Part shown: positions 1 to 53,625 of the stretch, one piece after another
How the letters are laid out: each line of letters opens with the position of its first letter
Position numbering within the stretch: the stretch's first letter is position 1
From: Syntrophorhabdaceae bacterium
GTDB lineage: Bacteria; Desulfobacterota; Syntrophorhabdia; Syntrophorhabdales; Syntrophorhabdaceae
Length of the DNA: 53,625 bases
Direction of reading: 5' to 3'
Assembly: GCA_017992765.1 (NCBI GenBank)
Contig: JAGOOA010000002.1
Coordinates: 1-53,625 of the forward strand
Notes under the pieces: generated by a model
What the model was told of the DNA's origin: nothing
Databases searched by the model: none
Seen by the model: only the letters and a program-made list of their open reading frames with translations
Translations under genes and position numbers: made by a program

Positions 1-2
1 CC

Positions 3-278
3 AAAGAGGCACAGGATATAATCATGGACGTTATGAAGGACATGGAATATGTCGCAACCATGCGCCAGATGTTGATCATGGAAAAAGAGGACAATGTCAG
101 GCTAAAGGCGGGCATGGAATTTATTCAGCTGCCGCCTGAAGAGGCCAAGAAGCTCTTAAAGATAATTCATGACGAGACATGGAACTTTGTCCTGAAAAGC
201 GCACCCGAGTACGGCCCGAAGCTCCAGAAGGCCAGCTCAAAAAAGGCATTGCCGAAAGGGGCATTTCCCTGGCAGTAA
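3..278 (+). CDS. TRAP transporter solute-binding protein (DctP family), C-terminal fragment
   Basis: Only the last 91 codons are present; the reading frame is open from base 3, so the gene starts upstream of the window. The tail is rich in charged helix, with a LPPEEAKKLL stretch followed by an aromatic and acidic segment and an EYGPKL motif, as in the last helices of DctP-type periplasmic binding proteins. The assignment rests largely on the dctQ and dctM genes that follow in the same orientation. Known role of the family: binding an organic acid in the periplasm and delivering it to the membrane subunits. The ligand cannot be read from this fragment. Confidence 0.7.
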   Translation, partial: KEAQDIIMDVMKDMEYVATMRQMLIMEKEDNVRLKAGMEFIQLPPEEAKKLLKIIHDETWNFVLKSAPEYGPKLQKASSKKALPKGAFPWQ

Positions 279-296
279 CAATCTATGTCGAATGTC

Positions 297-340
297 CGGA
301 TACCCCTCTTCGCCTTAGAGGGGTATCCGTCGGTCTTTTC
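297..340 (+). terminator. Intra-operon hairpin between dctP and dctQ
   Basis: A perfect 12-bp stem (CGGATACCCCTC, 297-308, pairing with 318-329) has a 9-nt loop and is followed by a short T-containing tail (tcggtctttt). It lies 18 nt after the binding-protein stop and 38 nt before dctQ. Such a position usually means partial termination or 3'-end protection, so that the binding protein is made in excess over the membrane subunits. That function is inferred. Confidence 0.7.
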
Positions 341-366
341 CGCGCATATCGTTACCGGGAGGAAAC

Positions 367-876
367 ATGGAACGCAAGGGGATCTTTGACTGGATAATAG
401 AAAGCCTCGCCTATCTTGGCGGCATACTGCTCGGTTGTGCGGTGATCATAAAATTCTGCGACATCATTTTACGATATTTTTTCAATAAGCCGCTGACCTG
501 GGATATAGAGATCACGGAATATATCCTTTTTGCTTTGGCGTTCTTCGGGGCGGCATGGCTTCTAAGAGAGGGCGGGCACGTGCGGATCGATGTGCTGGAC
601 AACTTTTTGAGCGAAAAGGGAAAAACGTATCTGCACCTCCTCCATTCCGCGGTCGGGGGCCTGGTCTCAATGATATTGGGCCTGATGAGCTTCATAGCAG
701 GGGCGTACAGCTATCGTGACGGGCTCAAGGTGGTAAAGATCTATACGATCGGCAAATACTACTTTCTCTTCATCGTTTCCCTTGGATTCTTTTTGCTGTT
801 TGCAGAATTCCTTCGTCAGTTCGCCGCCGGCATCCGCAAGATCAAAAGTAAATCCACCGAAGAAGGAGCCGAATAG
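367..876 (+). CDS. dctQ: TRAP transporter small membrane subunit DctQ
   Basis: 169 residues with four predicted membrane helices, the usual size and topology of DctQ. The family signature is visible: an RYFFNKPLTWDIEITEY block after helix 1, then FFGAAWLLREGGHVRIDVL. The start ATG at 367 follows a purine-rich GGGAGGAAAC ribosome-binding region. It ends one base before dctM begins. DctQ is the obligatory small partner of the large permease and takes part in sodium-driven uptake of carboxylates fed by the binding protein. Confidence 0.93.
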   Translation: MERKGIFDWIIESLAYLGGILLGCAVIIKFCDIILRYFFNKPLTWDIEITEYILFALAFFGAAWLLREGGHVRIDVLDNFLSEKGKTYLHLLHSAVGGLVSMILGLMSFIAGAYSYRDGLKVVKIYTIGKYYFLFIVSLGFFLLFAEFLRQFAAGIRKIKSKSTEEGAE

Positions 877-877
877 A

Positions 878-2188
878 ATGGAATGGTATATACCCTTTGC
901 AATAATACTGGGCAGCCTTGTACTTCTCATGATGCTCGGCTTTCCTATTTTCATTTCATTTACGATCATCAATATCGTCGGGATATTTTTCTTCTGGGGC
1001 GGCGCCGACGGCCTTATGCAGCTCTCCCATACGATCTTCTCATCGATCAGCAATTTCGTCCTGTTGCCTGTCCCTGTTTTTATCCTCATGGGTGAGCTTA
1101 TCGCGAGATCGGGGGTCTTCTCCTTTACGATCAAGACACTGGATAAATGGATCGGGGGTCTCCGCGGGAGGCTGGCATTGCTCGGTGTCGGCAGCGCGAC
1201 GATATTTGCCGCACTCAGCGGTTCCGCGCAGGGCACGACGGCCATGCTGGGGAGCATACTGCTCCCGGAGATGTACCAGAGAGGATACAAGAGGTATTTT
1301 GCGGTCGGTTCATGTTTTGCCGGCGCCCTGGCAATGATCATCCCTCCGAGCGCCTTTGCGGTCATCCTCGGTGCGCTCGCGGAGGTCTCCATCGGCAAGC
1401 TCCTCATAGGAGGGATCATCCCCGGCCTGGTTTTGGCGTTCTGCTATGTGGCCTACATCATTATTGCGGCCAAGGTGGACCCGAACATTGCCCGTGATTA
1501 TTCCCCGCAGAAGTATGCCTGGTCGGACAAGATCATGAGCTTTGTAAAATATGTGCTGCCCTTCGGCAGCATCATGTTCCTGGTAACCTGGCTGATCTTC
1601 TTCGGCTTCTGCACGCCCACGGAATCGGCGGTGCTGGGCGTGGCGGGCAGCATAGTCCTGATCGCCTGTTACGGAAGATTGAGCCTCGGTATCATCAAAG
1701 AGTCCTTTGTAAATACCGTAAAGATCACCGTAATGATGTTCATGATATTGACCGGTGCAACCGCCTTTGGCCAGCTTCTGGCCTATACGGGCGCAAGCCA
1801 GGGCCTCTGTGAGTTTGTGGTGAGCTACAACCTCTCTCCGCTTGTAACCGTTATCATCATGCAGGCGTTGTTCCTCATCCTGGGCTGTTTTATGGAACAG
1901 GTATCGATCCTCATGGTCACCCTCCCCATCTTCATGCCCATCGTGCGGTCCCTTGACATCGACACCCTCTGGTTCGTTATCCTCATATTGCTCAACATGG
2001 GCGTGGCAATGAAGAGCCCTCCCTTCGGGTTGACGCTCTTTGTGATGCAGGGGGTTGCGCCGAAAGAAACCACCATTCGGGATATATACTTGGGGGCGAC
2101 CGTGTTCATTATCTGCGACCTCATAGGCCTGCTCATCGTCTTTTTCTTCCCTCAACTCGCATTGTTCTTACCGGGGTTCATGAAGTAA
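878..2188 (+). CDS. dctM: TRAP transporter large permease DctM
   Basis: 436 residues, highly hydrophobic, about 11-12 membrane helices, the normal length for DctM. The GSAQGTTAMLGSILLPEM segment (about residues 106-123) and the MKSPPFGLTLFVMQGVAP segment near the C-terminus are family hallmarks. I chose ATG 878 (MEWYIPFAI) because it abuts the dctQ stop and has AGAAGGAGCC upstream; an in-frame extension upstream would overlap dctQ and is not helix-like. It forms the sodium-coupled transport channel of the TRAP system. The CoA ligase just downstream suggests that the imported substrate is a carboxylic acid. Confidence 0.95.
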   Translation: MEWYIPFAIILGSLVLLMMLGFPIFISFTIINIVGIFFFWGGADGLMQLSHTIFSSISNFVLLPVPVFILMGELIARSGVFSFTIKTLDKWIGGLRGRLALLGVGSATIFAALSGSAQGTTAMLGSILLPEMYQRGYKRYFAVGSCFAGALAMIIPPSAFAVILGALAEVSIGKLLIGGIIPGLVLAFCYVAYIIIAAKVDPNIARDYSPQKYAWSDKIMSFVKYVLPFGSIMFLVTWLIFFGFCTPTESAVLGVAGSIVLIACYGRLSLGIIKESFVNTVKITVMMFMILTGATAFGQLLAYTGASQGLCEFVVSYNLSPLVTVIIMQALFLILGCFMEQVSILMVTLPIFMPIVRSLDIDTLWFVILILLNMGVAMKSPPFGLTLFVMQGVAPKETTIRDIYLGATVFIICDLIGLLIVFFFPQLALFLPGFMK

Positions 2189-2216
2189 AAGAAAAGGAAA
2201 AGGAGAATGAAAAGAT

Positions 2217-3827
2217 ATGTCAAGAAAATTGGTGCTCAAGGAGCTGTCCCGCTACAATACCGGCATATACGCCGACATCATCTACAGGAACGCGCTCCTC
2301 TATGCCGACGAGATGGCGATCAAGTGCGGCGGCGAGTCGGTAACCTTTGCGCAGTTTAACGACCGCGTCAATGCGCTGATCCATGCCTTGCGGTCCATGG
2401 GTGTGAAGAAGGGCGATGTCCTCGGCATCCTCTCGTGGAACTGCATCGAGTACGCCGATGCCTATGGCGCGGCGATGAAGTTCGGCTTCATCTCCTCGCC
2501 CTTCAACCCGAGGCTGCAGGATAACGAGCTCGACTATCTCATCAACTATTCAGAGTGCAACACCCTCTTCGTAGGCCCGGAGCTGGTCGAGCTTGTCAAC
2601 CGCCTGCGGCCGCATATACCGAAGGTAAAGAACTTCATCTCCTTCGGCACCGCAGATATCCCGGGAATGGCCTCCCATCGCACGCTCCTTGAAACTTTTC
2701 CGAAGGATGAGCCTGATGTGGATGCCCGCGAAGATGACCCCGTCTTTCTTTTCTATACAAGCGGCACCACAGGCGTTCCGCGCGCCGCCCTTTACACCTT
2801 CGAGCGGGCCATGGATGACACAAGGCGGTTCCCCACGGCCATGAGCTTAGAGCAGGGGGACAAGCACGTCCAGATCATGCCATTATTCCATATCGGGGGC
2901 ACAAAAAACTTCTGGGGATACTTCTATGCGGCAGGCAGCAACGTCATCATGCCCCAGATATCCTTCGATCCGGCCGCGACGCTTCAGACGATCCAGGACG
3001 AGAAGGCTACCGACATCCACATTGTGGCTACGCACCTCGCTGCCTTCCTTGCCCTTCCTGACGTTGACAAATATGACCTCTCAAGCCTGAAGCGCATGTT
3101 CTACGCCGCCTCGCCGATGCCCGTGGAGCTCCTGAAGCGGGGCATGGAAAAATGGGGCCCCATCTTCATGCAGTTCTACGGCGGGACCGAGGACGGGCCG
3201 AATGTCACCGTGCTCTCGAAGAAGCAGCACGACGTGGTGAACAGGCCTCCTGAAGAGCAGAAGATCCTTGCGTCCTGCGGCTTTCCTCACATCGGCGTCC
3301 ACGTGAGGATCGTCGATGACCACGATAACGATGTGGAGCCCGGCGTGGTGGGAGAGATCATCGTGAAGAGCAAAGGGATCCCGAAGGAATGGTGGCACAG
3401 GCCTGAAGAGACCGCCGAAACCTTCCTGAACGGCTGGGTCCACACTGGAGACATGGGGCGGTATGACGAGAAGGGCTACATCTACATCGTCGACAGGAAG
3501 AAGGACATGATCGTCTCCGGGGGCGAGAACGTCTATCCCCGCGAGGTAGAAGAGGTGCTCTATCAGCATCCCGCCGTGCAGGAGGCCACCGTCTTCGGCA
3601 TCCCTGACGACTACTGGGTGGAAAAGGTCCACGCCGTGGTGGTCTTGCGACAGGGGGCTGATGCGTCTGCCGGGGAGCTGATAAACTTCTGCAAGGAGAG
3701 GCTTGCCAAGTATAAGGCCCCGAAGTCGGTTGAATTTGCCGGCGCCCTCCCCAAAACCCCGTCAGGAAAGATATTGAAGCGCGAGCTGCGGGATAAATAT
3801 TACGCAGGGAGGGAGAGGAAGGTATAG
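2217..3827 (+). CDS. AMP-forming acyl/aryl-CoA ligase (ligase 1)
   Basis: 536 residues, ANL superfamily. Visible motifs: the adenylate loop FYTSGTTGVPRAAL (about residue 180), FYGGTEDGPN (A5-like), HTGDMGRYDEKGY (A7-like), DRKKDMIVSGGENVYPREVEEVL (hinge), and PKTPSGKILKREL with the C-terminal catalytic lysine. The lysine that usually closes the P-loop (TGxPK) is Arg here. Ribosome-binding site AAAAGGAG precedes ATG 2217. It is 28 nt behind dctM, so probably cotranscribed. The expected reaction is ATP-dependent activation of an imported carboxylic acid to its CoA thioester; the exact substrate is unknown. Confidence 0.88.
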   Translation: MSRKLVLKELSRYNTGIYADIIYRNALLYADEMAIKCGGESVTFAQFNDRVNALIHALRSMGVKKGDVLGILSWNCIEYADAYGAAMKFGFISSPFNPRLQDNELDYLINYSECNTLFVGPELVELVNRLRPHIPKVKNFISFGTADIPGMASHRTLLETFPKDEPDVDAREDDPVFLFYTSGTTGVPRAALYTFERAMDDTRRFPTAMSLEQGDKHVQIMPLFHIGGTKNFWGYFYAAGSNVIMPQISFDPAATLQTIQDEKATDIHIVATHLAAFLALPDVDKYDLSSLKRMFYAASPMPVELLKRGMEKWGPIFMQFYGGTEDGPNVTVLSKKQHDVVNRPPEEQKILASCGFPHIGVHVRIVDDHDNDVEPGVVGEIIVKSKGIPKEWWHRPEETAETFLNGWVHTGDMGRYDEKGYIYIVDRKKDMIVSGGENVYPREVEEVLYQHPAVQEATVFGIPDDYWVEKVHAVVVLRQGADASAGELINFCKERLAKYKAPKSVEFAGALPKTPSGKILKRELRDKYYAGRERKV

Positions 3828-3841
3828 GTTCAAACGGCAGT

Positions 3842-4120
3842 ATGCTGATCCGCGTCAAGACAACGGTGAATATCCCGGAGATACCCCCTGAAGTGGAGAT
3901 GGAAACAGGTACGCTGCGGGATCTTTTTAAGAAAGTCTTTGGCGGCACCCATTTTGCGAATGACGTTATTGACCCCCATACGGGCGATATAAATCTGGAC
4001 AGCCTTTTCGATGTACGCCTGAACGATTTTTCTTATCTTGCCCTTCCGCAGGGCCTGGATACCGGGCTGTGCGACGGGGATACGGTTCTATTCTCTCTAA
4101 TCCTGCTCGGTGGCGGATAG
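3842..4120 (+). CDS. MoaD/ThiS-like small ubiquitin-fold protein with Gly-Gly tail
   Basis: 92 residues beginning with a beta strand (MLIRVKTTVNI), then a helix (TLRDLFKKVF), and ending LLGGG. The length, the DGDTVLFSLILLGGG ending and the terminal glycines match MoaD/ThiS sulfur carriers, whose last Gly is adenylated and thiocarboxylated. It is 14 nt downstream of ligase 1 and probably in the same operon. No MoeB/ThiF E1-like activating enzyme or MoaE partner is in the window, so its sulfur acceptor is unknown. It could serve a molybdenum/tungsten cofactor or have a pathway-specific role. The fold call is fairly secure; the function is inference. Confidence 0.7.
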   Translation: MLIRVKTTVNIPEIPPEVEMETGTLRDLFKKVFGGTHFANDVIDPHTGDINLDSLFDVRLNDFSYLALPQGLDTGLCDGDTVLFSLILLGGG

Positions 4121-4312
4121 CTGCGTCAGCATTTCCTCTTTCTGTGCATTTTGGATACAGTTGATCATTTTGGGCATAGCGGCGGGGTAGTTCAATTGCT
4201 GACCGCCGGTGGCCGGCAGCCGGCTGCGTAAGCCATTGGCTGTGGCATGTTAATTGCTATTTAATGTACCTGTTTCATAACATATCGCAAGCCCTATGCA
4301 GGAGGATGCCCA

Positions 4313-5890
<1,578 letters not shown>

Positions 5891-5938
5891 GAGAGGGAAG
5901 GCAGTGGCCGAAAAGGCGCTTAATTTTTTTCAGGAACA

Positions 5939-5947
5939 TGGTATAAT
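5939..5947 (+). promoter_or_regulatory. Candidate extended -10 promoter upstream of the ETF-Hdr cluster
   Basis: TGGTATAAT matches the extended -10 consensus TGnTATAAT; the -35 position (5919-5924, cttaat) is weak. It lies 49 nt after the ligase 2 stop and would start a transcript near 5954. That leaves a leader of about 205 nt before the first cluster gene at 6161. No riboswitch class was recognised in the leader. Confidence 0.4.
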
Positions 5948-6160
5948 GAATGCCGGACGTACCCCATATAGAGTTTCACCTGTAGTAAACGAGCACAGTT
6001 GTTTCGTTCTGATACAATTCTTGTTCGGCATGTGTGGGGGGTTCCCGGCAATAGACAATATTTATCCAAAAATAGCGTGTTTTAACGGCGCGCCGATATG
6101 GTACTTAAATTGCATAATATTGTCCGTTGAGATAAAAGGTAAAACCGAGGTGCGAAGAAC

Positions 6161-7255
6161 ATGTTGACACAAGCGAGCCACAAAGCTTTGGTGTGTATCC
6201 AGTGCGGCAAATGTACCGGAAGTTGTCCCGAATCAGGCAAGACGCTTTTTAATATAAGGATGCTCGTTCGGAAAAAACAGTTTCAGGCTGTGGTCGAGGA
6301 ATCCCTTCCCTGGTACTGCACATCTTGCGGGGCCTGCACGATCAGGTGCCCGAGAGACGTGAAGCCTTCCGAAGTCATTATCGAAATGCGATCAGCGCTT
6401 ATAGAGAACGGATCGGTGCCCCTGGCGCTCCAGAAGGCCCTCGAGAACACCTTTGTACAGAAAAACCCCTGGGGGCGCTCCCGCAACAAACGGGCTGCAT
6501 GGACAGAGAAGCTCGATTTTGAGGTCCCTCACATATCAGAGACAGAATCGAAGCGGCTCCTTTTTGTTTGCTGCATCCAGGCATATGACCCGCGATGCAT
6601 GGTAATCCCCGTGAACGTTGCAAGGATCCTTAACAAAGGCGGGGTCGAATTCGGCATCCTCGGCGAAGAGGAGGCGTGCTGCGGCAATGAGATCAGGAGG
6701 GTGGGAGAATTTGGTCTTTTCGAAGAACTTCAGGAAGAAAGCATCGCAAATTTCAAAGAATACGGGGTAAAGGAGATAATCGCCCTATCACCCCATTGCA
6801 TGAATGCACTTAAAAAAGAATACGGCGACATTGGGATCAAGATAGTCCACTATACAGAGCTTTTAGCTCCGATGATCAAGGAAGGCTCCATCGTTCTCAC
6901 GGGATCGTATAATAAAAAGGTCATCTACCATGACCCCTGTTTCCTGGGGAAACAAAACGGCATCTTCGATCAGCCAAGGGATATACTGAAATCTGTCGAA
7001 GGCATCGATTTTTTAGAATTTTCAAGATCGAGAGAAAATTCGATGTGCTGTGAAGGCGGCGGCGGAAGAATGTTTTTCGAGGTGGAGGCCACGTACCAGA
7101 GAAACGCTGAAGTGCGTACCCAGGAGGCGGTGGACAAAGGCGCCGAGGTGATCGCGACGAGCTGTCCTTTCTGCGTTATGACCCTTGAGGACCCTGCTAC
7201 GGAAAAAGGCATACTTGTGAGAGAACTTTCAGAGATACTGACGGAGGTGTTATAA
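6161..7255 (+). CDS. Soluble HdrC/HdrD-like iron-sulfur protein with two CCG-type domains, ETF-linked
   Basis: 364 residues. The N-terminus carries two ferredoxin motifs (Cys 12/15/18/22 in CIQCGKCTGSCP and Cys 53/56/59/63 in CTSCGACTIRCP). Two cysteine-rich CCG modules follow: the first ends in ACCGNE, the second contains MCCEGGGGRMFFE and TSCPFC. No membrane segment is visible, unlike the larger membrane-bound DUF224 proteins that take electrons from ETF in syntrophs. It sits 1 nt before etfB, so an electron path between ETF and this Fe-S protein is a reasonable inference. GlcF/LctE-type and HdrD-type proteins are the closest named relatives. In the second module the Gly of CCG is Glu. Confidence 0.85.
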   Translation: MLTQASHKALVCIQCGKCTGSCPESGKTLFNIRMLVRKKQFQAVVEESLPWYCTSCGACTIRCPRDVKPSEVIIEMRSALIENGSVPLALQKALENTFVQKNPWGRSRNKRAAWTEKLDFEVPHISETESKRLLFVCCIQAYDPRCMVIPVNVARILNKGGVEFGILGEEEACCGNEIRRVGEFGLFEELQEESIANFKEYGVKEIIALSPHCMNALKKEYGDIGIKIVHYTELLAPMIKEGSIVLTGSYNKKVIYHDPCFLGKQNGIFDQPRDILKSVEGIDFLEFSRSRENSMCCEGGGGRMFFEVEATYQRNAEVRTQEAVDKGAEVIATSCPFCVMTLEDPATEKGILVRELSEILTEVL

Positions 7256-7256
7256 G

Positions 7257-8036
7257 ATGAATCTTATAGTTTTTACCAAAAGAGTGCCCGCAACGCAGGA
7301 GGAAGAACTCCGGATCACGGGCGAGGGGAAGGCGGTTGATCTGTCAAAAGTGCCTTTCAAGGTAAACGATTGGGACAATTACTCGATAGAAGAGGCCGTG
7401 CGCATCGTTGAAAAGTCGGGGGGCGCCGTAACGGCAGTCTCCATCGGAGATGCCGAATCGGACGAGGTCCTGAGAAGGTCTATTGCCATGGGCGCGAAGG
7501 ATGGCTTCCTCGTTGAGACAGGAGACGTTCTCCACGACCCGAATGCGCGGGCAACGTTGATGCAGAATTTCCTGAAGAAAGAAAATGTCCCTTTTGATGC
7601 GATCTTTACCGGCGTACAGTCTGAGGACGACCAGTTTGGAGCTGTGGGCGGCATTCTTGCCGCCAAGCTGGGACTTCCCTTCGTGTCTATGGTTATCGGC
7701 ATCGACGCGGCTGAAAGCGACCATCTTATAGTAAGAAGAGAGCTTGAAGGCGGCCTCCAGGAGCGGGTGAAGGTTATGCTTCCCTGTGTTGTCTCAATAC
7801 AGACAGGGATCAATGAGCCCAGGTATGTCTCCATTATGGGGGTACGGAAGGCCTCAAAGGTTGAGCGCAAGGTCTTTAAGGCAGCAGGCTACCAGGAGAA
7901 TGTGGTGGACAAGATAGAGGTGATAAAATGGGTATATCCGCCGAAAAAGGCCGGTGCTACGATCTTAAGCGGTGAACTGGACGGCATGTGCAAAGAACTG
8001 CTTGGAATCCTGAAGGAGAAGGGGGTGTACCAATGA
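7257..8036 (+). CDS. etfB: Electron transfer flavoprotein beta subunit
   Basis: 259 residues, typical EtfB length. The N-terminus MNLIVFTKRVPATQEEELRI, the VNDWDNYSIEEAVRI segment, and the GVQSEDDQFGAVGGILAAKLG region are EtfB hallmarks, as is the RRELEGG-ERVKVMLPCVVSIQTGINEPRY block. GGAGGTG lies 8 nt before ATG 7257. The stop overlaps the etfA start (ATGA), implying coupled translation and equimolar subunits. It normally takes electrons from acyl-CoA dehydrogenases. Whether it is the bifurcating type cannot be decided by eye. Confidence 0.95.
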   Translation: MNLIVFTKRVPATQEEELRITGEGKAVDLSKVPFKVNDWDNYSIEEAVRIVEKSGGAVTAVSIGDAESDEVLRRSIAMGAKDGFLVETGDVLHDPNARATLMQNFLKKENVPFDAIFTGVQSEDDQFGAVGGILAAKLGLPFVSMVIGIDAAESDHLIVRRELEGGLQERVKVMLPCVVSIQTGINEPRYVSIMGVRKASKVERKVFKAAGYQENVVDKIEVIKWVYPPKKAGATILSGELDGMCKELLGILKEKGVYQ

Positions 8037-8971
8037 GTTATGCACTCGTTGTGGCAGAAGTAAGGCGGGGAATATTTGAAGAGAGGAACCTGGATTCTAT
8101 CGGTTTGTGCGCCCTCCTCGGGAAAGACGCGATCCTTTTAATCCCGGAAGGCGATTATGGAATCAACGAGCAGCTCGTCAACGGGCTGGTCAGGGTAAAG
8201 ACAGAAGAAACTTTATTTCTCAACCCCCTTAACATGATGAATATCCTTGAAAAGATCATGGCTGCCCGTGGAAAACCAGATATGATCGTTTTTACTAACT
8301 CCGCTTCGGGGATAGAGATTGCCTCTTACGCTGCCGGGCACTTCAATCTTCCCGTCATTACCGACGTGAACGGCTATGACAAGGAACGGGGCATCTTCTT
8401 TAAAAGCTATTATTCAGACAAGATCTTCGGCGAGTTCCGTCCATCGGGAGAAGGAACTTTTATCATTACCGTGCGAAGCGGCAGTTTTAAGGAAAATGCA
8501 GCCGATAAGGGCTCGGCACCTCCCGCTGAGGCGATTGAGGGTGTTGCCGCGAACACCGCGCGCACCTTTGTCGAGTATGTTGAAGAGGAAAAGACCGACG
8601 TCGATATCACAAAGGCCGAGTTCCTGCTCTCCCTGGGAAGAGGGATCGGCAACAAGGATGAGATACCAGACTATGAGGAGCTTGCAGGGCTTCTCAGGGC
8701 CGTCATCTCCGGTTCAAGGCCGGTCATCGACAAATTGTGGCTTCCCAAGGCAAGGCAGGTCGGCACGTCGGGCAAGACGGTAAAGCCCAAGGTATACCTC
8801 GCCATGGGAATAAGCGGTGCCTTTCAACACATTGCCGGGATGAAAGATTCAAGCTGTATTATAGCGGTGAACAAGGATCCTGAAGCGCCCATCTTCCAAT
8901 ATGCCCATTACGGGATCATTGCCGACATCCATAAGGTAAGGGACGCGCTGAAAGGAATACTGAAGGGTTAA
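8033..8971 (+). CDS. etfA: Electron transfer flavoprotein alpha subunit
   Basis: 312 residues. The C-terminal FAD domain is clear: LSLGRGIGNKDEIPDYEELAGLLRA, SRPVIDKLWLPKARQVGTSGKTVKPKVYLAMGISGAFQHIAGMKDSSCIIAVNKDPEAPIFQYAHYGIIAD. No extra ferredoxin domain is fused at the N-terminus. The start at 8033 overlaps the etfB stop by 4 nt. With EtfB and the CCG protein it forms the ETF end of the cluster. The next gene is 115 nt away, across an AT-rich repeat. Confidence 0.95.
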   Translation: MSYALVVAEVRRGIFEERNLDSIGLCALLGKDAILLIPEGDYGINEQLVNGLVRVKTEETLFLNPLNMMNILEKIMAARGKPDMIVFTNSASGIEIASYAAGHFNLPVITDVNGYDKERGIFFKSYYSDKIFGEFRPSGEGTFIITVRSGSFKENAADKGSAPPAEAIEGVAANTARTFVEYVEEEKTDVDITKAEFLLSLGRGIGNKDEIPDYEELAGLLRAVISGSRPVIDKLWLPKARQVGTSGKTVKPKVYLAMGISGAFQHIAGMKDSSCIIAVNKDPEAPIFQYAHYGIIADIHKVRDALKGILKG

Positions 8972-8979
8972 AGGTTTTT

Positions 8980-9050
8980 GTTTTGAACATTTGATATTCG
9001 AATTTTGATATTGTTTAGGGTTTAGAAATTAGGATTTAGTGCTTAATTTG
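8980..9050 (+). repeat. AT-rich intergenic repeat, family R1
   Basis: The sequence starts gttttgaacatttgatatt and continues through gatattgtttag to ggatttagtgcttaa. Its reverse complement recurs with few changes at 25171-25234. It occupies most of the 115-nt gap between etfA and the hdrA-gltD fusion and has no coding potential. Elements of this type are common in intergenic DNA of several uncultured anaerobes; their origin is unclear. Confidence 0.75.
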
Positions 9051-9085
9051 AAAGGATCTATAATTTTAAAGATAACCAACATAGC

Positions 9086-11797
9086 GTGGGTGAGATAGTG
9101 GCAGAAGAAAAGAACGTATTGGTTGTAGGCGGCGGCATCGGCGGCATCACCGCAGCCCTTGAGCTTGCCTCATGCGGGGTTCAGGTAACCATGCTCGAAG
9201 AGGGCCCATCCATCGGCGGAAGGATGATACAGCTCGACAAGACCTTCCCCACCCTTGACTGCGCCACCTGCGTCCTTTCGCCCAAAATGGTGGAGGTGTC
9301 GCTCGACAAAAACATTGAGATCCTCTCCTGGGCAAAGCCGCTCGCGGTGAAGAAAAAAGGAAAGGGCTTCCAGGTTACCATCTTCAAAAAGACACGCTAT
9401 GTCGATACCAAGAAATGCACTGCCTGCGGTTCCTGCTCCACGGGCTGCCCTGTTGTCATGAAGAACGAGTTCAACATGAATACTGGACCGCGAAAGGCGA
9501 TCTATATCCCTTTTCCGCAGGCCATACCCAACAAGGCAAGCATAGACAAGCGCGAAGATCGGCCATGCAAGGCAGCCTGCATTGATGCATGTCCGATACA
9601 CACCAATGTTCTCGGATACCTGAAGCATATCAGCGAGGGCCGTTTTAAAGACGCCTACATGCTTATCAGGGCGACGAACCCCTTTCCCTCAGTGTGCGGG
9701 AGGGTTTGCTATGCACCGTGCGAAGGAGCGTGCAACAGGGGGCAGTTGGATGATCCCCTTGCGATCAGGGACCTGAAGCGCTTCGCGGTGGATCAGTTTG
9801 ATGTGGATTCCCTCGAGGTCCCCCAGATAACGAAGATGGAGAAAAAGGTGGCTGTCATCGGCGCCGGGCCTGCAGGCCTTTCCTGTGCTCACGATCTTGC
9901 CGTAGAAGGCCACGACGTAACGGTCTTTGAGGCGCTCCCTGAGCCTGGCGGCATGCTGCGCTATGCCATACCTGAATACAGGCTTCCCAAAGAGGAGCTG
10001 AGAAAAGAGATCGGCTACATTGAGAAACTTGGAGTCAAGATACAATGCGGAACCGAGATAGGCAAAGATATAACCCTCGACACAATAAAAAATGATTTCA
10101 ATGCGGTCTTCATAGGCACCGGCGCACCGAAGGGGCTGCCCCTTGGCGTGGAAGGGGAAGACCTCCCCGGCGTTATCGATGGCATTCGCTTCCTCCGCGC
10201 CGTAAACAGCGGTGAACCGGTGAAGACCGGGAAGATCGTCGCCGTTATCGGCGGAGGCAACACCGCCGTTGACTGCGCAAGAACAGCGAAACGCCTTGGC
10301 AGCGAGTCCGTGAAGCTTATCTACCGGAGAACCCGCGATGAGATGCCCGCCGCCCACGAAGAGATAGAGGCCCTTCTTCACGAAGGGATAGAGATACAAT
10401 TTCTCACAACACCGGTACATTTCCATGGAGAAGGCGGAAAGCTCGCCGGAATGGAATGCATCCGCATGGAGCTTGGCGAGCCCGATGCAAGCGGCCGCAG
10501 GCGGCCTGTTCCTGTTAAGGGCTCCGAGTTCTCTATGCCTGTCGATTCCGTTATCACGGCCCTTGGCCAGGCAACGCAGACCTCTTTTACGGAGGGGATC
10601 GGGGTATCGTTGGCAAAGAACGGCACGATCGAGGTTGATCCCTCGACAGGAGCAACCAATATTGAAGGCGTATTTGCGGGCGGCGACGTCTATACAGGGC
10701 CTGCCTATGTGGTTGACGCCATTGCCGCGGGCCAGAGGGCAGCCAGGTCGATAACCCGCTACCTGAAGGGTGAAGAGATAATAGCAGCAAACATGAGAAA
10801 GGCGCCGGAAAAGCTAACGGAAACAGAAGTGGCCGAGTTGAAGGGAAAATACCCCCGGCTGGAACGTATCTCCATGCCGGAGAAAAGCGTTGAAGAAAGG
10901 GTCGCGAATTTTGGCGAGGTCTCCGACGGATACAGCCCGGCAGATGCAATGGCCGAAGCGTCGCGCTGTCTCGCCGGCCAGATAGAAGGATGCATCCAGT
11001 GCGGGGAATGTGAAAGGTTGTGCGAGGTCGGGGCGATCGATCATACCATGCGGGATGAGATCGTGGAACTGGAATACGACAGCATAGTCCTTGCCCCCGG
11101 TTTTGACCTTTACGACCCCACTGAAAAGAAAGAGTACGGCTATGGTACGCTGGAAGGGGTTATAACGGGAATGGAGTTCGAACGGCTGTCTTCGGTCACC
11201 GGTCCGACAGGCGGCGATATCTTATTAAAGGGAAAGGTCCCGAAACGATTCTATTTCATCCAGTGTGTCGGGTCGAGGGACAGGCAGAGCGGCGCACGTT
11301 ATTGTTCCAGGGTGTGCTGTATGTACACGGCAAAACACGTCAATATAATACTGGACAGGATCCAGGATACAGAGATCTATGTGTCATACATAGACGTAAG
11401 GGCTTACGGCAAGGGTTATGAAGAGTTCTATAAGACCACCCAGGAGAGAGGCGCTATTTATATACGGGGTGTTCCCGGAGAGATAACGAAAACCGAAAAA
11501 GGGCTCCTGGTCAGGGTGGAGGACATGTTCAGCGGTGAGATACGTGAGGTAGAAGTGGATATGGTTATTCTCGCAACCGGGGTAAGGCCCCGTAAGGGAA
11601 TCGAAGAACTTTGCGGCATCATGTCGCTGGAGAGAGATGAATACGGCTTCATCAGGGCGGATTCGATAAATCCGTCAAGGACGAATGTGGAAGGCATCTT
11701 CGTGTGCGGTATGGGCTGCGGACCGAAAGACATCCCCGATACCGTTGCGTCCGGCGGAGAAGCGGCGGCACGGTGCATGGAGTATATAAACCAGTGA
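9086..11797 (+). CDS. HdrA with inserted GltD/NfnB-like NAD(P)H oxidoreductase module
   Basis: 903 residues, versus about 650 for ordinary HdrA. Residues 1-155 are HdrA (FAD motif GGGIGG at 15-20; ferredoxin Cys 111/114/117/121). Residues about 156-575 are a complete GltD/NfnB-type module: Cys-rich N-terminus from C161, FAD motif GAGPAG at 259-264, NAD(P) motif GGGNTAVD at 389-396, and YRRTRDEMPA. HdrA resumes at about 630 with GCIQCGECERLCEVGAID, then CVGSRD, YCSRVCCMYTAKH and the C-terminal FAD segment. The start is GTG 9086, or GTG 9098 preceded by GGGTGAG. The inference is that the inserted module gives this Hdr direct access to NAD(P)H. Hdr subunits follow downstream. Confidence 0.9.
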   Translation: MGEIVAEEKNVLVVGGGIGGITAALELASCGVQVTMLEEGPSIGGRMIQLDKTFPTLDCATCVLSPKMVEVSLDKNIEILSWAKPLAVKKKGKGFQVTIFKKTRYVDTKKCTACGSCSTGCPVVMKNEFNMNTGPRKAIYIPFPQAIPNKASIDKREDRPCKAACIDACPIHTNVLGYLKHISEGRFKDAYMLIRATNPFPSVCGRVCYAPCEGACNRGQLDDPLAIRDLKRFAVDQFDVDSLEVPQITKMEKKVAVIGAGPAGLSCAHDLAVEGHDVTVFEALPEPGGMLRYAIPEYRLPKEELRKEIGYIEKLGVKIQCGTEIGKDITLDTIKNDFNAVFIGTGAPKGLPLGVEGEDLPGVIDGIRFLRAVNSGEPVKTGKIVAVIGGGNTAVDCARTAKRLGSESVKLIYRRTRDEMPAAHEEIEALLHEGIEIQFLTTPVHFHGEGGKLAGMECIRMELGEPDASGRRRPVPVKGSEFSMPVDSVITALGQATQTSFTEGIGVSLAKNGTIEVDPSTGATNIEGVFAGGDVYTGPAYVVDAIAAGQRAARSITRYLKGEEIIAANMRKAPEKLTETEVAELKGKYPRLERISMPEKSVEERVANFGEVSDGYSPADAMAEASRCLAGQIEGCIQCGECERLCEVGAIDHTMRDEIVELEYDSIVLAPGFDLYDPTEKKEYGYGTLEGVITGMEFERLSSVTGPTGGDILLKGKVPKRFYFIQCVGSRDRQSGARYCSRVCCMYTAKHVNIILDRIQDTEIYVSYIDVRAYGKGYEEFYKTTQERGAIYIRGVPGEITKTEKGLLVRVEDMFSGEIREVEVDMVILATGVRPRKGIEELCGIMSLERDEYGFIRADSINPSRTNVEGIFVCGMGCGPKDIPDTVASGGEAAARCMEYINQ

Positions 11798-11858
11798 AAA
11801 AACCGAAAAGAAATAAGCCCAATAAGTCTTATAGGACCTATCAAAAGAGGTTCTTTAC

Positions 11859-13532
11859 ATGAAGACCGGGATCTTTATCTGCCATTGCGGGCACAATATC
11901 AAGCACACCGTTGACGTGAAGAAGCTGAGCGAATACTTCAAGACGTTTCCGAATGTAACCGTTTCACAGGATTATGTGTTCGTATGCTCCGAGCCGGGTC
12001 AGGACATGATCAAGGATGCCATTGAAAAAGAAGGGCTCGACCGCGTCATTATCGCATCCTGTACGCCCTCGCTCCACGGGCCGATGTTCAAGGATGTGCT
12101 GAGGAAGTCAAACCTTAACCCGTTCCTCTTGAGAAGGGTCAGCATCAGGGAGCACTGCGCCTGGGTCGGCAATGATGTAGAGGCCAACACCGAAAAGGCA
12201 AAGAGGCTTATATTGGCGGGACTTTATTCCTCGGCCCACTACGTACCCCTTGAGGAGAAGATCGTCGATGTGCAGAAGTCTGCCCTTGTCGTCGGCGGCG
12301 GCGTATCGGGCTTAAGCGCAGCGATATTTCTTTCCAAGATGGGCATGCATGTTTATCTTGTAGAAAAAGAAGCTGAACTGGGCGGACATGTGAGGACGCT
12401 CAAGAGCGTGTGGCCGGCAGGGAGGGACGGCAAAGGCATTATTGACGAAATGGTTAAGGAATTAGAAGGCCGAGAAAACATCGAGATATTCACCTCAACA
12501 ACAGTTGCCGGCCTTGAGGGTTTTTTCGGCAACTACGCGGTGACGCTTAATACCCCGCAGGGCGAGAAGAAGCTTACCGTCGGTGGAGCGGTCCTGGCCA
12601 TAGGTTTTTCACCCTTTGATCCGGGCATAAAGCCCGAATTGAATTACGGGAAAGATAAAAGGATTATCACGACCCTTGAGTTCGAGAACAACTCCGACAC
12701 CCTGCAGCTCCCCGAGAAGCCGAGGGTTGCCATACTCCATTGTGTCGGGTCGCGCGATGAACAGATAGGAAAGGTTTACTGTTCAAGGGTCTGCTGCGTC
12801 AACGCCTTGCGTGTAGGAAATGCGCTTAAAGATAAGTACAAGGATTCTTATGTGGAGTCCTTCTACATGGATGTAAGGGCCCATCCCAAAGGCGGAGAAG
12901 AATTCTTCGAAGACACCCAGGAAAAGGGCGTTCTCTTCACGAGGGCAAATGTAGGAGAGATAGTCCCTACACCTGCGGGAATTATAATCCGCGGAGAGGA
13001 CACGCTTTTTGGTGAAACCTTTGAGAGAGAGTTCGATCTTGTTGTTTTATCCATCGGGATGTCTTCGCCTGAGGACTGCAAGCTGGTTGCGAATACCTTC
13101 AAGATAGCTCTCGATAAGGACAACTTCTTCATGGAGGCCCATATTAAGCTCCGGCCTTTCGATACCGCCGTGAAGGGTATCTTCATTGCAGGGACATGCT
13201 CGGGCCCCAAGGATGTTGAGGAGTCGATCAACCACGGAAGGGCCTCGGCGGTCAAGCTCTTCGGGCTCCTGAACCTCGGTTATACTTACGTAGATCCCTT
13301 CATCTCATATGTTGATCCCAAGAGGTGCAGCGGCTGCAGGATGTGCGAGCATGCGTGTTTTTCAAATGCAATCAAATATGATGAGGAAAAGAGGGTTGTC
13401 CATGTGGAGGAGGCCGCCTGCATGGGCTGCGGCCTCTGCAATGCTACCTGTCCGTCATCGGCAATAGGCCTCAGGGGCTATATCGACCCCATGATCGGCG
13501 ATGAGATCAGCGGATTTACTGAGGCGATATAA
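11859..13532 (+). CDS. HdrA-like flavoprotein 2 (N-terminal HdrA domain, FAD domain, C-terminal 2x4Fe4S)
   Basis: 557 residues. It opens with the HdrA N-terminal domain (FICHCGHNI, SCTPSLHGPMF, REHCAWV), followed by an FAD domain with VVGGGVSGLSAA (about residue 144), HCVGSRDEQIGKVYCSRVCC, and SIGMSSPED. A C-terminal ferredoxin domain follows (CSGCRMCEHAC and CMGCGLCNATCP). Unlike canonical HdrA, the ferredoxin insert between the two halves of the FAD domain is absent; the sequence runs directly from GIIDEMVKEL to the second half. An AGAGG ribosome-binding site precedes ATG 11859. It is likely an electron-splitting or electron-relay subunit of the downstream MvhD/FrhB/HdrCB set. Confidence 0.88.
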   Translation: MKTGIFICHCGHNIKHTVDVKKLSEYFKTFPNVTVSQDYVFVCSEPGQDMIKDAIEKEGLDRVIIASCTPSLHGPMFKDVLRKSNLNPFLLRRVSIREHCAWVGNDVEANTEKAKRLILAGLYSSAHYVPLEEKIVDVQKSALVVGGGVSGLSAAIFLSKMGMHVYLVEKEAELGGHVRTLKSVWPAGRDGKGIIDEMVKELEGRENIEIFTSTTVAGLEGFFGNYAVTLNTPQGEKKLTVGGAVLAIGFSPFDPGIKPELNYGKDKRIITTLEFENNSDTLQLPEKPRVAILHCVGSRDEQIGKVYCSRVCCVNALRVGNALKDKYKDSYVESFYMDVRAHPKGGEEFFEDTQEKGVLFTRANVGEIVPTPAGIIIRGEDTLFGETFEREFDLVVLSIGMSSPEDCKLVANTFKIALDKDNFFMEAHIKLRPFDTAVKGIFIAGTCSGPKDVEESINHGRASAVKLFGLLNLGYTYVDPFISYVDPKRCSGCRMCEHACFSNAIKYDEEKRVVHVEEAACMGCGLCNATCPSSAIGLRGYIDPMIGDEISGFTEAI

Positions 13533-13539
13533 ATAAGAG

Positions 13540-13650
13540 CAGTGAATAGTATATAGTGAATAGTGGATAGCAAAAGAGAAATGAATAGTACAAGAATCGG
13601 TTTATTATTAGGTTTTAACTATTCACTATTCACTAACGACTATCCACTGT
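13540..13650 (+). repeat. Large imperfect palindrome built of 'gtgaatagt' words
   Basis: The left arm (about 13540-13571) repeats agtgaatagt and agtggatag; the right arm (about 13618-13650) repeats actattcact and ctatccactg. Some 27 of 32 positions are complementary by eye. The palindrome fills the 132-nt gap between hdrA 2 and mvhD. It ends 14 nt before the mvhD ATG, leaving the GGAGG ribosome-binding site free. As RNA it would form a long hairpin inside the presumptive operon. Confidence 0.75.
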
Positions 13651-13664
13651 AGTTTGGAGGTAAG

Positions 13665-14084
13665 ATGGCTGAAGACGAAAAAAACAAAAATCCGGAGATA
13701 GTAGGATTCTGCTGCTCCTATTGTACATTCAAGGCGTCCGAGATGGCGGGAAGCCTGAGGATGAAATATCCGGAAGGGGTCAAGGTTATCGAGGTCCCCT
13801 GTTCAAGCAGGGTTGACCCGGCATTTATTATCAAGGCAATAGTCGAGGGGGCCGACGGTGTTTTCGTTTCCGGCTGTCACCCCGGGGACTGCCACTTCAT
13901 AAAAGGGAATTACTATACCCGCAGAAAGATAGCGGCGTTAAAAGAGATGTTCGATGCATTTTCGATGAAGGATAAGCTCCGGCTTTTCTGGGTAAGCGCA
14001 TCCGAGGCACGGCGTTTTATCGATAAAGTGACGACTTTTTATAACGATATAAAGGAAAAGAACAATGAAAGGGAAAAAGCTTAA
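13665..14084 (+). CDS. mvhD: MvhD/FlpD-like [2Fe-2S] electron-transfer protein
   Basis: 139 residues. The family pattern is complete: FCCSYCTFKASEMAGSLR near the N-terminus, VIEVPCSSRVDPAFIIKAI in the middle, and DGVFVSGCHPGDCHFIKGNYYTRRKI. In methanogens and in Flx-Hdr or Mvh-Hdr complexes, MvhD passes electrons from a hydrogenase or dehydrogenase module to HdrA. A strong TTTGGAGG ribosome-binding site precedes ATG 13665. The 3' end overlaps the next gene by 20 nt. All key positions are Cys, not selenocysteine. Confidence 0.92.
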   Translation: MAEDEKNKNPEIVGFCCSYCTFKASEMAGSLRMKYPEGVKVIEVPCSSRVDPAFIIKAIVEGADGVFVSGCHPGDCHFIKGNYYTRRKIAALKEMFDAFSMKDKLRLFWVSASEARRFIDKVTTFYNDIKEKNNEREKA

Positions 14085-15075
14085 GAGCGGAGAGATCGAA
14101 AATGCTCTCAACGAGTTCCTGAAGGACGAACAGCACCTGGTCCTTGGATTTAAAAAGGGTGAAAGCGGCGTCAGCCACCAGATATTCAAGGGCGGCCTCG
14201 ATCATTATTCCCTTGTAAACCCCGTATTCGGAGCAAATGCGGCCCTATACCTTCGCCGGCTGTTTTCCAAAGGATTGAAGGTCATGCTCATGCTAAGGCC
14301 CTGTGAGATACGGGCCTATGTAGAGCTCGTCAAACTGACCCAGGTAGAGCGGGAAGACGTGATTGCCGTGTCCATTGATTGTTTTGGTACGGTGTCCTCA
14401 AAAGAAAAGAAGGACGATGTGCCTGTTGAGGCCGGCAAACTGACCGACTATTTCAAGGATAAGGATTCCATGAGGTGGGCCTGCAGCGTGTGCCGCGAAA
14501 GAAGAGGGGTTGTAGGGGACGCAGGGGTAAGGATCGATAAGTCCGGCAATCTCTGGATGATCCCCTACACGGAAAAAGGGGAAGACCTGGTTTCCGGCAT
14601 GGAAGGGGAATTCGAAGAGGTTCCCGCAGAGATGCTCATCCCGGAGAGCGCGAAGACGGACAAGTTCCAGGTAGACATGGAAACTTTCAATAAAGACTTT
14701 GAAAAGTGCATCATGTGCATGAACTGCAGGGATATGTGCCCCGTCTGCTACTGCATCGACTGTGTCTTTAACGGGGACGAATATCTTCCCAAGGGCGACG
14801 CCCTGCTCAACAAGATCTTCAGGACCGGTTCGACAACGATGCCGCGGGGGAAAGACCTTTTCCATCTCATAAGGATGTACCATGTGTCCCAGACCTGTGT
14901 TGGCTGCGGAGCCTGCGAGGAGGCCTGCCCTCAGGGGATCCCCCTGACAAAGTATTTCAAGGGCGTATCCGAGAGGCTCCAGGGCGTATTCTCTTACATG
15001 TCGGGACGAAATTTTGACGAGCCTATCCCCTATGTTACTTTTCTCGAGGATGAATTGAAAGAAGCAATGGATTAA
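14065..15075 (+). CDS. FrhB/FdhB-like flavin and iron-sulfur protein (coenzyme F420 hydrogenase/dehydrogenase beta-subunit family)
   Basis: 336 residues. Features typical of the family are GLKVMLMLRPCEIRAYVELVKL (about residues 72-93), ISIDCFG-like VSIDCFGTVS, WACSVCRERRG, and two cluster motifs near the C-terminus (CIMCMNCRDMCPVCYC; CVGCGACEEACPQG). Known members bind FAD and exchange electrons with F420, NAD(P) or formate dehydrogenase. No FrhA, FdhA or hydrogenase large subunit is nearby, so here it may be a soluble docking or NAD(P)-linked subunit of an Hdr complex. That role is inference. It overlaps mvhD by 20 nt. Confidence 0.85.
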   Translation: MKGKKLKSGEIENALNEFLKDEQHLVLGFKKGESGVSHQIFKGGLDHYSLVNPVFGANAALYLRRLFSKGLKVMLMLRPCEIRAYVELVKLTQVEREDVIAVSIDCFGTVSSKEKKDDVPVEAGKLTDYFKDKDSMRWACSVCRERRGVVGDAGVRIDKSGNLWMIPYTEKGEDLVSGMEGEFEEVPAEMLIPESAKTDKFQVDMETFNKDFEKCIMCMNCRDMCPVCYCIDCVFNGDEYLPKGDALLNKIFRTGSTTMPRGKDLFHLIRMYHVSQTCVGCGACEEACPQGIPLTKYFKGVSERLQGVFSYMSGRNFDEPIPYVTFLEDELKEAMD

Positions 15076-15117
15076 AAAGATATTAAATGCGCAATAAAAC
15101 AAAACAGGCAAGCGTAG

Positions 15118-15636
15118 ATGATAAAAGAAAAAGATCATGAAATAGTTTTCAAGTACACCGGGTACCGGCGGGAGGATTTTTCTGTCTGCCTGGGATGCAA
15201 GATCTGCGCATCCGTGTGCACCGTCAACGACCTCGCACAGAACGTCAACCCGCAGGAGCTCCTTATGAAGCTCTTTGTTGGAGAGAAGATCGAAGACGAT
15301 CATCCCCTCGTCCGCTACTGTACGAGCTGTTATCGCTGCACCACGGCCTGTCCCTGGCAGATAAGGATACCCGAGGTGGTCCGGGCCGTAAAGGAATCGC
15401 TTGGCATGGAATCCCGCTTTGAAAAGGCATTCAAGAGATCCCTTGATATCTGGGGCCGGGTATATGAGCCCTTTGTGGTGGCCATGACGGCGCTCGACCT
15501 CCTGAAGGGCGGCTACATAAAGTATATGCCGAAATGGATGGGGTATGCGGGCTTCCACCTCCCCCATAAGGTAAAAAGACTAAAACCTACGAACGCTTCA
15601 AAGGGATCGAACCCTTCCGAAGAAGGCAGGTCATGA
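15118..15636 (+). CDS. hdrC: Heterodisulfide reductase subunit C-like ferredoxin
   Basis: 172 residues with two 4Fe-4S motifs, CLGCKICASVC (about residue 27) and CTSCYRCTTACPWQIRIPEVVRAVK (about residue 69), separated as in HdrC. The NVNPQELLMKLFVG linker is also typical. Its end overlaps the next gene by 4 nt, the arrangement usual for hdrC-hdrB. It relays electrons from HdrA to the HdrB active site. Confidence 0.92.
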   Translation: MIKEKDHEIVFKYTGYRREDFSVCLGCKICASVCTVNDLAQNVNPQELLMKLFVGEKIEDDHPLVRYCTSCYRCTTACPWQIRIPEVVRAVKESLGMESRFEKAFKRSLDIWGRVYEPFVVAMTALDLLKGGYIKYMPKWMGYAGFHLPHKVKRLKPTNASKGSNPSEEGRS

Positions 15637-16316
15637 TGGAATACGGATATTATCCGGGGTGCTCTCTCACCGGCTCAGCGAAAAGGCTCGATCAGGGCGT
15701 CAGGCAGCTTTGTAAAAAGCTCGGCCATATCCTCAAGGAGATACCTGACTGGAACTGCTGCGGTGCCCTGGAATACGGAGACAGGAATGAGCTGGTGAGC
15801 ATCTCAGGGGAAAACCTGGAAAAGGCGCAGGGCATGTGCAAAGAAATCGTTGTCCCCTGCCCTGCCTGCTATAAGAACCTGAAAGATGCCGACCCCGACA
15901 GGTCGTTCAATATCCTGAGCCCCCTGGAGCTCCTGAGCGTTGAGGATCTATTAAAAATAGAACAAAAGAGGGATCTCAAGGGCCAGGTATTCTTTCCCTA
16001 TTACGGCTGCCTGCTCATGAGGCCTGAAGGGAACTCCATTAAAAACAGGAACATCATGGAAGATGTGATAAGCGCCTTCGGCGGCGAAGTTAACGGCGAG
16101 AACATGAAGGACCGGTGCTGCGGAGGCAACCAGCTCTTCCTTAACAAATGGGCCACCGAGAAGCTTTCAACGCTTATCCTCGGCAAGACCAAAGGGACTG
16201 TTGTTGTCTTCTGCCCCTTCTGCCACATGGCAATGAAGACCTTTGCCGAGGGCAGAAAGGTTATTTATCTAACGGACCTTCTGCTCTATGTCATGGGGGA
16301 GAATAATTCCTTATGA
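15633..16316 (+). CDS. hdrB: Heterodisulfide reductase subunit B-like protein (short)
   Basis: 227 residues, shorter than the roughly 290 usual for HdrB, but both CCG modules are present: YYPGCSLTGSAK, DWNCCGALEYG and PCPACYKNL in the first; YYGCLLMRP, DRCCGGNQLF and FCPFCHMAMK in the second. These cysteines form the noncubane 4Fe-4S clusters that cleave disulfides in HdrB. In a bacterium without coenzymes M and B the true substrate is unknown. The start may be ATG 15633 or 15636. The stop overlaps the duplicated start codon of the following element (ATGA at 16313-16316). Confidence 0.92.
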   Translation: MMEYGYYPGCSLTGSAKRLDQGVRQLCKKLGHILKEIPDWNCCGALEYGDRNELVSISGENLEKAQGMCKEIVVPCPACYKNLKDADPDRSFNILSPLELLSVEDLLKIEQKRDLKGQVFFPYYGCLLMRPEGNSIKNRNIMEDVISAFGGEVNGENMKDRCCGGNQLFLNKWATEKLSTLILGKTKGTVVVFCPFCHMAMKTFAEGRKVIYLTDLLLYVMGENNSL

Positions 16317-16375
16317 ATATACTGATAATAGGCGGAGGAATAAGCGGAGTTATGGGAGAGCGTAAAGGTATATGA
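16313..16375 (+). repeat. Duplicated 5' end of hdrA 3 forming a 20-codon mini-ORF
   Basis: The first 29 bases of hdrA 3 (from ATG 16372) occur identically from ATG 16313, 59 nt upstream. The upstream copy overlaps the hdrB stop (ATGA), encodes MNILIIGGGISG plus eight more residues, and ends at a TGA overlapping the true hdrA start (ATGA, 16372-16375). Because 59 is not a multiple of 3, the copy is out of frame. The result is a stop-start chain from hdrB to mini-ORF to hdrA. Confidence 0.9.
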
Positions 16376-18126
16376 ATATACTGATAATAGGCGGAGGAAT
16401 TAGTGGCATATCGGCGGCCAAGGTCGCCCTTGGGGAAAAACAGGATGTAACGATCCTCGAATCGACCCCTGAGCCGGGTGGGCTCATGGCCCGTATAGCC
16501 AACTGCCGGGTAGGGTTCAAGACCTTTTTCGACGAGATCCGGGACAACAAGCGCCTGACCGTGATCAGCGACGCAAAGATAGTCAAGGCGGCGAAAGAGG
16601 GTAATGGATTTGCTATAACTCTTAGCGACGGACGGACGTTGACAGCCGATAAGGTGATCATCGCAGCCGGCCTTGCTCCCTATGACCCCGTCGAGTACAA
16701 AGGGAAGAGGGTCCTCACAAGCCTTGAGTATGACGCCGTCATCGATCAGCGGCAGGGCGAGCTGCCTGCCGATTTCAACAAGGTCGGCTTTTTTCTTTGC
16801 GTCGGCTCCCGTTCGAAAGATTACCCCCTCTGTTCGTCGGTCTGCTGCTCTTATACGCTCCGTGAGGTGAAATGGACGCTCCAGAGGGCGAAGCCGGAGA
16901 TCGCCGTCTTTTACAACGACCTCAGGTTCTTTGGCCAGGAATTCTATATGGAGAAGGCCTTCAGGAACACGGGGGTGAGGTTTGTGAGGGCAAACTCCCG
17001 GTACTTCGAAGAGGATGAGGAGGGCGTCACGGTCCGGTATTATACAGGCGGGCAGTTGAAGGAGGAGCGCTTCAATTATGCCGTCCTTGCCATCGGGCTT
17101 CGTCCCAGCCCGCAGCTCGCAGAGTTGAGCCGCATGTTCGGCTTCTCGTTGAACGAATACGGATTCGTCAATGAAAAGCTGCCCCTTCAAACTGATGTGG
17201 AAGGCGTTTATGTCTCCGGCGGCGCGCTTGAGCCCATGAACATCAAGGATTCTATCCTCACGGGTTTTGGCGCGGGCTATATCGCGGTAAAAGGGCCGGA
17301 GGTCCTCGCAAAGACCGAAGTGCGCGACGAGCGGCTTTATCGTGAAGACGAGCCTGAATTTGTTCTTTCCGATGGAAACGCCACCACCTGCCTCTTCTAT
17401 CTGGGAACGGAAGATCCGGGCAACGGCATATTCTATGAATTCGTTTCCTCAAAGTTCATTGAGGCGGCGAGGAGTTTGAAAAAGGCAGGGAAGGCTGTAT
17501 ATGTGCTGACGAGAAACATGGTCACCCCTTCCTACGGCGAGGTCGCCTATGAGGAGGCAAGGCGGGAAGGAGTTGTGTTCGTCCATCTCGAGGAAGACGA
17601 AACCGCCGCCTTCGACGGGAACCAGGTTCGCATCGCAAGGGATGGGCGCGAACTTACCTTCAACGCGGATAAGGTTATCCGTTTCGACGATTATGCCAAA
17701 CTTTTTAAGGACAGGGAGTACCTCTCCCTCTACAGGTCTGAACCGCAGATCAGATGGTCCCCAACTAAATGGGGCAGAAAGAAATACCACATAGGGTTCA
17801 TCAGGCACCCGAGGGAAAAAAGATGGGAGGAGAGGGAGGTTCTCGGCGCCCTTGGAGAGATCCTCCTCGATAAGGAAGAGGAACGTATCCTCCCTGAAGT
17901 GAACGAGGAGCGCTGCAGCGGCTGCGGCTCCTGCAAGGATGCCTGCCCGCATAGCGCCATCGAGATTCTGATCCGGGAAAAACAGCTTGCCATCTTCGGG
18001 CCCGTGGCGTCATCAGGGGTTCCTATCGCCCATGTAAAAGAAGATACCTGCGTGGGATGCGGATTGTGCGCCTCGACCTGCCCGTCGGATGTGATCGCAT
18101 TCTCCGAGAAGCCGCCGGCGCCGTGA
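16372..18126 (+). CDS. HdrA-like flavoprotein 3 with extra central domain and C-terminal 2x4Fe4S
   Basis: 584 residues. It starts directly with the FAD motif LIIGGGISGISAAK, has FLCVGSRSKDYPLCSSVCCSYTLREVKW, AIGLRPSPQLAE and DVEGVYVSGGALEPMNIKDS, and so corresponds to the FAD core of HdrA without the N-terminal domain and without the ferredoxin insert. Residues about 320-500 form an additional domain I do not recognise. The C-terminus has two 4Fe-4S motifs (CSGCGSCKDACP, CVGCGLCASTCP). It follows hdrCB as the third HdrA paralogue of the cluster. It is probably a docking or relay subunit; whether it binds a bifurcating flavin cannot be judged. Confidence 0.85.
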   Translation: MNILIIGGGISGISAAKVALGEKQDVTILESTPEPGGLMARIANCRVGFKTFFDEIRDNKRLTVISDAKIVKAAKEGNGFAITLSDGRTLTADKVIIAAGLAPYDPVEYKGKRVLTSLEYDAVIDQRQGELPADFNKVGFFLCVGSRSKDYPLCSSVCCSYTLREVKWTLQRAKPEIAVFYNDLRFFGQEFYMEKAFRNTGVRFVRANSRYFEEDEEGVTVRYYTGGQLKEERFNYAVLAIGLRPSPQLAELSRMFGFSLNEYGFVNEKLPLQTDVEGVYVSGGALEPMNIKDSILTGFGAGYIAVKGPEVLAKTEVRDERLYREDEPEFVLSDGNATTCLFYLGTEDPGNGIFYEFVSSKFIEAARSLKKAGKAVYVLTRNMVTPSYGEVAYEEARREGVVFVHLEEDETAAFDGNQVRIARDGRELTFNADKVIRFDDYAKLFKDREYLSLYRSEPQIRWSPTKWGRKKYHIGFIRHPREKRWEEREVLGALGEILLDKEEERILPEVNEERCSGCGSCKDACPHSAIEILIREKQLAIFGPVASSGVPIAHVKEDTCVGCGLCASTCPSDVIAFSEKPPAP

Positions 18127-18144
18127 CACCGTAAAACCCGTAAT

Positions 18145-18185
18145 CAGTGTCACCCCGCAGCTTGCTGCGGGGGATCATCCGGATT
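18145..18185 (+). repeat. Palindromic intergenic repeat, family R3
   Basis: It contains CCCCGCAGCTTGCTGCGGGG, a perfect hairpin, preceded by gtgtca and followed by gatcatccggatt. The same hairpin and the AATCCGGATNAT end recur at 43.4 and 50.3 kb. It lies just after the last gene of the Hdr cluster and could act as a 3' hairpin, but there is no T-run. Confidence 0.8.
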
Positions 18186-18230
18186 GATCAAATGAATGGG
18201 ATTCGCGGGATGGCTGTTAACGCTTTGAAT

Positions 18231-18267
18231 GGCGTACCGCGTTGCCTCGCGCATGACGCGGTACGCC
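18231..18267 (-). terminator. Hairpin downstream of the selenoprotein gene
   Basis: A perfect 11-bp inverted repeat, GGCGTACCGCG (18231-18241) with CGCGGTACGCC (18257-18267), has a 15-nt loop and begins 14 nt past the stop of the - strand selenoprotein gene. No T-run follows in that direction, so it may be a 3'-stabilising hairpin rather than an intrinsic terminator. Confidence 0.45.
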
Positions 18268-18281
18268 CTGGCGGTCCTTGT

Positions 18282-18605
18282 TCAGCAGCTGCAGGTGCCG
18301 CTCCCGCAGCCGCCTCCTGCCTTGTTTGAAAGTTCCGATTTTATCATAAAGCCTGCGCCCATGGCAGACTTTACAAAATCAATGCTGATCGGTTTTACTT
18401 CATCAAAAAGCCCTTTATTCATGATAAAGGTAACGCCCTTTTCGTTAAAGATCTGGTCATCGTCATGCGGCTCATCCAGAGCCATGCCCAATGAGGGCCC
18501 TGATCACCCGCCCTCTGTCATCATAACGCGCACGGATTGCGGGCCGTCCTTGTCTGCAAGGAATTGTTTGATCATCTCGCTTGCCATGTCAGATATCTCG
18601 AACAT
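18282..18605 (-). CDS. HesB/IscA-like selenoprotein (in-frame UGA read as selenocysteine)
   Basis: Read from ATG 18605 (AAAGGAG 8 nt upstream) the frame gives 107 residues with one internal TGA at codon 34 (18504-18506), in the context MMTEGG-U-SGPSLGMALDEP. The sequence continues collinearly through DDDQIFNEKGVTFIMNKGLF to a C-terminal GGGCGSGTCSC. This matches the known HesB-like selenoprotein family: the A-type Fe-S carrier fold, with Sec where IscA/HesB has its first conserved Cys, plus a Cys-rich tail. A hairpin sits directly 3' of the UGA. A gene caller using UGA as stop would truncate or miss it. The host must encode SelA/B/C/D elsewhere. It probably functions in Fe-S or selenium handling; its exact job is not established. 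Confidence 0.88.
18477..18503 (-). promoter_or_regulatory. Candidate bacterial SECIS hairpin
   Basis: One base after the UGA (18504-18506), CAGGGCC (18502-18496) pairs with GGCTCTG (18483-18477) in seven pairs including one G-U, around a 12-nt loop that contains GGGC. Bacterial SECIS elements are stem-loops placed immediately downstream of the UGA and recognised by SelB, so position and size fit. The pairing is seen; the function is inferred. Confidence 0.65.
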
Positions 18606-18754
18606 ATTACACTCCTTTTCTTTAATCTGTTATCGCTCATTGCGCAATAACTGCATTTAATAGCATATGCATTTCTCTGCCAATGTCAACCCCTTGCGCA
18701 GGCCATGGTCTTGCGGCATTGTTTTTATTGAATAAATGTCCTATAGTATCTCCC

Positions 18755-19492
18755 ATGGCCATCCTCAAAAAGCTTTTCTCCGTGGAGATGCGGCTTCGTG
18801 ATATGCTCTATGTCTCGTACCTTATCCCTGTGGAGCGGCTCAAGAACTTTATCCCTGCCGGCCTTCGCCCTGCCGAGGCTGACGTCGGCATGGTCTTTCT
18901 CTCTCTTGTCATCTTCCGTGGAAGGACAAGCGGCGCGGCAATGGTTCCCACCCCGGGGATCCCCTTCGACCAGGTGAATATCCGCACCTACGTGATCGAC
19001 CCGGCAACAGGAAAACCGGCCGTCTATTTCGTCCATTGCGGCATAAGCGGCTCCCTCATAACTTTCCTCTACAGAGTTCTCTCTGGAATGCCCGTGGAAC
19101 ACACGCCGTTTGTAATTCACTCCCGCAAGGACACGGATGGCAGGTATGGCACCTATGAGGCATCGGGGGCCTGGCACGGCCAATTTTCTATTAAAGCGGA
19201 GCAGACGGCAGAAAAGGTAACTGCCCTTGACCCCTTTCCGTCCCTGGAAGAGGCCATGTCCTACCTCATCGACCCCCTTGCCGGATTCTACAGCGATTCT
19301 GGTATCGTCCGCCGCCTTGAGGTCTTCCATACACCCCTTGCGCCAAGGGTTTGTTCGCCGCTGGAGGTGCGGTTCCCCTACCTCTCAAGCCTCGGGCTCG
19401 TCGAAGGGGAAGAGATCGCGAGGCCGCACAACATCCTCCTTGTCCCCTATACGCCCTTTCTCATCTACCTACCGGCAAGAAAAACAGCTTAA
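18755..19492 (+). CDS. DUF2071/acetoacetate-decarboxylase-fold protein
   Basis: About 245 residues from ATG 18755 (MAILKKLFSVEMRL). An in-frame ATG at 18683 adds 24 residues that look unlike the family; neither start has a good ribosome-binding site. The segment MLYVSYLIPVERLKNFIPAGLRPAEADVGMVFLSLVIF and the later GISGSLITFLYRVLSGMP-EHTPF resemble DUF2071/YqjF-type proteins with the acetoacetate decarboxylase fold. The enzymatic function is unknown. The stop codon overlaps the left edge of a palindromic element. Confidence 0.6.
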   Translation: MAILKKLFSVEMRLRDMLYVSYLIPVERLKNFIPAGLRPAEADVGMVFLSLVIFRGRTSGAAMVPTPGIPFDQVNIRTYVIDPATGKPAVYFVHCGISGSLITFLYRVLSGMPVEHTPFVIHSRKDTDGRYGTYEASGAWHGQFSIKAEQTAEKVTALDPFPSLEEAMSYLIDPLAGFYSDSGIVRRLEVFHTPLAPRVCSPLEVRFPYLSSLGLVEGEEIARPHNILLVPYTPFLIYLPARKTA

Positions 19493-19732
19493 ACCCGGAT
19501 AAGTCATTAGCACAGTGTCGGGCTCTCCTTTAGCAAACCATCGTGAGGCAATGAACCCTGTAAAATGTGAAAGGTAAAAGGTAAAATGTTCAAAACTGCT
19601 CATGCTTACTCTTCAAGGATTGTTTCTTTTTCTCTTACCGTTCACCTTTCACTTTTCACCTTTCACCGTCTTTATCCAGCGTGTTTGCGGGGAAGAGTCT
19701 GACACTGTGCTAATCCTAATGGAAAATCTGGG
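19493..19732. repeat. Nested palindromic element, copy A
   Basis: The outer arms are an inverted repeat: TTAGCACAGTGTC (from 19507) pairs with GACACTGTGCTAA (ending 19713), extended outward by cccggat...cattag and ctaatgg...atctggg. Inside, only the edges of the conserved core remain (gcaaaccatcgtgaggca at 19533-19550 and gcgtgtttgcg at 19679-19689). The centre is replaced by about 130 nt of gtgaaaggt/acctttcac words that form their own palindrome. The element fills the gap between two convergent genes exactly. Confidence 0.85.
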
Positions 19733-20632
19733 TTAAAAATATGTTTTTATGAATTTTACAAGATAGTCGATCCTGGACAGCTTGCGGGGGCTTGTTCTGA
19801 TCCCTTTTATATAGCACTCTCTGGCGAGCCTTTTCTCGCCGGCCGCGTAGTACCTCCGGAAGAGCTCTATATACCGGTTGGAGAGAAGGTCTTTACGGAG
19901 ATGGTCGAGGGCCCCTTTATAATAAGGGTCATCGACAATGGCCGTCACGGAATCGATACCCTGTCTCTTCAGCTTTTCGATATTATGACGAAGGCTGTCA
20001 GGGTGGCTGAAGGTGATGGCCGTGGGCGTGGCAAGGAAATAGCCCTTTCTCTGGAAAAAGACCTTGGTGAAATAGACGATATCCTCACCGTTCGATATGT
20101 GTGTGGGGAAAGAGAACCTCTTCGCGACGGCGGTGCGCATGAGGACGGCGCAGGTGGCAAAGGAGATACGCCTGCAAAGGAGGTCTTCGTACAATCTTTC
20201 AGAAAAGAAGCTCTCCCCCGTTTCATCATGGAGGTAGGGCGTCTCGTCAAGAGAATGTTTGGAAAGGGTGGAGCTGATGACGAAGCCGGCGTCCTCGTTG
20301 TCGGTAAGGATCCGGACACGGATCTCGATGGAATCTGTCGTCAGGGCATCATCGGCGTCGAGAAAGGTGATGAAGCTGCCCCTTGCCTCCTCAAGCCCCT
20401 TGTTCCTTGCCGACGAGACGCCGCGGTTGTCCTGACGGATATACCGGACGCTCCCGCGAAACCCTTCAACGACCGCACGGGTATTGTCCGTTGAACCGTC
20501 GTCGACAACGATGATCTCGAGGTTTTGATATGTCTGTTCAAGACACGACGTGATCGCTGCCGGCAGATAGTCTGCATAGTTGTAGGTGGGGATGACGATC
20601 GAAACGAGGGGATTATTCTCTGCCGCTTCCAT
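19733..20632 (-). CDS. Family 2 glycosyltransferase
   Basis: 299 residues with the GT-A signature: VSIVIPTYNYADYLPAAITSCLEQTY, EIIVVDDGSTDNT, the donor-site FLDADDA around residue 95, and RQDNRGVSSARNKGLEEARG. It is probably cytoplasmic or membrane-associated and adds a sugar to a surface glycan or lipid-linked intermediate. It faces away from the carbamoyltransferase and GT4 genes, which are likely part of the same surface-glycan locus. Confidence 0.92.
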   Translation of the reverse strand: MEAAENNPLVSIVIPTYNYADYLPAAITSCLEQTYQNLEIIVVDDGSTDNTRAVVEGFRGSVRYIRQDNRGVSSARNKGLEEARGSFITFLDADDALTTDSIEIRVRILTDNEDAGFVISSTLSKHSLDETPYLHDETGESFFSERLYEDLLCRRISFATCAVLMRTAVAKRFSFPTHISNGEDIVYFTKVFFQRKGYFLATPTAITFSHPDSLRHNIEKLKRQGIDSVTAIVDDPYYKGALDHLRKDLLSNRYIELFRRYYAAGEKRLARECYIKGIRTSPRKLSRIDYLVKFIKTYF

Positions 20633-20938
20633 AGTGTTTGACCTGCGGTGCCTTTGATATTAATGCGTTTATATCCTGCACCTTGTCAAGGGTTTTGTTG
20701 GGAAGGGCAGCGGTAGAATAAAGGCAGTGAATGGTGAATAGTAGATTCTGATTTTTATCGTCCCTCGTCCAAGCGCAGCGGACGTCCCTCGTCCCTCGGT
20801 CCTCATCTCTTAGCTCTCCGCTGTCTTTCTCTTATGGGCGGGGCTGCTTTTGCGATTGACTGGCTGGGGTTCTCCTGTTATATTAGGAAAATTTGTATGT
20901 TACACTGTTCTCAGGCAGATAATCTATAGGGGTATCTT
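20633..20938 (+). promoter_or_regulatory. Intergenic region with promoter for the carbamoyltransferase gene
   Basis: TTGACT (20856-20861) and TATATT (20879-20884), separated by 17 nt, form a good sigma-70 promoter about 55 nt before the GTG start. The left part holds degenerate words (gtgaatggtgaatagt, gtccctcgtccctcggtcctc, cttagctctccgctg) like those in the other intergenic repeats. No gene was seen. Confidence 0.55.
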
Positions 20939-22726
20939 GTGAATATCTTAGGTCTTCATATATTCGGGCACGACACGGGCGCTGCCATCATATCGAAGGG
21001 CCGCATCTGGGCCATCGGCGAGGAGAGGCTTGACAGGAGGAAGCACTCAGGCCACTTCCCCCATCTTTCGGTGAAATATCTCCTCGGGGCAGCAGGGCTG
21101 AAGGACATCAACGAGATCGACCTTGTTGTCGGGGTCACACGATATGATAAAGAAGGAAACAACGTTACGGTCGGTTCGATCAGGGAGGACCTCGGTTATA
21201 CCGGAAGGATACATACGGTCTCCCACCACGATGCACACGCGGCGAGCGCCTTTTGCGCATCGCCTTTCGATGAGGCCGCCATAATGGTCGTTGACGGGCT
21301 GGGGAGCAAGTCCGTCGAGATCGAGACCGGCAGGGAGCTTCCTTTTTCGCTCCGGGGGCTGACGGTCAAAGAGCAGAAAGACCGCGAAGAGGTGCAGTCA
21401 TTCTACAGGGCACAGGGCAACGAGCTTACCCCCATACGGAAGGACTGTACTGCTCCGGGATACATGAACGGGCTTGGCCTCGTCTATATGGGGACATCGG
21501 TATTTTTGAACTTCGGTGATTTTGGTTCAGGAAAGGTGATGGGGCTTGCCCCCTATGGCGGCCAACCCGGCAAAACGATAGAGCCTAAATTCTTCGATGT
21601 TGTTGACGGCGTCGCACTCACGAAAAGCGAGAAGAATTTTGTGCGGCATAACGACCTATACCAGAAGCGGTTCTTCCCCGATCTGCCCCGCCGCGAGAAC
21701 CAGGCGCTGCCCGACGATATTTATACGGAGATCGCCTACGCCGTGCAGAATGAAACCGAGGAGGGCCTTATTGAGATAGCCCGGCATCTCTACCGTATAA
21801 GCCCGAGCAAAAACCTCTGCTATGCGGGCGGTGTGGCCCTGAACAGCGTGGCGAACAAAAAGATCCTTGACAATACGCCCTTTGAGAACATCTTCATCCA
21901 GCCCGGCGCCTGCGACTCGGGTATAGCCCTTGGCTGCGTGCTCTACGGCGCGCACTTTGTCGGGAAGGAGGCGCCAGGGAAATACAGGTTCCAAAACGCA
22001 TACCTCGGCAGGGATTACAGCGAGGAAGAGATCCTCGAAGCATTGCACAATACGCCCAACATCAAATTTACAAAGGAAAAGGATATCGTAAAAAGATCTG
22101 CCGCACTTCTGGCAGACGGGAAGATACTCGGCTGGCTGGAGGGCGGAAGCGAGATCGGCCCCCGTGCGCTTGGACACAGGAGCATCATCTGCGACCCGGG
22201 AAAGCCGGAAATGAAAGACATCCTGAACGCAAAGGTGAAGCACAGGGAAGGGTTCCGTCCTTTCGCGCCTTCGGTTCTTCTGGAGCATGCCCCTGAATAC
22301 TTTGACCTCAATTGCGAAAGCCCTTACATGCTCCTCATCGCCGCGGTGAAAGACGACAAGCATGGAATAGTCCCTGCCATTACCCATGTTGACGGCACGG
22401 CGCGGGTACAGACGGTGACGAAAGACGACAACGGCAGGTATTATGACCTCATCAAGGAGTTTTATAGCATCACCGGTGTCCCGGTCATACTGAACACCTC
22501 TTTTAATATAGCCGGCGAGCCCATTGTGGAGACCCCCGGGGACGCCTTGCGATGTTTTATGTCCACCGAGATGGACTACCTGATCATCGAGGATTACCTC
22601 GTTGAGGCTGCCGGTCCCAAAGAGCTCGTCAGGGGACCTGTCGCCGATGAGAACAAGCTGAAAGCGGACGACATCAGGGGCGGCAAGGGCTTAAAGAGAT
22701 GGCTTAAGGGCCTTAAGAAGCGGTAG
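20939..22726 (+). CDS. NodU/CmcH-family carbamoyltransferase
   Basis: 595 residues, normal for the family. The N-terminal Kae1-like domain begins MNILGLHIFGHDTGAAIISKG (GTG start) with HHDAHAASAF for metal binding, MVVDGLGS, and later YAGGVALNSVANKKI. The C-terminal YrdC-like part has SEIGPRALGHRSIICDP and KHREGFRPFAPSVL. Known relatives transfer a carbamoyl group from carbamoyl phosphate to a hydroxyl of a sugar or antibiotic via carbamoyl-adenylate. Neighbouring glycosyltransferases suggest carbamoylation of a surface glycan. Confidence 0.92.
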   Translation: MNILGLHIFGHDTGAAIISKGRIWAIGEERLDRRKHSGHFPHLSVKYLLGAAGLKDINEIDLVVGVTRYDKEGNNVTVGSIREDLGYTGRIHTVSHHDAHAASAFCASPFDEAAIMVVDGLGSKSVEIETGRELPFSLRGLTVKEQKDREEVQSFYRAQGNELTPIRKDCTAPGYMNGLGLVYMGTSVFLNFGDFGSGKVMGLAPYGGQPGKTIEPKFFDVVDGVALTKSEKNFVRHNDLYQKRFFPDLPRRENQALPDDIYTEIAYAVQNETEEGLIEIARHLYRISPSKNLCYAGGVALNSVANKKILDNTPFENIFIQPGACDSGIALGCVLYGAHFVGKEAPGKYRFQNAYLGRDYSEEEILEALHNTPNIKFTKEKDIVKRSAALLADGKILGWLEGGSEIGPRALGHRSIICDPGKPEMKDILNAKVKHREGFRPFAPSVLLEHAPEYFDLNCESPYMLLIAAVKDDKHGIVPAITHVDGTARVQTVTKDDNGRYYDLIKEFYSITGVPVILNTSFNIAGEPIVETPGDALRCFMSTEMDYLIIEDYLVEAAGPKELVRGPVADENKLKADDIRGGKGLKRWLKGLKKR

Positions 22727-22762
22727 GCGCACCGGAAGAGGCACATTCCTCCTGAGAATCCT

Positions 22763-23749
22763 ATGAAGAAGATCCTTTTTTTCACCCACAATATCTTCAC
22801 GAAAGAGAATCCGAGAGGTTACAGGATCCATCAATATTTTCCCTACCTGGAGCAGAGGGGCTTCTCGGTCACATTGCTGACAACAAGGGCGAGCCTTCCG
22901 GCGGTGCTCAGGGCGATCATGGAGTCAGATGTGACCTATGTCCAGAGGGTCTTGCTAAACCCTTTCAAGCTGTCCCTCTTCAGAAAGCTCTCGAAAAAGA
23001 TGGTCTATGATTTCGACGATGCGGTGATGTATGGGAGCCGCGGTGCGAGCGCAACACGACAAAGAAGATTTGAAGGCATGATAAGGTCCTGCGACGCCGT
23101 GTTGTGCGGAAATCATTTTCTTGTCCGCGAGGCGCAAAAGCATAAAGCTGAGGGCGTATATTATGTGCCCACGGTGGTCGATATCGGCGAATACCCGGTA
23201 AAACGGCATGAACCGCAAAGGCCCTTCGTCATCGGCTGGATAGGAAGCAGCGCGACATTGAGATACCTTGGCGACATACGGGAATTGCTGGAATACTATG
23301 CTGATCAGGATGGCGTACAGTGCAAGGTCGTGGCCGACAAACCACTTGAGGGGATGAAAAAGGGGATGGTCTTCGAACGGTGGGACTACGACAGGGAGAA
23401 GCAGTCCATCCTGAGCTTCGACATGGGGATCATGCCGGTGAAGGACGATATCTGGTCCAGGGGGAAGTGCGGCCTTAAGCTCATCCAGTATATGGCCGCC
23501 GGGCTTCCGTCTGTTACCCATCCCGTCGGCGTTGTGCAGGATATGATCGTCGACGGGTATAACGGATTTTTAAGGAAGGATGCTGAAGGCTGGAAGGACG
23601 CCATCGACAGGCTTCAAAGAGACGTTGATCTGCGAAGAAGGATGGGGGCTGTTTCGAGGAAGATGGTGGAAGAAAGTTATTCCCTGAACATCTGGGGGCC
23701 AAGGGTCGCGGAGATCCTGGATGCCCTTATAGATGGAACAGCGCAATGA
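22763..23749 (+). CDS. Family 4-like glycosyltransferase
   Basis: 328 residues, GT-B fold. Visible: KKILFFTHNIFTKENPRGYRIHQYFPYLEQRGF at the N-terminus, YDFDDAVMYG, the FVIGWIGSSATLRYL nucleotide-binding segment and GIMPVKDDIWSRGKCGLKLIQYMAAGLPSV near the donor site. It overlaps the kinase gene by 4 nt (ATGA), so translation is coupled. It probably builds a surface polysaccharide or LPS outer core. Confidence 0.9.
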   Translation: MKKILFFTHNIFTKENPRGYRIHQYFPYLEQRGFSVTLLTTRASLPAVLRAIMESDVTYVQRVLLNPFKLSLFRKLSKKMVYDFDDAVMYGSRGASATRQRRFEGMIRSCDAVLCGNHFLVREAQKHKAEGVYYVPTVVDIGEYPVKRHEPQRPFVIGWIGSSATLRYLGDIRELLEYYADQDGVQCKVVADKPLEGMKKGMVFERWDYDREKQSILSFDMGIMPVKDDIWSRGKCGLKLIQYMAAGLPSVTHPVGVVQDMIVDGYNGFLRKDAEGWKDAIDRLQRDVDLRRRMGAVSRKMVEESYSLNIWGPRVAEILDALIDGTAQ

Positions 23750-25149
23750 AGGAATTCCGGATAAAAGGCATGAAGTGGTTTCTTGACGACGAAGGGCTCG
23801 CAGCCGTACTCGAAAAGCTGCCGGAGGTGACGGATGCGCGGAGGCAATATGTTACCGTACCTTACAAAGATGGAAAGCTTTTTATAAAGACCTTCATCGA
23901 GAAAGGCGCCCTCGGCATACTGAGGAACAGGACCGTTCCCAGGGGCAAGAAAGAATATCTGACTGGGAAGCGGCTCGCCTCGATCAAGATAGAGACCCCG
24001 GGTTGCCATGGATACGGGGTTGGCAGCAGCCGTTCCTGCGTGATCCAGGATTGGGTCGACGGCGAGGGCTTCGTCCATGTCTTTTTCCGCCATGGATACC
24101 GTGAACGGCTGATCCCTGCGCTTGCGGGGCTTCTCAGGAGGCTGAAGGAAAACGGTGTTTGCCATAACGACCTCCATCTCGACAATGTGCTTGTGTCCGG
24201 AGATTCGCTGTATCTTATCGATCTCCATAAAACAAAGATCAAAAACGGCCTGAACGATAAAGACGAGCTTTCCAACCTCACCCACGCCCTCACAATGATC
24301 TATGAGGACCTAAGCGGTGAAGAGAAGAGGCGTTTTTTTGAGCTGTATGGAAATAGGGGGATACAAAAGGCGGTCGAAGGAGAGATCAAAAGATTATGGA
24401 CGAGGTGGATCGAGAGCAAGAAGAGGAGGGCATTTCAGGAGACCTCAAAGATCGTGCGCAGGGGGGAACGCCTCTATATTGCGGGGATGGAAGATCACGG
24501 GAAAGGCGCCTTTGTACAAAGGCTGAAAAGCGACAAGAAGGTAAAGGTCGAACGGTACGGCGACCATATCAGGAAGATCTACAAAGGAAGGAGGCGCCTG
24601 GAGAAGGCGTGGAAGAACCATATCGTACTCCTGTATCTCAATATGGCGATCATACCCCAGGCGTATTATGTAAAGTTGCCGTCGCTTTTTTCAGAGGGCT
24701 TTATCGCAATGGAAGACCTCGGGAACAAAGGGAGAGAACTCGACAGGCATCTCGACGCCATATATGATGACCTGGATATCTCTCAAAGGCGCAGACTCAT
24801 TGATGCCTTCTCCGGATTTATGAAGAGGGTGATCGGTCAGGGCGTCATGCACAACGACGTGAAGGGCTGCAACATCTTTGTCGTCGGCAATAATGTCTTT
24901 TTCTTTCTCGACGTTGAGGATATTGTCTTTGAGCATGCCGACGAGGCGATGTTGCTCAGGATGCTCGTACAGTTAAACAACACGATACCAAAAAGGATCT
25001 CCATCAATGACAGGCTGAGGTTTTTCGCACAATTGACGGGATCCCTGAACGTTGACAGAAAAAGAATGCTGAAAAATATCATCGAGGAGTCGCTCAGGGG
25101 TGAGATCGTCTACGAAGGGGTTGCGGGGCTCATGAGGGAACAGTGGTAG
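23746..25149 (+). CDS. Tandem WaaP/InaA-like lipopolysaccharide kinase (two kinase lobes)
   Basis: 467 residues that split into two homologous kinase-like halves. Half 1 has K48 in LFIKTF, the catalytic HNDLHLDNVLV at 140-150 and the metal-binding YLIDLHK at 156-162. Half 2 has RKIYKGRRRLEKAWKN near 276-291, MHNDVKGCNIFV at 368-379 and FFFLDVEDIVF at 386-396. WaaP/RfaP/InaA kinases phosphorylate LPS core sugars. Both halves keep the HxD and metal-site Asp, so both might be active. Overlap with the GT4 gene supports a role in LPS modification. Confidence 0.8.
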   Translation: MKEFRIKGMKWFLDDEGLAAVLEKLPEVTDARRQYVTVPYKDGKLFIKTFIEKGALGILRNRTVPRGKKEYLTGKRLASIKIETPGCHGYGVGSSRSCVIQDWVDGEGFVHVFFRHGYRERLIPALAGLLRRLKENGVCHNDLHLDNVLVSGDSLYLIDLHKTKIKNGLNDKDELSNLTHALTMIYEDLSGEEKRRFFELYGNRGIQKAVEGEIKRLWTRWIESKKRRAFQETSKIVRRGERLYIAGMEDHGKGAFVQRLKSDKKVKVERYGDHIRKIYKGRRRLEKAWKNHIVLLYLNMAIIPQAYYVKLPSLFSEGFIAMEDLGNKGRELDRHLDAIYDDLDISQRRRLIDAFSGFMKRVIGQGVMHNDVKGCNIFVVGNNVFFFLDVEDIVFEHADEAMLLRMLVQLNNTIPKRISINDRLRFFAQLTGSLNVDRKRMLKNIIEESLRGEIVYEGVAGLMREQW

Positions 25150-25170
25150 CAGCGCATAGTATTTATAGCA

Positions 25171-25562
25171 AATCCTAAATCCGAATATCTAAGCACTAAA
25201 CAATATCGAAATTCAAATATCAAATGTTCAAAACGAATATATTTTTTTACGTTTTGAATTTTGAACATTGGGACATTTGAATTTACGTAGAAAATAGTCT
25301 ATCCCAGACATATAATGAGAGCATGGCATCGGGATATCCCGGAGCAAACCGTCGTGAGGCAAGGAAGCTTGGTCTTTTGCGAAGCAAAAGTTCCGAAGCC
25401 GAACGCGAGCGAATGAAGCCGCAGGAGCGGAATGAGCGTGTTTGCGTGGGATGTCCCGACGACATGCTCATCCTTGATACATCATTTTTATTCTTCGAGG
25501 GTGTCGCGCAAAGCGCGACATGGGTAATTGTTTAGGATTTAGATATTCGAGTTTAGTGTTTA
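25171..25562. repeat. Composite intergenic repeat: R1 arms enclosing a nested palindromic element
   Basis: The whole 416-nt gap is repeats. The left R1 part (25171-25234: aatcctaaat...caaatgttcaaaac) is mirrored by a right part (25526-25562: aattgtttaggatttagatattcg...). Between them lie a smaller palindrome (caaatgttcaaaacg / cgttttgaattttgaacattg, about 25221-25275), element copy B (25319-25469), and a perfect 8-bp hairpin TGTCGCGC-aaa-GCGCGACA (25502-25520). No credible gene is seen. Confidence 0.8.
25319..25469. repeat. Nested palindromic element, copy B
   Basis: Arms of 22 nt (25319-25340 and 25448-25469; gagcatg..tcggga.atccc) are inverted repeats with 19 of 22 positions complementary. 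They enclose a 103-nt core, 25344-25446. The core itself starts GCAAAC and ends GTTTGC, and contains CTTTTGC-gaa-GCAAAAG and CCGC-agga-GCGG hairpins. It is 98/103 identical by eye to copy C at 46.3 kb, whose arms are unrelated. Confidence 0.85.
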
Positions 25563-25565
25563 TTT

Positions 25566-26567
25566 TTATGGGATTGCATCGAAGATGGTTCCTTCTGCCT
25601 GCCTTGGGCCGTTGATCAGTTTGAAGGTCCCTATCGGCAAATCGGATTCTTCCCATGAGATCGTCAGACCCTGTTCTTCAAATCTTCTCATATTTTCACG
25701 TTTGTGACCGAGGAGGTGCGTGACGTCCCTTTTGTTGAGAATGACCGTGGCGTCCCCCCTCATCGATTCACGTTCGGCGACCGCGATTACGGCACGATAA
25801 AACCCGTGCGATCTTACCAGGTAGCCGAATGCGGGATGATAGAAGCCGGCCACGATCCGCTCTTTCAGGACCTCATTGTCGGTGAGGCCCATCTTGACGA
25901 CCTTAATATCGCGGCGCAGCGCATTGAGATAGATATAAAGAGCCCTTTCGAGGGCCTCGTCGAATCCAATGGGTACAAATCTTTTTTCTTCGTAGAGGGT
26001 GCAAAGGGGGGTTCCTTTTAAAACGGCAAGCGGGTATATCCTTATATAATGAGGATTAAGGCCGGCCATATTTTCCACGATCTCCCTGATGTCGTCAAAT
26101 GTTTCATCGGGCAGGCCCACCATGAACTGGAGAGCAACCTGGAATCCCTTTTCCTTCAGGATACGGAAGGCCAGCGAGAGTTCTTCGGCAGTATGTTTCC
26201 TGTTGAGCATTCCCAGAATGCGGTTGTTAAAGGACGGTATCCCGAGCTCGACAACGGTCACACGCTGTTCTTTCAGGATGTCAATCAGCTCTTCATTAAG
26301 CGGTACAGGTTTTGTAGAGATCCTGAAATTTGTGATCTTATCCCGGTAATCGTCAAAATGTTCAAAGAGCCTCCTGAGGTAACCGGGATCTAAGCCGAAT
26401 ATATTCCCGCCGAAGAGACCGACCTCGCAGGGGCCTCTTTGCCGTTGAAAGGATCGTTGTATCAATTGCCGGACGCCGGTATCGCTCTGTGCGGTGATGT
26501 ATCCCTGATCGCAATAGATGCAGCGATCATGACAGCCAAGGTGCGTGAGAAAGATGGGGACGATCAT
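25566..26567 (-). CDS. Radical SAM protein (Elp3-like), rnc-linked
   Basis: 333 residues. The CHDRCIYCDQ cluster motif (Cys 12/16/19) lies at the N-terminus, followed by VGLFGGNIFGLDPGYLRRL, FRISTKPVPLNEELIDIL, VELGIPSFNNRIL-LNRKHTAEEL and LQFMVGLPDETFDDI, an Elp3-type radical SAM barrel. No C-terminal acetyltransferase domain is present, so it is not full Elp3. It starts 5 nt after the rnc stop, implying an operon. The substrate is unknown; an RNA or cofactor modification is possible. Confidence 0.85.
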   Translation of the reverse strand: MIVPIFLTHLGCHDRCIYCDQGYITAQSDTGVRQLIQRSFQRQRGPCEVGLFGGNIFGLDPGYLRRLFEHFDDYRDKITNFRISTKPVPLNEELIDILKEQRVTVVELGIPSFNNRILGMLNRKHTAEELSLAFRILKEKGFQVALQFMVGLPDETFDDIREIVENMAGLNPHYIRIYPLAVLKGTPLCTLYEEKRFVPIGFDEALERALYIYLNALRRDIKVVKMGLTDNEVLKERIVAGFYHPAFGYLVRSHGFYRAVIAVAERESMRGDATVILNKRDVTHLLGHKRENMRRFEEQGLTISWEESDLPIGTFKLINGPRQAEGTIFDAIP

Positions 26568-26572
26568 GACGG

Positions 26573-27250
26573 CTATTGTTTCTGCTCTTTGTTCCTGAAC
26601 TGGTTCAGGAGCGCCCTCGCCGCGTTCTGCTCCGCCTCTTTTTTGCTTTTTCCGGAACCCTTCGCGCGAAATTCCTTCCCGACGTGGACGGATACGGCAA
26701 AACCTTCCTTTGTCTTTCGTGTAAATTTATACTTGGGGAGGAGCCCCCATGTTTTCTGGGAATATTCCTGAAGTATATTTTTAGGATTTTTCTCAGTCAG
26801 CTTTTCTTCATTGAAATAAGGGAGGAAGAACTCTTTGATGACCCTGGTTACCTTCCGCATGCCTCCGTCAAGGTAGATGGCGCCGATGAGCGATTCGAGC
26901 ATATTTGATAGGACCTTGGACTCTTCCGGCACGTTGTTCTCACCGTTGCCATAGCTCATATGTTTCCATAATTCGATCTTGTTCGCTATTTCCGTGAGCG
27001 TTTCCCTCTTTACTAAGCTTGACCGGGCGTTGCTGAGGAACCCCTCGTCTCTTTTCCGGTATTTTTTATAAAGAAGAATGCTGATCACGCTGTTCAGTAT
27101 GGCATCGCCGAGATATTCGAGTTTTTCATTCTGCGATTGGCGGGATTCCTTTTTTTCATTAAACCAGGAGCTGTGAGTAATTGCTTCGTGGAGCAGATCT
27201 TTGTCTTTGAATACGTAATGAACTGTCTTCTCAAGAGAGCTTGGATGCAT
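26573..27250 (-). CDS. rnc: Ribonuclease III
   Basis: 225 residues: an RNase III domain with signature QNEKLEYLGDAILNSVIS, then a C-terminal dsRNA-binding domain (NPKNILQEYSQKTWGLLPKYK ... GSGKSKKEAEQNAARALL). In the second metal-binding motif the usual D-x-x-E reads SNMLESLIGAIYLDGG, so the Asp equivalent to E. coli D114 is Asn (codon AAT) while the essential Glu is kept. Processes rRNA precursors and structured dsRNA. Confidence 0.95.
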   Translation of the reverse strand: MHPSSLEKTVHYVFKDKDLLHEAITHSSWFNEKKESRQSQNEKLEYLGDAILNSVISILLYKKYRKRDEGFLSNARSSLVKRETLTEIANKIELWKHMSYGNGENNVPEESKVLSNMLESLIGAIYLDGGMRKVTRVIKEFFLPYFNEEKLTEKNPKNILQEYSQKTWGLLPKYKFTRKTKEGFAVSVHVGKEFRAKGSGKSKKEAEQNAARALLNQFRNKEQKQ

Positions 27251-27333
27251 AACATTCGGTTGAAAGCGGCGAGCAAAGAACGGAGAGGGTTAAATTGTTC
27301 TTCAGCTCTCCGCTCTATGCTCTTAGCTCTATG

Positions 27334-28914
27334 CTATATCTTAAACGCCTCTTCCCTTCCTGAGTATTGCTTTCTCAGTTTTGGTTTTTCTATCTTGCCT
27401 GTCGGGTTTCTGGGTACTTCACCAAAAAAGACCTTTCTTGGCCTCTTGTATTTGGGAAGGCCCTCGCAGAACTTCAGGACCTCTTCTTCGGTCAGCGTCT
27501 TGCCCGGCACAACTTCAACGATAACGGCGACGATCTCGCCGAGCCGATCGTCGGGCAGTCCGATCGCCGCGATATCCTTTACGTTCGGGTTCGTGTGGAA
27601 GAAATCTTCGACTTCCACGGGGAACACGTTCTCCCCGCCGGTGATGATGACATCCTTCTTCCGGTCAACGAGCCAGATAAAACCGTCCTCATCTTCCCGC
27701 GCCATGTCGCCGGTATAGAGCCATCCGTTTACCAGCGTCTTTGCCGTCGCTTCAGGGTTGTTATAATATTCTCTCATAACCCCGTCACCGCGGACAAGGA
27801 GCTCTCCCGGCTCACCCTTCTTTACATCCTTTCCGCTTTCATCAACGATCCTGGCCTCCCAGTTGAATCCTGGCCTGCCTATAGAACCTATCTTGTGCTC
27901 GTTGCCGATGCCGAGATGTACGCAGCCGGGACCCGTCGATTCGCTGAGGCCGTAGTTTGTGTCGTACTGCATGTTGGGGAAATATTTTTTCCAGTGCTGG
28001 ATAAGCGCCGGCGGAACAGGCTGCGCACCTATATGCATAAGGCGCCACTGGTCAAGTTTGTAATCGGAGAGCTTCAGCTCCCCGCTGTCGAGTTTCAAAA
28101 GTATATCCTGGGCCCATGGAACAAGCAGGAAGATATGGGTGCCCTTTTCTTCGCTGATCGCTTCGAGGGTCCATTGCGGCGAAACGCCTTTAAGAAGCAC
28201 GCCCTTCGCCCCTACGATGAAGCTCCCGAACCAGTGCATCTTTGCTCCCGTATGGTACAGGGGCGGCATAAGGATGAAGACGTCGTTCTTCCTCTGCCAG
28301 TGGTGGGCATTCTCCGTGATGCACGCGCAGACCATGTTCTTATGGGTCAAAAGGATCGGTTTTGGCTGACCGGTGGTCCCCGATGTGAAATAGAGGCCGC
28401 AGGGATCCGCAAAGGTGATCTCCACGTCAAGCGGCGTCGCTTTCGCGGCATCAACGAGTTTCCTGAAAGATTCAGCATATTCAGGGATGTTCTGCCCCAC
28501 GCAGATGAAGTGCTTCACCGTCGGGAGCTGGCCCTTTATCGCATCGATCCTCTTCCCGAATTCCTCGTCGTACACAACCACCGTAGGTTCTGCCACGTCG
28601 CAGCAATATTTCACGTCTTCGGCAGTAAAACGGAAGTTAAGAGGCACTACCCAGGCGCCCGTCCTGACAATTCCGAAGTACGCAACAAGCCAGTCAAGGG
28701 AATTCATCATAAAATGAACGACCTTGTCGCCCTTTTTTATTCCTTTCGCCGTAAGAACATTGGCAAATTGATTTGCCTGATCATCGAACTGCTTCCAGGT
28801 AATCTCTACCCTTTTCTGCTCAGCGGGCGTTCTCTCGACAAGCGCCACGTCATTCGGGAATTTCCGTGCGTTTCTCGCGAGAATCTCGCCTATGTGGACA
28901 TATATGTCACCCAT
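27334..28914 (-). CDS. AMP-forming acyl/aryl-CoA ligase (ligase 3)
   Basis: 526 residues. Motifs: YFTSGTTGQPKPILLTHKN (about residue 173), NYGLSESTGPG, YTGDMAREDEDGFIWLVDRKKDVIITGGENVFPVEVEDFF, and RNPTGKIEKPKLRKQ with the catalytic lysine. GAGGAGGG precedes ATG 28914. It is transcribed divergently from ligase 4, to which it is related, across a 117-nt shared control region. It presumably makes a CoA thioester of a fatty or aromatic acid. The 83-nt gap to rnc holds an imperfect palindrome (cggagag / ctctccg). Confidence 0.9.
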   Translation of the reverse strand: MGDIYVHIGEILARNARKFPNDVALVERTPAEQKRVEITWKQFDDQANQFANVLTAKGIKKGDKVVHFMMNSLDWLVAYFGIVRTGAWVVPLNFRFTAEDVKYCCDVAEPTVVVYDEEFGKRIDAIKGQLPTVKHFICVGQNIPEYAESFRKLVDAAKATPLDVEITFADPCGLYFTSGTTGQPKPILLTHKNMVCACITENAHHWQRKNDVFILMPPLYHTGAKMHWFGSFIVGAKGVLLKGVSPQWTLEAISEEKGTHIFLLVPWAQDILLKLDSGELKLSDYKLDQWRLMHIGAQPVPPALIQHWKKYFPNMQYDTNYGLSESTGPGCVHLGIGNEHKIGSIGRPGFNWEARIVDESGKDVKKGEPGELLVRGDGVMREYYNNPEATAKTLVNGWLYTGDMAREDEDGFIWLVDRKKDVIITGGENVFPVEVEDFFHTNPNVKDIAAIGLPDDRLGEIVAVIVEVVPGKTLTEEEVLKFCEGLPKYKRPRKVFFGEVPRNPTGKIEKPKLRKQYSGREEAFKI

Positions 28915-28945
28915 GGTAAACCCTCCTCAATTATTAGGTAATTTT

Positions 28946-28978
28946 AGTGTTGACAAATAACACTGTTCAATTTATCAT
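28946..28978 (+). promoter_or_regulatory. Sigma-70 promoter with overlapping operator-like inverted repeat
   Basis: TTGACA (28950-28955), a 17-nt spacer and TATCAT (28973-28978) make a near-consensus promoter for ligase 4. AGTGTT-7 nt-AACACT (28946-28951 and 28959-28964) is a 19-bp inverted repeat overlapping the -35 box, placed between the two divergent ligase genes. Binding there could control both; a TetR- or FadR-like repressor is a guess. Confidence 0.6.
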
Positions 28979-29031
28979 GCTAAAAATCGTAAAGCAATAT
29001 AAAAAAGACACACATATAAAAGGAGGGTGTT

Positions 29032-30630
29032 ATGAATTTCGCAAGGTTTTCGGGGCTTAATGCCAGCAAATTCCCAAAAAGAGAGTTCATCATCGAGAGC
29101 TATCCGTCAAAAAAGACTCGTCGCTGCCTCACATGGGAACAGTTCAACGACCAGGCAAACAAGGTTGCCAACTATTTGATGAAAGACTGCGGCGTAAAGA
29201 AGGGCGATATCGTTGTTCACCTTATGATGAACTCGATGGAATGGTATGCAAGCTATATAGCGGTGCTGAAAACAGGGGCAACGGTGACGCCTCTCAATTT
29301 CCGTTTTGCAAGCGCTGATATAAAATATGCGGCCGACGTGACAAAATGCAAGGCCTTCATGTTCGGCGAACAGTTCAACGCGAGGATGGAGCCGATCATG
29401 AAAGAGATGGACTATTGCAAGCACTTCATCTGCCTCGGCAACACGATTCCCGCAGGCGTCAAGTCCTATAACGAGATCATCGAAAAAGGCGACGCGTCAG
29501 AGGTGTGCGTCGAAACAGCCGATGACGACATGGCAGAGCTCATGTTCACCTCAGGCACAACCGGCGCGCCGAAGCCTGTTTCCCATACCCACAAAACGCT
29601 CTTCTTCATAGGCATAGGCAACGCCCTTACCTATAACGAAGGCTACAACAGCGTATACCTGGCCCCGCACCCGTACTATCACAGCGGCACGCTCTTCCTT
29701 TCCTTCCCGTGCTATATAGCGGCGGGCAAGGTCCTTATGCCGATGGATCTGCAGCCGGAATTCTATCTCCAGTCAATGGCAGAAGAAAAATGCACGGGCG
29801 GCTGGAACACGGTCCCTACATGGTCAGACGTGATCAATGCCATCAAATCAGGCCAGGTAGACCTTAAAAAATATGACCTCTCGGCTCTTCTGCATATCGA
29901 AATCGGAGCGCAGCCGGTCCCTTACATTCTTCTCGAGGATTCAAAGAAGTTCTTCCCCAAGCTCCCGATCGCGAACATCTACGGTATAACAGAGGGCGGC
30001 GGCGGCGGCCTCACGAACTGCTACGATGAAGACATCATGAGAAAACCCGGCTCCATCGGAAAGGCGACGGCATTCATGGAGGCGAAGGTTGTTGACAGTG
30101 AGGGAAAAGAGCTTCCTTCCGGCGGGGTCGGCGAATTACTCATCAAGGGGCCGCGGCTCATGAAGGAATATGCCTTCAACCCCGAGATGACAGCCAAGAC
30201 GATCAAAGACGGCTGGCTCTATACCGGCGACCTTGCATACAAAGATGAGGAAGGCTTTATCTTCTTCGCCGACAGGGCAAAAGACCTTATCATCAGGGGC
30301 GGCGAGAACATCTTCCCGGCCGAGATCGAAGACGCCCTGAGAAAGCACCCCAAGATCCAGGATGTCGCCGTGCTCGGCTATCCTCACCCGAGGCTCGTGG
30401 AGATCGTTATGGCGATCATCCAACCCAAGGAAGGACAGACCATTACCGACGACGAGATCATCAATTTCGTAAAAGAAAAAGGCCTTGCGAAGTACAAATG
30501 GCCGGAAAAGATGGTCTATACCGCCATCCCGAGGAACCCGGCAGGCAAGATCGAGAAGCCTAAGCTGAGAGACACCTATGTAAAGCCTGCTAAAGAGGCA
30601 ATGGAAAAAGAGTTCAAGAAACAGTCGTAA
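29032..30630 (+). CDS. AMP-forming acyl/aryl-CoA ligase (ligase 4)
   Basis: 532 residues. Motifs: MFTSGTTGAPKPVSHTHKT (about residue 175), NIYGITEGGGGG, YTGDLAYKDEEGFIFFADRAKDLIIRGGENIFPAEIEDAL and RNPAGKIEKPKLRD. The opening (MNFARFSGLNASKFPKREFIIE) parallels ligase 3, so the divergent pair may be an inverted duplication that later diverged. AAAGGAGGGTGTT precedes ATG 29032. A strong terminator follows 26 nt after the stop, so it is probably monocistronic. Confidence 0.9.
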   Translation: MNFARFSGLNASKFPKREFIIESYPSKKTRRCLTWEQFNDQANKVANYLMKDCGVKKGDIVVHLMMNSMEWYASYIAVLKTGATVTPLNFRFASADIKYAADVTKCKAFMFGEQFNARMEPIMKEMDYCKHFICLGNTIPAGVKSYNEIIEKGDASEVCVETADDDMAELMFTSGTTGAPKPVSHTHKTLFFIGIGNALTYNEGYNSVYLAPHPYYHSGTLFLSFPCYIAAGKVLMPMDLQPEFYLQSMAEEKCTGGWNTVPTWSDVINAIKSGQVDLKKYDLSALLHIEIGAQPVPYILLEDSKKFFPKLPIANIYGITEGGGGGLTNCYDEDIMRKPGSIGKATAFMEAKVVDSEGKELPSGGVGELLIKGPRLMKEYAFNPEMTAKTIKDGWLYTGDLAYKDEEGFIFFADRAKDLIIRGGENIFPAEIEDALRKHPKIQDVAVLGYPHPRLVEIVMAIIQPKEGQTITDDEIINFVKEKGLAKYKWPEKMVYTAIPRNPAGKIEKPKLRDTYVKPAKEAMEKEFKKQS

Positions 30631-30656
30631 TACGCGAAGACAATAAACCGGAACAC

Positions 30657-30685
30657 AAAACGCCCGCGGGTTTCGCGGGCGTTTT
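30657..30685 (+). terminator. Intrinsic terminator after ligase 4
   Basis: A perfect 12-bp stem, AAAACGCCCGCG (30657-30668) with CGCGGGCGTTTT (30674-30685), has a 5-nt loop. A-run and T-run on both sides would make it work in both directions. Confidence 0.9.
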
Positions 30686-30701
30686 CATTTGCAAATAATG
30701 G

Positions 30702-30740
30702 TTGACATGGTTGACATCATTGGATATTCTGATATATAAT
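30702..30740 (+). promoter_or_regulatory. Strong sigma-70 promoter of the candidate small RNA
   Basis: TTGACA (30711-30716), 18 nt, TATAAT (30735-30740): both hexamers are consensus. A second TTGACA (30702-30707) with TATTCT 17 nt later (30725-30730) overlaps it. The expected start is near 30747, more than 200 nt before the next gene. Confidence 0.7.
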
Positions 30741-30746
30741 ATAAAA

Positions 30747-30852
30747 CAAGCTTGATGGGTTCGGAGACGTATCGTGTGCCTCCGAAGGTTTTTTTAAAAG
30801 GATGGTCGGGCCGCCACCTGGAGATAATTCAGGTGGCGGCCTTTATTTTTTA
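30747..30852 (+). ncRNA. Candidate small RNA with two consecutive terminator-like hairpins
   Basis: Between a consensus promoter and a strong terminator lies about 105 nt without a credible ORF. Hairpin 1 pairs TTCGGAG (30760-30766) with CTCCGAA (30780-30786) and is followed by seven T (30789-30795). Hairpin 2 is a perfect 12-bp stem, GGCCGCCACCTG (30809-30820) with 30830-30841, followed by a T-rich tail. It could be a small regulatory RNA or an attenuated leader of the pentapeptide gene 115 nt downstream. It matches no RNA family I recognise. Confidence 0.5.
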
Positions 30853-30967
30853 TAAATAGACGATAAGGTCGGGATTAGGAGATAAGCAGCTCCACGTTGG
30901 CATAGACGCAAAAAAAAGGGCCGTATGAGCTTTCATAATGAAGTTAAATTAAAAAAAGGAGGTCAAT

Positions 30968-31333
30968 ATGGTGAAAAGAACAACGTATTTATCTTTAGGG
31001 GTCCTGATGCTCTGTGCGGTGGTCTTTACCACAGCAGGGTATGGATTTAACGCCGCGGACATTCAGAAATTCAACAGCACGAACAAGTGTGGAAAGTGCG
31101 ATCTGTCTAACGCAGACTTTTCCGGAATAGATATGTATGGAGCACAGCTTGTGGATGCCAACCTGACCGGCGCAAACCTTTCTGAGGCGAGCTTCAACGA
31201 TGCCAACCTGACCGGCGCAAACCTGAAAGGGGCAAACATTAAAGGGACAAATTTTTCCGGCGCAAAGCTGTCGAACGCCACATGGATCGACGGAAGGAAA
31301 TGCAAGCCAGGCTCAATGAGCAAATGTGAGTAA
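30968..31333 (+). CDS. Secreted pentapeptide-repeat protein
   Basis: 121 residues. An N-terminal signal peptide (MVKRTTYLSLGVLMLCAVVFTTAGYG) is followed by NKCGKCDLSNADFSG and about 12 A(D/N)LxG-type pentapeptides (GAQLVDANLTGANLSEASFNDANLTGAN...) that form a small right-handed beta-helix, then a Cys-containing tail (CKPGSMSKCE). AAAAAAAGGAGG precedes the ATG. It is probably periplasmic or surface exposed; the function is unknown. Four Cys outside the repeats may form disulfides. Confidence 0.85.
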   Translation: MVKRTTYLSLGVLMLCAVVFTTAGYGFNAADIQKFNSTNKCGKCDLSNADFSGIDMYGAQLVDANLTGANLSEASFNDANLTGANLKGANIKGTNFSGAKLSNATWIDGRKCKPGSMSKCE

Positions 31334-31346
31334 ATAGGGCGCGCTT

Positions 31347-31438
31347 GAATAAACCCGTAAGTCGCGGGTAGTGGGTCGTAAGGGGTTAGACCGCCTCAAG
31401 ACGCCGGACCGCCTTAAGGTTCGTGTGCGGATTTATTC
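31347..31438. repeat. Intergenic inverted repeat GAATAAACCCG / CGGATTTATTC
   Basis: The 11-nt arms (31347-31357, 31428-31438) differ at one position and enclose GC-rich words (gtaagtcgcgggtagtgggtcgtaag). It occupies the gap between the pentapeptide gene and the convergent symporter gene. It may act as a shared 3' hairpin, though the 70-nt loop argues for decayed repeat DNA. Confidence 0.55.
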
Positions 31439-31513
31439 AGTGGTTCGATATACTAATTACTATATACGATCTACGGTTCACTATGGGCTGTCAGCTATGA
31501 GCCATGAGCTTTT

Positions 31514-33094
31514 TTAGATATGCCGAAAGGCGTTCCTGATGGTCTCTTCCCTGACCGGCCTGGTCACGAAAGAGACGACGACAAACACGATGAACGAGAT
31601 CGGCAGGGCTATGATCTGGGGATCGATCATATTCCAGGGGTGGCCCGCAAGGGTATTCGATCTGAAAAAGAACCTGCACAGGCCGAATGCCTGCGACTCA
31701 TGCTCATGAAAAAAGAGCATCCAGAAAAGGGAGATGAAAAAGCCGCAGAGGATGCTCGCCTTTGCCGCCGCCTTTGTCCCTTTTTTCCAGTAGAGCCCGA
31801 AGAAATATGCAGGTATGAACGTGGCGCCGCAGAGGCTGAAGAAAAAGGCAGTGGCAACTGCCACGACGCTTTCCGGCAGTATCAATCCTATAAAAAGCGT
31901 TGAGAAGATGCTGAACACGATCCCGACGCGCGTCACGATCGTGATCTCCGCAACTGATTTGCCCCTGAGCAGGGCCTGCTCGAAGATGTCCCTGGAGAGC
32001 GAGGTGCCAAGCGCGTGGAACTGACTGCTGTTGGCGCTCATTGCGGCGGACATGAGGGTGACGAGAAAAAGGGCGACGAACCACTGGGGATAGAACCGGT
32101 CGATGTAGAACGGTATGATCTTGTCGATGTTGCCCTGCACGGCCTTTATGGGCAGCTGGGTGTAAGTGTCATAGAAGATCACGTTGGTCAGCGCTCCAAC
32201 GGCAAAGGCAATGCCGGTGGTAAGGAGTATAAAGATCGCGGTGAAGGGGATAGACCTGTTGATCTCCCTGTCCGACTTGAGGGTCATGAAGCGGACGTTC
32301 AATTGAGGCTGGCCTATGACCCCGATCCCGACCCCCATGATCATCGTTGTAATGACATACCACCACAGGGGCGATGCCGCCGCAGGCATGGACGTGAATC
32401 CGCGGTGCCCCGCTTCCTTCAGGTATTGGGGGACGAAGGGCGTTAATTCCGTGAGGGCCTTATGGGCGCTCACGATTCCGCCAGCAGCGTGGTAGGTGTA
32501 GATACCGAGGGCAACCATGACGACTACCATGATGATGCCCTGAAATACAGAGGTATAGAGGACGCCTTTTAAGCCTCCCCAAATGACGTAGCAAGCCGTG
32601 ATAAGCAGAAAGGCGAGATAGGCCGTTGAAAAGGGGATGTTCAGATAGACCTCGATAAAGCGGGAAATGCCTATAAGGACTGCCGCCGCATAAATGGGCA
32701 TGAAGATAAGGATCACGAGACCGGAAAACCCCTGGACAAACCGTGATTCATATCTCCTGCCGAGAAGTTCCGGAAAGGTGTGCGCGTCGAGCGCCTTGCC
32801 CATCTTGCGGGTCCTCTTCCCGAAGATCACAAAAGCAACCCAGATGCCGATCATGATATTGAGGACGGTCAGCCACGACAGGCTGAACCCATAGAGCGCG
32901 CTTACACCTCCAAACCCGATTATCGCCGATGTGCTTATATATGTGGCGCCGTAGCTTAATCCCATCGTTACGGGATGGACCTGCCTGCCGGCAAGCATAT
33001 AGTCGGACACGCTTGTAGTGCGGCGGTACCCGAGGTAGCTCAGATAAACCGTTATGGCGAGATATGTGAGCGTAAATGTTATGAGATAGAACAT
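31514..33094 (-). CDS. Sodium:solute symporter (SSS/SLC5 family)
   Basis: 526 residues with about 13 membrane helices. Typical motifs: GYRRTTSVSDYMLAGRQVHPVTMGLSYGATYISTSAIIGFGG in helices 1-2, the FRKMGKALDAHTFPELLGRRYE-like loop (RKMGKALDAHTFPELL), SAAMSANSSQFHALGTSLSRDIF after helix 8, and a C-terminal helix. The substrate is not readable (monocarboxylate, proline or similar). A 60-codon gene 5 nt upstream encodes its usual small partner. Confidence 0.9.
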   Translation of the reverse strand: MFYLITFTLTYLAITVYLSYLGYRRTTSVSDYMLAGRQVHPVTMGLSYGATYISTSAIIGFGGVSALYGFSLSWLTVLNIMIGIWVAFVIFGKRTRKMGKALDAHTFPELLGRRYESRFVQGFSGLVILIFMPIYAAAVLIGISRFIEVYLNIPFSTAYLAFLLITACYVIWGGLKGVLYTSVFQGIIMVVVMVALGIYTYHAAGGIVSAHKALTELTPFVPQYLKEAGHRGFTSMPAAASPLWWYVITTMIMGVGIGVIGQPQLNVRFMTLKSDREINRSIPFTAIFILLTTGIAFAVGALTNVIFYDTYTQLPIKAVQGNIDKIIPFYIDRFYPQWFVALFLVTLMSAAMSANSSQFHALGTSLSRDIFEQALLRGKSVAEITIVTRVGIVFSIFSTLFIGLILPESVVAVATAFFFSLCGATFIPAYFFGLYWKKGTKAAAKASILCGFFISLFWMLFFHEHESQAFGLCRFFFRSNTLAGHPWNMIDPQIIALPISFIVFVVVSFVTRPVREETIRNAFRHI

Positions 33095-33099
33095 AATCC

Positions 33100-33282
33100 T
33101 TAGGGAAGCTTCTCTATAAGGTCGATCTCTTCTCTCTCCCAGCGCAGATCTTCTCTGTAGTCTCCTTCCTTTTCTATCGATCCCCTGTTCCAGTTTATGA
33201 TCCCGTAGACGACGCAGAAAAGGGCGGAAAAAAAGGAAAGGATAAAGCCTGCAAGGATCCAGATGTCAGGAAAGCCGAGCAT
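33100..33282 (-). CDS. Symporter small accessory protein
   Basis: 60 residues with one N-terminal membrane helix (FPDIWILAGFILSFFSALFCVVYGIINW) and a charged C-terminal tail (DYREDLRWEREEIDLIEKLP). Small single-helix proteins of this kind regularly precede SSS symporter genes and are named symporter small accessory proteins. It is translated 5 nt ahead of the symporter, so cotranscription is likely. Confidence 0.82.
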   Translation of the reverse strand: MLGFPDIWILAGFILSFFSALFCVVYGIINWNRGSIEKEGDYREDLRWEREEIDLIEKLP

Positions 33283-33342
33283 GATGCTATTTCATTAGCA
33301 CGCAGGTTTTTTTATTGTCAAGCTAAATAATGCTTTCACATT

Positions 33343-34038
33343 TTACAGGTGGTTGATCCCGTCCCCCTTGTTTTCTTCCTTCATCTTCTTTTCGAGATAT
33401 TCCCTGGCGATGTCTTTTCCGCCCAGGCCACAGGCTATGGCCAGGGCAAGGATAACCCCTCCGAAGGTTACGGCAAAGGCAATAATGACGGTATCCTTGC
33501 CAATCCCAAGCTGCTCCAGCGCCATCGTGCAGGACAATATGAAGACCGTAAACTTGACAAATTTGCTCAGCAGCCCGGAATATTTAATGCCGGCGTTTAC
33601 CGACGCGATAAGCACGGCCCTTCTGAAAAAGTTGCTCAGAAGATACCCTATTATCAAGATGAACGCCGCGATGAACATGTTGGGGATATAAAGAAAAAAT
33701 CTTTCCAGCAGGTGCTCTACCGTGGGGATCCTGAGGTTCTGCATGGCGACCACAAGGAAGGTAAGGATAATTATCCACTCTATTATTTTGGATATAAGGA
33801 CAGACAGGGGCTCTCTGATGCCGCTCTTGGAGAGGGCCTCGACGATGCCTGACCTTTCGGAAAATCTGTCAAGCTTTATTGTCTTAAATAATTTCTGAAA
33901 AATTACCCTGATGATGACGGCGAGAAGTATCCCGGCAACAAGCAGAAGTATCGACGTAAAAAAATTCGGGAGAAAATAAAGCAGTTTTTCATAGCACTTT
34001 TCGAAAGGCTCAACGATAACTCTCTGAAAAATATTCAT
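33343..34038 (-). CDS. MscS-type conserved-TM-helix membrane protein lacking the beta domain
   Basis: 231 residues with five hydrophobic segments. The FAVTFGGVILALAIACGLGGKDIAREYLEK segment corresponds to the pore-like helix of MscS-family and conserved TM helix proteins, but the protein stops soon after it, without the MscS beta and cytoplasmic domains. It is 15 nt downstream of the GT2 gene of the trehalose operon. An osmotic role would fit the compatible-solute neighbourhood but is inference. Confidence 0.75.
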   Translation of the reverse strand: MNIFQRVIVEPFEKCYEKLLYFLPNFFTSILLLVAGILLAVIIRVIFQKLFKTIKLDRFSERSGIVEALSKSGIREPLSVLISKIIEWIIILTFLVVAMQNLRIPTVEHLLERFFLYIPNMFIAAFILIIGYLLSNFFRRAVLIASVNAGIKYSGLLSKFVKFTVFILSCTMALEQLGIGKDTVIIAFAVTFGGVILALAIACGLGGKDIAREYLEKKMKEENKGDGINHL

Positions 34039-34053
34039 ATTCCGTACCCCCTT

Positions 34054-35313
34054 TCATTCATCCCAGCGTTTAATAAGGAAGTCCTTCTTCTCTTCGAACA
34101 TCAAGCGCAGATTTTCGACCTTTTCCTCAACTTTCCCGGAGTCGCTGTCCCACGTTTCCATGACAAACGAAGCCGTCCTTCCTATGTAGAGCGGCGTCAA
34201 TGACTTTAAAAGGTGCTCCCTGTTCATTATCCTTTTGTGCGCCGCGAGGATAAAGCTGTAGACTGTCTCGACCCAGATCTCATCGGGTATCCTGAATGTC
34301 TTTTTTTTGTTGCCGGTTAATTTTGTAAAAAAACTATAGAGCTCTTTTGTCATAAACTCCTTCCAGAAGATGCCGAGCTCTTTGATGCCGAGCGAAAAGC
34401 GGTCTATCATCCTTTCCAGGTTTACGCTGACCGGTTCAAGGCCGACGTCATACTGGAAACCAAGCGTGGGAACAGGCTCAGATGATCTTACGGGCTTCCA
34501 TGCATCGGAATAGGTTTCCATAAGATCGAACGTTGCGCTCACCACCTGGTAGAGCATTGCGCTTAAGTCTGCACCGGGGTCTTTTGCGTCGTGGATCTTT
34601 GCCCCGAGGTATGACTGGCATACGGGGAAGCTGTTCGCAACGGCAGTGGTCGTCATCCATATATCTATGCCGAATCGCGCGACATCCGTTTCCCATACAT
34701 CTTTGGCCAGGTAAAAACCGGCAAGTCTTCCTGAAAAGCCGAAGTCGCCGCCGATGGGCTGTCTGATGCGCTTGCCGTAGAGGGCGCTCGTTAAGGGGTA
34801 AACTATGCTGTTTGTGATGGTGCCGTCGTACTTATGCCTCTGGTAAAGAGGGGCGACATAATCAAATCCTCCTTCGAGGATGGGCTTGATGAGGAGCTCG
34901 ACCCATTCAGGAGTTATGCTTCTGAGGTCAGAGTCAACGACGGCGCAGGCCTTTGCCTTGATGGTTTCCGCGATCTCAAAGATCGCCCTGAACGCGCTCC
35001 CCTTGCCTGGGATCCCCTGGTACGGGGTCACTATCTTAAAGAAAGGCTCTGCCTTCCGGGTTATGAAGATCGTTCCAAAGTCGTCGACCGTTGTGCTGCG
35101 AACGATCTCCTGGGTCCCGTCCGTCGACCCGCCATCCGAATTAACGAGAAGCGCCTTGCTGTTGCGAAAATATTTTGCCAGTCCGGCCTGTACGGCCCTC
35201 ACGACGTGACCTATCGTACGGGCATTGTTATAGCTCGGGATCCCCACGAGGATGTCCGCCTCACCTATCTCCCCGGCCTGCCCGATCTGGCTGCTTATAG
35301 AATTTTTGTCCAT
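34054..35313 (-). CDS. GT2-fold glycosyltransferase of the glucosyl/mannosyl-glycerate synthase type
   Basis: About 419 residues from ATG 35313 (MDKNSISSQ), preceded by AGGGAAG; a longer frame from TTG 35361 would overlap the upstream gene. The GT-A motifs are clear: VGIPSYNNARTIGHVVRAV, LLVNSDGGSTDGTQEIV, GKGSAFRAIFEIA and CAVVDSDLRSITPEW (DxD). The GIDIWMTTTA and IHDAKDPGADL segments resemble glucosyl-3-phosphoglycerate or mannosylglycerate synthases. It is the last sugar gene of the treZ-GH57-treY operon, probably making a compatible solute; the acceptor is unproven. Confidence 0.78.
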   Translation of the reverse strand: MDKNSISSQIGQAGEIGEADILVGIPSYNNARTIGHVVRAVQAGLAKYFRNSKALLVNSDGGSTDGTQEIVRSTTVDDFGTIFITRKAEPFFKIVTPYQGIPGKGSAFRAIFEIAETIKAKACAVVDSDLRSITPEWVELLIKPILEGGFDYVAPLYQRHKYDGTITNSIVYPLTSALYGKRIRQPIGGDFGFSGRLAGFYLAKDVWETDVARFGIDIWMTTTAVANSFPVCQSYLGAKIHDAKDPGADLSAMLYQVVSATFDLMETYSDAWKPVRSSEPVPTLGFQYDVGLEPVSVNLERMIDRFSLGIKELGIFWKEFMTKELYSFFTKLTGNKKKTFRIPDEIWVETVYSFILAAHKRIMNREHLLKSLTPLYIGRTASFVMETWDSDSGKVEEKVENLRLMFEEKKDFLIKRWDE

Positions 35314-35335
35314 TCTATTCTTCCCTATTGTATTA

Positions 35336-38300
35336 TTAACGCACTTTATCAAGGAGAGCAACGGGATAATTTACGAGAATCTCCCCGATATACAGCACCT
35401 TTGATTGCCCATGACTGCGTACGGGCACGACCTCATCGGTAAAGATGTTGCGATACCCTGCCCCTTCCTTCTCAAATGGCACCGCTATGAAAGTATTGCC
35501 CCATGCAGTTTTGCCAAGCGGCAGATCGGTATGGCGCGGGATGATCCTCGAAAGAAACCTGGGCGCCACGGTTATCGCCATTGCCCCATTTCCCTTCCTG
35601 GCAAATGAACAGATGTTTTCCCACTTATCGCCGTCGGTTATCAACGGAATATATTTGCCGGCCTCGAAGAGGCGCCTGTTATGCATGCGGTAATTAAGGG
35701 CTTTATACATAAGGTACATTTTTATCATGCCATCGCTTCTTTTATCAATTGTCTGCCGCGCAACAAAAGCAGCGCCGTGGCTCCTTTCGTATTCTTTTAA
35801 TTTTTCAAGGAGTTCGATCCTTTTTTCATAATCCACAGGGCCTCTATTGTCAGGGTCGACGAGCGTAAAATTCCACAATTCAGTTCCCTGGTAGAAATCG
35901 GGAACACCGGGCGATGTTATTTTAAGGAGCGCCTGGGAAAGCGAATTGTAGATGCCGTAATCAGAGACCATGCGCTGGAACACCGCGAAGTCCTCAAGGA
36001 ACATGTTGTCTGCGGAATTTGCCAGGATGCCGTCAATGAAGACATTCATTGCGTCTTCATATGCAGTGTCCGGGTTGATCCAGCTCGTATGTTCCTTCGC
36101 CTCTCTTAAGGCCTTCTGCATATAGTCTTTGACCCTTTGTTTCAACGTTTCATATTCTTCCATGGCGGCAGTCTCCTCTATGGGCCATATGCCCAGCAGG
36201 GTCTGGTATAAAAGGTATTCTTCGTTGAGGTCCGGCACCGGATGACCATCGACAACGATCTTCTTTTTTTTGTTATACCTGTTCCACTTCGTAAGGCATC
36301 CGCTCCATATGTCCGGGAGCTCCGAGAGGACATTTATGCGCGCACGGAGGTCCTCGCTTCTTTTGCAATCATGCGTAGATGTTGTAATGAGCGCATGGGG
36401 CCACGATTTGATACGCTCTATGTTCTGACCGTGGAACGTCTTAAGCAGCGTGCCGAACCGGTCCGGGCTCCCACCAACCTCATTAAGCGAGACAAGCCGG
36501 TTAAATATATAGAATGCCGTGTCCTCCACGCCTTTTGCCATTACGGGGCCCGTAATCTGCTGGAACCTCATCGTGAAGTCAAGCCATTCCGATCTGTCGT
36601 CCCCGCTGAAATTGGGAGGGAACCTCAGCAAAAGAACGTCCCTTATAAAGTCAAAGATCGACATGTTTAGCGCCGGGTTCTTCTTTTTTGCCTTTGTTAC
36701 AGCAAGGTCTATATAGTGAGCATCCCTTTCGCTGATCTCGCTGGAGACGACATATGTCCTGTACACCGGGAAGAACGCGATAATTTCTATCAGGGCCTTT
36801 ATCAGGCTGTTCAGCGTAAAATCCCGCGTATGCCTTTCTCTTTCCGAGAGGTTGTTGAGGCGGTGGGCAAGCATATTCACTTCGCTTGACATCGCTGCCT
36901 GCATTACTAATTTTTTCTTTTCGTACACGGTGTCCTGAAAGCTCATCCCGGTCTTTGTAAATCTCTTATAGATCCTGTCAAACGCCTTTCCGTTGTTTGT
37001 ATCAACAAAGACCCCGTTCACAGAGTTAAGGAACACGTAGCCCGTTGTGCTGAAGATCGGCCACTCCCCAGGCATGATCTCTCCTTTGGTAAGTATCTTT
37101 TCGCCGACTATATAGAACGGCTTATAGCCCGGGTCAGCGACCAGCACCTCCTCGTACCTGCCGGTGATCTCTTTGTCTGCTTCGGATCTCATGTATCCGG
37201 GAGGAAGCTGCGCCTCTTTTTTCAGCTTTTCGATGTATGCCCTCCGCAGTTGAGCAAAACATTCCCGCTGGAGGCGATGAAAATAATCCGAAGGGTTGTA
37301 CAGGCCGTCGGGGTGGTCAACCCGCAGACCCGTTACCTTGCCGTCCCTGATGAGGGCAAAGATCAGCTTATGGGTCTCTCTGAATACATCTTCTTTCTGC
37401 ATGTTCAGGGCGCCGAGGTTGTTTATGTCGAAGAACCTCCTGTAGTTTATTTCCTCTGCTGCAACACGCCAGTGGGAAAATCGGTATATTTGCTCTCTCA
37501 GAAGGTTGTCGAGAAGGTCAAAGCTTTTCGGTTCCCCCTTTACGCCATTGAATATCTTTACGTTTTCATCGATGAAGCCTCTGATCTCGCTGCATTTTCT
37601 GTAAAGCCGCCAGAGGCGCCTCTTAACGATCTCTTTTTCTCTCCGCCTTTCCTTGACCTTTTCCAGATCAGTTTCCGTATAAGGCGGAAGATGGTTCAGC
37701 GCATTGATAACGCTCAGCAACTCGGTGTAATAGGGATTATCCTCGCGAAGCGCATCCCGCAATATATCTACGCGGTAATTGAGGATGTGAATATAGGTTT
37801 CCGGTATTATCGGAAATTTATGGTCATAGTATTGTATGAAAAAAGAGCCCGCCGAAAATGTTAATATCAACTCCTGATTTTCCAGAACCTTTCCGTATTG
37901 TTCGCCCAGGGAGGGGAGGAGGATCTTGTTGGCAAGCTCTTTCTTGACGGGGTCCCAGTCGATGTCAAAAAAATGTACGTATGGCGAACTCGGCCCGTTT
38001 TCCAGGACATCAACCCACCACTTGTTCTCGAAGCTCGCTATGCACATATGGTTGGGAACTATGTCAAGGATCTGTCCCATTTGCCTGCCTTTCAGTTCGG
38101 CAATGAGATCGTCGTATTCCCTTTCGGTGCCTATCTCAGGGTTGAGGGCATTCGGATCAACGATGTCGTACCCGTGCCTGCTCCCCTTGTCTGCCTTTAA
38201 ATAGGGAGAGGAGTATATGTCGCTGACCCCAAGGTCGTGGAGGTACTGTACGATCTTTTTGGCATCGCTGAACGTGAAAGAGGCATTAAACTGCAGCCGA

Positions 38301-38347
38301 TATGTGGCCACCGGGATCCTTGGGACGAGGTATCTTTCTTTACTCAC
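35336..38347 (-). CDS. treY: Malto-oligosyltrehalose synthase
   Basis: 1003 residues, within the range for TreY. The GH13 features are complete: RIPVATYRLQFNASFTFSDAKKIVQYLHDLGVSDIYSSPYLKADKGSRHGYDIVDPNALNPEIG at the start, QILDIVPNHMC, VTGLRVDHPDGLYNP with the nucleophile region, and KGVEDTAFYIFNRLVSLNEVGG. It isomerises the reducing end of a maltooligosaccharide to a trehalose unit, which TreZ then releases. It overlaps the GH57 gene by 8 nt. Confidence 0.95.
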   Translation of the reverse strand: MSKERYLVPRIPVATYRLQFNASFTFSDAKKIVQYLHDLGVSDIYSSPYLKADKGSRHGYDIVDPNALNPEIGTEREYDDLIAELKGRQMGQILDIVPNHMCIASFENKWWVDVLENGPSSPYVHFFDIDWDPVKKELANKILLPSLGEQYGKVLENQELILTFSAGSFFIQYYDHKFPIIPETYIHILNYRVDILRDALREDNPYYTELLSVINALNHLPPYTETDLEKVKERRREKEIVKRRLWRLYRKCSEIRGFIDENVKIFNGVKGEPKSFDLLDNLLREQIYRFSHWRVAAEEINYRRFFDINNLGALNMQKEDVFRETHKLIFALIRDGKVTGLRVDHPDGLYNPSDYFHRLQRECFAQLRRAYIEKLKKEAQLPPGYMRSEADKEITGRYEEVLVADPGYKPFYIVGEKILTKGEIMPGEWPIFSTTGYVFLNSVNGVFVDTNNGKAFDRIYKRFTKTGMSFQDTVYEKKKLVMQAAMSSEVNMLAHRLNNLSERERHTRDFTLNSLIKALIEIIAFFPVYRTYVVSSEISERDAHYIDLAVTKAKKKNPALNMSIFDFIRDVLLLRFPPNFSGDDRSEWLDFTMRFQQITGPVMAKGVEDTAFYIFNRLVSLNEVGGSPDRFGTLLKTFHGQNIERIKSWPHALITTSTHDCKRSEDLRARINVLSELPDIWSGCLTKWNRYNKKKKIVVDGHPVPDLNEEYLLYQTLLGIWPIEETAAMEEYETLKQRVKDYMQKALREAKEHTSWINPDTAYEDAMNVFIDGILANSADNMFLEDFAVFQRMVSDYGIYNSLSQALLKITSPGVPDFYQGTELWNFTLVDPDNRGPVDYEKRIELLEKLKEYERSHGAAFVARQTIDKRSDGMIKMYLMYKALNYRMHNRRLFEAGKYIPLITDGDKWENICSFARKGNGAMAITVAPRFLSRIIPRHTDLPLGKTAWGNTFIAVPFEKEGAGYRNIFTDEVVPVRSHGQSKVLYIGEILVNYPVALLDKVR

Positions 38348-40802
38348 CTTTACTCCTCACCGCTTGGCGAAGTACCGTACCCGTATTAAAATATATCAAT
38401 TCACCCAATTGCCTGAAGCGGTCCACCCAGAGCCCGGCATCTTTATCGCCGCTTTCAGCCCTCTGAGAGATCTCCCTGAGTGACCTCCCGGCGATCCTGT
38501 AATATATATTCTGTATCGTCCAATAATTTATGTTGGCCGGGATGGACCTCAAAAGCCCTATAGTGCCCCCTATCCTCGTAAGAAGCGAAAAATTCTCATG
38601 ATCCTTTGCAAGCTCCGCCATGAACCTTTCTGTTTTTCGCCTTACAATCAATTCGGTATCAGTAAGGTCGAAGGAGACCTTCCATTTTTTTATGTCCTTT
38701 ATTATCGCGCCTATCTTCTCGAGGTCTACGTCGTCTTTTTGAAACTCATTTTTGATCGATGAAAGAAGGGCGTGCCCCGCTGCGGTCTGAAAGATCTTCG
38801 GCACGGGCATTCCGGCTTCCTGTAAAAAACCCATCAGTATGCGATCGTTATCAAAGATCCTCTGATAGACCCTCTCGTAGCCTTCGATCGTTTCGCGCAA
38901 TATGATCTGCAGCACCTCTCTTTGCTTATCGAGGAAGAGGTGCACCAGCGAATAATTATGCATCCCGAAATGGGTATCCATGAGATGGATGATCTTTGCC
39001 ACATCTCCATGTTCAAAGGCATCGGCGATCTCACGTTTCATCGTGCCGTAAGGCTGATCGCCAAGAAAGGATCTCACGCCGCCGTGAAAGATGTGGCCCC
39101 CAAGATACAATGTGCAGTAACTTATGTCCTCAGCATCGCCTGTTATCTTTGAGGAAACGGTTATTTTTCCGACGTTTAGCCTTTTATCGCCGGATCGGAT
39201 CGATTCCCGGTCCTTCCTTTGGACGGCATAGCTGAACACGTCGGCATCATCGGGATATTCCTCGATCACCGAGCTTACCGCATAGTGGACCGCTACCTTC
39301 TTAAGGTCAACCATGGCAGGCTTCACGAATCTTTCGTATATTTCGGCTCCGTCGCCATGCTCCTGGATGTTGCTTTTAGCGTTTTTCAGTTTTTTTACAA
39401 ATTCCGGTTCTATATCGCTCCCGGATATTTCCCCGGCGAGCTGTATTGCCCTGGCGGCGTATTTGAGTATCTGTATTGTCTCGATGCCCGAAAGCTCGTC
39501 GAAGAACCAGCCGCAGCTTGTGTACATAAGCATGGCATGCCTTTGCATTTCGAGCAGCTTAAGGACGGTTATTTCATCCTCGCGGGCCAGATCGCGCGTT
39601 TTATGCTTCCCGATAAAACCGTTGAACTGGCCCCGGGAACGATCAAGTATGATCCCGATATAATCGTTCCTGGCCTCCCATGGGTCCTTCAGGTATTTTC
39701 CCGCATTCTCTTCGTAGGTCGCGAAGAGAAGATCTCTCAGCCAATCGAGCGCCTCACGCAGCGGAGCCCTCCACGACTGGCTCCATTCAGGAAACCCGCC
39801 GGAACTGCACCCACAGTCGCTTCTCCATCTCTCTATGCCGTGGTAACAGCTCCACGAGGTGTTTTCAAGGATCTGCACCTCGTGGGAAGGCAGGTGCCCT
39901 GCGAGGTATTCTCCGTAGTTGGTGCATCGCGCGAGCCCTTTTCTCTCAATGTATTCAAGGGCATATGCGAGGGCCATCTCGCCAAATGTGTGATGGTGCC
40001 CGTATGTTTCACCGTCTGTTGCGATGTTGAGGAGCTGCGGCCTTTTCCTGATGTCGGAAAAACCGGTGAGCAGTCGGGCGGCAAAGGCCTCGCCGCTATC
40101 GAGCAGCTTTTCGAAGGCAACCGCCCTGGATATAGGGCCGTCATAAAAAAATATATTGATCGTGCGGCCCGAAGAAAGCCTCAGGAGGTATGCCCGCGTC
40201 GGATCTATCCGCGCGTTGCTGACATCCTTCCATTTGCCCGTGCCCGTCTTCCTTACCCTGGAAGCCTGGTGGGGGGCAAGGATAACGAAAAGGATCCCCT
40301 GTTCTGCAAGTATTTCCAGTGTTTCCAGGTCAACGGCCGTTTCCGGCAGCCACATGCCCTCAGGAAACCGCTTGAACCTGTATTCAAAATCCTTTATGCC
40401 CCATATGACCTGGGTTCTTTTATCCCGCGGGTGGGCCAGGGGCATGATAATGTGGTTATATGCCTGGGCGATCGCATTTCCGTGGCCTGACATTCTTTTT
40501 AAGCTTTCTTTGTCCGATTCAAGTATCGCGCGATATACCTCGGGCGATCTTTGCTCCATCCACGACAGGAGCGTGGGGCCGAAATTAAAACTTATTTTGG
40601 AATAATTGCTTACGATCTCCATAATGCGCTTATCGCCGTCGAGAATGCGCGATGCGGAATTAGGCGCATAACATTCGGCGTTTATTCTTTCGTTCCAGTC
40701 GTGGAACGGATATGCGGTATCCTGCACCTCGATCGCTTCAAGCCACGGATTTTCCCGTGGGGGCTGATAAAAGTGGCAGTGAATACATATATATCGATCC
40801 AT
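38340..40802 (-). CDS. GH57-family glycoside hydrolase with DUF3536
   Basis: 820 residues. The GH57 barrel begins with IHCHFYQPPRENPWLEAIEVQDTAYPFHDWNERI and has FNFGPTLLSWMEQ, MWLPETAVD with the catalytic-region Glu, and ATDGETYGHHHTFGEMALAY. The long C-terminal half is the DUF3536-type helical region. Relatives act on alpha-glucans (amylase or transglycosidase), so it may trim or debranch glycogen for TreY/TreZ. It has a GGAGGAC ribosome-binding site and lies between treZ and treY. Confidence 0.88.
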   Translation of the reverse strand: MDRYICIHCHFYQPPRENPWLEAIEVQDTAYPFHDWNERINAECYAPNSASRILDGDKRIMEIVSNYSKISFNFGPTLLSWMEQRSPEVYRAILESDKESLKRMSGHGNAIAQAYNHIIMPLAHPRDKRTQVIWGIKDFEYRFKRFPEGMWLPETAVDLETLEILAEQGILFVILAPHQASRVRKTGTGKWKDVSNARIDPTRAYLLRLSSGRTINIFFYDGPISRAVAFEKLLDSGEAFAARLLTGFSDIRKRPQLLNIATDGETYGHHHTFGEMALAYALEYIERKGLARCTNYGEYLAGHLPSHEVQILENTSWSCYHGIERWRSDCGCSSGGFPEWSQSWRAPLREALDWLRDLLFATYEENAGKYLKDPWEARNDYIGIILDRSRGQFNGFIGKHKTRDLAREDEITVLKLLEMQRHAMLMYTSCGWFFDELSGIETIQILKYAARAIQLAGEISGSDIEPEFVKKLKNAKSNIQEHGDGAEIYERFVKPAMVDLKKVAVHYAVSSVIEEYPDDADVFSYAVQRKDRESIRSGDKRLNVGKITVSSKITGDAEDISYCTLYLGGHIFHGGVRSFLGDQPYGTMKREIADAFEHGDVAKIIHLMDTHFGMHNYSLVHLFLDKQREVLQIILRETIEGYERVYQRIFDNDRILMGFLQEAGMPVPKIFQTAAGHALLSSIKNEFQKDDVDLEKIGAIIKDIKKWKVSFDLTDTELIVRRKTERFMAELAKDHENFSLLTRIGGTIGLLRSIPANINYWTIQNIYYRIAGRSLREISQRAESGDKDAGLWVDRFRQLGELIYFNTGTVLRQAVRSKGE

Positions 40803-40814
40803 AGTCCTCCAGTC

Positions 40815-42662
40815 CTATACTTTCCGGTAGACAACCGCGCTCCATGGGTGCAGCGAAACAGGTGCGCCGCCGCTGCATGACCCTACCACCCGGCCCGCTG
40901 TCTCCGGGGCGGCGCCTCCCCACTCCGGAGAAGAAGAGTCGAGCATTTTCCTCCACGTGCCTTGTTTTAAACGGGGCGAGATAGATGCCGTCCCCCCGTG
41001 AAAATTATAAAAACAGACCACTTCATCGCCGCCGGCCGATCGATGCACGGAAAGGCATCTCTCTTTTGCAAACCCCTTTATCTCCATCGTTTTCTTTGAG
41101 ATATCTCTCAGGGGAGGGGTCGTCTTACGCATGCCTATCAGGTGCCTGTAAAACTCGTGTAGCATTCTGTGCGCCCCCTGCAGGCGAAGATCGATGTTCA
41201 ACGTCGAGGCAAGGAACGTGCTTTCTTCCTGAGGATCGGGAATAGGGCCATCCCATCCAAAGGAAGAAAATTCTTCCATCCTCCCCTTTTTTACCGCTTC
41301 GATGAGGGCCGCATCGGAGTGGTCCACAAAGTAATTGAACGGCGCCATTTCCCCATACTCTTCCCCCATAAATAAAAGTGGAATGAAAGGCGACAGGATC
41401 ACTGCGGCGGCGGCAAGCTTGAGCTTCTCCAGCGAATGTTCCTGGCTGAGCCTGTCTCCGCGTTTCCGGTTGCCGACCTGGTCATGGTTCTGAGAGAACA
41501 CGACAAACTGTTCCGCCGGCCTTCTCTTCGAGGAATTGCCGTGCCTGCGTTTTCTGTACGCGGAATACTGACCCGAATAAACAAACCCCTCGCGGTATGC
41601 CTTGATCAGGTGGGACAGCTTCCCAAAATCCTGATAATACCCGTCCGATTCCCCTGTAATGAGCGTGTGGAGGGCGTGATGGAAGTCATCGTTCCACTGC
41701 GCATCGACCCCGCAACCGCCTGCCCCGTGCGGATCGATCACCCGCACATCGTTGAGGTCGCTTTCGGCCATTACATATACCTTTCTCCCGAGTCCGGCAG
41801 CCTTAACGTGTACTGCCTGCGATAATTCTTTGAGGATATGGGTGGCGCTCAGGTCATATATGCCATGTATTGCGTCGATCCTGAGGGCATCGATATGGTA
41901 TCGCGAAACCCAGTGCAGGGCGTTGCTGACGAAGTAGTCCCGCACCCCGTCGCTATATGGGCCGTCAAAGTTTATCGCATCTCCCCATGGCGTCCTGTAC
42001 CGGTCAGTAAAATAAGGGCCGAAATCTCCAAGATAATTTCCCTCAGGCCCCAGGTGGTTATAGACTACATCGAGAACGACCGCGATGCCCGCCTTATGGC
42101 ATTCGTTGACCAAGAGCTTCATCCCGTCAGGCCCCCCGTAGGAATTTTGAGGAGCAAAAGGATATGCCCCGTCATATCCCCAGTTTCTTCCGCCGGGAAA
42201 TTGCGCAACAGGCATGACCTCTATCGCGGTAATGCCGAGATCCTTGAGGTAGGAAAGACGGGAAAGGATGGCCTCAAAGGTGCCGTCGCGGGTAAAGGTG
42301 CCGACGTGGAGCTCGTATAGCATGTAATCAGAGAGCGGTATGCCTTTCCAGCCGGCGTCCTCCCAGGCGAACGACCCGTGGTCAACCAACTGGGATGGGC
42401 CGTGTACTCCCTGCGGCTGAAAATTGGACGCCGGGTCGGGCCTGTCAATCGCGTTGTTGATCCTGTAATAATAGAGAGCTCCCGGGAACGTATTGTCGGC
42501 AATGCCTTTCCAGTATCCCCTTGCATCTTTTTCCATCGGCAGCAACCGTGCCGCGGAGTTCAGCATCACTACTGAAACTTCCTGCGCAAGGGGTGCCCAG
42601 ACGGCAAAGCTCCACTCGCCGCGTCCCCGGTAATAAGGGCCGATCGTGTCGCCCGCAATCAT
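40815..42662 (-). CDS. treZ: Malto-oligosyltrehalose trehalohydrolase
   Basis: 615 residues, normal for TreZ. N-terminal beta-sandwich (VRGRGEWSFAVWAPLAQEVSVVML-like), then the GH13 barrel: LYELHVGTFTRDGTFEAILSRL, VMPVAQFPGGRNWGYDGAYPFAPQNSYGGP, VVLDVVYNHLGPEGNYLGDFGPYF, DALRIDAIHGIYD and FSQNHDQVGNRKRGDR. It releases trehalose from the TreY product. It is followed 12 nt later by the GH57 gene; the coiled-coil gene lies 8 nt upstream. Confidence 0.95.
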   Translation of the reverse strand: MIAGDTIGPYYRGRGEWSFAVWAPLAQEVSVVMLNSAARLLPMEKDARGYWKGIADNTFPGALYYYRINNAIDRPDPASNFQPQGVHGPSQLVDHGSFAWEDAGWKGIPLSDYMLYELHVGTFTRDGTFEAILSRLSYLKDLGITAIEVMPVAQFPGGRNWGYDGAYPFAPQNSYGGPDGMKLLVNECHKAGIAVVLDVVYNHLGPEGNYLGDFGPYFTDRYRTPWGDAINFDGPYSDGVRDYFVSNALHWVSRYHIDALRIDAIHGIYDLSATHILKELSQAVHVKAAGLGRKVYVMAESDLNDVRVIDPHGAGGCGVDAQWNDDFHHALHTLITGESDGYYQDFGKLSHLIKAYREGFVYSGQYSAYRKRRHGNSSKRRPAEQFVVFSQNHDQVGNRKRGDRLSQEHSLEKLKLAAAAVILSPFIPLLFMGEEYGEMAPFNYFVDHSDAALIEAVKKGRMEEFSSFGWDGPIPDPQEESTFLASTLNIDLRLQGAHRMLHEFYRHLIGMRKTTPPLRDISKKTMEIKGFAKERCLSVHRSAGGDEVVCFYNFHGGTASISPRLKQGTWRKMLDSSSPEWGGAAPETAGRVVGSCSGGAPVSLHPWSAVVYRKV

Positions 42663-42670
42663 AATTTACT

Positions 42671-42964
42671 TCACTTAAATCTCGTTTTTACTTGGTCGAA
42701 CGTAACCTTCAGGTCGTCCAGCACCTTTTCTATGCCTGCGGCGACGTCTTCCCATGCGCCTTCGCCTTTTCCCTTCAGCTCCTCCAACCTTTTTGTCGCT
42801 GTTTCTTTCTTTTGATTCAGGTTCTCGATCTGCCTGGCATACTCAGTGCCGGCATCCGCTTTTGCCTTTTCCGCCTTTGCCATGAGCCCGTCGATCTGCG
42901 CGTTCCATTCTTTTAATTGCACGGCAAGCTTTTCAATGTATGCCTCCCTTTTCTCCTTGTCCAT
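42671..42964 (-). CDS. Small coiled-coil protein
   Basis: 97 residues from ATG 42964, chosen for its GAGGAGG ribosome-binding site 7 nt upstream; an upstream extension is hydrophobic and unsupported. The sequence is almost all heptad-like helix (EAYIEKLAVQLKEWNAQIDGLMAKAEKAKAD ... LEELKGKGEGAWEDVAAGIEKVLDDLKVTFDQV). Similar short coiled-coil proteins with a WEDVKAGIEKAWDDLK-like end are widespread and often stress related. The molecular function is unknown. It is the likely first gene of the treZ operon. Confidence 0.78.
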   Translation of the reverse strand: MDKEKREAYIEKLAVQLKEWNAQIDGLMAKAEKAKADAGTEYARQIENLNQKKETATKRLEELKGKGEGAWEDVAAGIEKVLDDLKVTFDQVKTRFK

Positions 42965-43083
42965 CTGCAACCTCCTCTTTATGTTATAAGTATACAATAT
43001 TATAGCATAAGAAAAAATATACTCCACCCCTCCAGACAATTCCCGGACGCCATTGCAAACGCTTTCAATGAGGGCCTGGGGTT

Positions 43084-43350
43084 CTATGATTTATATTTAG
43101 CAAGATCTTTGACAAGACCCACGATATATGGATCATATTCCTGCATCATAGCATCTTTGGCCCTGAGTGTTGCAGTGTACGAAGGTGCCTGATGGTCTTC
43201 GGCGGTCTGATCTTTTGAAAAAACGTTCGCGGAATGATCGAGCCCGCATTGCCCAACCAGGTGCTCTCTGAGATAGTGCAGGTTCAAAAGAAAACGGAGC
43301 CAGCCGAAAAGATCCTTTTTGTACAGCAGATATTTTTGGTGAAGCTTCAT
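43084..43350 (-). CDS. Hypothetical protein
   Basis: 88 residues from ATG 43350, which has GGGAGGTGTACAGC upstream. Basic and aromatic N-terminus (MKLHQKYLLYKKDLFGWLRFLLNLHYLREHLVG), polar middle, and a helical C-terminus (ATLRAKDAMMQEYDPYIVGLVKDLAKYK). I do not recognise the family. The good ribosome-binding site and gene-like composition make it likely real. It lies between the glgC pair and the coiled-coil gene. Confidence 0.6.
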   Translation of the reverse strand: MKLHQKYLLYKKDLFGWLRFLLNLHYLREHLVGQCGLDHSANVFSKDQTAEDHQAPSYTATLRAKDAMMQEYDPYIVGLVKDLAKYKS

Positions 43351-43417
43351 GCTGTACACCTCCCTTCCTTATTAGAAGTATAATGAAAAAATTGAAGATT
43401 TTCTGTTAAGCAGGCTA

Positions 43418-43673
43418 CAATCCGGATAATGGACTACCCCTATGCCCCCTCACCCTGACCCTCTCCCGCGAGGGGAGAGGGATACAGAAAAAAATAGAAT
43501 GATTACAGAGGCCCCTGACCCTCTCCCGCGAGGGGAGAGGGAATAATGTCACCCCGCGGCGGTTGGAGAGGGAATAGTGTCACCCCGCGGCGCGCTGGAG
43601 AAGGAATAGTGTCACCCCACGGCGAGGGGGAACACTGTCATCACGCAGCGAGGTGCGGGGCATTATCCGGATT
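43418..43673. repeat. Compound palindromic repeat block, family R3
   Basis: The block is bounded by AATCCGGATAAT (about 43420-43431) and ATTATCCGGATT (43662-43673), a perfect 12-nt inverted repeat. Inside are two copies of CCTGACCCTCTCCCGCGAGG followed by ggagaggga (about 43454 and 43514) and three copies of gaatagtgtcaccccgcggcg or close variants (about 43541-43624). No gene is seen in this 330-nt gap. Confidence 0.85.
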
Positions 43674-43684
43674 AAAAGGCGGTT

Positions 43685-44947
43685 TCAGGGTTTTTCGAGA
43701 GTAGATCCATCCCTGACGGACAGGTCATGGAAGTCGGCCTTTTCGACCATGGGATAGACGATACAGTTCGTGCCCATCTTTGTGCTATCGGGAATCTTTG
43801 CCCCTTTTCCTATGAGGGTTATGCCGGAATTAAGCTGTTCCGGGAATTCGGCATTTGCATGTTCCGGGTTGCCCGTACCGATGGAGCAATTTCTTCCAAT
43901 CGCTACGCGCTTATCGATGATGCATCTGCTGACCGATGTGCCCGACTTTATGACAGCATCGTGCATTATGATCGAATCGCTGATGAACGCCCCTTTTTCC
44001 ACGATCACGCCCGGGGAGAGCACGGAATGGCATACGCGGCCCCTGATAACACAGCCGGGCGAGACGGCCGAATCGGACACCTCCGCCTCATCATGAATGC
44101 GGATGGGCTGACGGTCGCTCGGCGGCCCCTCGGCGACAACATTGGTTTTTGTCCCCCATGCTTCAGGGTTGAGGTCCGATTTGGGATCCAGGAGGTCCAT
44201 GTTGGCATCCCAGTAAGCCTGGATAGTTCCTGCATCCTTCCAGTAACCTTTGAAGCTATATGCGTACACATTTTTTTCTTCCATGGCCTTGGGAATGATG
44301 TGGTGGCCGAAATCCTCTTCTTTTGTTCTTCTCAGCATCGTTACGAGGTAGTCCCTGTCAAAGACGTAGATGCCCATTGAGGCAAAGTTTGACCTTGCCT
44401 TTTTTGGTTTTTCTTCCCAATCGATGATCCTGTGCGCATTGTCAACGATGCCGATGCCGAAATTGTGCGTTTCTCTGCGAGGGACCTGGATCATGCCTAT
44501 CGTCACCTTTGCGCCGTGACTTCGATGGAACTCCACCAGCGGGCGATAGTCCATCGCGTAGACGTGATCGCCGGAGAGGACAAGAACGTCGGTGCAATTC
44601 CCGGCAGAAGTGATAAAATCAAGGTTCTGCCTCACGGCATCGGCGGTCCCCCGATACCAGTCCCAGTCCTTTTCACCTGTTTTGGGGGGCAGGATCTTTA
44701 TGCTCCTGGTGCGTCCCGACATATCCCATGAGGAGCCGTCGCCGATATGGTCCATCATGGAAAGGGGCTTGTACTGTGTCAGTACGGCAACCCTTGTAAG
44801 GCCCGAGTTCGCTATGTTGCTCAACGTAAAATCGATGATCCTGTACTGCCCTCCGAAGGGGACTGCCGGTTTTGCCCTGAGGCGCACCAGGATGTTCAAG
44901 CGGCTGCCGACGCCGCCGGCAAGCAGCATTGTAAGTGTTCTCCTCAT
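43685..44947 (-). CDS. glgC: Glucose-1-phosphate adenylyltransferase
   Basis: 420 residues. LAGGVGSRLNILVRLRAKPAVPFGGQYRIIDFTLSNIANSGL is the nucleotide-binding signature, with WYRGTADAVRQNL, VLVLSGDHVYAMDY (metal-binding Asp), GIGIVDNAHRIIDWEEKPK and a C-terminal left-handed beta-helix of hexapeptides. It makes ADP-glucose for glycogen synthesis. The gene overlaps the second GlgC-like gene by 4 nt, so the two proteins may form hetero-oligomers. Confidence 0.93.
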   Translation of the reverse strand: MRRTLTMLLAGGVGSRLNILVRLRAKPAVPFGGQYRIIDFTLSNIANSGLTRVAVLTQYKPLSMMDHIGDGSSWDMSGRTRSIKILPPKTGEKDWDWYRGTADAVRQNLDFITSAGNCTDVLVLSGDHVYAMDYRPLVEFHRSHGAKVTIGMIQVPRRETHNFGIGIVDNAHRIIDWEEKPKKARSNFASMGIYVFDRDYLVTMLRRTKEEDFGHHIIPKAMEEKNVYAYSFKGYWKDAGTIQAYWDANMDLLDPKSDLNPEAWGTKTNVVAEGPPSDRQPIRIHDEAEVSDSAVSPGCVIRGRVCHSVLSPGVIVEKGAFISDSIIMHDAVIKSGTSVSRCIIDKRVAIGRNCSIGTGNPEHANAEFPEQLNSGITLIGKGAKIPDSTKMGTNCIVYPMVEKADFHDLSVRDGSTLEKP

Positions 44948-46179
44948 TTGATGGTATCTCCCGGCCTATAGCGCCCCCCGGCGAAATGTGCAGGACCGAG
45001 GTTGGGGAATATTGTCACCCCCTGGGGCACTGTAATGTTTTCCGGTATGCGCGAGCCGCGCCCGATGATGCAGAGCCTGCCGTCGCCGGTGTCGCCCAGG
45101 GCAACGTTCTTTCCTGCGTGAACCTCATTGTCGGCGATGGCCTTCATGATCCTGGCGTTCTTCCCTATCTTCACGTCGAAGAAGAGTATCGAGTCCTCTA
45201 CCACCGCTCCGTCGTCGATCTCCACGCCGGGGAAAAGTATCGAGTTCGTCACCGTACCCTCTATGCGGCATCCTGCATAAAGGAGGGAATTCCTGATGAC
45301 GGCAGACCTGCCTATAAATGCGGGCTGCCTGTCCTGGATGTCGCGATGGGCAAGGTTTGTGACGACTGCCCAGTCATCTATGTTTAATTTCGGTCTGCTC
45401 CCCAGCAGGTCCATGTTTGTCTGCCAGTACTCCTGCGGTGTACGCGTATACCCCCAGTACCCGGAATGTTTGAAGCCGTAAACATTGCGATGCCTCAGCA
45501 AGGCAGGGATGATATCCCTGCCGAACTCATGAGAGTCCGTCCGTGCGTTTTCCTCGAGGGCTTCCACGAGAACCTCGGGCCTGAAGACATATATGGTGAG
45601 GGACGCCCAGTCAAAGGCAGGCCTATCTGGTTTTTCAACATACTGCAGCAGCCTTCCGCCGCGCGGCTCCTCGTCCCGGATCATGCCGAGGCCAAAACGG
45701 TGGGCTCCTTCGCGGGGGACCTTTGTGAATGCTACGGTAAGATCAGCATTTTTTTCACGATGAAATTCGATAATATTGCGGTAATCCATTTTGTAGACAT
45801 GGTCGCCCGATAGTATAAGGATGAGGTCGGGCTTATTAAGCCTTATGAAATCAAGATTCTGATATACCGCATCGGCAGTTCCCCGGTACCAGTCAGATGC
45901 GCCCTCTCTTTTGAATGGCGGCAGGACGGTCACAAAGCGTTTCCTCCCCACCATGTCCCACGGCGCTCCGTTCGCGATGTGCTCCATCAGATGAAACGGC
46001 CTGTATTGGGAAAATATCCCTACGCGCCCTATGCCGGAATGCATCAGGCTGCTCATGGGAAAATCAATGATGCGGTACAACCCGCCAAAAGGCAAGATGG
46101 ATTTCGGCCGGAAAAGGGTGAACACGCCCAGTTCATCCACCCTGCCGCCGGCCAGAATCAACGCAAGGACATCTTTCAC
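44944..46179 (-). CDS. GlgC-like nucleotidyltransferase paralogue (possible regulatory subunit)
   Basis: 411 residues, same architecture as GlgC. The nucleotide loop differs: LILAGGRVDELGVFTLFRPKSILPFGGLYRIIDF lacks the usual GxGxRL and has RPK for RAK. WYRGTADAVYQNLDF and LILSGDHVYKMDY are intact. The C-terminal beta-helix is complete. The pair arrangement recalls GlgC/GlgD, where one subunit is regulatory, but the catalytic Asp is retained, so activity cannot be excluded. Confidence 0.85.
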   Translation of the reverse strand: MKDVLALILAGGRVDELGVFTLFRPKSILPFGGLYRIIDFPMSSLMHSGIGRVGIFSQYRPFHLMEHIANGAPWDMVGRKRFVTVLPPFKREGASDWYRGTADAVYQNLDFIRLNKPDLILILSGDHVYKMDYRNIIEFHREKNADLTVAFTKVPREGAHRFGLGMIRDEEPRGGRLLQYVEKPDRPAFDWASLTIYVFRPEVLVEALEENARTDSHEFGRDIIPALLRHRNVYGFKHSGYWGYTRTPQEYWQTNMDLLGSRPKLNIDDWAVVTNLAHRDIQDRQPAFIGRSAVIRNSLLYAGCRIEGTVTNSILFPGVEIDDGAVVEDSILFFDVKIGKNARIMKAIADNEVHAGKNVALGDTGDGRLCIIGRGSRIPENITVPQGVTIFPNLGPAHFAGGRYRPGDTIK

Positions 46180-46223
46180 GACACAAAACCTCTCGATTGC
46201 CGGAGACTATTGGTTCAACACTT

Positions 46224-46418
46224 AACCCAGATTCTCCATTAGGATTAGCACAGTGTCAGGCTCTTCCCCGCAAACACCCTCATTTCGCTCCTGCGGCTCC
46301 ATTCGCTCGCGTTCGGCTTCGGAACTTTTGCTTCGCAAAAGACCGAGCTTCCTCGCCTCACGACGGTTTGCTATAGGAAAGCCCGACACTGTGCTAATGA
46401 CTTATCCGGGCTTAACAT
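46224..46418. repeat. Nested palindromic element, copy C
   Basis: The outer arms TTAGCACAGTGTCAGGCTCTTCC-like (from 46245) and the mirror ending GACACTGTGCTAA (46397) are nearly the same as in copy A. So are the outward extensions acccagattctccattagg and cttatccgggctt. The inner 103-nt core (46269-46371, inverted relative to copy B) matches copy B at 98 of 103 positions by eye. The rest of this 330-nt gap (46419-46509) shows no gene. Confidence 0.87.
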
Positions 46419-46509
46419 ATACAGCAGTTGATGCTGCTATTATTATACCACGTAAATAAGTTTTTTTTACATCGGCTTGATCCTTTATCGTTAAGGACCC
46501 GGGCCGGCG

Positions 46510-46962
46510 TCAGCGTATCCAGACGTAATCCCTGTGAATCCATCCGGTATCATTATCTCCGTCGATTATCTTGATCCACGGGCCTTTTCTCTTGATCATC
46601 CTTGCGGAATAATACTTCTCCATCGGCGTATCGAACCGTTTTTCATAATCTATCCCCGGCCCCTTCCTCACGTTCACTCCTTCGGTTTTTACAACAACGC
46701 AGCGATATTTGCTTGTTAAAAGATTCCTGTGTATCCAAAGGACCGTATCGTCAACATCCTTTACGGCATACCATTTGCCTGACAGGGACGCGCCGACCTT
46801 TTCAAGGGGCATATATCTATACACTGTCCAGCCCACCTCATAGGTTGTCCCGGGCCCTGTCCGGAGATTTGCTTTCGGTACCTTTACGCAGACGGCGCCA
46901 AGGGGACTGCTGCCCGCTATTGATAAGAAAAATACGGTAATGAGAATGAGGCGTGCCTTCAT
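46510..46962 (-). CDS. Secreted SH3-domain protein
   Basis: 150 residues from ATG 46962 (AAGGAGGAGACC upstream). The signal peptide MKARLILITVFFLSIAGSSPLGA is followed by two bacterial SH3 domains: VKVPKANLRTGPGTTYEVGWTVYRYMPLEKV with WYAVKDVDDTVLWIHRNLL, and CVVVKTEGVNVRKGPGIDYEKRF with WIKIIDGDNDTGWIHRDYV. Such proteins bind cell-wall peptides or glycans in the periplasm. No catalytic domain is attached. Confidence 0.88.
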   Translation of the reverse strand: MKARLILITVFFLSIAGSSPLGAVCVKVPKANLRTGPGTTYEVGWTVYRYMPLEKVGASLSGKWYAVKDVDDTVLWIHRNLLTSKYRCVVVKTEGVNVRKGPGIDYEKRFDTPMEKYYSARMIKRKGPWIKIIDGDNDTGWIHRDYVWIR

Positions 46963-47003
46963 GGTCTCCTCCTTGCACATTGTGCTGTATTATGCGGTGT
47001 GCT

Positions 47004-48215
47004 TCAGAATTCTATGATGCTTTTGCCCTTGTTCTCCATTATGTACCACGCGGAAAGGTAGTCCCGTATCTGTCTTGTGATAAGGAAGTTTTTCCTTATA
47101 AATTCCCTGGCTCTTTCCCCCATTGCATCGGCCATCTCGGGCGCATTGAGCAATTGCCTGATCCTGAAGGCGGCACCTTCTACGGAGTGTACAAGAAAAC
47201 CTGTAATGCCGTGGACTATCTGAAGGGGGATCCCTCCCACCGCTCCACCGATCACCGGCTTTCCTTTCCACATGGCCTCTGCCACGGTAAGGCCAAAGCC
47301 TTCCTTCAGGGATTTCTGAAGGACGACGAAGGCCATGCGCTGCAAAGCGTTGATGTCCCTATCGCTGAATGGCGGCAGGAGAAGTATGTGTATATCGGGA
47401 TCGTCGGCTGCAAACTCTTTCACCTCGTTCAGCACCGCTGTACCTTCAGGGTCATCCGTCGCCGGGCTCCCGGCAAGTACGAGGACGCAGTCATTGTATT
47501 TCTTTACCATCCTGTACGATTTTATAACGCCCAGCGGGTCTTTGAACCTGTCAAATCTCGACACCTGGAGCATGATAGGCCTGTCGGCGGGTATCCCCAA
47601 TCTTTTTGCGGTCTCGTTTATTTCATCATCGGAAAGCTCCCTGTTTTTTTCGCTGAGGGGGTCTATCGAAGGCGGAATGATGAACTCGTCGATGTTCATC
47701 GCCCGCGCAAACTTTGATACGGAAAATATTATCGCGTCATATTTCAACGCATATCGCCCGAGGGCGTTATATACATCCCTGAACGGGTTCGATATATCGA
47801 TGTGGCAGCGCCAGATCCAGACGCCCCTTTTCTTGAACTCCACAAGGGGGCCGGGCTGAGGATCGTGTATGATGACCGCGTCGGCGTCGAGATCGATGTT
47901 CGCTGCGTTTTGCCTGTTGATCTCGAAATGGTGCTGCCACATTGCGTCAGTGACAGTCTCCTTATTGCCCTGGAGGGCATTATGAACCTTTTTCGTCATC
48001 TCGAAAAATTGTTCATCGCCGCTGATCACTTCCCACCGCGCATCGATGCCAAGACCCTGGAGGATCGGGATCATCCTCTGCAGTATTTCCGCTACCCCGC
48101 CTCCTTCTCGCGTGGAGTTAACATGCAGGAAAGACCTTCCGCCGAGGACCCTGGCAAGTCTCTGGAGGAGCAGCAGGTCGCCCTTTGGCGAAATACCGTT
48201 ATACTGGTTGATCAT
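47004..48215 (-). CDS. treT: Trehalose synthase, GT4 type (TreT-like)
   Basis: 403 residues from ATG 48215, which overlaps the DUF5752 stop (ATGA). A longer open frame upstream is Gly/Arg-rich and overlaps that gene, so it is rejected. GT-B features: FLHVNSTREGGGVAEILQRMIPILQGLGI near the N-terminus, IIHDPQPGPLVEFKKRGVWIWRCHID, IPPSIDPLSEKNREL, LQVSRFDRFKDPLGVI and KEGFGLTVAEAMWKGKPVIGGAVGGIPLQI (EX7E). TreT joins NDP-glucose and glucose to trehalose; ADP-glucose from GlgC could be the donor. Confidence 0.9.
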   Translation of the reverse strand: MINQYNGISPKGDLLLLQRLARVLGGRSFLHVNSTREGGGVAEILQRMIPILQGLGIDARWEVISGDEQFFEMTKKVHNALQGNKETVTDAMWQHHFEINRQNAANIDLDADAVIIHDPQPGPLVEFKKRGVWIWRCHIDISNPFRDVYNALGRYALKYDAIIFSVSKFARAMNIDEFIIPPSIDPLSEKNRELSDDEINETAKRLGIPADRPIMLQVSRFDRFKDPLGVIKSYRMVKKYNDCVLVLAGSPATDDPEGTAVLNEVKEFAADDPDIHILLLPPFSDRDINALQRMAFVVLQKSLKEGFGLTVAEAMWKGKPVIGGAVGGIPLQIVHGITGFLVHSVEGAAFRIRQLLNAPEMADAMGERAREFIRKNFLITRQIRDYLSAWYIMENKGKSIIEF

Positions 48216-48889
48216 TCTTCCACCCCCATGACCTCTATGTCCCCTCGTAACTCCCTTTCTATTTGTTCCGAAATGTGTCCCCTTATGTCTTCCGTATTGT
48301 GCATAAACGGGTCGATCGCCCGGATCCTTTCCGCCAACCCCTTCTTGTCCAAAGATTCTTCTATCCACTTTGAAAAATCGTCTATGCCGCCGCCTACGCG
48401 CATTCTTGCCTCATAAAAATGGTAGTAGATGGAGCCTGCATCGACAAATTTTATCGCCATGAGAAATTCTGCGAGGTTTTTTACCCTTATCCCTATGGGG
48501 AAGATAAGCGTTATCGTTTCATTGAAATAAAATTCATCCCCGCGCATTGCCTCCCTGGGTTCCGGGAATCTTTCAATGTAGTTGCCTATGACAGACAGCA
48601 GCTCTTTCCGGAGGTCGCCGATGCTGTCGTATTCATAAGGGTCTATGTTGGACAATTGTTCTGCCAGGGATCTTTCCTCAAGGCTTTCACCTGCCCAATG
48701 GGCAAAATCATTGGTATATTCGAGGATGTGCTCCTTAAGGAAATACTGATAGGTATGGTGGAAGATGCTATCATCGGACACCTGGGCTATCAGATCTTTC
48801 AACGTGTGGAGGTTTCCTGCCTTTTTCCCCGTTGACTTTAGTATGCTTATGCACTGCTTAAATTCAAATCCTTCAATCATATTCCCCAA
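48212..48889 (-). CDS. DUF5752-family protein, internally duplicated
   Basis: 225 residues with two homologous halves. Residues about 25-100 (NLHTLKDLIAQVSDDSIFHHTYQYFL ... NDFAHWAGESLEERSLAEQLSNIDPYEYDSIGDLRKELL) align with about 135-220 (NLAEFLMAIKFVDAGSIYYHFYEARM ... DDFSKWIEESLDKKGLAERIRAIDPFMHNTEDIRGHISEQI). Proteins of this family are typically found with TreT-like genes. Function unknown; translational coupling to treT suggests a regulatory or partner role. ATG 48880 (MIEGFEF) is an alternative start. Confidence 0.82.
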   Translation of the reverse strand: MGNMIEGFEFKQCISILKSTGKKAGNLHTLKDLIAQVSDDSIFHHTYQYFLKEHILEYTNDFAHWAGESLEERSLAEQLSNIDPYEYDSIGDLRKELLSVIGNYIERFPEPREAMRGDEFYFNETITLIFPIGIRVKNLAEFLMAIKFVDAGSIYYHFYEARMRVGGGIDDFSKWIEESLDKKGLAERIRAIDPFMHNTEDIRGHISEQIERELRGDIEVMGVEE

Positions 48890-48920
48890 CCTCTTTCCTC
48901 CCTGGTTTAGATCGTCCTCT

Positions 48921-50156
48921 TTACATATCCTTTACTGTCAACGTTCCCCTTTTTACATACGCAGGATTTGAAACCGGTATAGATGCAAGGTCCTGGTTCA
49001 GCCTCCCTGCGGCGTCCATGAATTCCGCGAGCCGTTCCCTGGGAACGGCCTTCCCGTAAGGCTGTTTTAAGCTGAGGGGGTTCACATACCTGCCCCCCGC
49101 TCTCATTTCATAATGCAGGTGAGGCCCTGTCGCGAGCCCGGTTCTGCCGACATAACCGACGAGCTGCCCCTGATCGATCCTTGCCCCTCTTTTCAGCCCC
49201 TTCGCTATCCGCGATAAATGGCCGTAGTATGTTCGGTAGCCGTTCTTATGTTCAAGGATCACAAGCTTGCCGTATGCCCCTCTGCGGCCTGCAAAAATAA
49301 CGGTCCCATCGCCGGTTGCCGAGACAGGGGTTCCGTGGGGCGCCGCATAATCTACTCCGTGGTGGGGCCTGTGGATTTTTAGTATGGGATGAAAACGTCT
49401 TCTTGAAAAATAAGAACTGATCCTCTTGAAACTAAGGGGAGCCTTAAGAAAGGCCCTTCTGACCGACCTCCCGCGGGAATCATAATAGCCTGCCCCCCTG
49501 CCATCTTCAAATCTGTACGCATGATACGATCTACCGCCATTTATAAACTCTGCCGCAAATATCCTGCCGTATTTTTTGAACTTCCCGTCAAGGTACAGGC
49601 CCTCTGCGATGATCCTGAAGGTATCCCCGTTCTGAATATCGGTTGTAAAATCTATATCCCAGGAAAATATATCCGACACCTCCATGGCCAGCAAAACGCC
49701 TTCCCTGTCTTCCCCGATGGATGAAATAAAATTGTCTTTTATCGTGCCGCCGATGTGATGGATGCATGCTTCATAGTCAACGGGCACCTTTTCTGTATAG
49801 AAGCCCGACCTGGAGCGGGTAACATTCAGCAAGGTATCATCGTCTATTTCATAGACAAAGGTGCTTATTTGATTCTCATCGTCGATCGTCAGCCTGTACG
49901 GGCGTCCTGCGGATAATTTGCCCAGGTCGTGCACCCCGGCGGATGAATCTTTGATCTGAAAAAGCTCCTTCGGTTCAAGCTTATATCTTTTGAAAATGGC
50001 AAAAAGGGTATCGCCGTCCTTGACCGAGCCATGTACCTGTCTGTATGGCTTGGGACCGGTGCTGCCGTCTTCGTGCTCTTTTGTTGTCTTGAAATGTAAT
50101 CCCAGCGCACACAAAACAACGAGCAGAATGGCGGTCGCTGCAAATACCTTCTTCAT
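48921..50156 (-). CDS. M23-family peptidoglycan endopeptidase with LysM-like domain
   Basis: 411 residues: a membrane anchor (VFAATAILLVVLCALGLHF), a LysM/OapA-like segment (GSVKDGDTLFAIFKRYKLEPKELFQI), a middle domain, and a C-terminal LytM/M23 domain. Zinc-site residues are present in HHGVDYAAPHGTPVSATGDGTVIFAGRRGAYGKLV and TGLATGPHLHYEMR (HxH). It probably cuts cross-links in the periplasm during growth, like MepM or Csd3. It is transcribed with the DUF5752 and treT genes, 31 nt away. Confidence 0.92.
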   Translation of the reverse strand: MKKVFAATAILLVVLCALGLHFKTTKEHEDGSTGPKPYRQVHGSVKDGDTLFAIFKRYKLEPKELFQIKDSSAGVHDLGKLSAGRPYRLTIDDENQISTFVYEIDDDTLLNVTRSRSGFYTEKVPVDYEACIHHIGGTIKDNFISSIGEDREGVLLAMEVSDIFSWDIDFTTDIQNGDTFRIIAEGLYLDGKFKKYGRIFAAEFINGGRSYHAYRFEDGRGAGYYDSRGRSVRRAFLKAPLSFKRISSYFSRRRFHPILKIHRPHHGVDYAAPHGTPVSATGDGTVIFAGRRGAYGKLVILEHKNGYRTYYGHLSRIAKGLKRGARIDQGQLVGYVGRTGLATGPHLHYEMRAGGRYVNPLSLKQPYGKAVPRERLAEFMDAAGRLNQDLASIPVSNPAYVKRGTLTVKDM

Positions 50157-50461
50157 GCGGCTGCCCCCTCATTCATTAGAGCCTGTTCATAAAAGGCCAT
50201 AATATCGTTTCCCAAAAAAATATTATTCTCAAGATTATAATATATTTATCTTCATGGCTTCTGTTAAATACCATACATTCAATCCGGATGATTCCCCGCA
50301 GCTTGCTGCGGGGTGACAATATTCCCTCTCCCCTCGCGGGAGAGGGAAGGGTGAGGGGGCATGATCATGCCGTTTCTATCCTCTGATACCGCGCAGCTTG
50401 CTGCGGGGCAGTTCATTACCGCGTCCGGCAGCTGCCGAAACTTCAACGGAATTGCCCTTTG
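50157..50461. repeat. Intergenic region with R3 repeats
   Basis: From 50281 the region holds AATCCGGATGATTCCCCGC with the hairpin CCCCGCAGCTTGCTGCGGGG (50294-50313), then CCCTCTCCCCTCGCGGGAGAGGG (about 50324-50346), and a partial second hairpin at 50390-50408. These are the same units as at 18.15 and 43.4 kb. The part nearest the M23 gene (50170-50260) is AT-rich and probably carries its promoter; no clear boxes were fixed. Confidence 0.75.
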
Positions 50462-51664
50462 TCATGCATTCCCCGGTTTTTTCGTTCTTTCGGTCATAAA
50501 GACGCCCGCCGTCATTATTATATTTGTCGCAACGACCACGATAAATACATACTCGATGAAGTGTTCAGTGTCTTTGATGTTGGCAGATATGGGCAGGGTT
50601 GCAAGAACGGCCGAAGCAAGCCCCCTGGGCAGCATAGCAAGCACAACGTGCCTGTCTTCTTTTTTTTCATGGAATACCAGCCCAAAGATCTGCGTTCCTA
50701 TATATCTTGCTGCCACAACGATCAATACGATGGATGCTGCCGGGAGCAGATACTCTATCCGCAGGATTTCCGGTGAGACTATGATGCCCATATATACAAA
50801 AAAGAATGTCCTGATAAAAAAAGTTACTTCGCCGTGGAAGAATTTGATGGTTTCACCTACAGGCAGGCTGCCTTTCAGTTTAACAAGCTTGATAAATTCA
50901 TTGCTGTTTCCAAGAATGATGCCGATTATAAGAACGGCTATCGGGCCGCTTCCCCCGAGAAACTCAATAGATGCATAGGCGACCAGTATGGCAGAGAGGG
51001 TGGCCACATAAGAGTACTGCTGCTTTTTCAGATAATCCAGGACCTTCAACCATAAAAAACCTGCTGCGCTGCCCAATACGATGGCGATCGAAAAAGAGCT
51101 TGCGACGGCACGAAAAGGGGCCTTCATCCCTATGTGTTTAAGGGTCACAAATTCGATGAGGTAGACGGTGAAGACGACGGCAAGGACATCGCTCATGGCA
51201 GATTCCACGGCGAGCGTGGTCTTGACCTCGTTCCTGATGGACATTCTGCCCACTATCGGAATAACAATGGCGGAACTTGTACAGCCGAGGGTCGCGGAAA
51301 GCAGGAAGCTTCTCACGATATCCCATCCGTACAAATAGTGCAGAAAGGCGGCGACGGAAAGAACGGAAAGTGCAAAAGTAACTATTACCAGAAAAGAAGC
51401 TGCCCCGAACTCTTTCACCACCCTCTCCAAAGCCATGTCCATCCCGCCCTCAAAAAGGATGACAAGCAGGGCAAAGGAACCGAAATATTCGGCAAAGTGC
51501 GCCAGGCCTTCTGGCTTGACCAGCTTAAACACGGGCCCGAGCAAAATGCCTATGCACAGCAATATCAGGATATCGGGTACCTTTGTTTTCTTGAAAAAAT
51601 AATCGCCCAGCAACCCTATGAAGATTACAGAGCCAGCAATGAAGAATACGGTTAACGTATCTAT
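50462..51664 (-). CDS. Cation:proton antiporter (CPA family)
   Basis: About 400 residues and 12-13 membrane helices. KVPDILILLCIGILLGPVF (helices 1-2), FALLVILFEGGMDM, LGCTSSAIVIPIVGRM and LAVESAMSDVLAVVFTVYLIEFV are CPA antiporter motifs. No canonical start fits the N-terminus: TTG 51613 would lose the first helix and has no ribosome-binding site. AGGAG (51672-51676) lies 7 nt before an in-frame ATA at 51664 that overlaps the upstream stop as ATAG. This coordinate assumes the ATA start. Function: sodium or potassium/proton exchange, pH or osmotic homeostasis. Confidence 0.75.
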   Translation of the reverse strand: MDTLTVFFIAGSVIFIGLLGDYFFKKTKVPDILILLCIGILLGPVFKLVKPEGLAHFAEYFGSFALLVILFEGGMDMALERVVKEFGAASFLVIVTFALSVLSVAAFLHYLYGWDIVRSFLLSATLGCTSSAIVIPIVGRMSIRNEVKTTLAVESAMSDVLAVVFTVYLIEFVTLKHIGMKAPFRAVASSFSIAIVLGSAAGFLWLKVLDYLKKQQYSYVATLSAILVAYASIEFLGGSGPIAVLIIGIILGNSNEFIKLVKLKGSLPVGETIKFFHGEVTFFIRTFFFVYMGIIVSPEILRIEYLLPAASIVLIVVAARYIGTQIFGLVFHEKKEDRHVVLAMLPRGLASAVLATLPISANIKDTEHFIEYVFIVVVATNIIMTAGVFMTERTKKPGNA

Positions 51665-52344
51665 CGCAACGCTCCTAACGTTTTATCCAGTTCATACAGC
51701 AGAAGATTGATCATGTTGTGTGCGCCGAGAACGCTGACATCGACTTCAGACCTTGTATTTTCAACGATGTTCATGAGGTCGTCAAAGGTCTTTTTGTCTT
51801 TGTCTGCCGCTCTTTCCCTGGCCTTCTGCAGCCCTTCAGAGATAGCCTGGAGCTCTGCCTTTGCGTTCCCGATATTCTTAGAGGCCAATTCGATCTTGGC
51901 GCTGACGATTCGTGTTTTGATATTAATGATGAAGGAATTCAAATAAATTCTTTGCCAGATGTCTCCCAGGTCCTCGTATAACGAGTTTATCGCCGTGGAC
52001 TGCTCTTTAAAGGAATCGACGTTGACAGCGCCGTGTTTTTCCAGCTCGTAGTTTATTGAAGCGATACGCTTGTCGAGGTCATTCTCAAGATCCGCTATCT
52101 TTGACGAAAGGCCGTGAACTGTTTTAATGATCTTTTGAAGATCATCACCTGGCTTCAGGCCGCTCAGCTTCCATGCGTTCTCCTGCCTTTGTTTGAACTT
52201 TTCTAATGCCCCTACCTTTTCTTGCAGGCTTTTAACTTCTGATTTGAGGCCGGCGGTCTCTTTTTTTACAATGGAAGGCATGCCCAAAAAGACAAAGCCC
52301 ATAAACAAAAATATCGCTGCAACAAACGCTATAATGGTTTTCAT
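51661..52344 (-). CDS. Membrane-anchored coiled-coil protein
   Basis: 227 residues from ATG 52344 (AGAGGAG close upstream). One N-terminal helix (MKTIIAFVAAIFLFMGFVFLGMP) is followed by long amphipathic coiled coil (KKETAGLKSEVKSLQEKVGALEKF, IADLENDLDKRIASINYEL, IELASKNIGNAKAELQAISEGLQKARERAADKDKKTFDDLMNIVENTRSEVDV). I recognise no family. It sits between a lipoprotein gene of similar helical character and the antiporter; a TPR-like helical end is possible. Confidence 0.75.
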   Translation of the reverse strand: MKTIIAFVAAIFLFMGFVFLGMPSIVKKETAGLKSEVKSLQEKVGALEKFKQRQENAWKLSGLKPGDDLQKIIKTVHGLSSKIADLENDLDKRIASINYELEKHGAVNVDSFKEQSTAINSLYEDLGDIWQRIYLNSFIINIKTRIVSAKIELASKNIGNAKAELQAISEGLQKARERAADKDKKTFDDLMNIVENTRSEVDVSVLGAHNMINLLLYELDKTLGALR

Positions 52345-52421
52345 CTGCTCCTCTATCGTCAATCCCGGCTAAGCGCCCTGCCGCGTTCTCCAAAACAGGC
52401 CTTTGCTGCGGCGCGCCATGT

Positions 52422-53009
52422 CTACTTCTTTTCAGGTTTTGAAGAGGTCTTGCTTTCAACCATCTCTTTCTTGCTCCGCACCTGCCCCTTGACAGCGTCG
52501 ATGTCATCATAGGCCTGTTTTACCTGCTGGTTTTGCAGCTTTTCTTTTATATTGATAAGGTCTATTTCCCATTTTCCTATCAGCCCCTCGATGTCTGCAC
52601 GTGCGGCAAAGACCTTTTTCTTTATGGCCGTGGCGGCCAATTGCTTGAATTCACCGAGCGACTTCTCCACATCGTTGAGCAGCTGTTCCGCTTCTTTTTT
52701 CATTTTCGCCTTGCCCGGCTCTATCATTGCAATTGCCTGCCGTGCAAACTGAACGGTTTCTTCCGCCGCTTTTTTTGCCTCCTTATATTGCTTATTGACA
52801 ACGAGATCCTTTGCGCTCTTTAACGATTCCTCTGCCTTTTTATAAATATCCGGCACATAGAGGTGCGCCTCTTTCTGTTTTGCTTCATCAAGGGCCTTTT
52901 CTGCCTTCGCTATCTCCTGCGTCGGTGGCTTTGCGCATCCGGCAACGAAGAGAACAGACAGCGAAAGGAACAGTATTGAAAATTTATACAACACAGCCTT
53001 TGAATTCAT
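52422..53009 (-). CDS. Helical lipoprotein (DUF4398-like)
   Basis: 195 residues. The signal peptide ends in a lipobox (LFVAGC), so the mature protein starts at a lipidated Cys and is anchored to a membrane. The rest is alpha-helical with repeats (IAKAEKALDEAKQKEAHLYVPDIYKKAEESLKSAKDLVVNKQYKEAKKAAEETVQFARQAI), the pattern of DUF4398 proteins. AGGAGGG precedes the ATG. Probably an envelope structural protein; the function is unknown. Confidence 0.83.
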   Translation of the reverse strand: MNSKAVLYKFSILFLSLSVLFVAGCAKPPTQEIAKAEKALDEAKQKEAHLYVPDIYKKAEESLKSAKDLVVNKQYKEAKKAAEETVQFARQAIAMIEPGKAKMKKEAEQLLNDVEKSLGEFKQLAATAIKKKVFAARADIEGLIGKWEIDLINIKEKLQNQQVKQAYDDIDAVKGQVRSKKEMVESKTSSKPEKK

Positions 53010-53083
53010 TGCAGCCCTCCTTGGTTATACTTCCGGGGAACGATGCCGGCAGATGTGGCGCCAGGGTGTTGCGTATGGTATGC

Positions 53084-53623
53084 CTACGCATTGTCCTCCT
53101 CGACGGCCTCCTTGATCCTGTCGAGGATATCCGGTATCGCCGCTATTACCCTGTCCCAGCTTGCGATCAGGGGGACGCCGAGGGGGTCTTTCATAATAAC
53201 CTCGGCGGCCTTTTTGATGCCGCTGGTAAAGGTATCAACGGCAAGGCTTTCCTCGTGCCGGTCAAAATAAAGGCCGTTAATAGACGCATCGTCCTCATAT
53301 CTTTTCAGCATATCCTGAGCAGTCCTTACATATGTCGCCACCAGTGTCTTAAAGAAGCCATCGGAAAAGACTATCCCTTCCGACGCCAGCGTCCTGAAAA
53401 CCGACTTGGAGATGTCTATGCACATCTTGTGGAGGCCCTTGTTCGCATCTTCCGGGGAAAGCGTCTGGTGCTTATGCTCGTAGTTGTCGGCGATATCCAC
53501 CTGGCAAACACGGTTTATCGATGTGTTGCGGTAGACCTCGGCAAGCGTCCCGACCTCGAGGCCCCAATCCCCCGGGATCCTGTTTACCCTTGCGAGATTA
53601 ATATCCATTGAAAATTCCCCGGC
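53084..53623 (-). CDS. gpgS: Glucosyl-3-phosphoglycerate synthase, C-terminal part
   Basis: 180 codons of the C-terminal part are present; the frame is open to the window edge, so the true start lies beyond 53625. The diagnostic block AGEFSMDINLARVNRIPGDWGLEVGTLAEVYRN is that of GpgS-type GT81 enzymes, followed by VCQVDIADNYEHKHQTLSPEDANKGLHKM. GpgS transfers glucose from NDP-glucose to 3-phosphoglycerate, the first step of glucosylglycerate synthesis, which fits the neighbouring compatible-solute genes. An internal ATG at 53608 is not the start. Confidence 0.85.
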   Translation of the reverse strand, partial: AGEFSMDINLARVNRIPGDWGLEVGTLAEVYRNTSINRVCQVDIADNYEHKHQTLSPEDANKGLHKMCIDISKSVFRTLASEGIVFSDGFFKTLVATYVRTAQDMLKRYEDDASINGLYFDRHEESLAVDTFTSGIKKAAEVIMKDPLGVPLIASWDRVIAAIPDILDRIKEAVEEDNA

Positions 53624-53625
53624 AA

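Follow-up and report, generated by a model that had tools for sequence, protein, structure and literature searches.

HesB-like selenoproteins were already catalogued in Deltaproteobacteria in 2006 (PMC1794560), and the published model of the bacterial SECIS element specifies a stem of at least 4 bp, a loop of 3-9 nt with a G in the first two loop positions, a distance of 16-37 nt from the UGA and an MFE of at most -7.5 (PMC13188914). Two NCBIfam profiles describe proteins of this kind, NF038090 (IscA_HesB_Se) and TIGR01911 (HesB_rel_seleno), with curated cut-offs of 85 and 66.35 bits, respectively. The window analysed here is a stretch of 53,625 nucleotides from a Syntrophorhabdaceae bacterium whose genome assembly comprises 2.42 Mb in 71 contigs and is 95% complete. 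It contains what we hold, with very high confidence, to be a functional gene whose A-type (IscA/HesB-like) product contains selenocysteine, UGA34 being read as Sec. This reading is supported by the family assignment, by some 50 homologues that carry the same TGA, by purifying selection on both of its sides, by a covarying SECIS hairpin and by the presence of tRNA-Sec, SelB and SelD in the genome.

Gene, reading frame and family

The gene lies on the minus strand, starting with the ATG at 18605 and ending with a TGA stop at 18284-18282, and is interrupted by a single in-frame TGA (18506-18504) at residue 34 (Table 1). The product begins MFEISDMASEMIKQFLADKDGPQSVRVMMTEGG-U-SGPSLGMALDEP and ends GGGCGSGTCSC-stop, its complete translation from 18605 to 18282 being MFEISDMASEMIKQFLADKDGPQSVRVMMTEGG-U-SGPSLGMALDEPHDDDQIFNEKGVTFIMNKGLFDEVKPISIDFVKSAMGAGFMIKSELSNKAGGGCGSGTCSC-stop; the plus-strand frame of the same interval was rejected, as three TGAs interrupt it. 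The coordinates given in the earlier note are correct, as is its description of a good start with a ribosome-binding site, an AAGGAG being found upstream of the ATG. Also borne out is the proposal that two open segments join in frame through the TGA: the NF038090 match (117.3 bits, E 3e-34 by NCBIfam hmmscan) runs unbroken across the UGA over nearly the full length, and the TGA occupies one and the same codon in homologues, so that the frame through it is not a chance one. The earlier note had also assigned the gene to the HesB-like selenoproteins with TIGR01911 as the model; the protein is indeed a HesB/IscA-like selenoprotein by NF038090, but TIGR01911 stays below its cut-off, at 45 bits in hmmscan and 43.2 bits in a second search. 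The warning that standard gene calling would lose the gene is only partly true, since NCBI maintains a model specific to this subfamily of selenoproteins. Relatives of known structure are of the IscA type, namely Aquifex AQ_1857 (1nwb) and E. coli IscA (1s98, 1r94), with E values of 1e-8 to 1e-9.

Table 1. Features in and around the selenoprotein gene (positions in the window).
Feature	Position	Strand	Basis
HesB/IscA-like selenoprotein gene, 107 aa + stop	18282..18605	-	NF038090, 117.3 bits; 110 bits in the genome search, one internal TGA
In-frame UGA, predicted selenocysteine, residue 34, GG-U-SGPS	18504..18506	-	aligned to the first conserved Cys of 1nwb and E. coli IscA (1s98)
Probable bacterial SECIS hairpin GGCUC-UGGAU-GAGCC	18469..18483	-	covariation; apical loop 25 nt after the UGA; -9.1 kcal/mol
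7-bp hairpin of the earlier note, CAGGGCC/GGCUCUG (18502-18496 with 18483-18477)	18477..18502	-	overlaps the 5' arm of the SECIS hairpin
Shine-Dalgarno-like AAGGAG region, upstream of ATG 18605	18610..18622	-	read directly from the sequence
Sigma-70-like promoter TTGACA-16-TATGCT (10/12)	18662..18689	-	consensus match only
Hdr/MvhD-like electron-transfer cluster	13665-18126	+	
DUF2071 gene	from 18683 or 18758	+	
Dispersed repeat, window copy	25177-25269		query L063:11237-11423
nhaA-I riboswitch candidate	30757-30818	+	sole Rfam match above gathering score in the window

The gene is apparently monocistronic. Its neighbours on the two sides, the Hdr-like cluster and the DUF2071 gene, are on the plus strand. 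The former, which directly adjoins the selenoprotein gene, encodes MvhD/FlpD, a 4Fe-4S protein and HdrC-, HdrB- and HdrA-like proteins. Members of such electron-transfer families often contain Sec; the reading frames of this cluster contain no in-frame TGA.

Conservation of the UGA codon and of a downstream hairpin

Matches to NF038090 were found in 48 of 60 related genomes, most of them with exactly one TGA, and about 50 homologues from these genomes, spread over many genera, share the position of the TGA codon. The region after the UGA was extracted from 43 distinct TGA-bearing sequences; several more had been dropped by a motif filter and, when inspected separately, proved to carry the TGA at the same codon. 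A contig scan for close relatives returned four, each from metagenome-assembled Deltaproteobacteria. In comparisons with the congeners G001 and G004, dN/dS was 0.06 and 0.11 before the UGA and 0.05 and 0.13 after it, respectively (the near-identical congener G002 offers too few changes for a judgement). Since these values are low on both sides, the sequence after the UGA is under the same purifying selection as that before it, and the gene is not decaying.

These observations bear directly on the reading of the gene as a pseudogene, in which a normal Cys or Trp codon has mutated to TGA. SelA is not found in the assembly, and in paralogues from related genomes this codon is TGG (Trp) or TAC (Tyr), a Trp codon being one mutation away from TGA, all of which could be taken in its favour. 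Against it stand the same TGA in about 50 homologues, the equally low dN/dS beyond the codon, the covarying hairpin downstream and a genome that encodes tRNA-Sec, SelB and SelD. The conservation across genera in practice refutes a pseudogene, which we consider highly improbable; TGA conservation and low dN/dS likewise contradict the degenerate stop in a decaying gene that the earlier note had named as a finding that would speak against a selenoprotein. A programmed stop yielding a 33-residue peptide, with the downstream part made by reinitiation, has nothing but the presence of the stop to recommend it and is very improbable, given that the first in-frame start after the UGA is a TTG (18491) inside the conserved motif and lacking an obvious ribosome-binding site, that the family profile is uninterrupted across the UGA and that the related Cys proteins are single chains.

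The paralogues themselves are second NF038090-like copies in related genomes, with TGG at the Sec codon in L088, L093, L094, L095, L096 and L098 and TAC in L089, L090 and L091. Most of these matches stop near profile position 92 of 101, without the C-terminal Cys tail, and in the paralogues without a TGA the SECIS stem is mostly broken. Sec has apparently been replaced in these copies by a non-cysteine residue, possibly with a new function.

Downstream of the UGA, the hairpin GGCUC-UGGAU-GAGCC ranks first among 474 candidate 5-bp stems, both by pairing and by covariation. Its stem occurs in the 43 distinct sequences as GGCUC/GAGCC (22), GGCCC/GGGCC (12), GGUUC/GAACC (2) and GAUUC/GAAUC (2), together with G-U variants; 42 of them have a UGGAU or UGGAC loop. 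As many as 98% of the pair cells are paired, a value that falls to 20-47% when the partner arm is shifted by 1-3 columns, and the double-change covariation of 0.261 compares with a maximum of 0.100 in column shuffles, which ignore kinship. Compensatory changes are seen in three of the five pairs (numbered with the T of TGA at position 0): 26-34, U-A to C-G; 25-35, C-G to U-A; and 24-36, G-C to A-U. In part these switches involve amino-acid changes, namely Glu to Gly paired with a silent change in an Ala codon, and Ala to Val/Ile paired with one in a Glu codon; as its bases are also coding, constraint on the protein could account for some of the hairpin's conservation. With a loop of 5 nt, a stem of 5 bp and a G at loop position 2, and with the spacing and energy given in Table 1, the hairpin satisfies the published SECIS model.

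This element, rather than the 7-bp hairpin described in the earlier note, is very likely the functional one. The pairing of the 7-bp hairpin does begin one base after the UGA, as had been claimed, but it is not conserved, its 83% pairing being the same as the 83% in column shuffles and its covariation not in excess; it was rejected as a SECIS element and is probably not functional. A GCCC/GGGC hairpin was also tested as a SECIS element and rejected.

Selenocysteine machinery and the missing selA

The earlier note had suggested a search for selA, selB, selC and selD, with the absence of all Sec machinery counting against a selenoprotein. Such an absence is not what was found: the genome encodes SelB (363 bits), a tRNA-Sec (anticodon TCA) located at the extreme end of contig C29, and two SelD proteins (389 and 372 bits), each with an in-frame UGA of its own (GAG-U-ASK). 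The two selD loci are G000:C63:41637-42563 (L010) and G000:C70:179680-180594 (L011). Only selA was not found in the assembly. The same genes bear on a genome-wide reassignment of UGA (e.g. to Trp) or near-cognate read-through in place of Sec insertion, a reading to which the Trp (TGG) of some paralogues lends a little colour but which has a negligible probability, since the window gene itself ends in TGA, the tRNA-Sec is a dedicated one and a covarying SECIS lies at the site.

SelA was also not found in the congener G002, although the five other congeners (five of six besides the window's genome) have it, as do 55 of the 60 relatives in total. In these five congeners selA lies in a syntenic block, MFS transporter - selA - rluD - YfiH-like - histidine kinase - smpB - tmRNA, in which all names except selA and tmRNA are a reading of the translations. 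In G002, contig ends flank the expected selA, contig C179 beginning inside the MFS gene and C172 ending inside rluD. From the window's genome the whole selA-smpB-tmRNA block is absent, the tmRNA search giving only tRNA-sized sub-threshold matches. Nearly all bacteria have tmRNA and SmpB. Because these genes are missing together with selA, the absence is likely an assembly gap, in which selA would be located, and a true loss of selA was judged unlikely on the same grounds. Also present in this genome and its relatives is a repeat some 100-180 bp long, dispersed over dozens of sites in the genus with about 70-86% identity and adjoining smpB in L063, which may contribute to contig breaks. The genome illustrates how a gap in an assembly can make selA seem absent.

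Proposed role and comparison with known systems

In the mechanism we propose, SelB bound to the downstream SECIS would deliver Sec-tRNA(Sec) at UGA34, and this read-through would yield the 107-residue protein. IscA binds iron or an Fe-S cluster through three cysteines; Sec34 would stand in for the first of these, and the C-terminal tail cysteines C100, C105 and C107 would provide the other ligands. Cluster binding through three Cys/Sec ligands is predicted from positions conserved by alignment only, and the protein may serve as an Fe-S carrier or as a metal/redox ligand. IscU/NifU scaffolds are present in the genome, and searches with TIGR01911, NF038090 and PF01521 found no other A-type protein in it, although the zero from PF01521 is weak evidence because in whole-genome mode this profile misses even the window gene. 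That the Sec protein is the genome's only recognisable A-type (IscA/ErpA/SufA-like) carrier is doubtful; if true, some Fe-S cluster delivery would be directly selenium-dependent.

The window gene is almost certainly a genuine selenoprotein gene of an already known family, and as such a well-supported addition to a group of unproven function that leaves existing concepts unchanged, while providing a covariation-supported SECIS for the NF038090 subfamily. From IscA_HesB_Se it shows no significant difference, sharing with it a score above the cut-off, Sec at the first IscA cysteine, the Cys-rich C-terminal tail and the UxGP motif. With TIGR01911 and the HesB-like selenoproteins of Zhang et al. 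(2006; PMC1794560) it has the UxGP motif and the fold family in common, but TIGR01911 models a different, related subfamily. Compared with E. coli IscA and AQ_1857, which by sequence belong to the same A-type carrier family and with whose first conserved Cys U34 aligns, the window protein carries Sec for Cys and has a longer tail, CxxxxCxC, that holds its C-terminal cysteines.

Follow-up and report, generated by a model that had tools for sequence, protein, structure and literature searches.

In the available text of White et al. (2022; PMC9646797), nhaA-I RNAs are described as Li+-I riboswitches, which dominate Rfam family RF03057, usually stand before nhaA and are believed to control ribosome binding. 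The same text describes rare terminator-type variants, named Na+-II and found in Deltaproteobacteria only, that respond to Na+. One of these, from Desulfobulbus propionicus, has the same architecture as the RNA described here; in vitro it allows read-through on Na+ and weakly on Li+, a C54U change broadened its response to Li+, Na+ and NH4+, and the gene behind it is described as hypothetical.

We analysed a stretch of 53,625 nucleotides from a Syntrophorhabdaceae bacterium (contig C34 of a 2.42-Mb genome in 71 contigs), here called the window, in which an RNA of this class stands before a gene for a pentapeptide-repeat protein. The RNA class is already known; a link to a pentapeptide protein did not turn up in our literature search. 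The locus comprises the following features.

29032-30630: AMP-dependent ligase-type gene, preceding the promoter and hairpins
30702-30730, + strand: conserved promoter TTGACA-17-TATTCT, a 10/12 consensus match and the likelier true promoter
30711-30740, + strand: overlapping perfect promoter TTGACA (30711)-18-TATAAT, a 12/12 consensus match
30757-30818, + strand: nhaA-I (Li+-I / Na+-II class) riboswitch aptamer, Rfam RF03057
30761-30785, + strand: aptamer stem P1 with its loop, from the Rfam alignment
30789-30795, + strand: run of seven T in the P1-P2 linker, judged to be no terminator
30800-30818, + strand: second aptamer stem, P2, capped by the conserved CGGGCC loop; the 3' strand of P2, 30813-30818, also belongs to the terminator
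30808-30851, + strand: intrinsic terminator serving as expression platform, a 15-bp stem (30808-30842) with a T-rich tail
30968-31333, + strand: 121-aa pentapeptide-repeat gene, the gene probably regulated (Pfam PF00805, 24-sequence alignment, predicted beta-solenoid)
31514-33094, - strand: sodium:solute symporter family gene (Pfam SSF, E 2.1e-51), given as context; regulation by the RNA is not claimed

The aptamer matches RF03057 with 48.3 bits, the gathering score being 37, and an E value of 1.5e-6 when the whole window is searched. It is the sole match to this family in the window and in its own genome, and the matches to other Rfam families (Trp_leader, OrzO-P and others) were all below their gathering scores. 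P1 and P2 are present in the window RNA together with the conserved GGGU, AGG and CGGGCC letters, as seen in the Rfam alignment and by covariation, and the highly conserved letters of the P2 loop and the junction are intact. Of the 39 RNAs found in the window's family 36 entered the covariation alignment, repeats and stretches shorter than 90 nt having been dropped. P1 has changed on both sides in seven of its eight pairs, and for P1 and P2 together 97.8% of cells are paired and 11 of 14 pairs have changed on both sides, a result equalled in none of 500 shuffles. The P1 hairpin, whose stem lies within 30761-30785, folds at -8.3 kcal/mol, and 11 of 200 shuffles were as stable. Folded alone the aptamer is not unusually stable (z 0.86), which is expected if the ligand is required and is no positive evidence. 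We regard it as near certain that the window RNA belongs to the nhaA-I class.

Directly overlapping the aptamer, the terminator hairpin (30808-30842) has a folding energy of -30.8 kcal/mol (z -7.84; none of 200 shuffles as stable), and terminator-like sites are not more numerous in the region than in shuffles (4 found, mean 4.0). Because its 5' arm is built from the loop and the 3' strand of P2, aptamer and terminator are mutually exclusive. Across the same 36 family RNAs 91.3% of terminator cells are paired, and eight of the 15 stem pairs show changes on both sides; slid versions of the stem pair in only 34.6 to 63.1% of cells, and shuffles did as well in 6 of 500 cases on the both-sides-changed measure and in 0 of 500 on four others. 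The base common to P2 and the terminator covaries three ways in the phylum, with 39 RNAs carrying G-C-G, 13 carrying A-T-A and 15 another combination (n=67). By a rule that requires the stem to start inside the aptamer, with one mismatch and a T-rich tail, and that calls a score of at least 14 strong, the terminator is strong in 68 of 85 RNAs, weak in six and absent from 11, although several of these 11 show an imperfect terminator by eye. For each of the 68 none of 30 shuffled downstream sequences scored as well; the window terminator itself scores 25, again with 0 of 30 shuffles as good.

These structures recast what a sequence-only reading of the same DNA had made of it, namely two hairpins each trailed by a T-run. 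The second is indeed a strong terminator, whereas the first is P1 and is absent from the list of terminator-like sites. The RNA of about 50 nt proposed to end at the first T-run is abandoned, since that run occupies the P1-P2 linker and its length varies within the genus, with seven T in the window and 6, 4, 4, 3, 2 and 2 in the pentapeptide-linked copies of six congeners. The other proposed end, near 105 nt at the second T-run, agrees with the terminated leader of about 100-115 nt that is expected here. What stands of the suggested switch is a 3' end that is conditional, decided between P2 and the terminator and hence between short leader and read-through, and not a choice between 50 and 105 nt. 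The flanking genes, ligase-type before the element and pentapeptide after it, are both confirmed, the longest + strand ORF inside the element is a 35-aa frame starting with TTG, in keeping with its description as non-coding, and both stems, whose conservation had been left to be checked in relatives, are conserved and covary.

Two overlapping promoters had been claimed as well, and both are present. TTGAC[AT]-17-TATT[CT]T is kept in all seven aligned genus members, the window included, so that transcription probably starts near 30737. The 12/12 site is confined to the window among the seven, where a direct 9-bp repeat of TGGTTGACA at 30699-30716 creates the second, perfect -35 box, and as an ancestral promoter it is therefore rejected. 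A consensus match alone is no proof, since the 3.5 kb scanned hold no more promoter-like sites than shuffles do (2 found, mean 2.8).

RF03057 was matched in 28 of the order's 46 genomes and in 40 of the phylum's 395; the window's family has 39 such RNAs, spread over 27 of its 39 genomes. Counting tandem RNA copies separately, 29 of these 39 RNAs (in 25 of the 27 genomes) precede a pentapeptide gene at 24-206 nt from the aptamer. The products have 121-137 aa and a hydrophobic N-terminus, and their repeats are preceded by CxxCDL and followed by two cysteines; some starts among the 29 were called shorter, and one copy is cut by a contig end. Behind the 46 RNAs outside the family no pentapeptide gene of this type was found, so that the link is a family-level trait. 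The other ten family RNAs have no pentapeptide gene behind them within the available sequence, several lying near contig ends; two of the ten stand before a purA-like gene and one before a PfkB-like ORF (labels by eye), and one stands 94 nt before a 365-aa ORF. In two congeners (L057 in G006:C109 and L058 in G003:C119) a second nhaA-I RNA with its terminator lies about 305 nt before a purA-like gene, again labelled by eye.

Seen from the gene, the 27 top-scoring homologues of the order (E <= 6.0e-36) include 24 with the RNA upstream. The upstream RNA search covered 15 loci, one of which (G010:C70) had just 59 nt upstream of the gene, and three strong homologues (G027:C200, G022:C44 and G015:C108) are without an RNA upstream. 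A homologue at E <= 1e-30 is present in 26 of 27 RNA-bearing family genomes versus one of 12 RNA-less ones, and no RNA was found at the three further pentapeptide loci of the window genome (C41, C66 and C67). In three family genomes tandem RNA pairs 134-138 nt apart stand before the pentapeptide gene; elsewhere in the phylum there are tandem pairs and, before another gene, one triple array (G174), the three family pairs and the triple array being L013, L020, L076 and L046. We consider it likely that the riboswitch controls the pentapeptide gene.

The product of 30968-31333 matches Pfam PF00805 (E 1.1e-19; 70.1 bits against a cut-off of 20.2) through tandem A(D/N)LXX repeats, which in the 24-sequence alignment follow a KCxKCDL motif and are succeeded by two cysteines. 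Its signal-peptide-like N-terminus, judged by eye rather than with a predictor, suggests that the protein is exported. AlphaFold, run with a five-row alignment, models a beta-solenoid (mean pLDDT 72.9, 80-90 over residues 41-110, pTM 0.59), and a fold search with this model returned pentapeptide proteins including the thylakoid-lumen protein 3n90. A role in gyrase protection is unsupported, since the scores for Qnr (31.6 versus 240 bits) and MfpA (38.8 versus 360 bits) are far below the curated NCBIfam cut-offs and the protein looks exported. The closer structural relatives are Arabidopsis AT2G44920 (PDB 3n90) and the cyanobacterial Rfr proteins 2o6w and 2f3l, which have the same right-handed pentapeptide beta-solenoid, are similar in size and are likewise apparently exported; unlike them, the set to which the window protein belongs has its repeats flanked on either side by cysteine motifs and is probably under riboswitch control. 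To our knowledge, most exported pentapeptide-repeat proteins are without a known function. We suggest that this one may help the cell envelope to cope with salt.

The class membership, the exclusive covarying structures, the conserved promoter and the linkage to the protein across the family, all observed here, are the fixed points of the reading that we favour. We think it probable that the 5' leader of the pentapeptide gene contains a terminator-type ('ON') ion riboswitch of the nhaA-I class, and that this is most likely a sodium sensor of the Na+-II type. RNA polymerase would start near 30737 and transcribe the aptamer (30757-30818). At low Na+ the terminator (30808-30842) would capture the 3' strand of P2 and transcription would end near 30850 with the release of a leader of about 100-115 nt. 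Once Na+ is high, the aptamer with its bound ion would keep P2 closed and so block the terminator, and polymerase would read through into the gene at 30968. The direction of control, ON at high ion, is drawn by analogy with the D. propionicus RNA.

The window RNA resembles the D. propionicus Na+-II RNA in its Rfam aptamer family, in a terminator platform that overlaps P2, in a deltaproteobacterial-type host and in having a small non-transporter gene behind it. With the Li+-I RNAs of Azorhizobium caulinodans and Pseudomonas monteilii it shares the Rfam family and the P1/P2 architecture, and it differs from them in its terminator and pentapeptide gene and at the bottom of P1, where it departs from the Rfam consensus. 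The association with nhaA or another Li+-export gene is absent at the window, the downstream gene being that of the pentapeptide protein. On the opposite strand beside that gene lie a sodium symporter, an MscS-type protein and trehalose/glycogen-type enzymes, and a symporter copy at least 82% identical is found no more than 1 kb from the pentapeptide gene, on either side, in eight of 12 relatives examined. The run at 31514-48368 (- strand) holds the symporter, the MscS-type protein, a GT2 protein (glucosylglycerate-synthase-like by eye), amylase-family enzymes resembling TreY and TreZ, a GH57 protein, two nucleotidyltransferases and a TreT-type glycosyltransferase. From its gene content it looks like a compatible-solute island, and parts of it are kept beside the pentapeptide gene in the congeners G003-G006.

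Downstream genes outside the family were assessed from the products of 40 of 116 candidate ORFs, picked by eye. In Pfam these comprised five glycosyltransferase family 20 proteins (trehalose-phosphate-synthase type), four Na+/Ca2+ exchangers, four MscS-type channels, three Na+/H+ exchangers, one CitMHS transporter, two GT2 proteins (one of which also carries a HAD domain), one sucrose-synthase-type enzyme, four Band_7 proteins, two periplasmic binding proteins, one HAD-type hydrolase (Hydrolase_3) and six others, with seven lacking a match. Because the RNA elsewhere precedes genes of sodium and osmotic balance, and at the window neighbours the sodium symporter, MscS-type and trehalose/glycogen-type genes, Na+ is favoured, and we take it to be the likelier ligand.

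The alternative that survives best is a Li+-sensing (Li+-I) riboswitch that controls the pentapeptide gene through an unusual terminator platform. RF03057 is dominated by Li+-I RNAs (PMC9646797, available text). The equivalent of D. propionicus C54, on our mapping, is model position 42, which probably sets specificity; here the window, unlike D. propionicus, has U, the Li+-type letter found in 74 of 85 RNAs and, as far as the available text goes, in most nhaA-I RNAs. Given the broadening caused by C54U, Li+ or mixed sensing is possible. Against it, the P1 bottom is of the [TC] type in 80 of 85 RNAs (GGGTTC, GGGTCC, GGGTCT or GGGTTT), whereas the Rfam consensus, GGGUGC...GCAGG, has G-C, the consensus line standing in this comparison for the Li+-I RNAs of Alpha-, Beta- and Gammaproteobacteria. 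Among the genes behind the RNAs examined (the 40 ORFs chosen by eye from 116) none was recognised as nhaA, and those recognised concern Na+ and osmotic balance; moreover, terminator-type members are named Na+-II and given for Deltaproteobacteria only in the available text of PMC9646797. Taken together, a Li+ sensor seems unlikely at this locus.

The RNA might instead be a decayed or ligand-blind attenuator that has kept its fold and terminates constitutively, the gene being driven from elsewhere. The ordinary stability of the isolated aptamer would fit, and so would the room offered for another promoter by an additional, weakly conserved stretch of about 90 nt that separates the terminator from the start codon (30852-30955 in the window) and is carried by the window and three of six congeners (present in G000-G003, absent from G004-G006). 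A sigma-70-type scan of the + strand found no promoter in this stretch, and a hidden RNA element there is unsupported too, no Rfam match being above gathering score. Against the attenuator, the conserved P2-loop and junction letters are intact and the aptamer scores well above the gathering score, and we regard it as very improbable. Least credible is the stand-alone, trans-acting small RNA of the sequence-only reading, with read-through incidental, which could call on its own promoter and strong terminator and on a leader of about 105 nt that should accumulate whenever the terminator works, and which we reject because the RNA matches the RF03057 aptamer and because its association with one gene family is conserved (24-206 nt between RNA and gene in the 29 linked cases), the covarying alternative structures with one common strand also speaking against it; the element is thus better read as a cis-acting riboswitch.

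The spread of the RNA beyond the family was surveyed with a degenerate RNA pattern that requires GGGTYC and draws chance matches. In the named genomes it returned at least 117 stretches at no fewer than 80 loci. Among the matches listed, 19 of 20 loci checked against Rfam hold RF03057 above gathering score, in records of Omnitrophota/Omnitrophica, Elusimicrobia, Verrucomicrobia, Nitrospirae, Methylomirabilis and others, and one, actinobacterial, has no RF03057 match. A strong terminator accompanies 35 of 82 pattern matches among those listed, Desulfobacterota-type records included, and the same matches provide examples of the terminator form outside Deltaproteobacteria (L079, L089, L111, L113 and L140). 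The candidate-gene list omitted 22 loci, seven of them likely chance or unsuited matches and the others Desulfobacterota-type, several already counted. The host range of the terminator form thus appears to be wider than the available text of PMC9646797 gives.

In Omnitrophota, Elusimicrobia and Verrucomicrobia the RNA stands before proteins with a sensor-like N-terminus (L105, L110, L111, L113, L135, L136 and L139). In five of these (L105, L110, L113, L135 and L136) Pfam places a trehalose-phosphate-synthase-type domain after the sensor-like part, with dCache in L136, and L111 and L139 were grouped with them by N-terminal similarity alone. Several Omnitrophota records and one Desulfobacterota-type genome have the RNA before Band_7/HflK-like genes (L082, L089, L114, L118 and L028; the label of L118 is by eye).

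Our literature search, outside which most subscription journals lay, found no paper that brings pentapeptide repeats together with a riboswitch and sodium, and nothing on pentapeptide repeats with osmotic stress in Deltaproteobacteria. The word 'pentapeptide' is absent from the Na+-II riboswitch and nhaA-I motif papers found, PMC9646797 included, and the papers on pentapeptide-repeat proteins, salt stress and the periplasm appeared unrelated from their titles and opening abstract lines. The genes described here extend the set attached to terminator-type nhaA-I riboswitches beyond that in the available text of PMC9646797. On a broader reading, on which we are evenly divided, the whole family would keep an exported, cysteine-capped pentapeptide beta-solenoid under sodium-triggered antitermination, tandem RNA copies would at times sharpen the response, and the same terminator-type RNA would run Na+ and osmotic regulons in Omnitrophota and Elusimicrobiota, outside the Deltaproteobacteria to which the published account confines it. 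If true, the protein would be an envelope salt-stress factor and a riboswitch-controlled pentapeptide protein, which would give a physiological role to a class of exported solenoids. An ion riboswitch before an exported pentapeptide gene names the inducing condition, most likely high sodium, and with it the question of the protein's function becomes testable.
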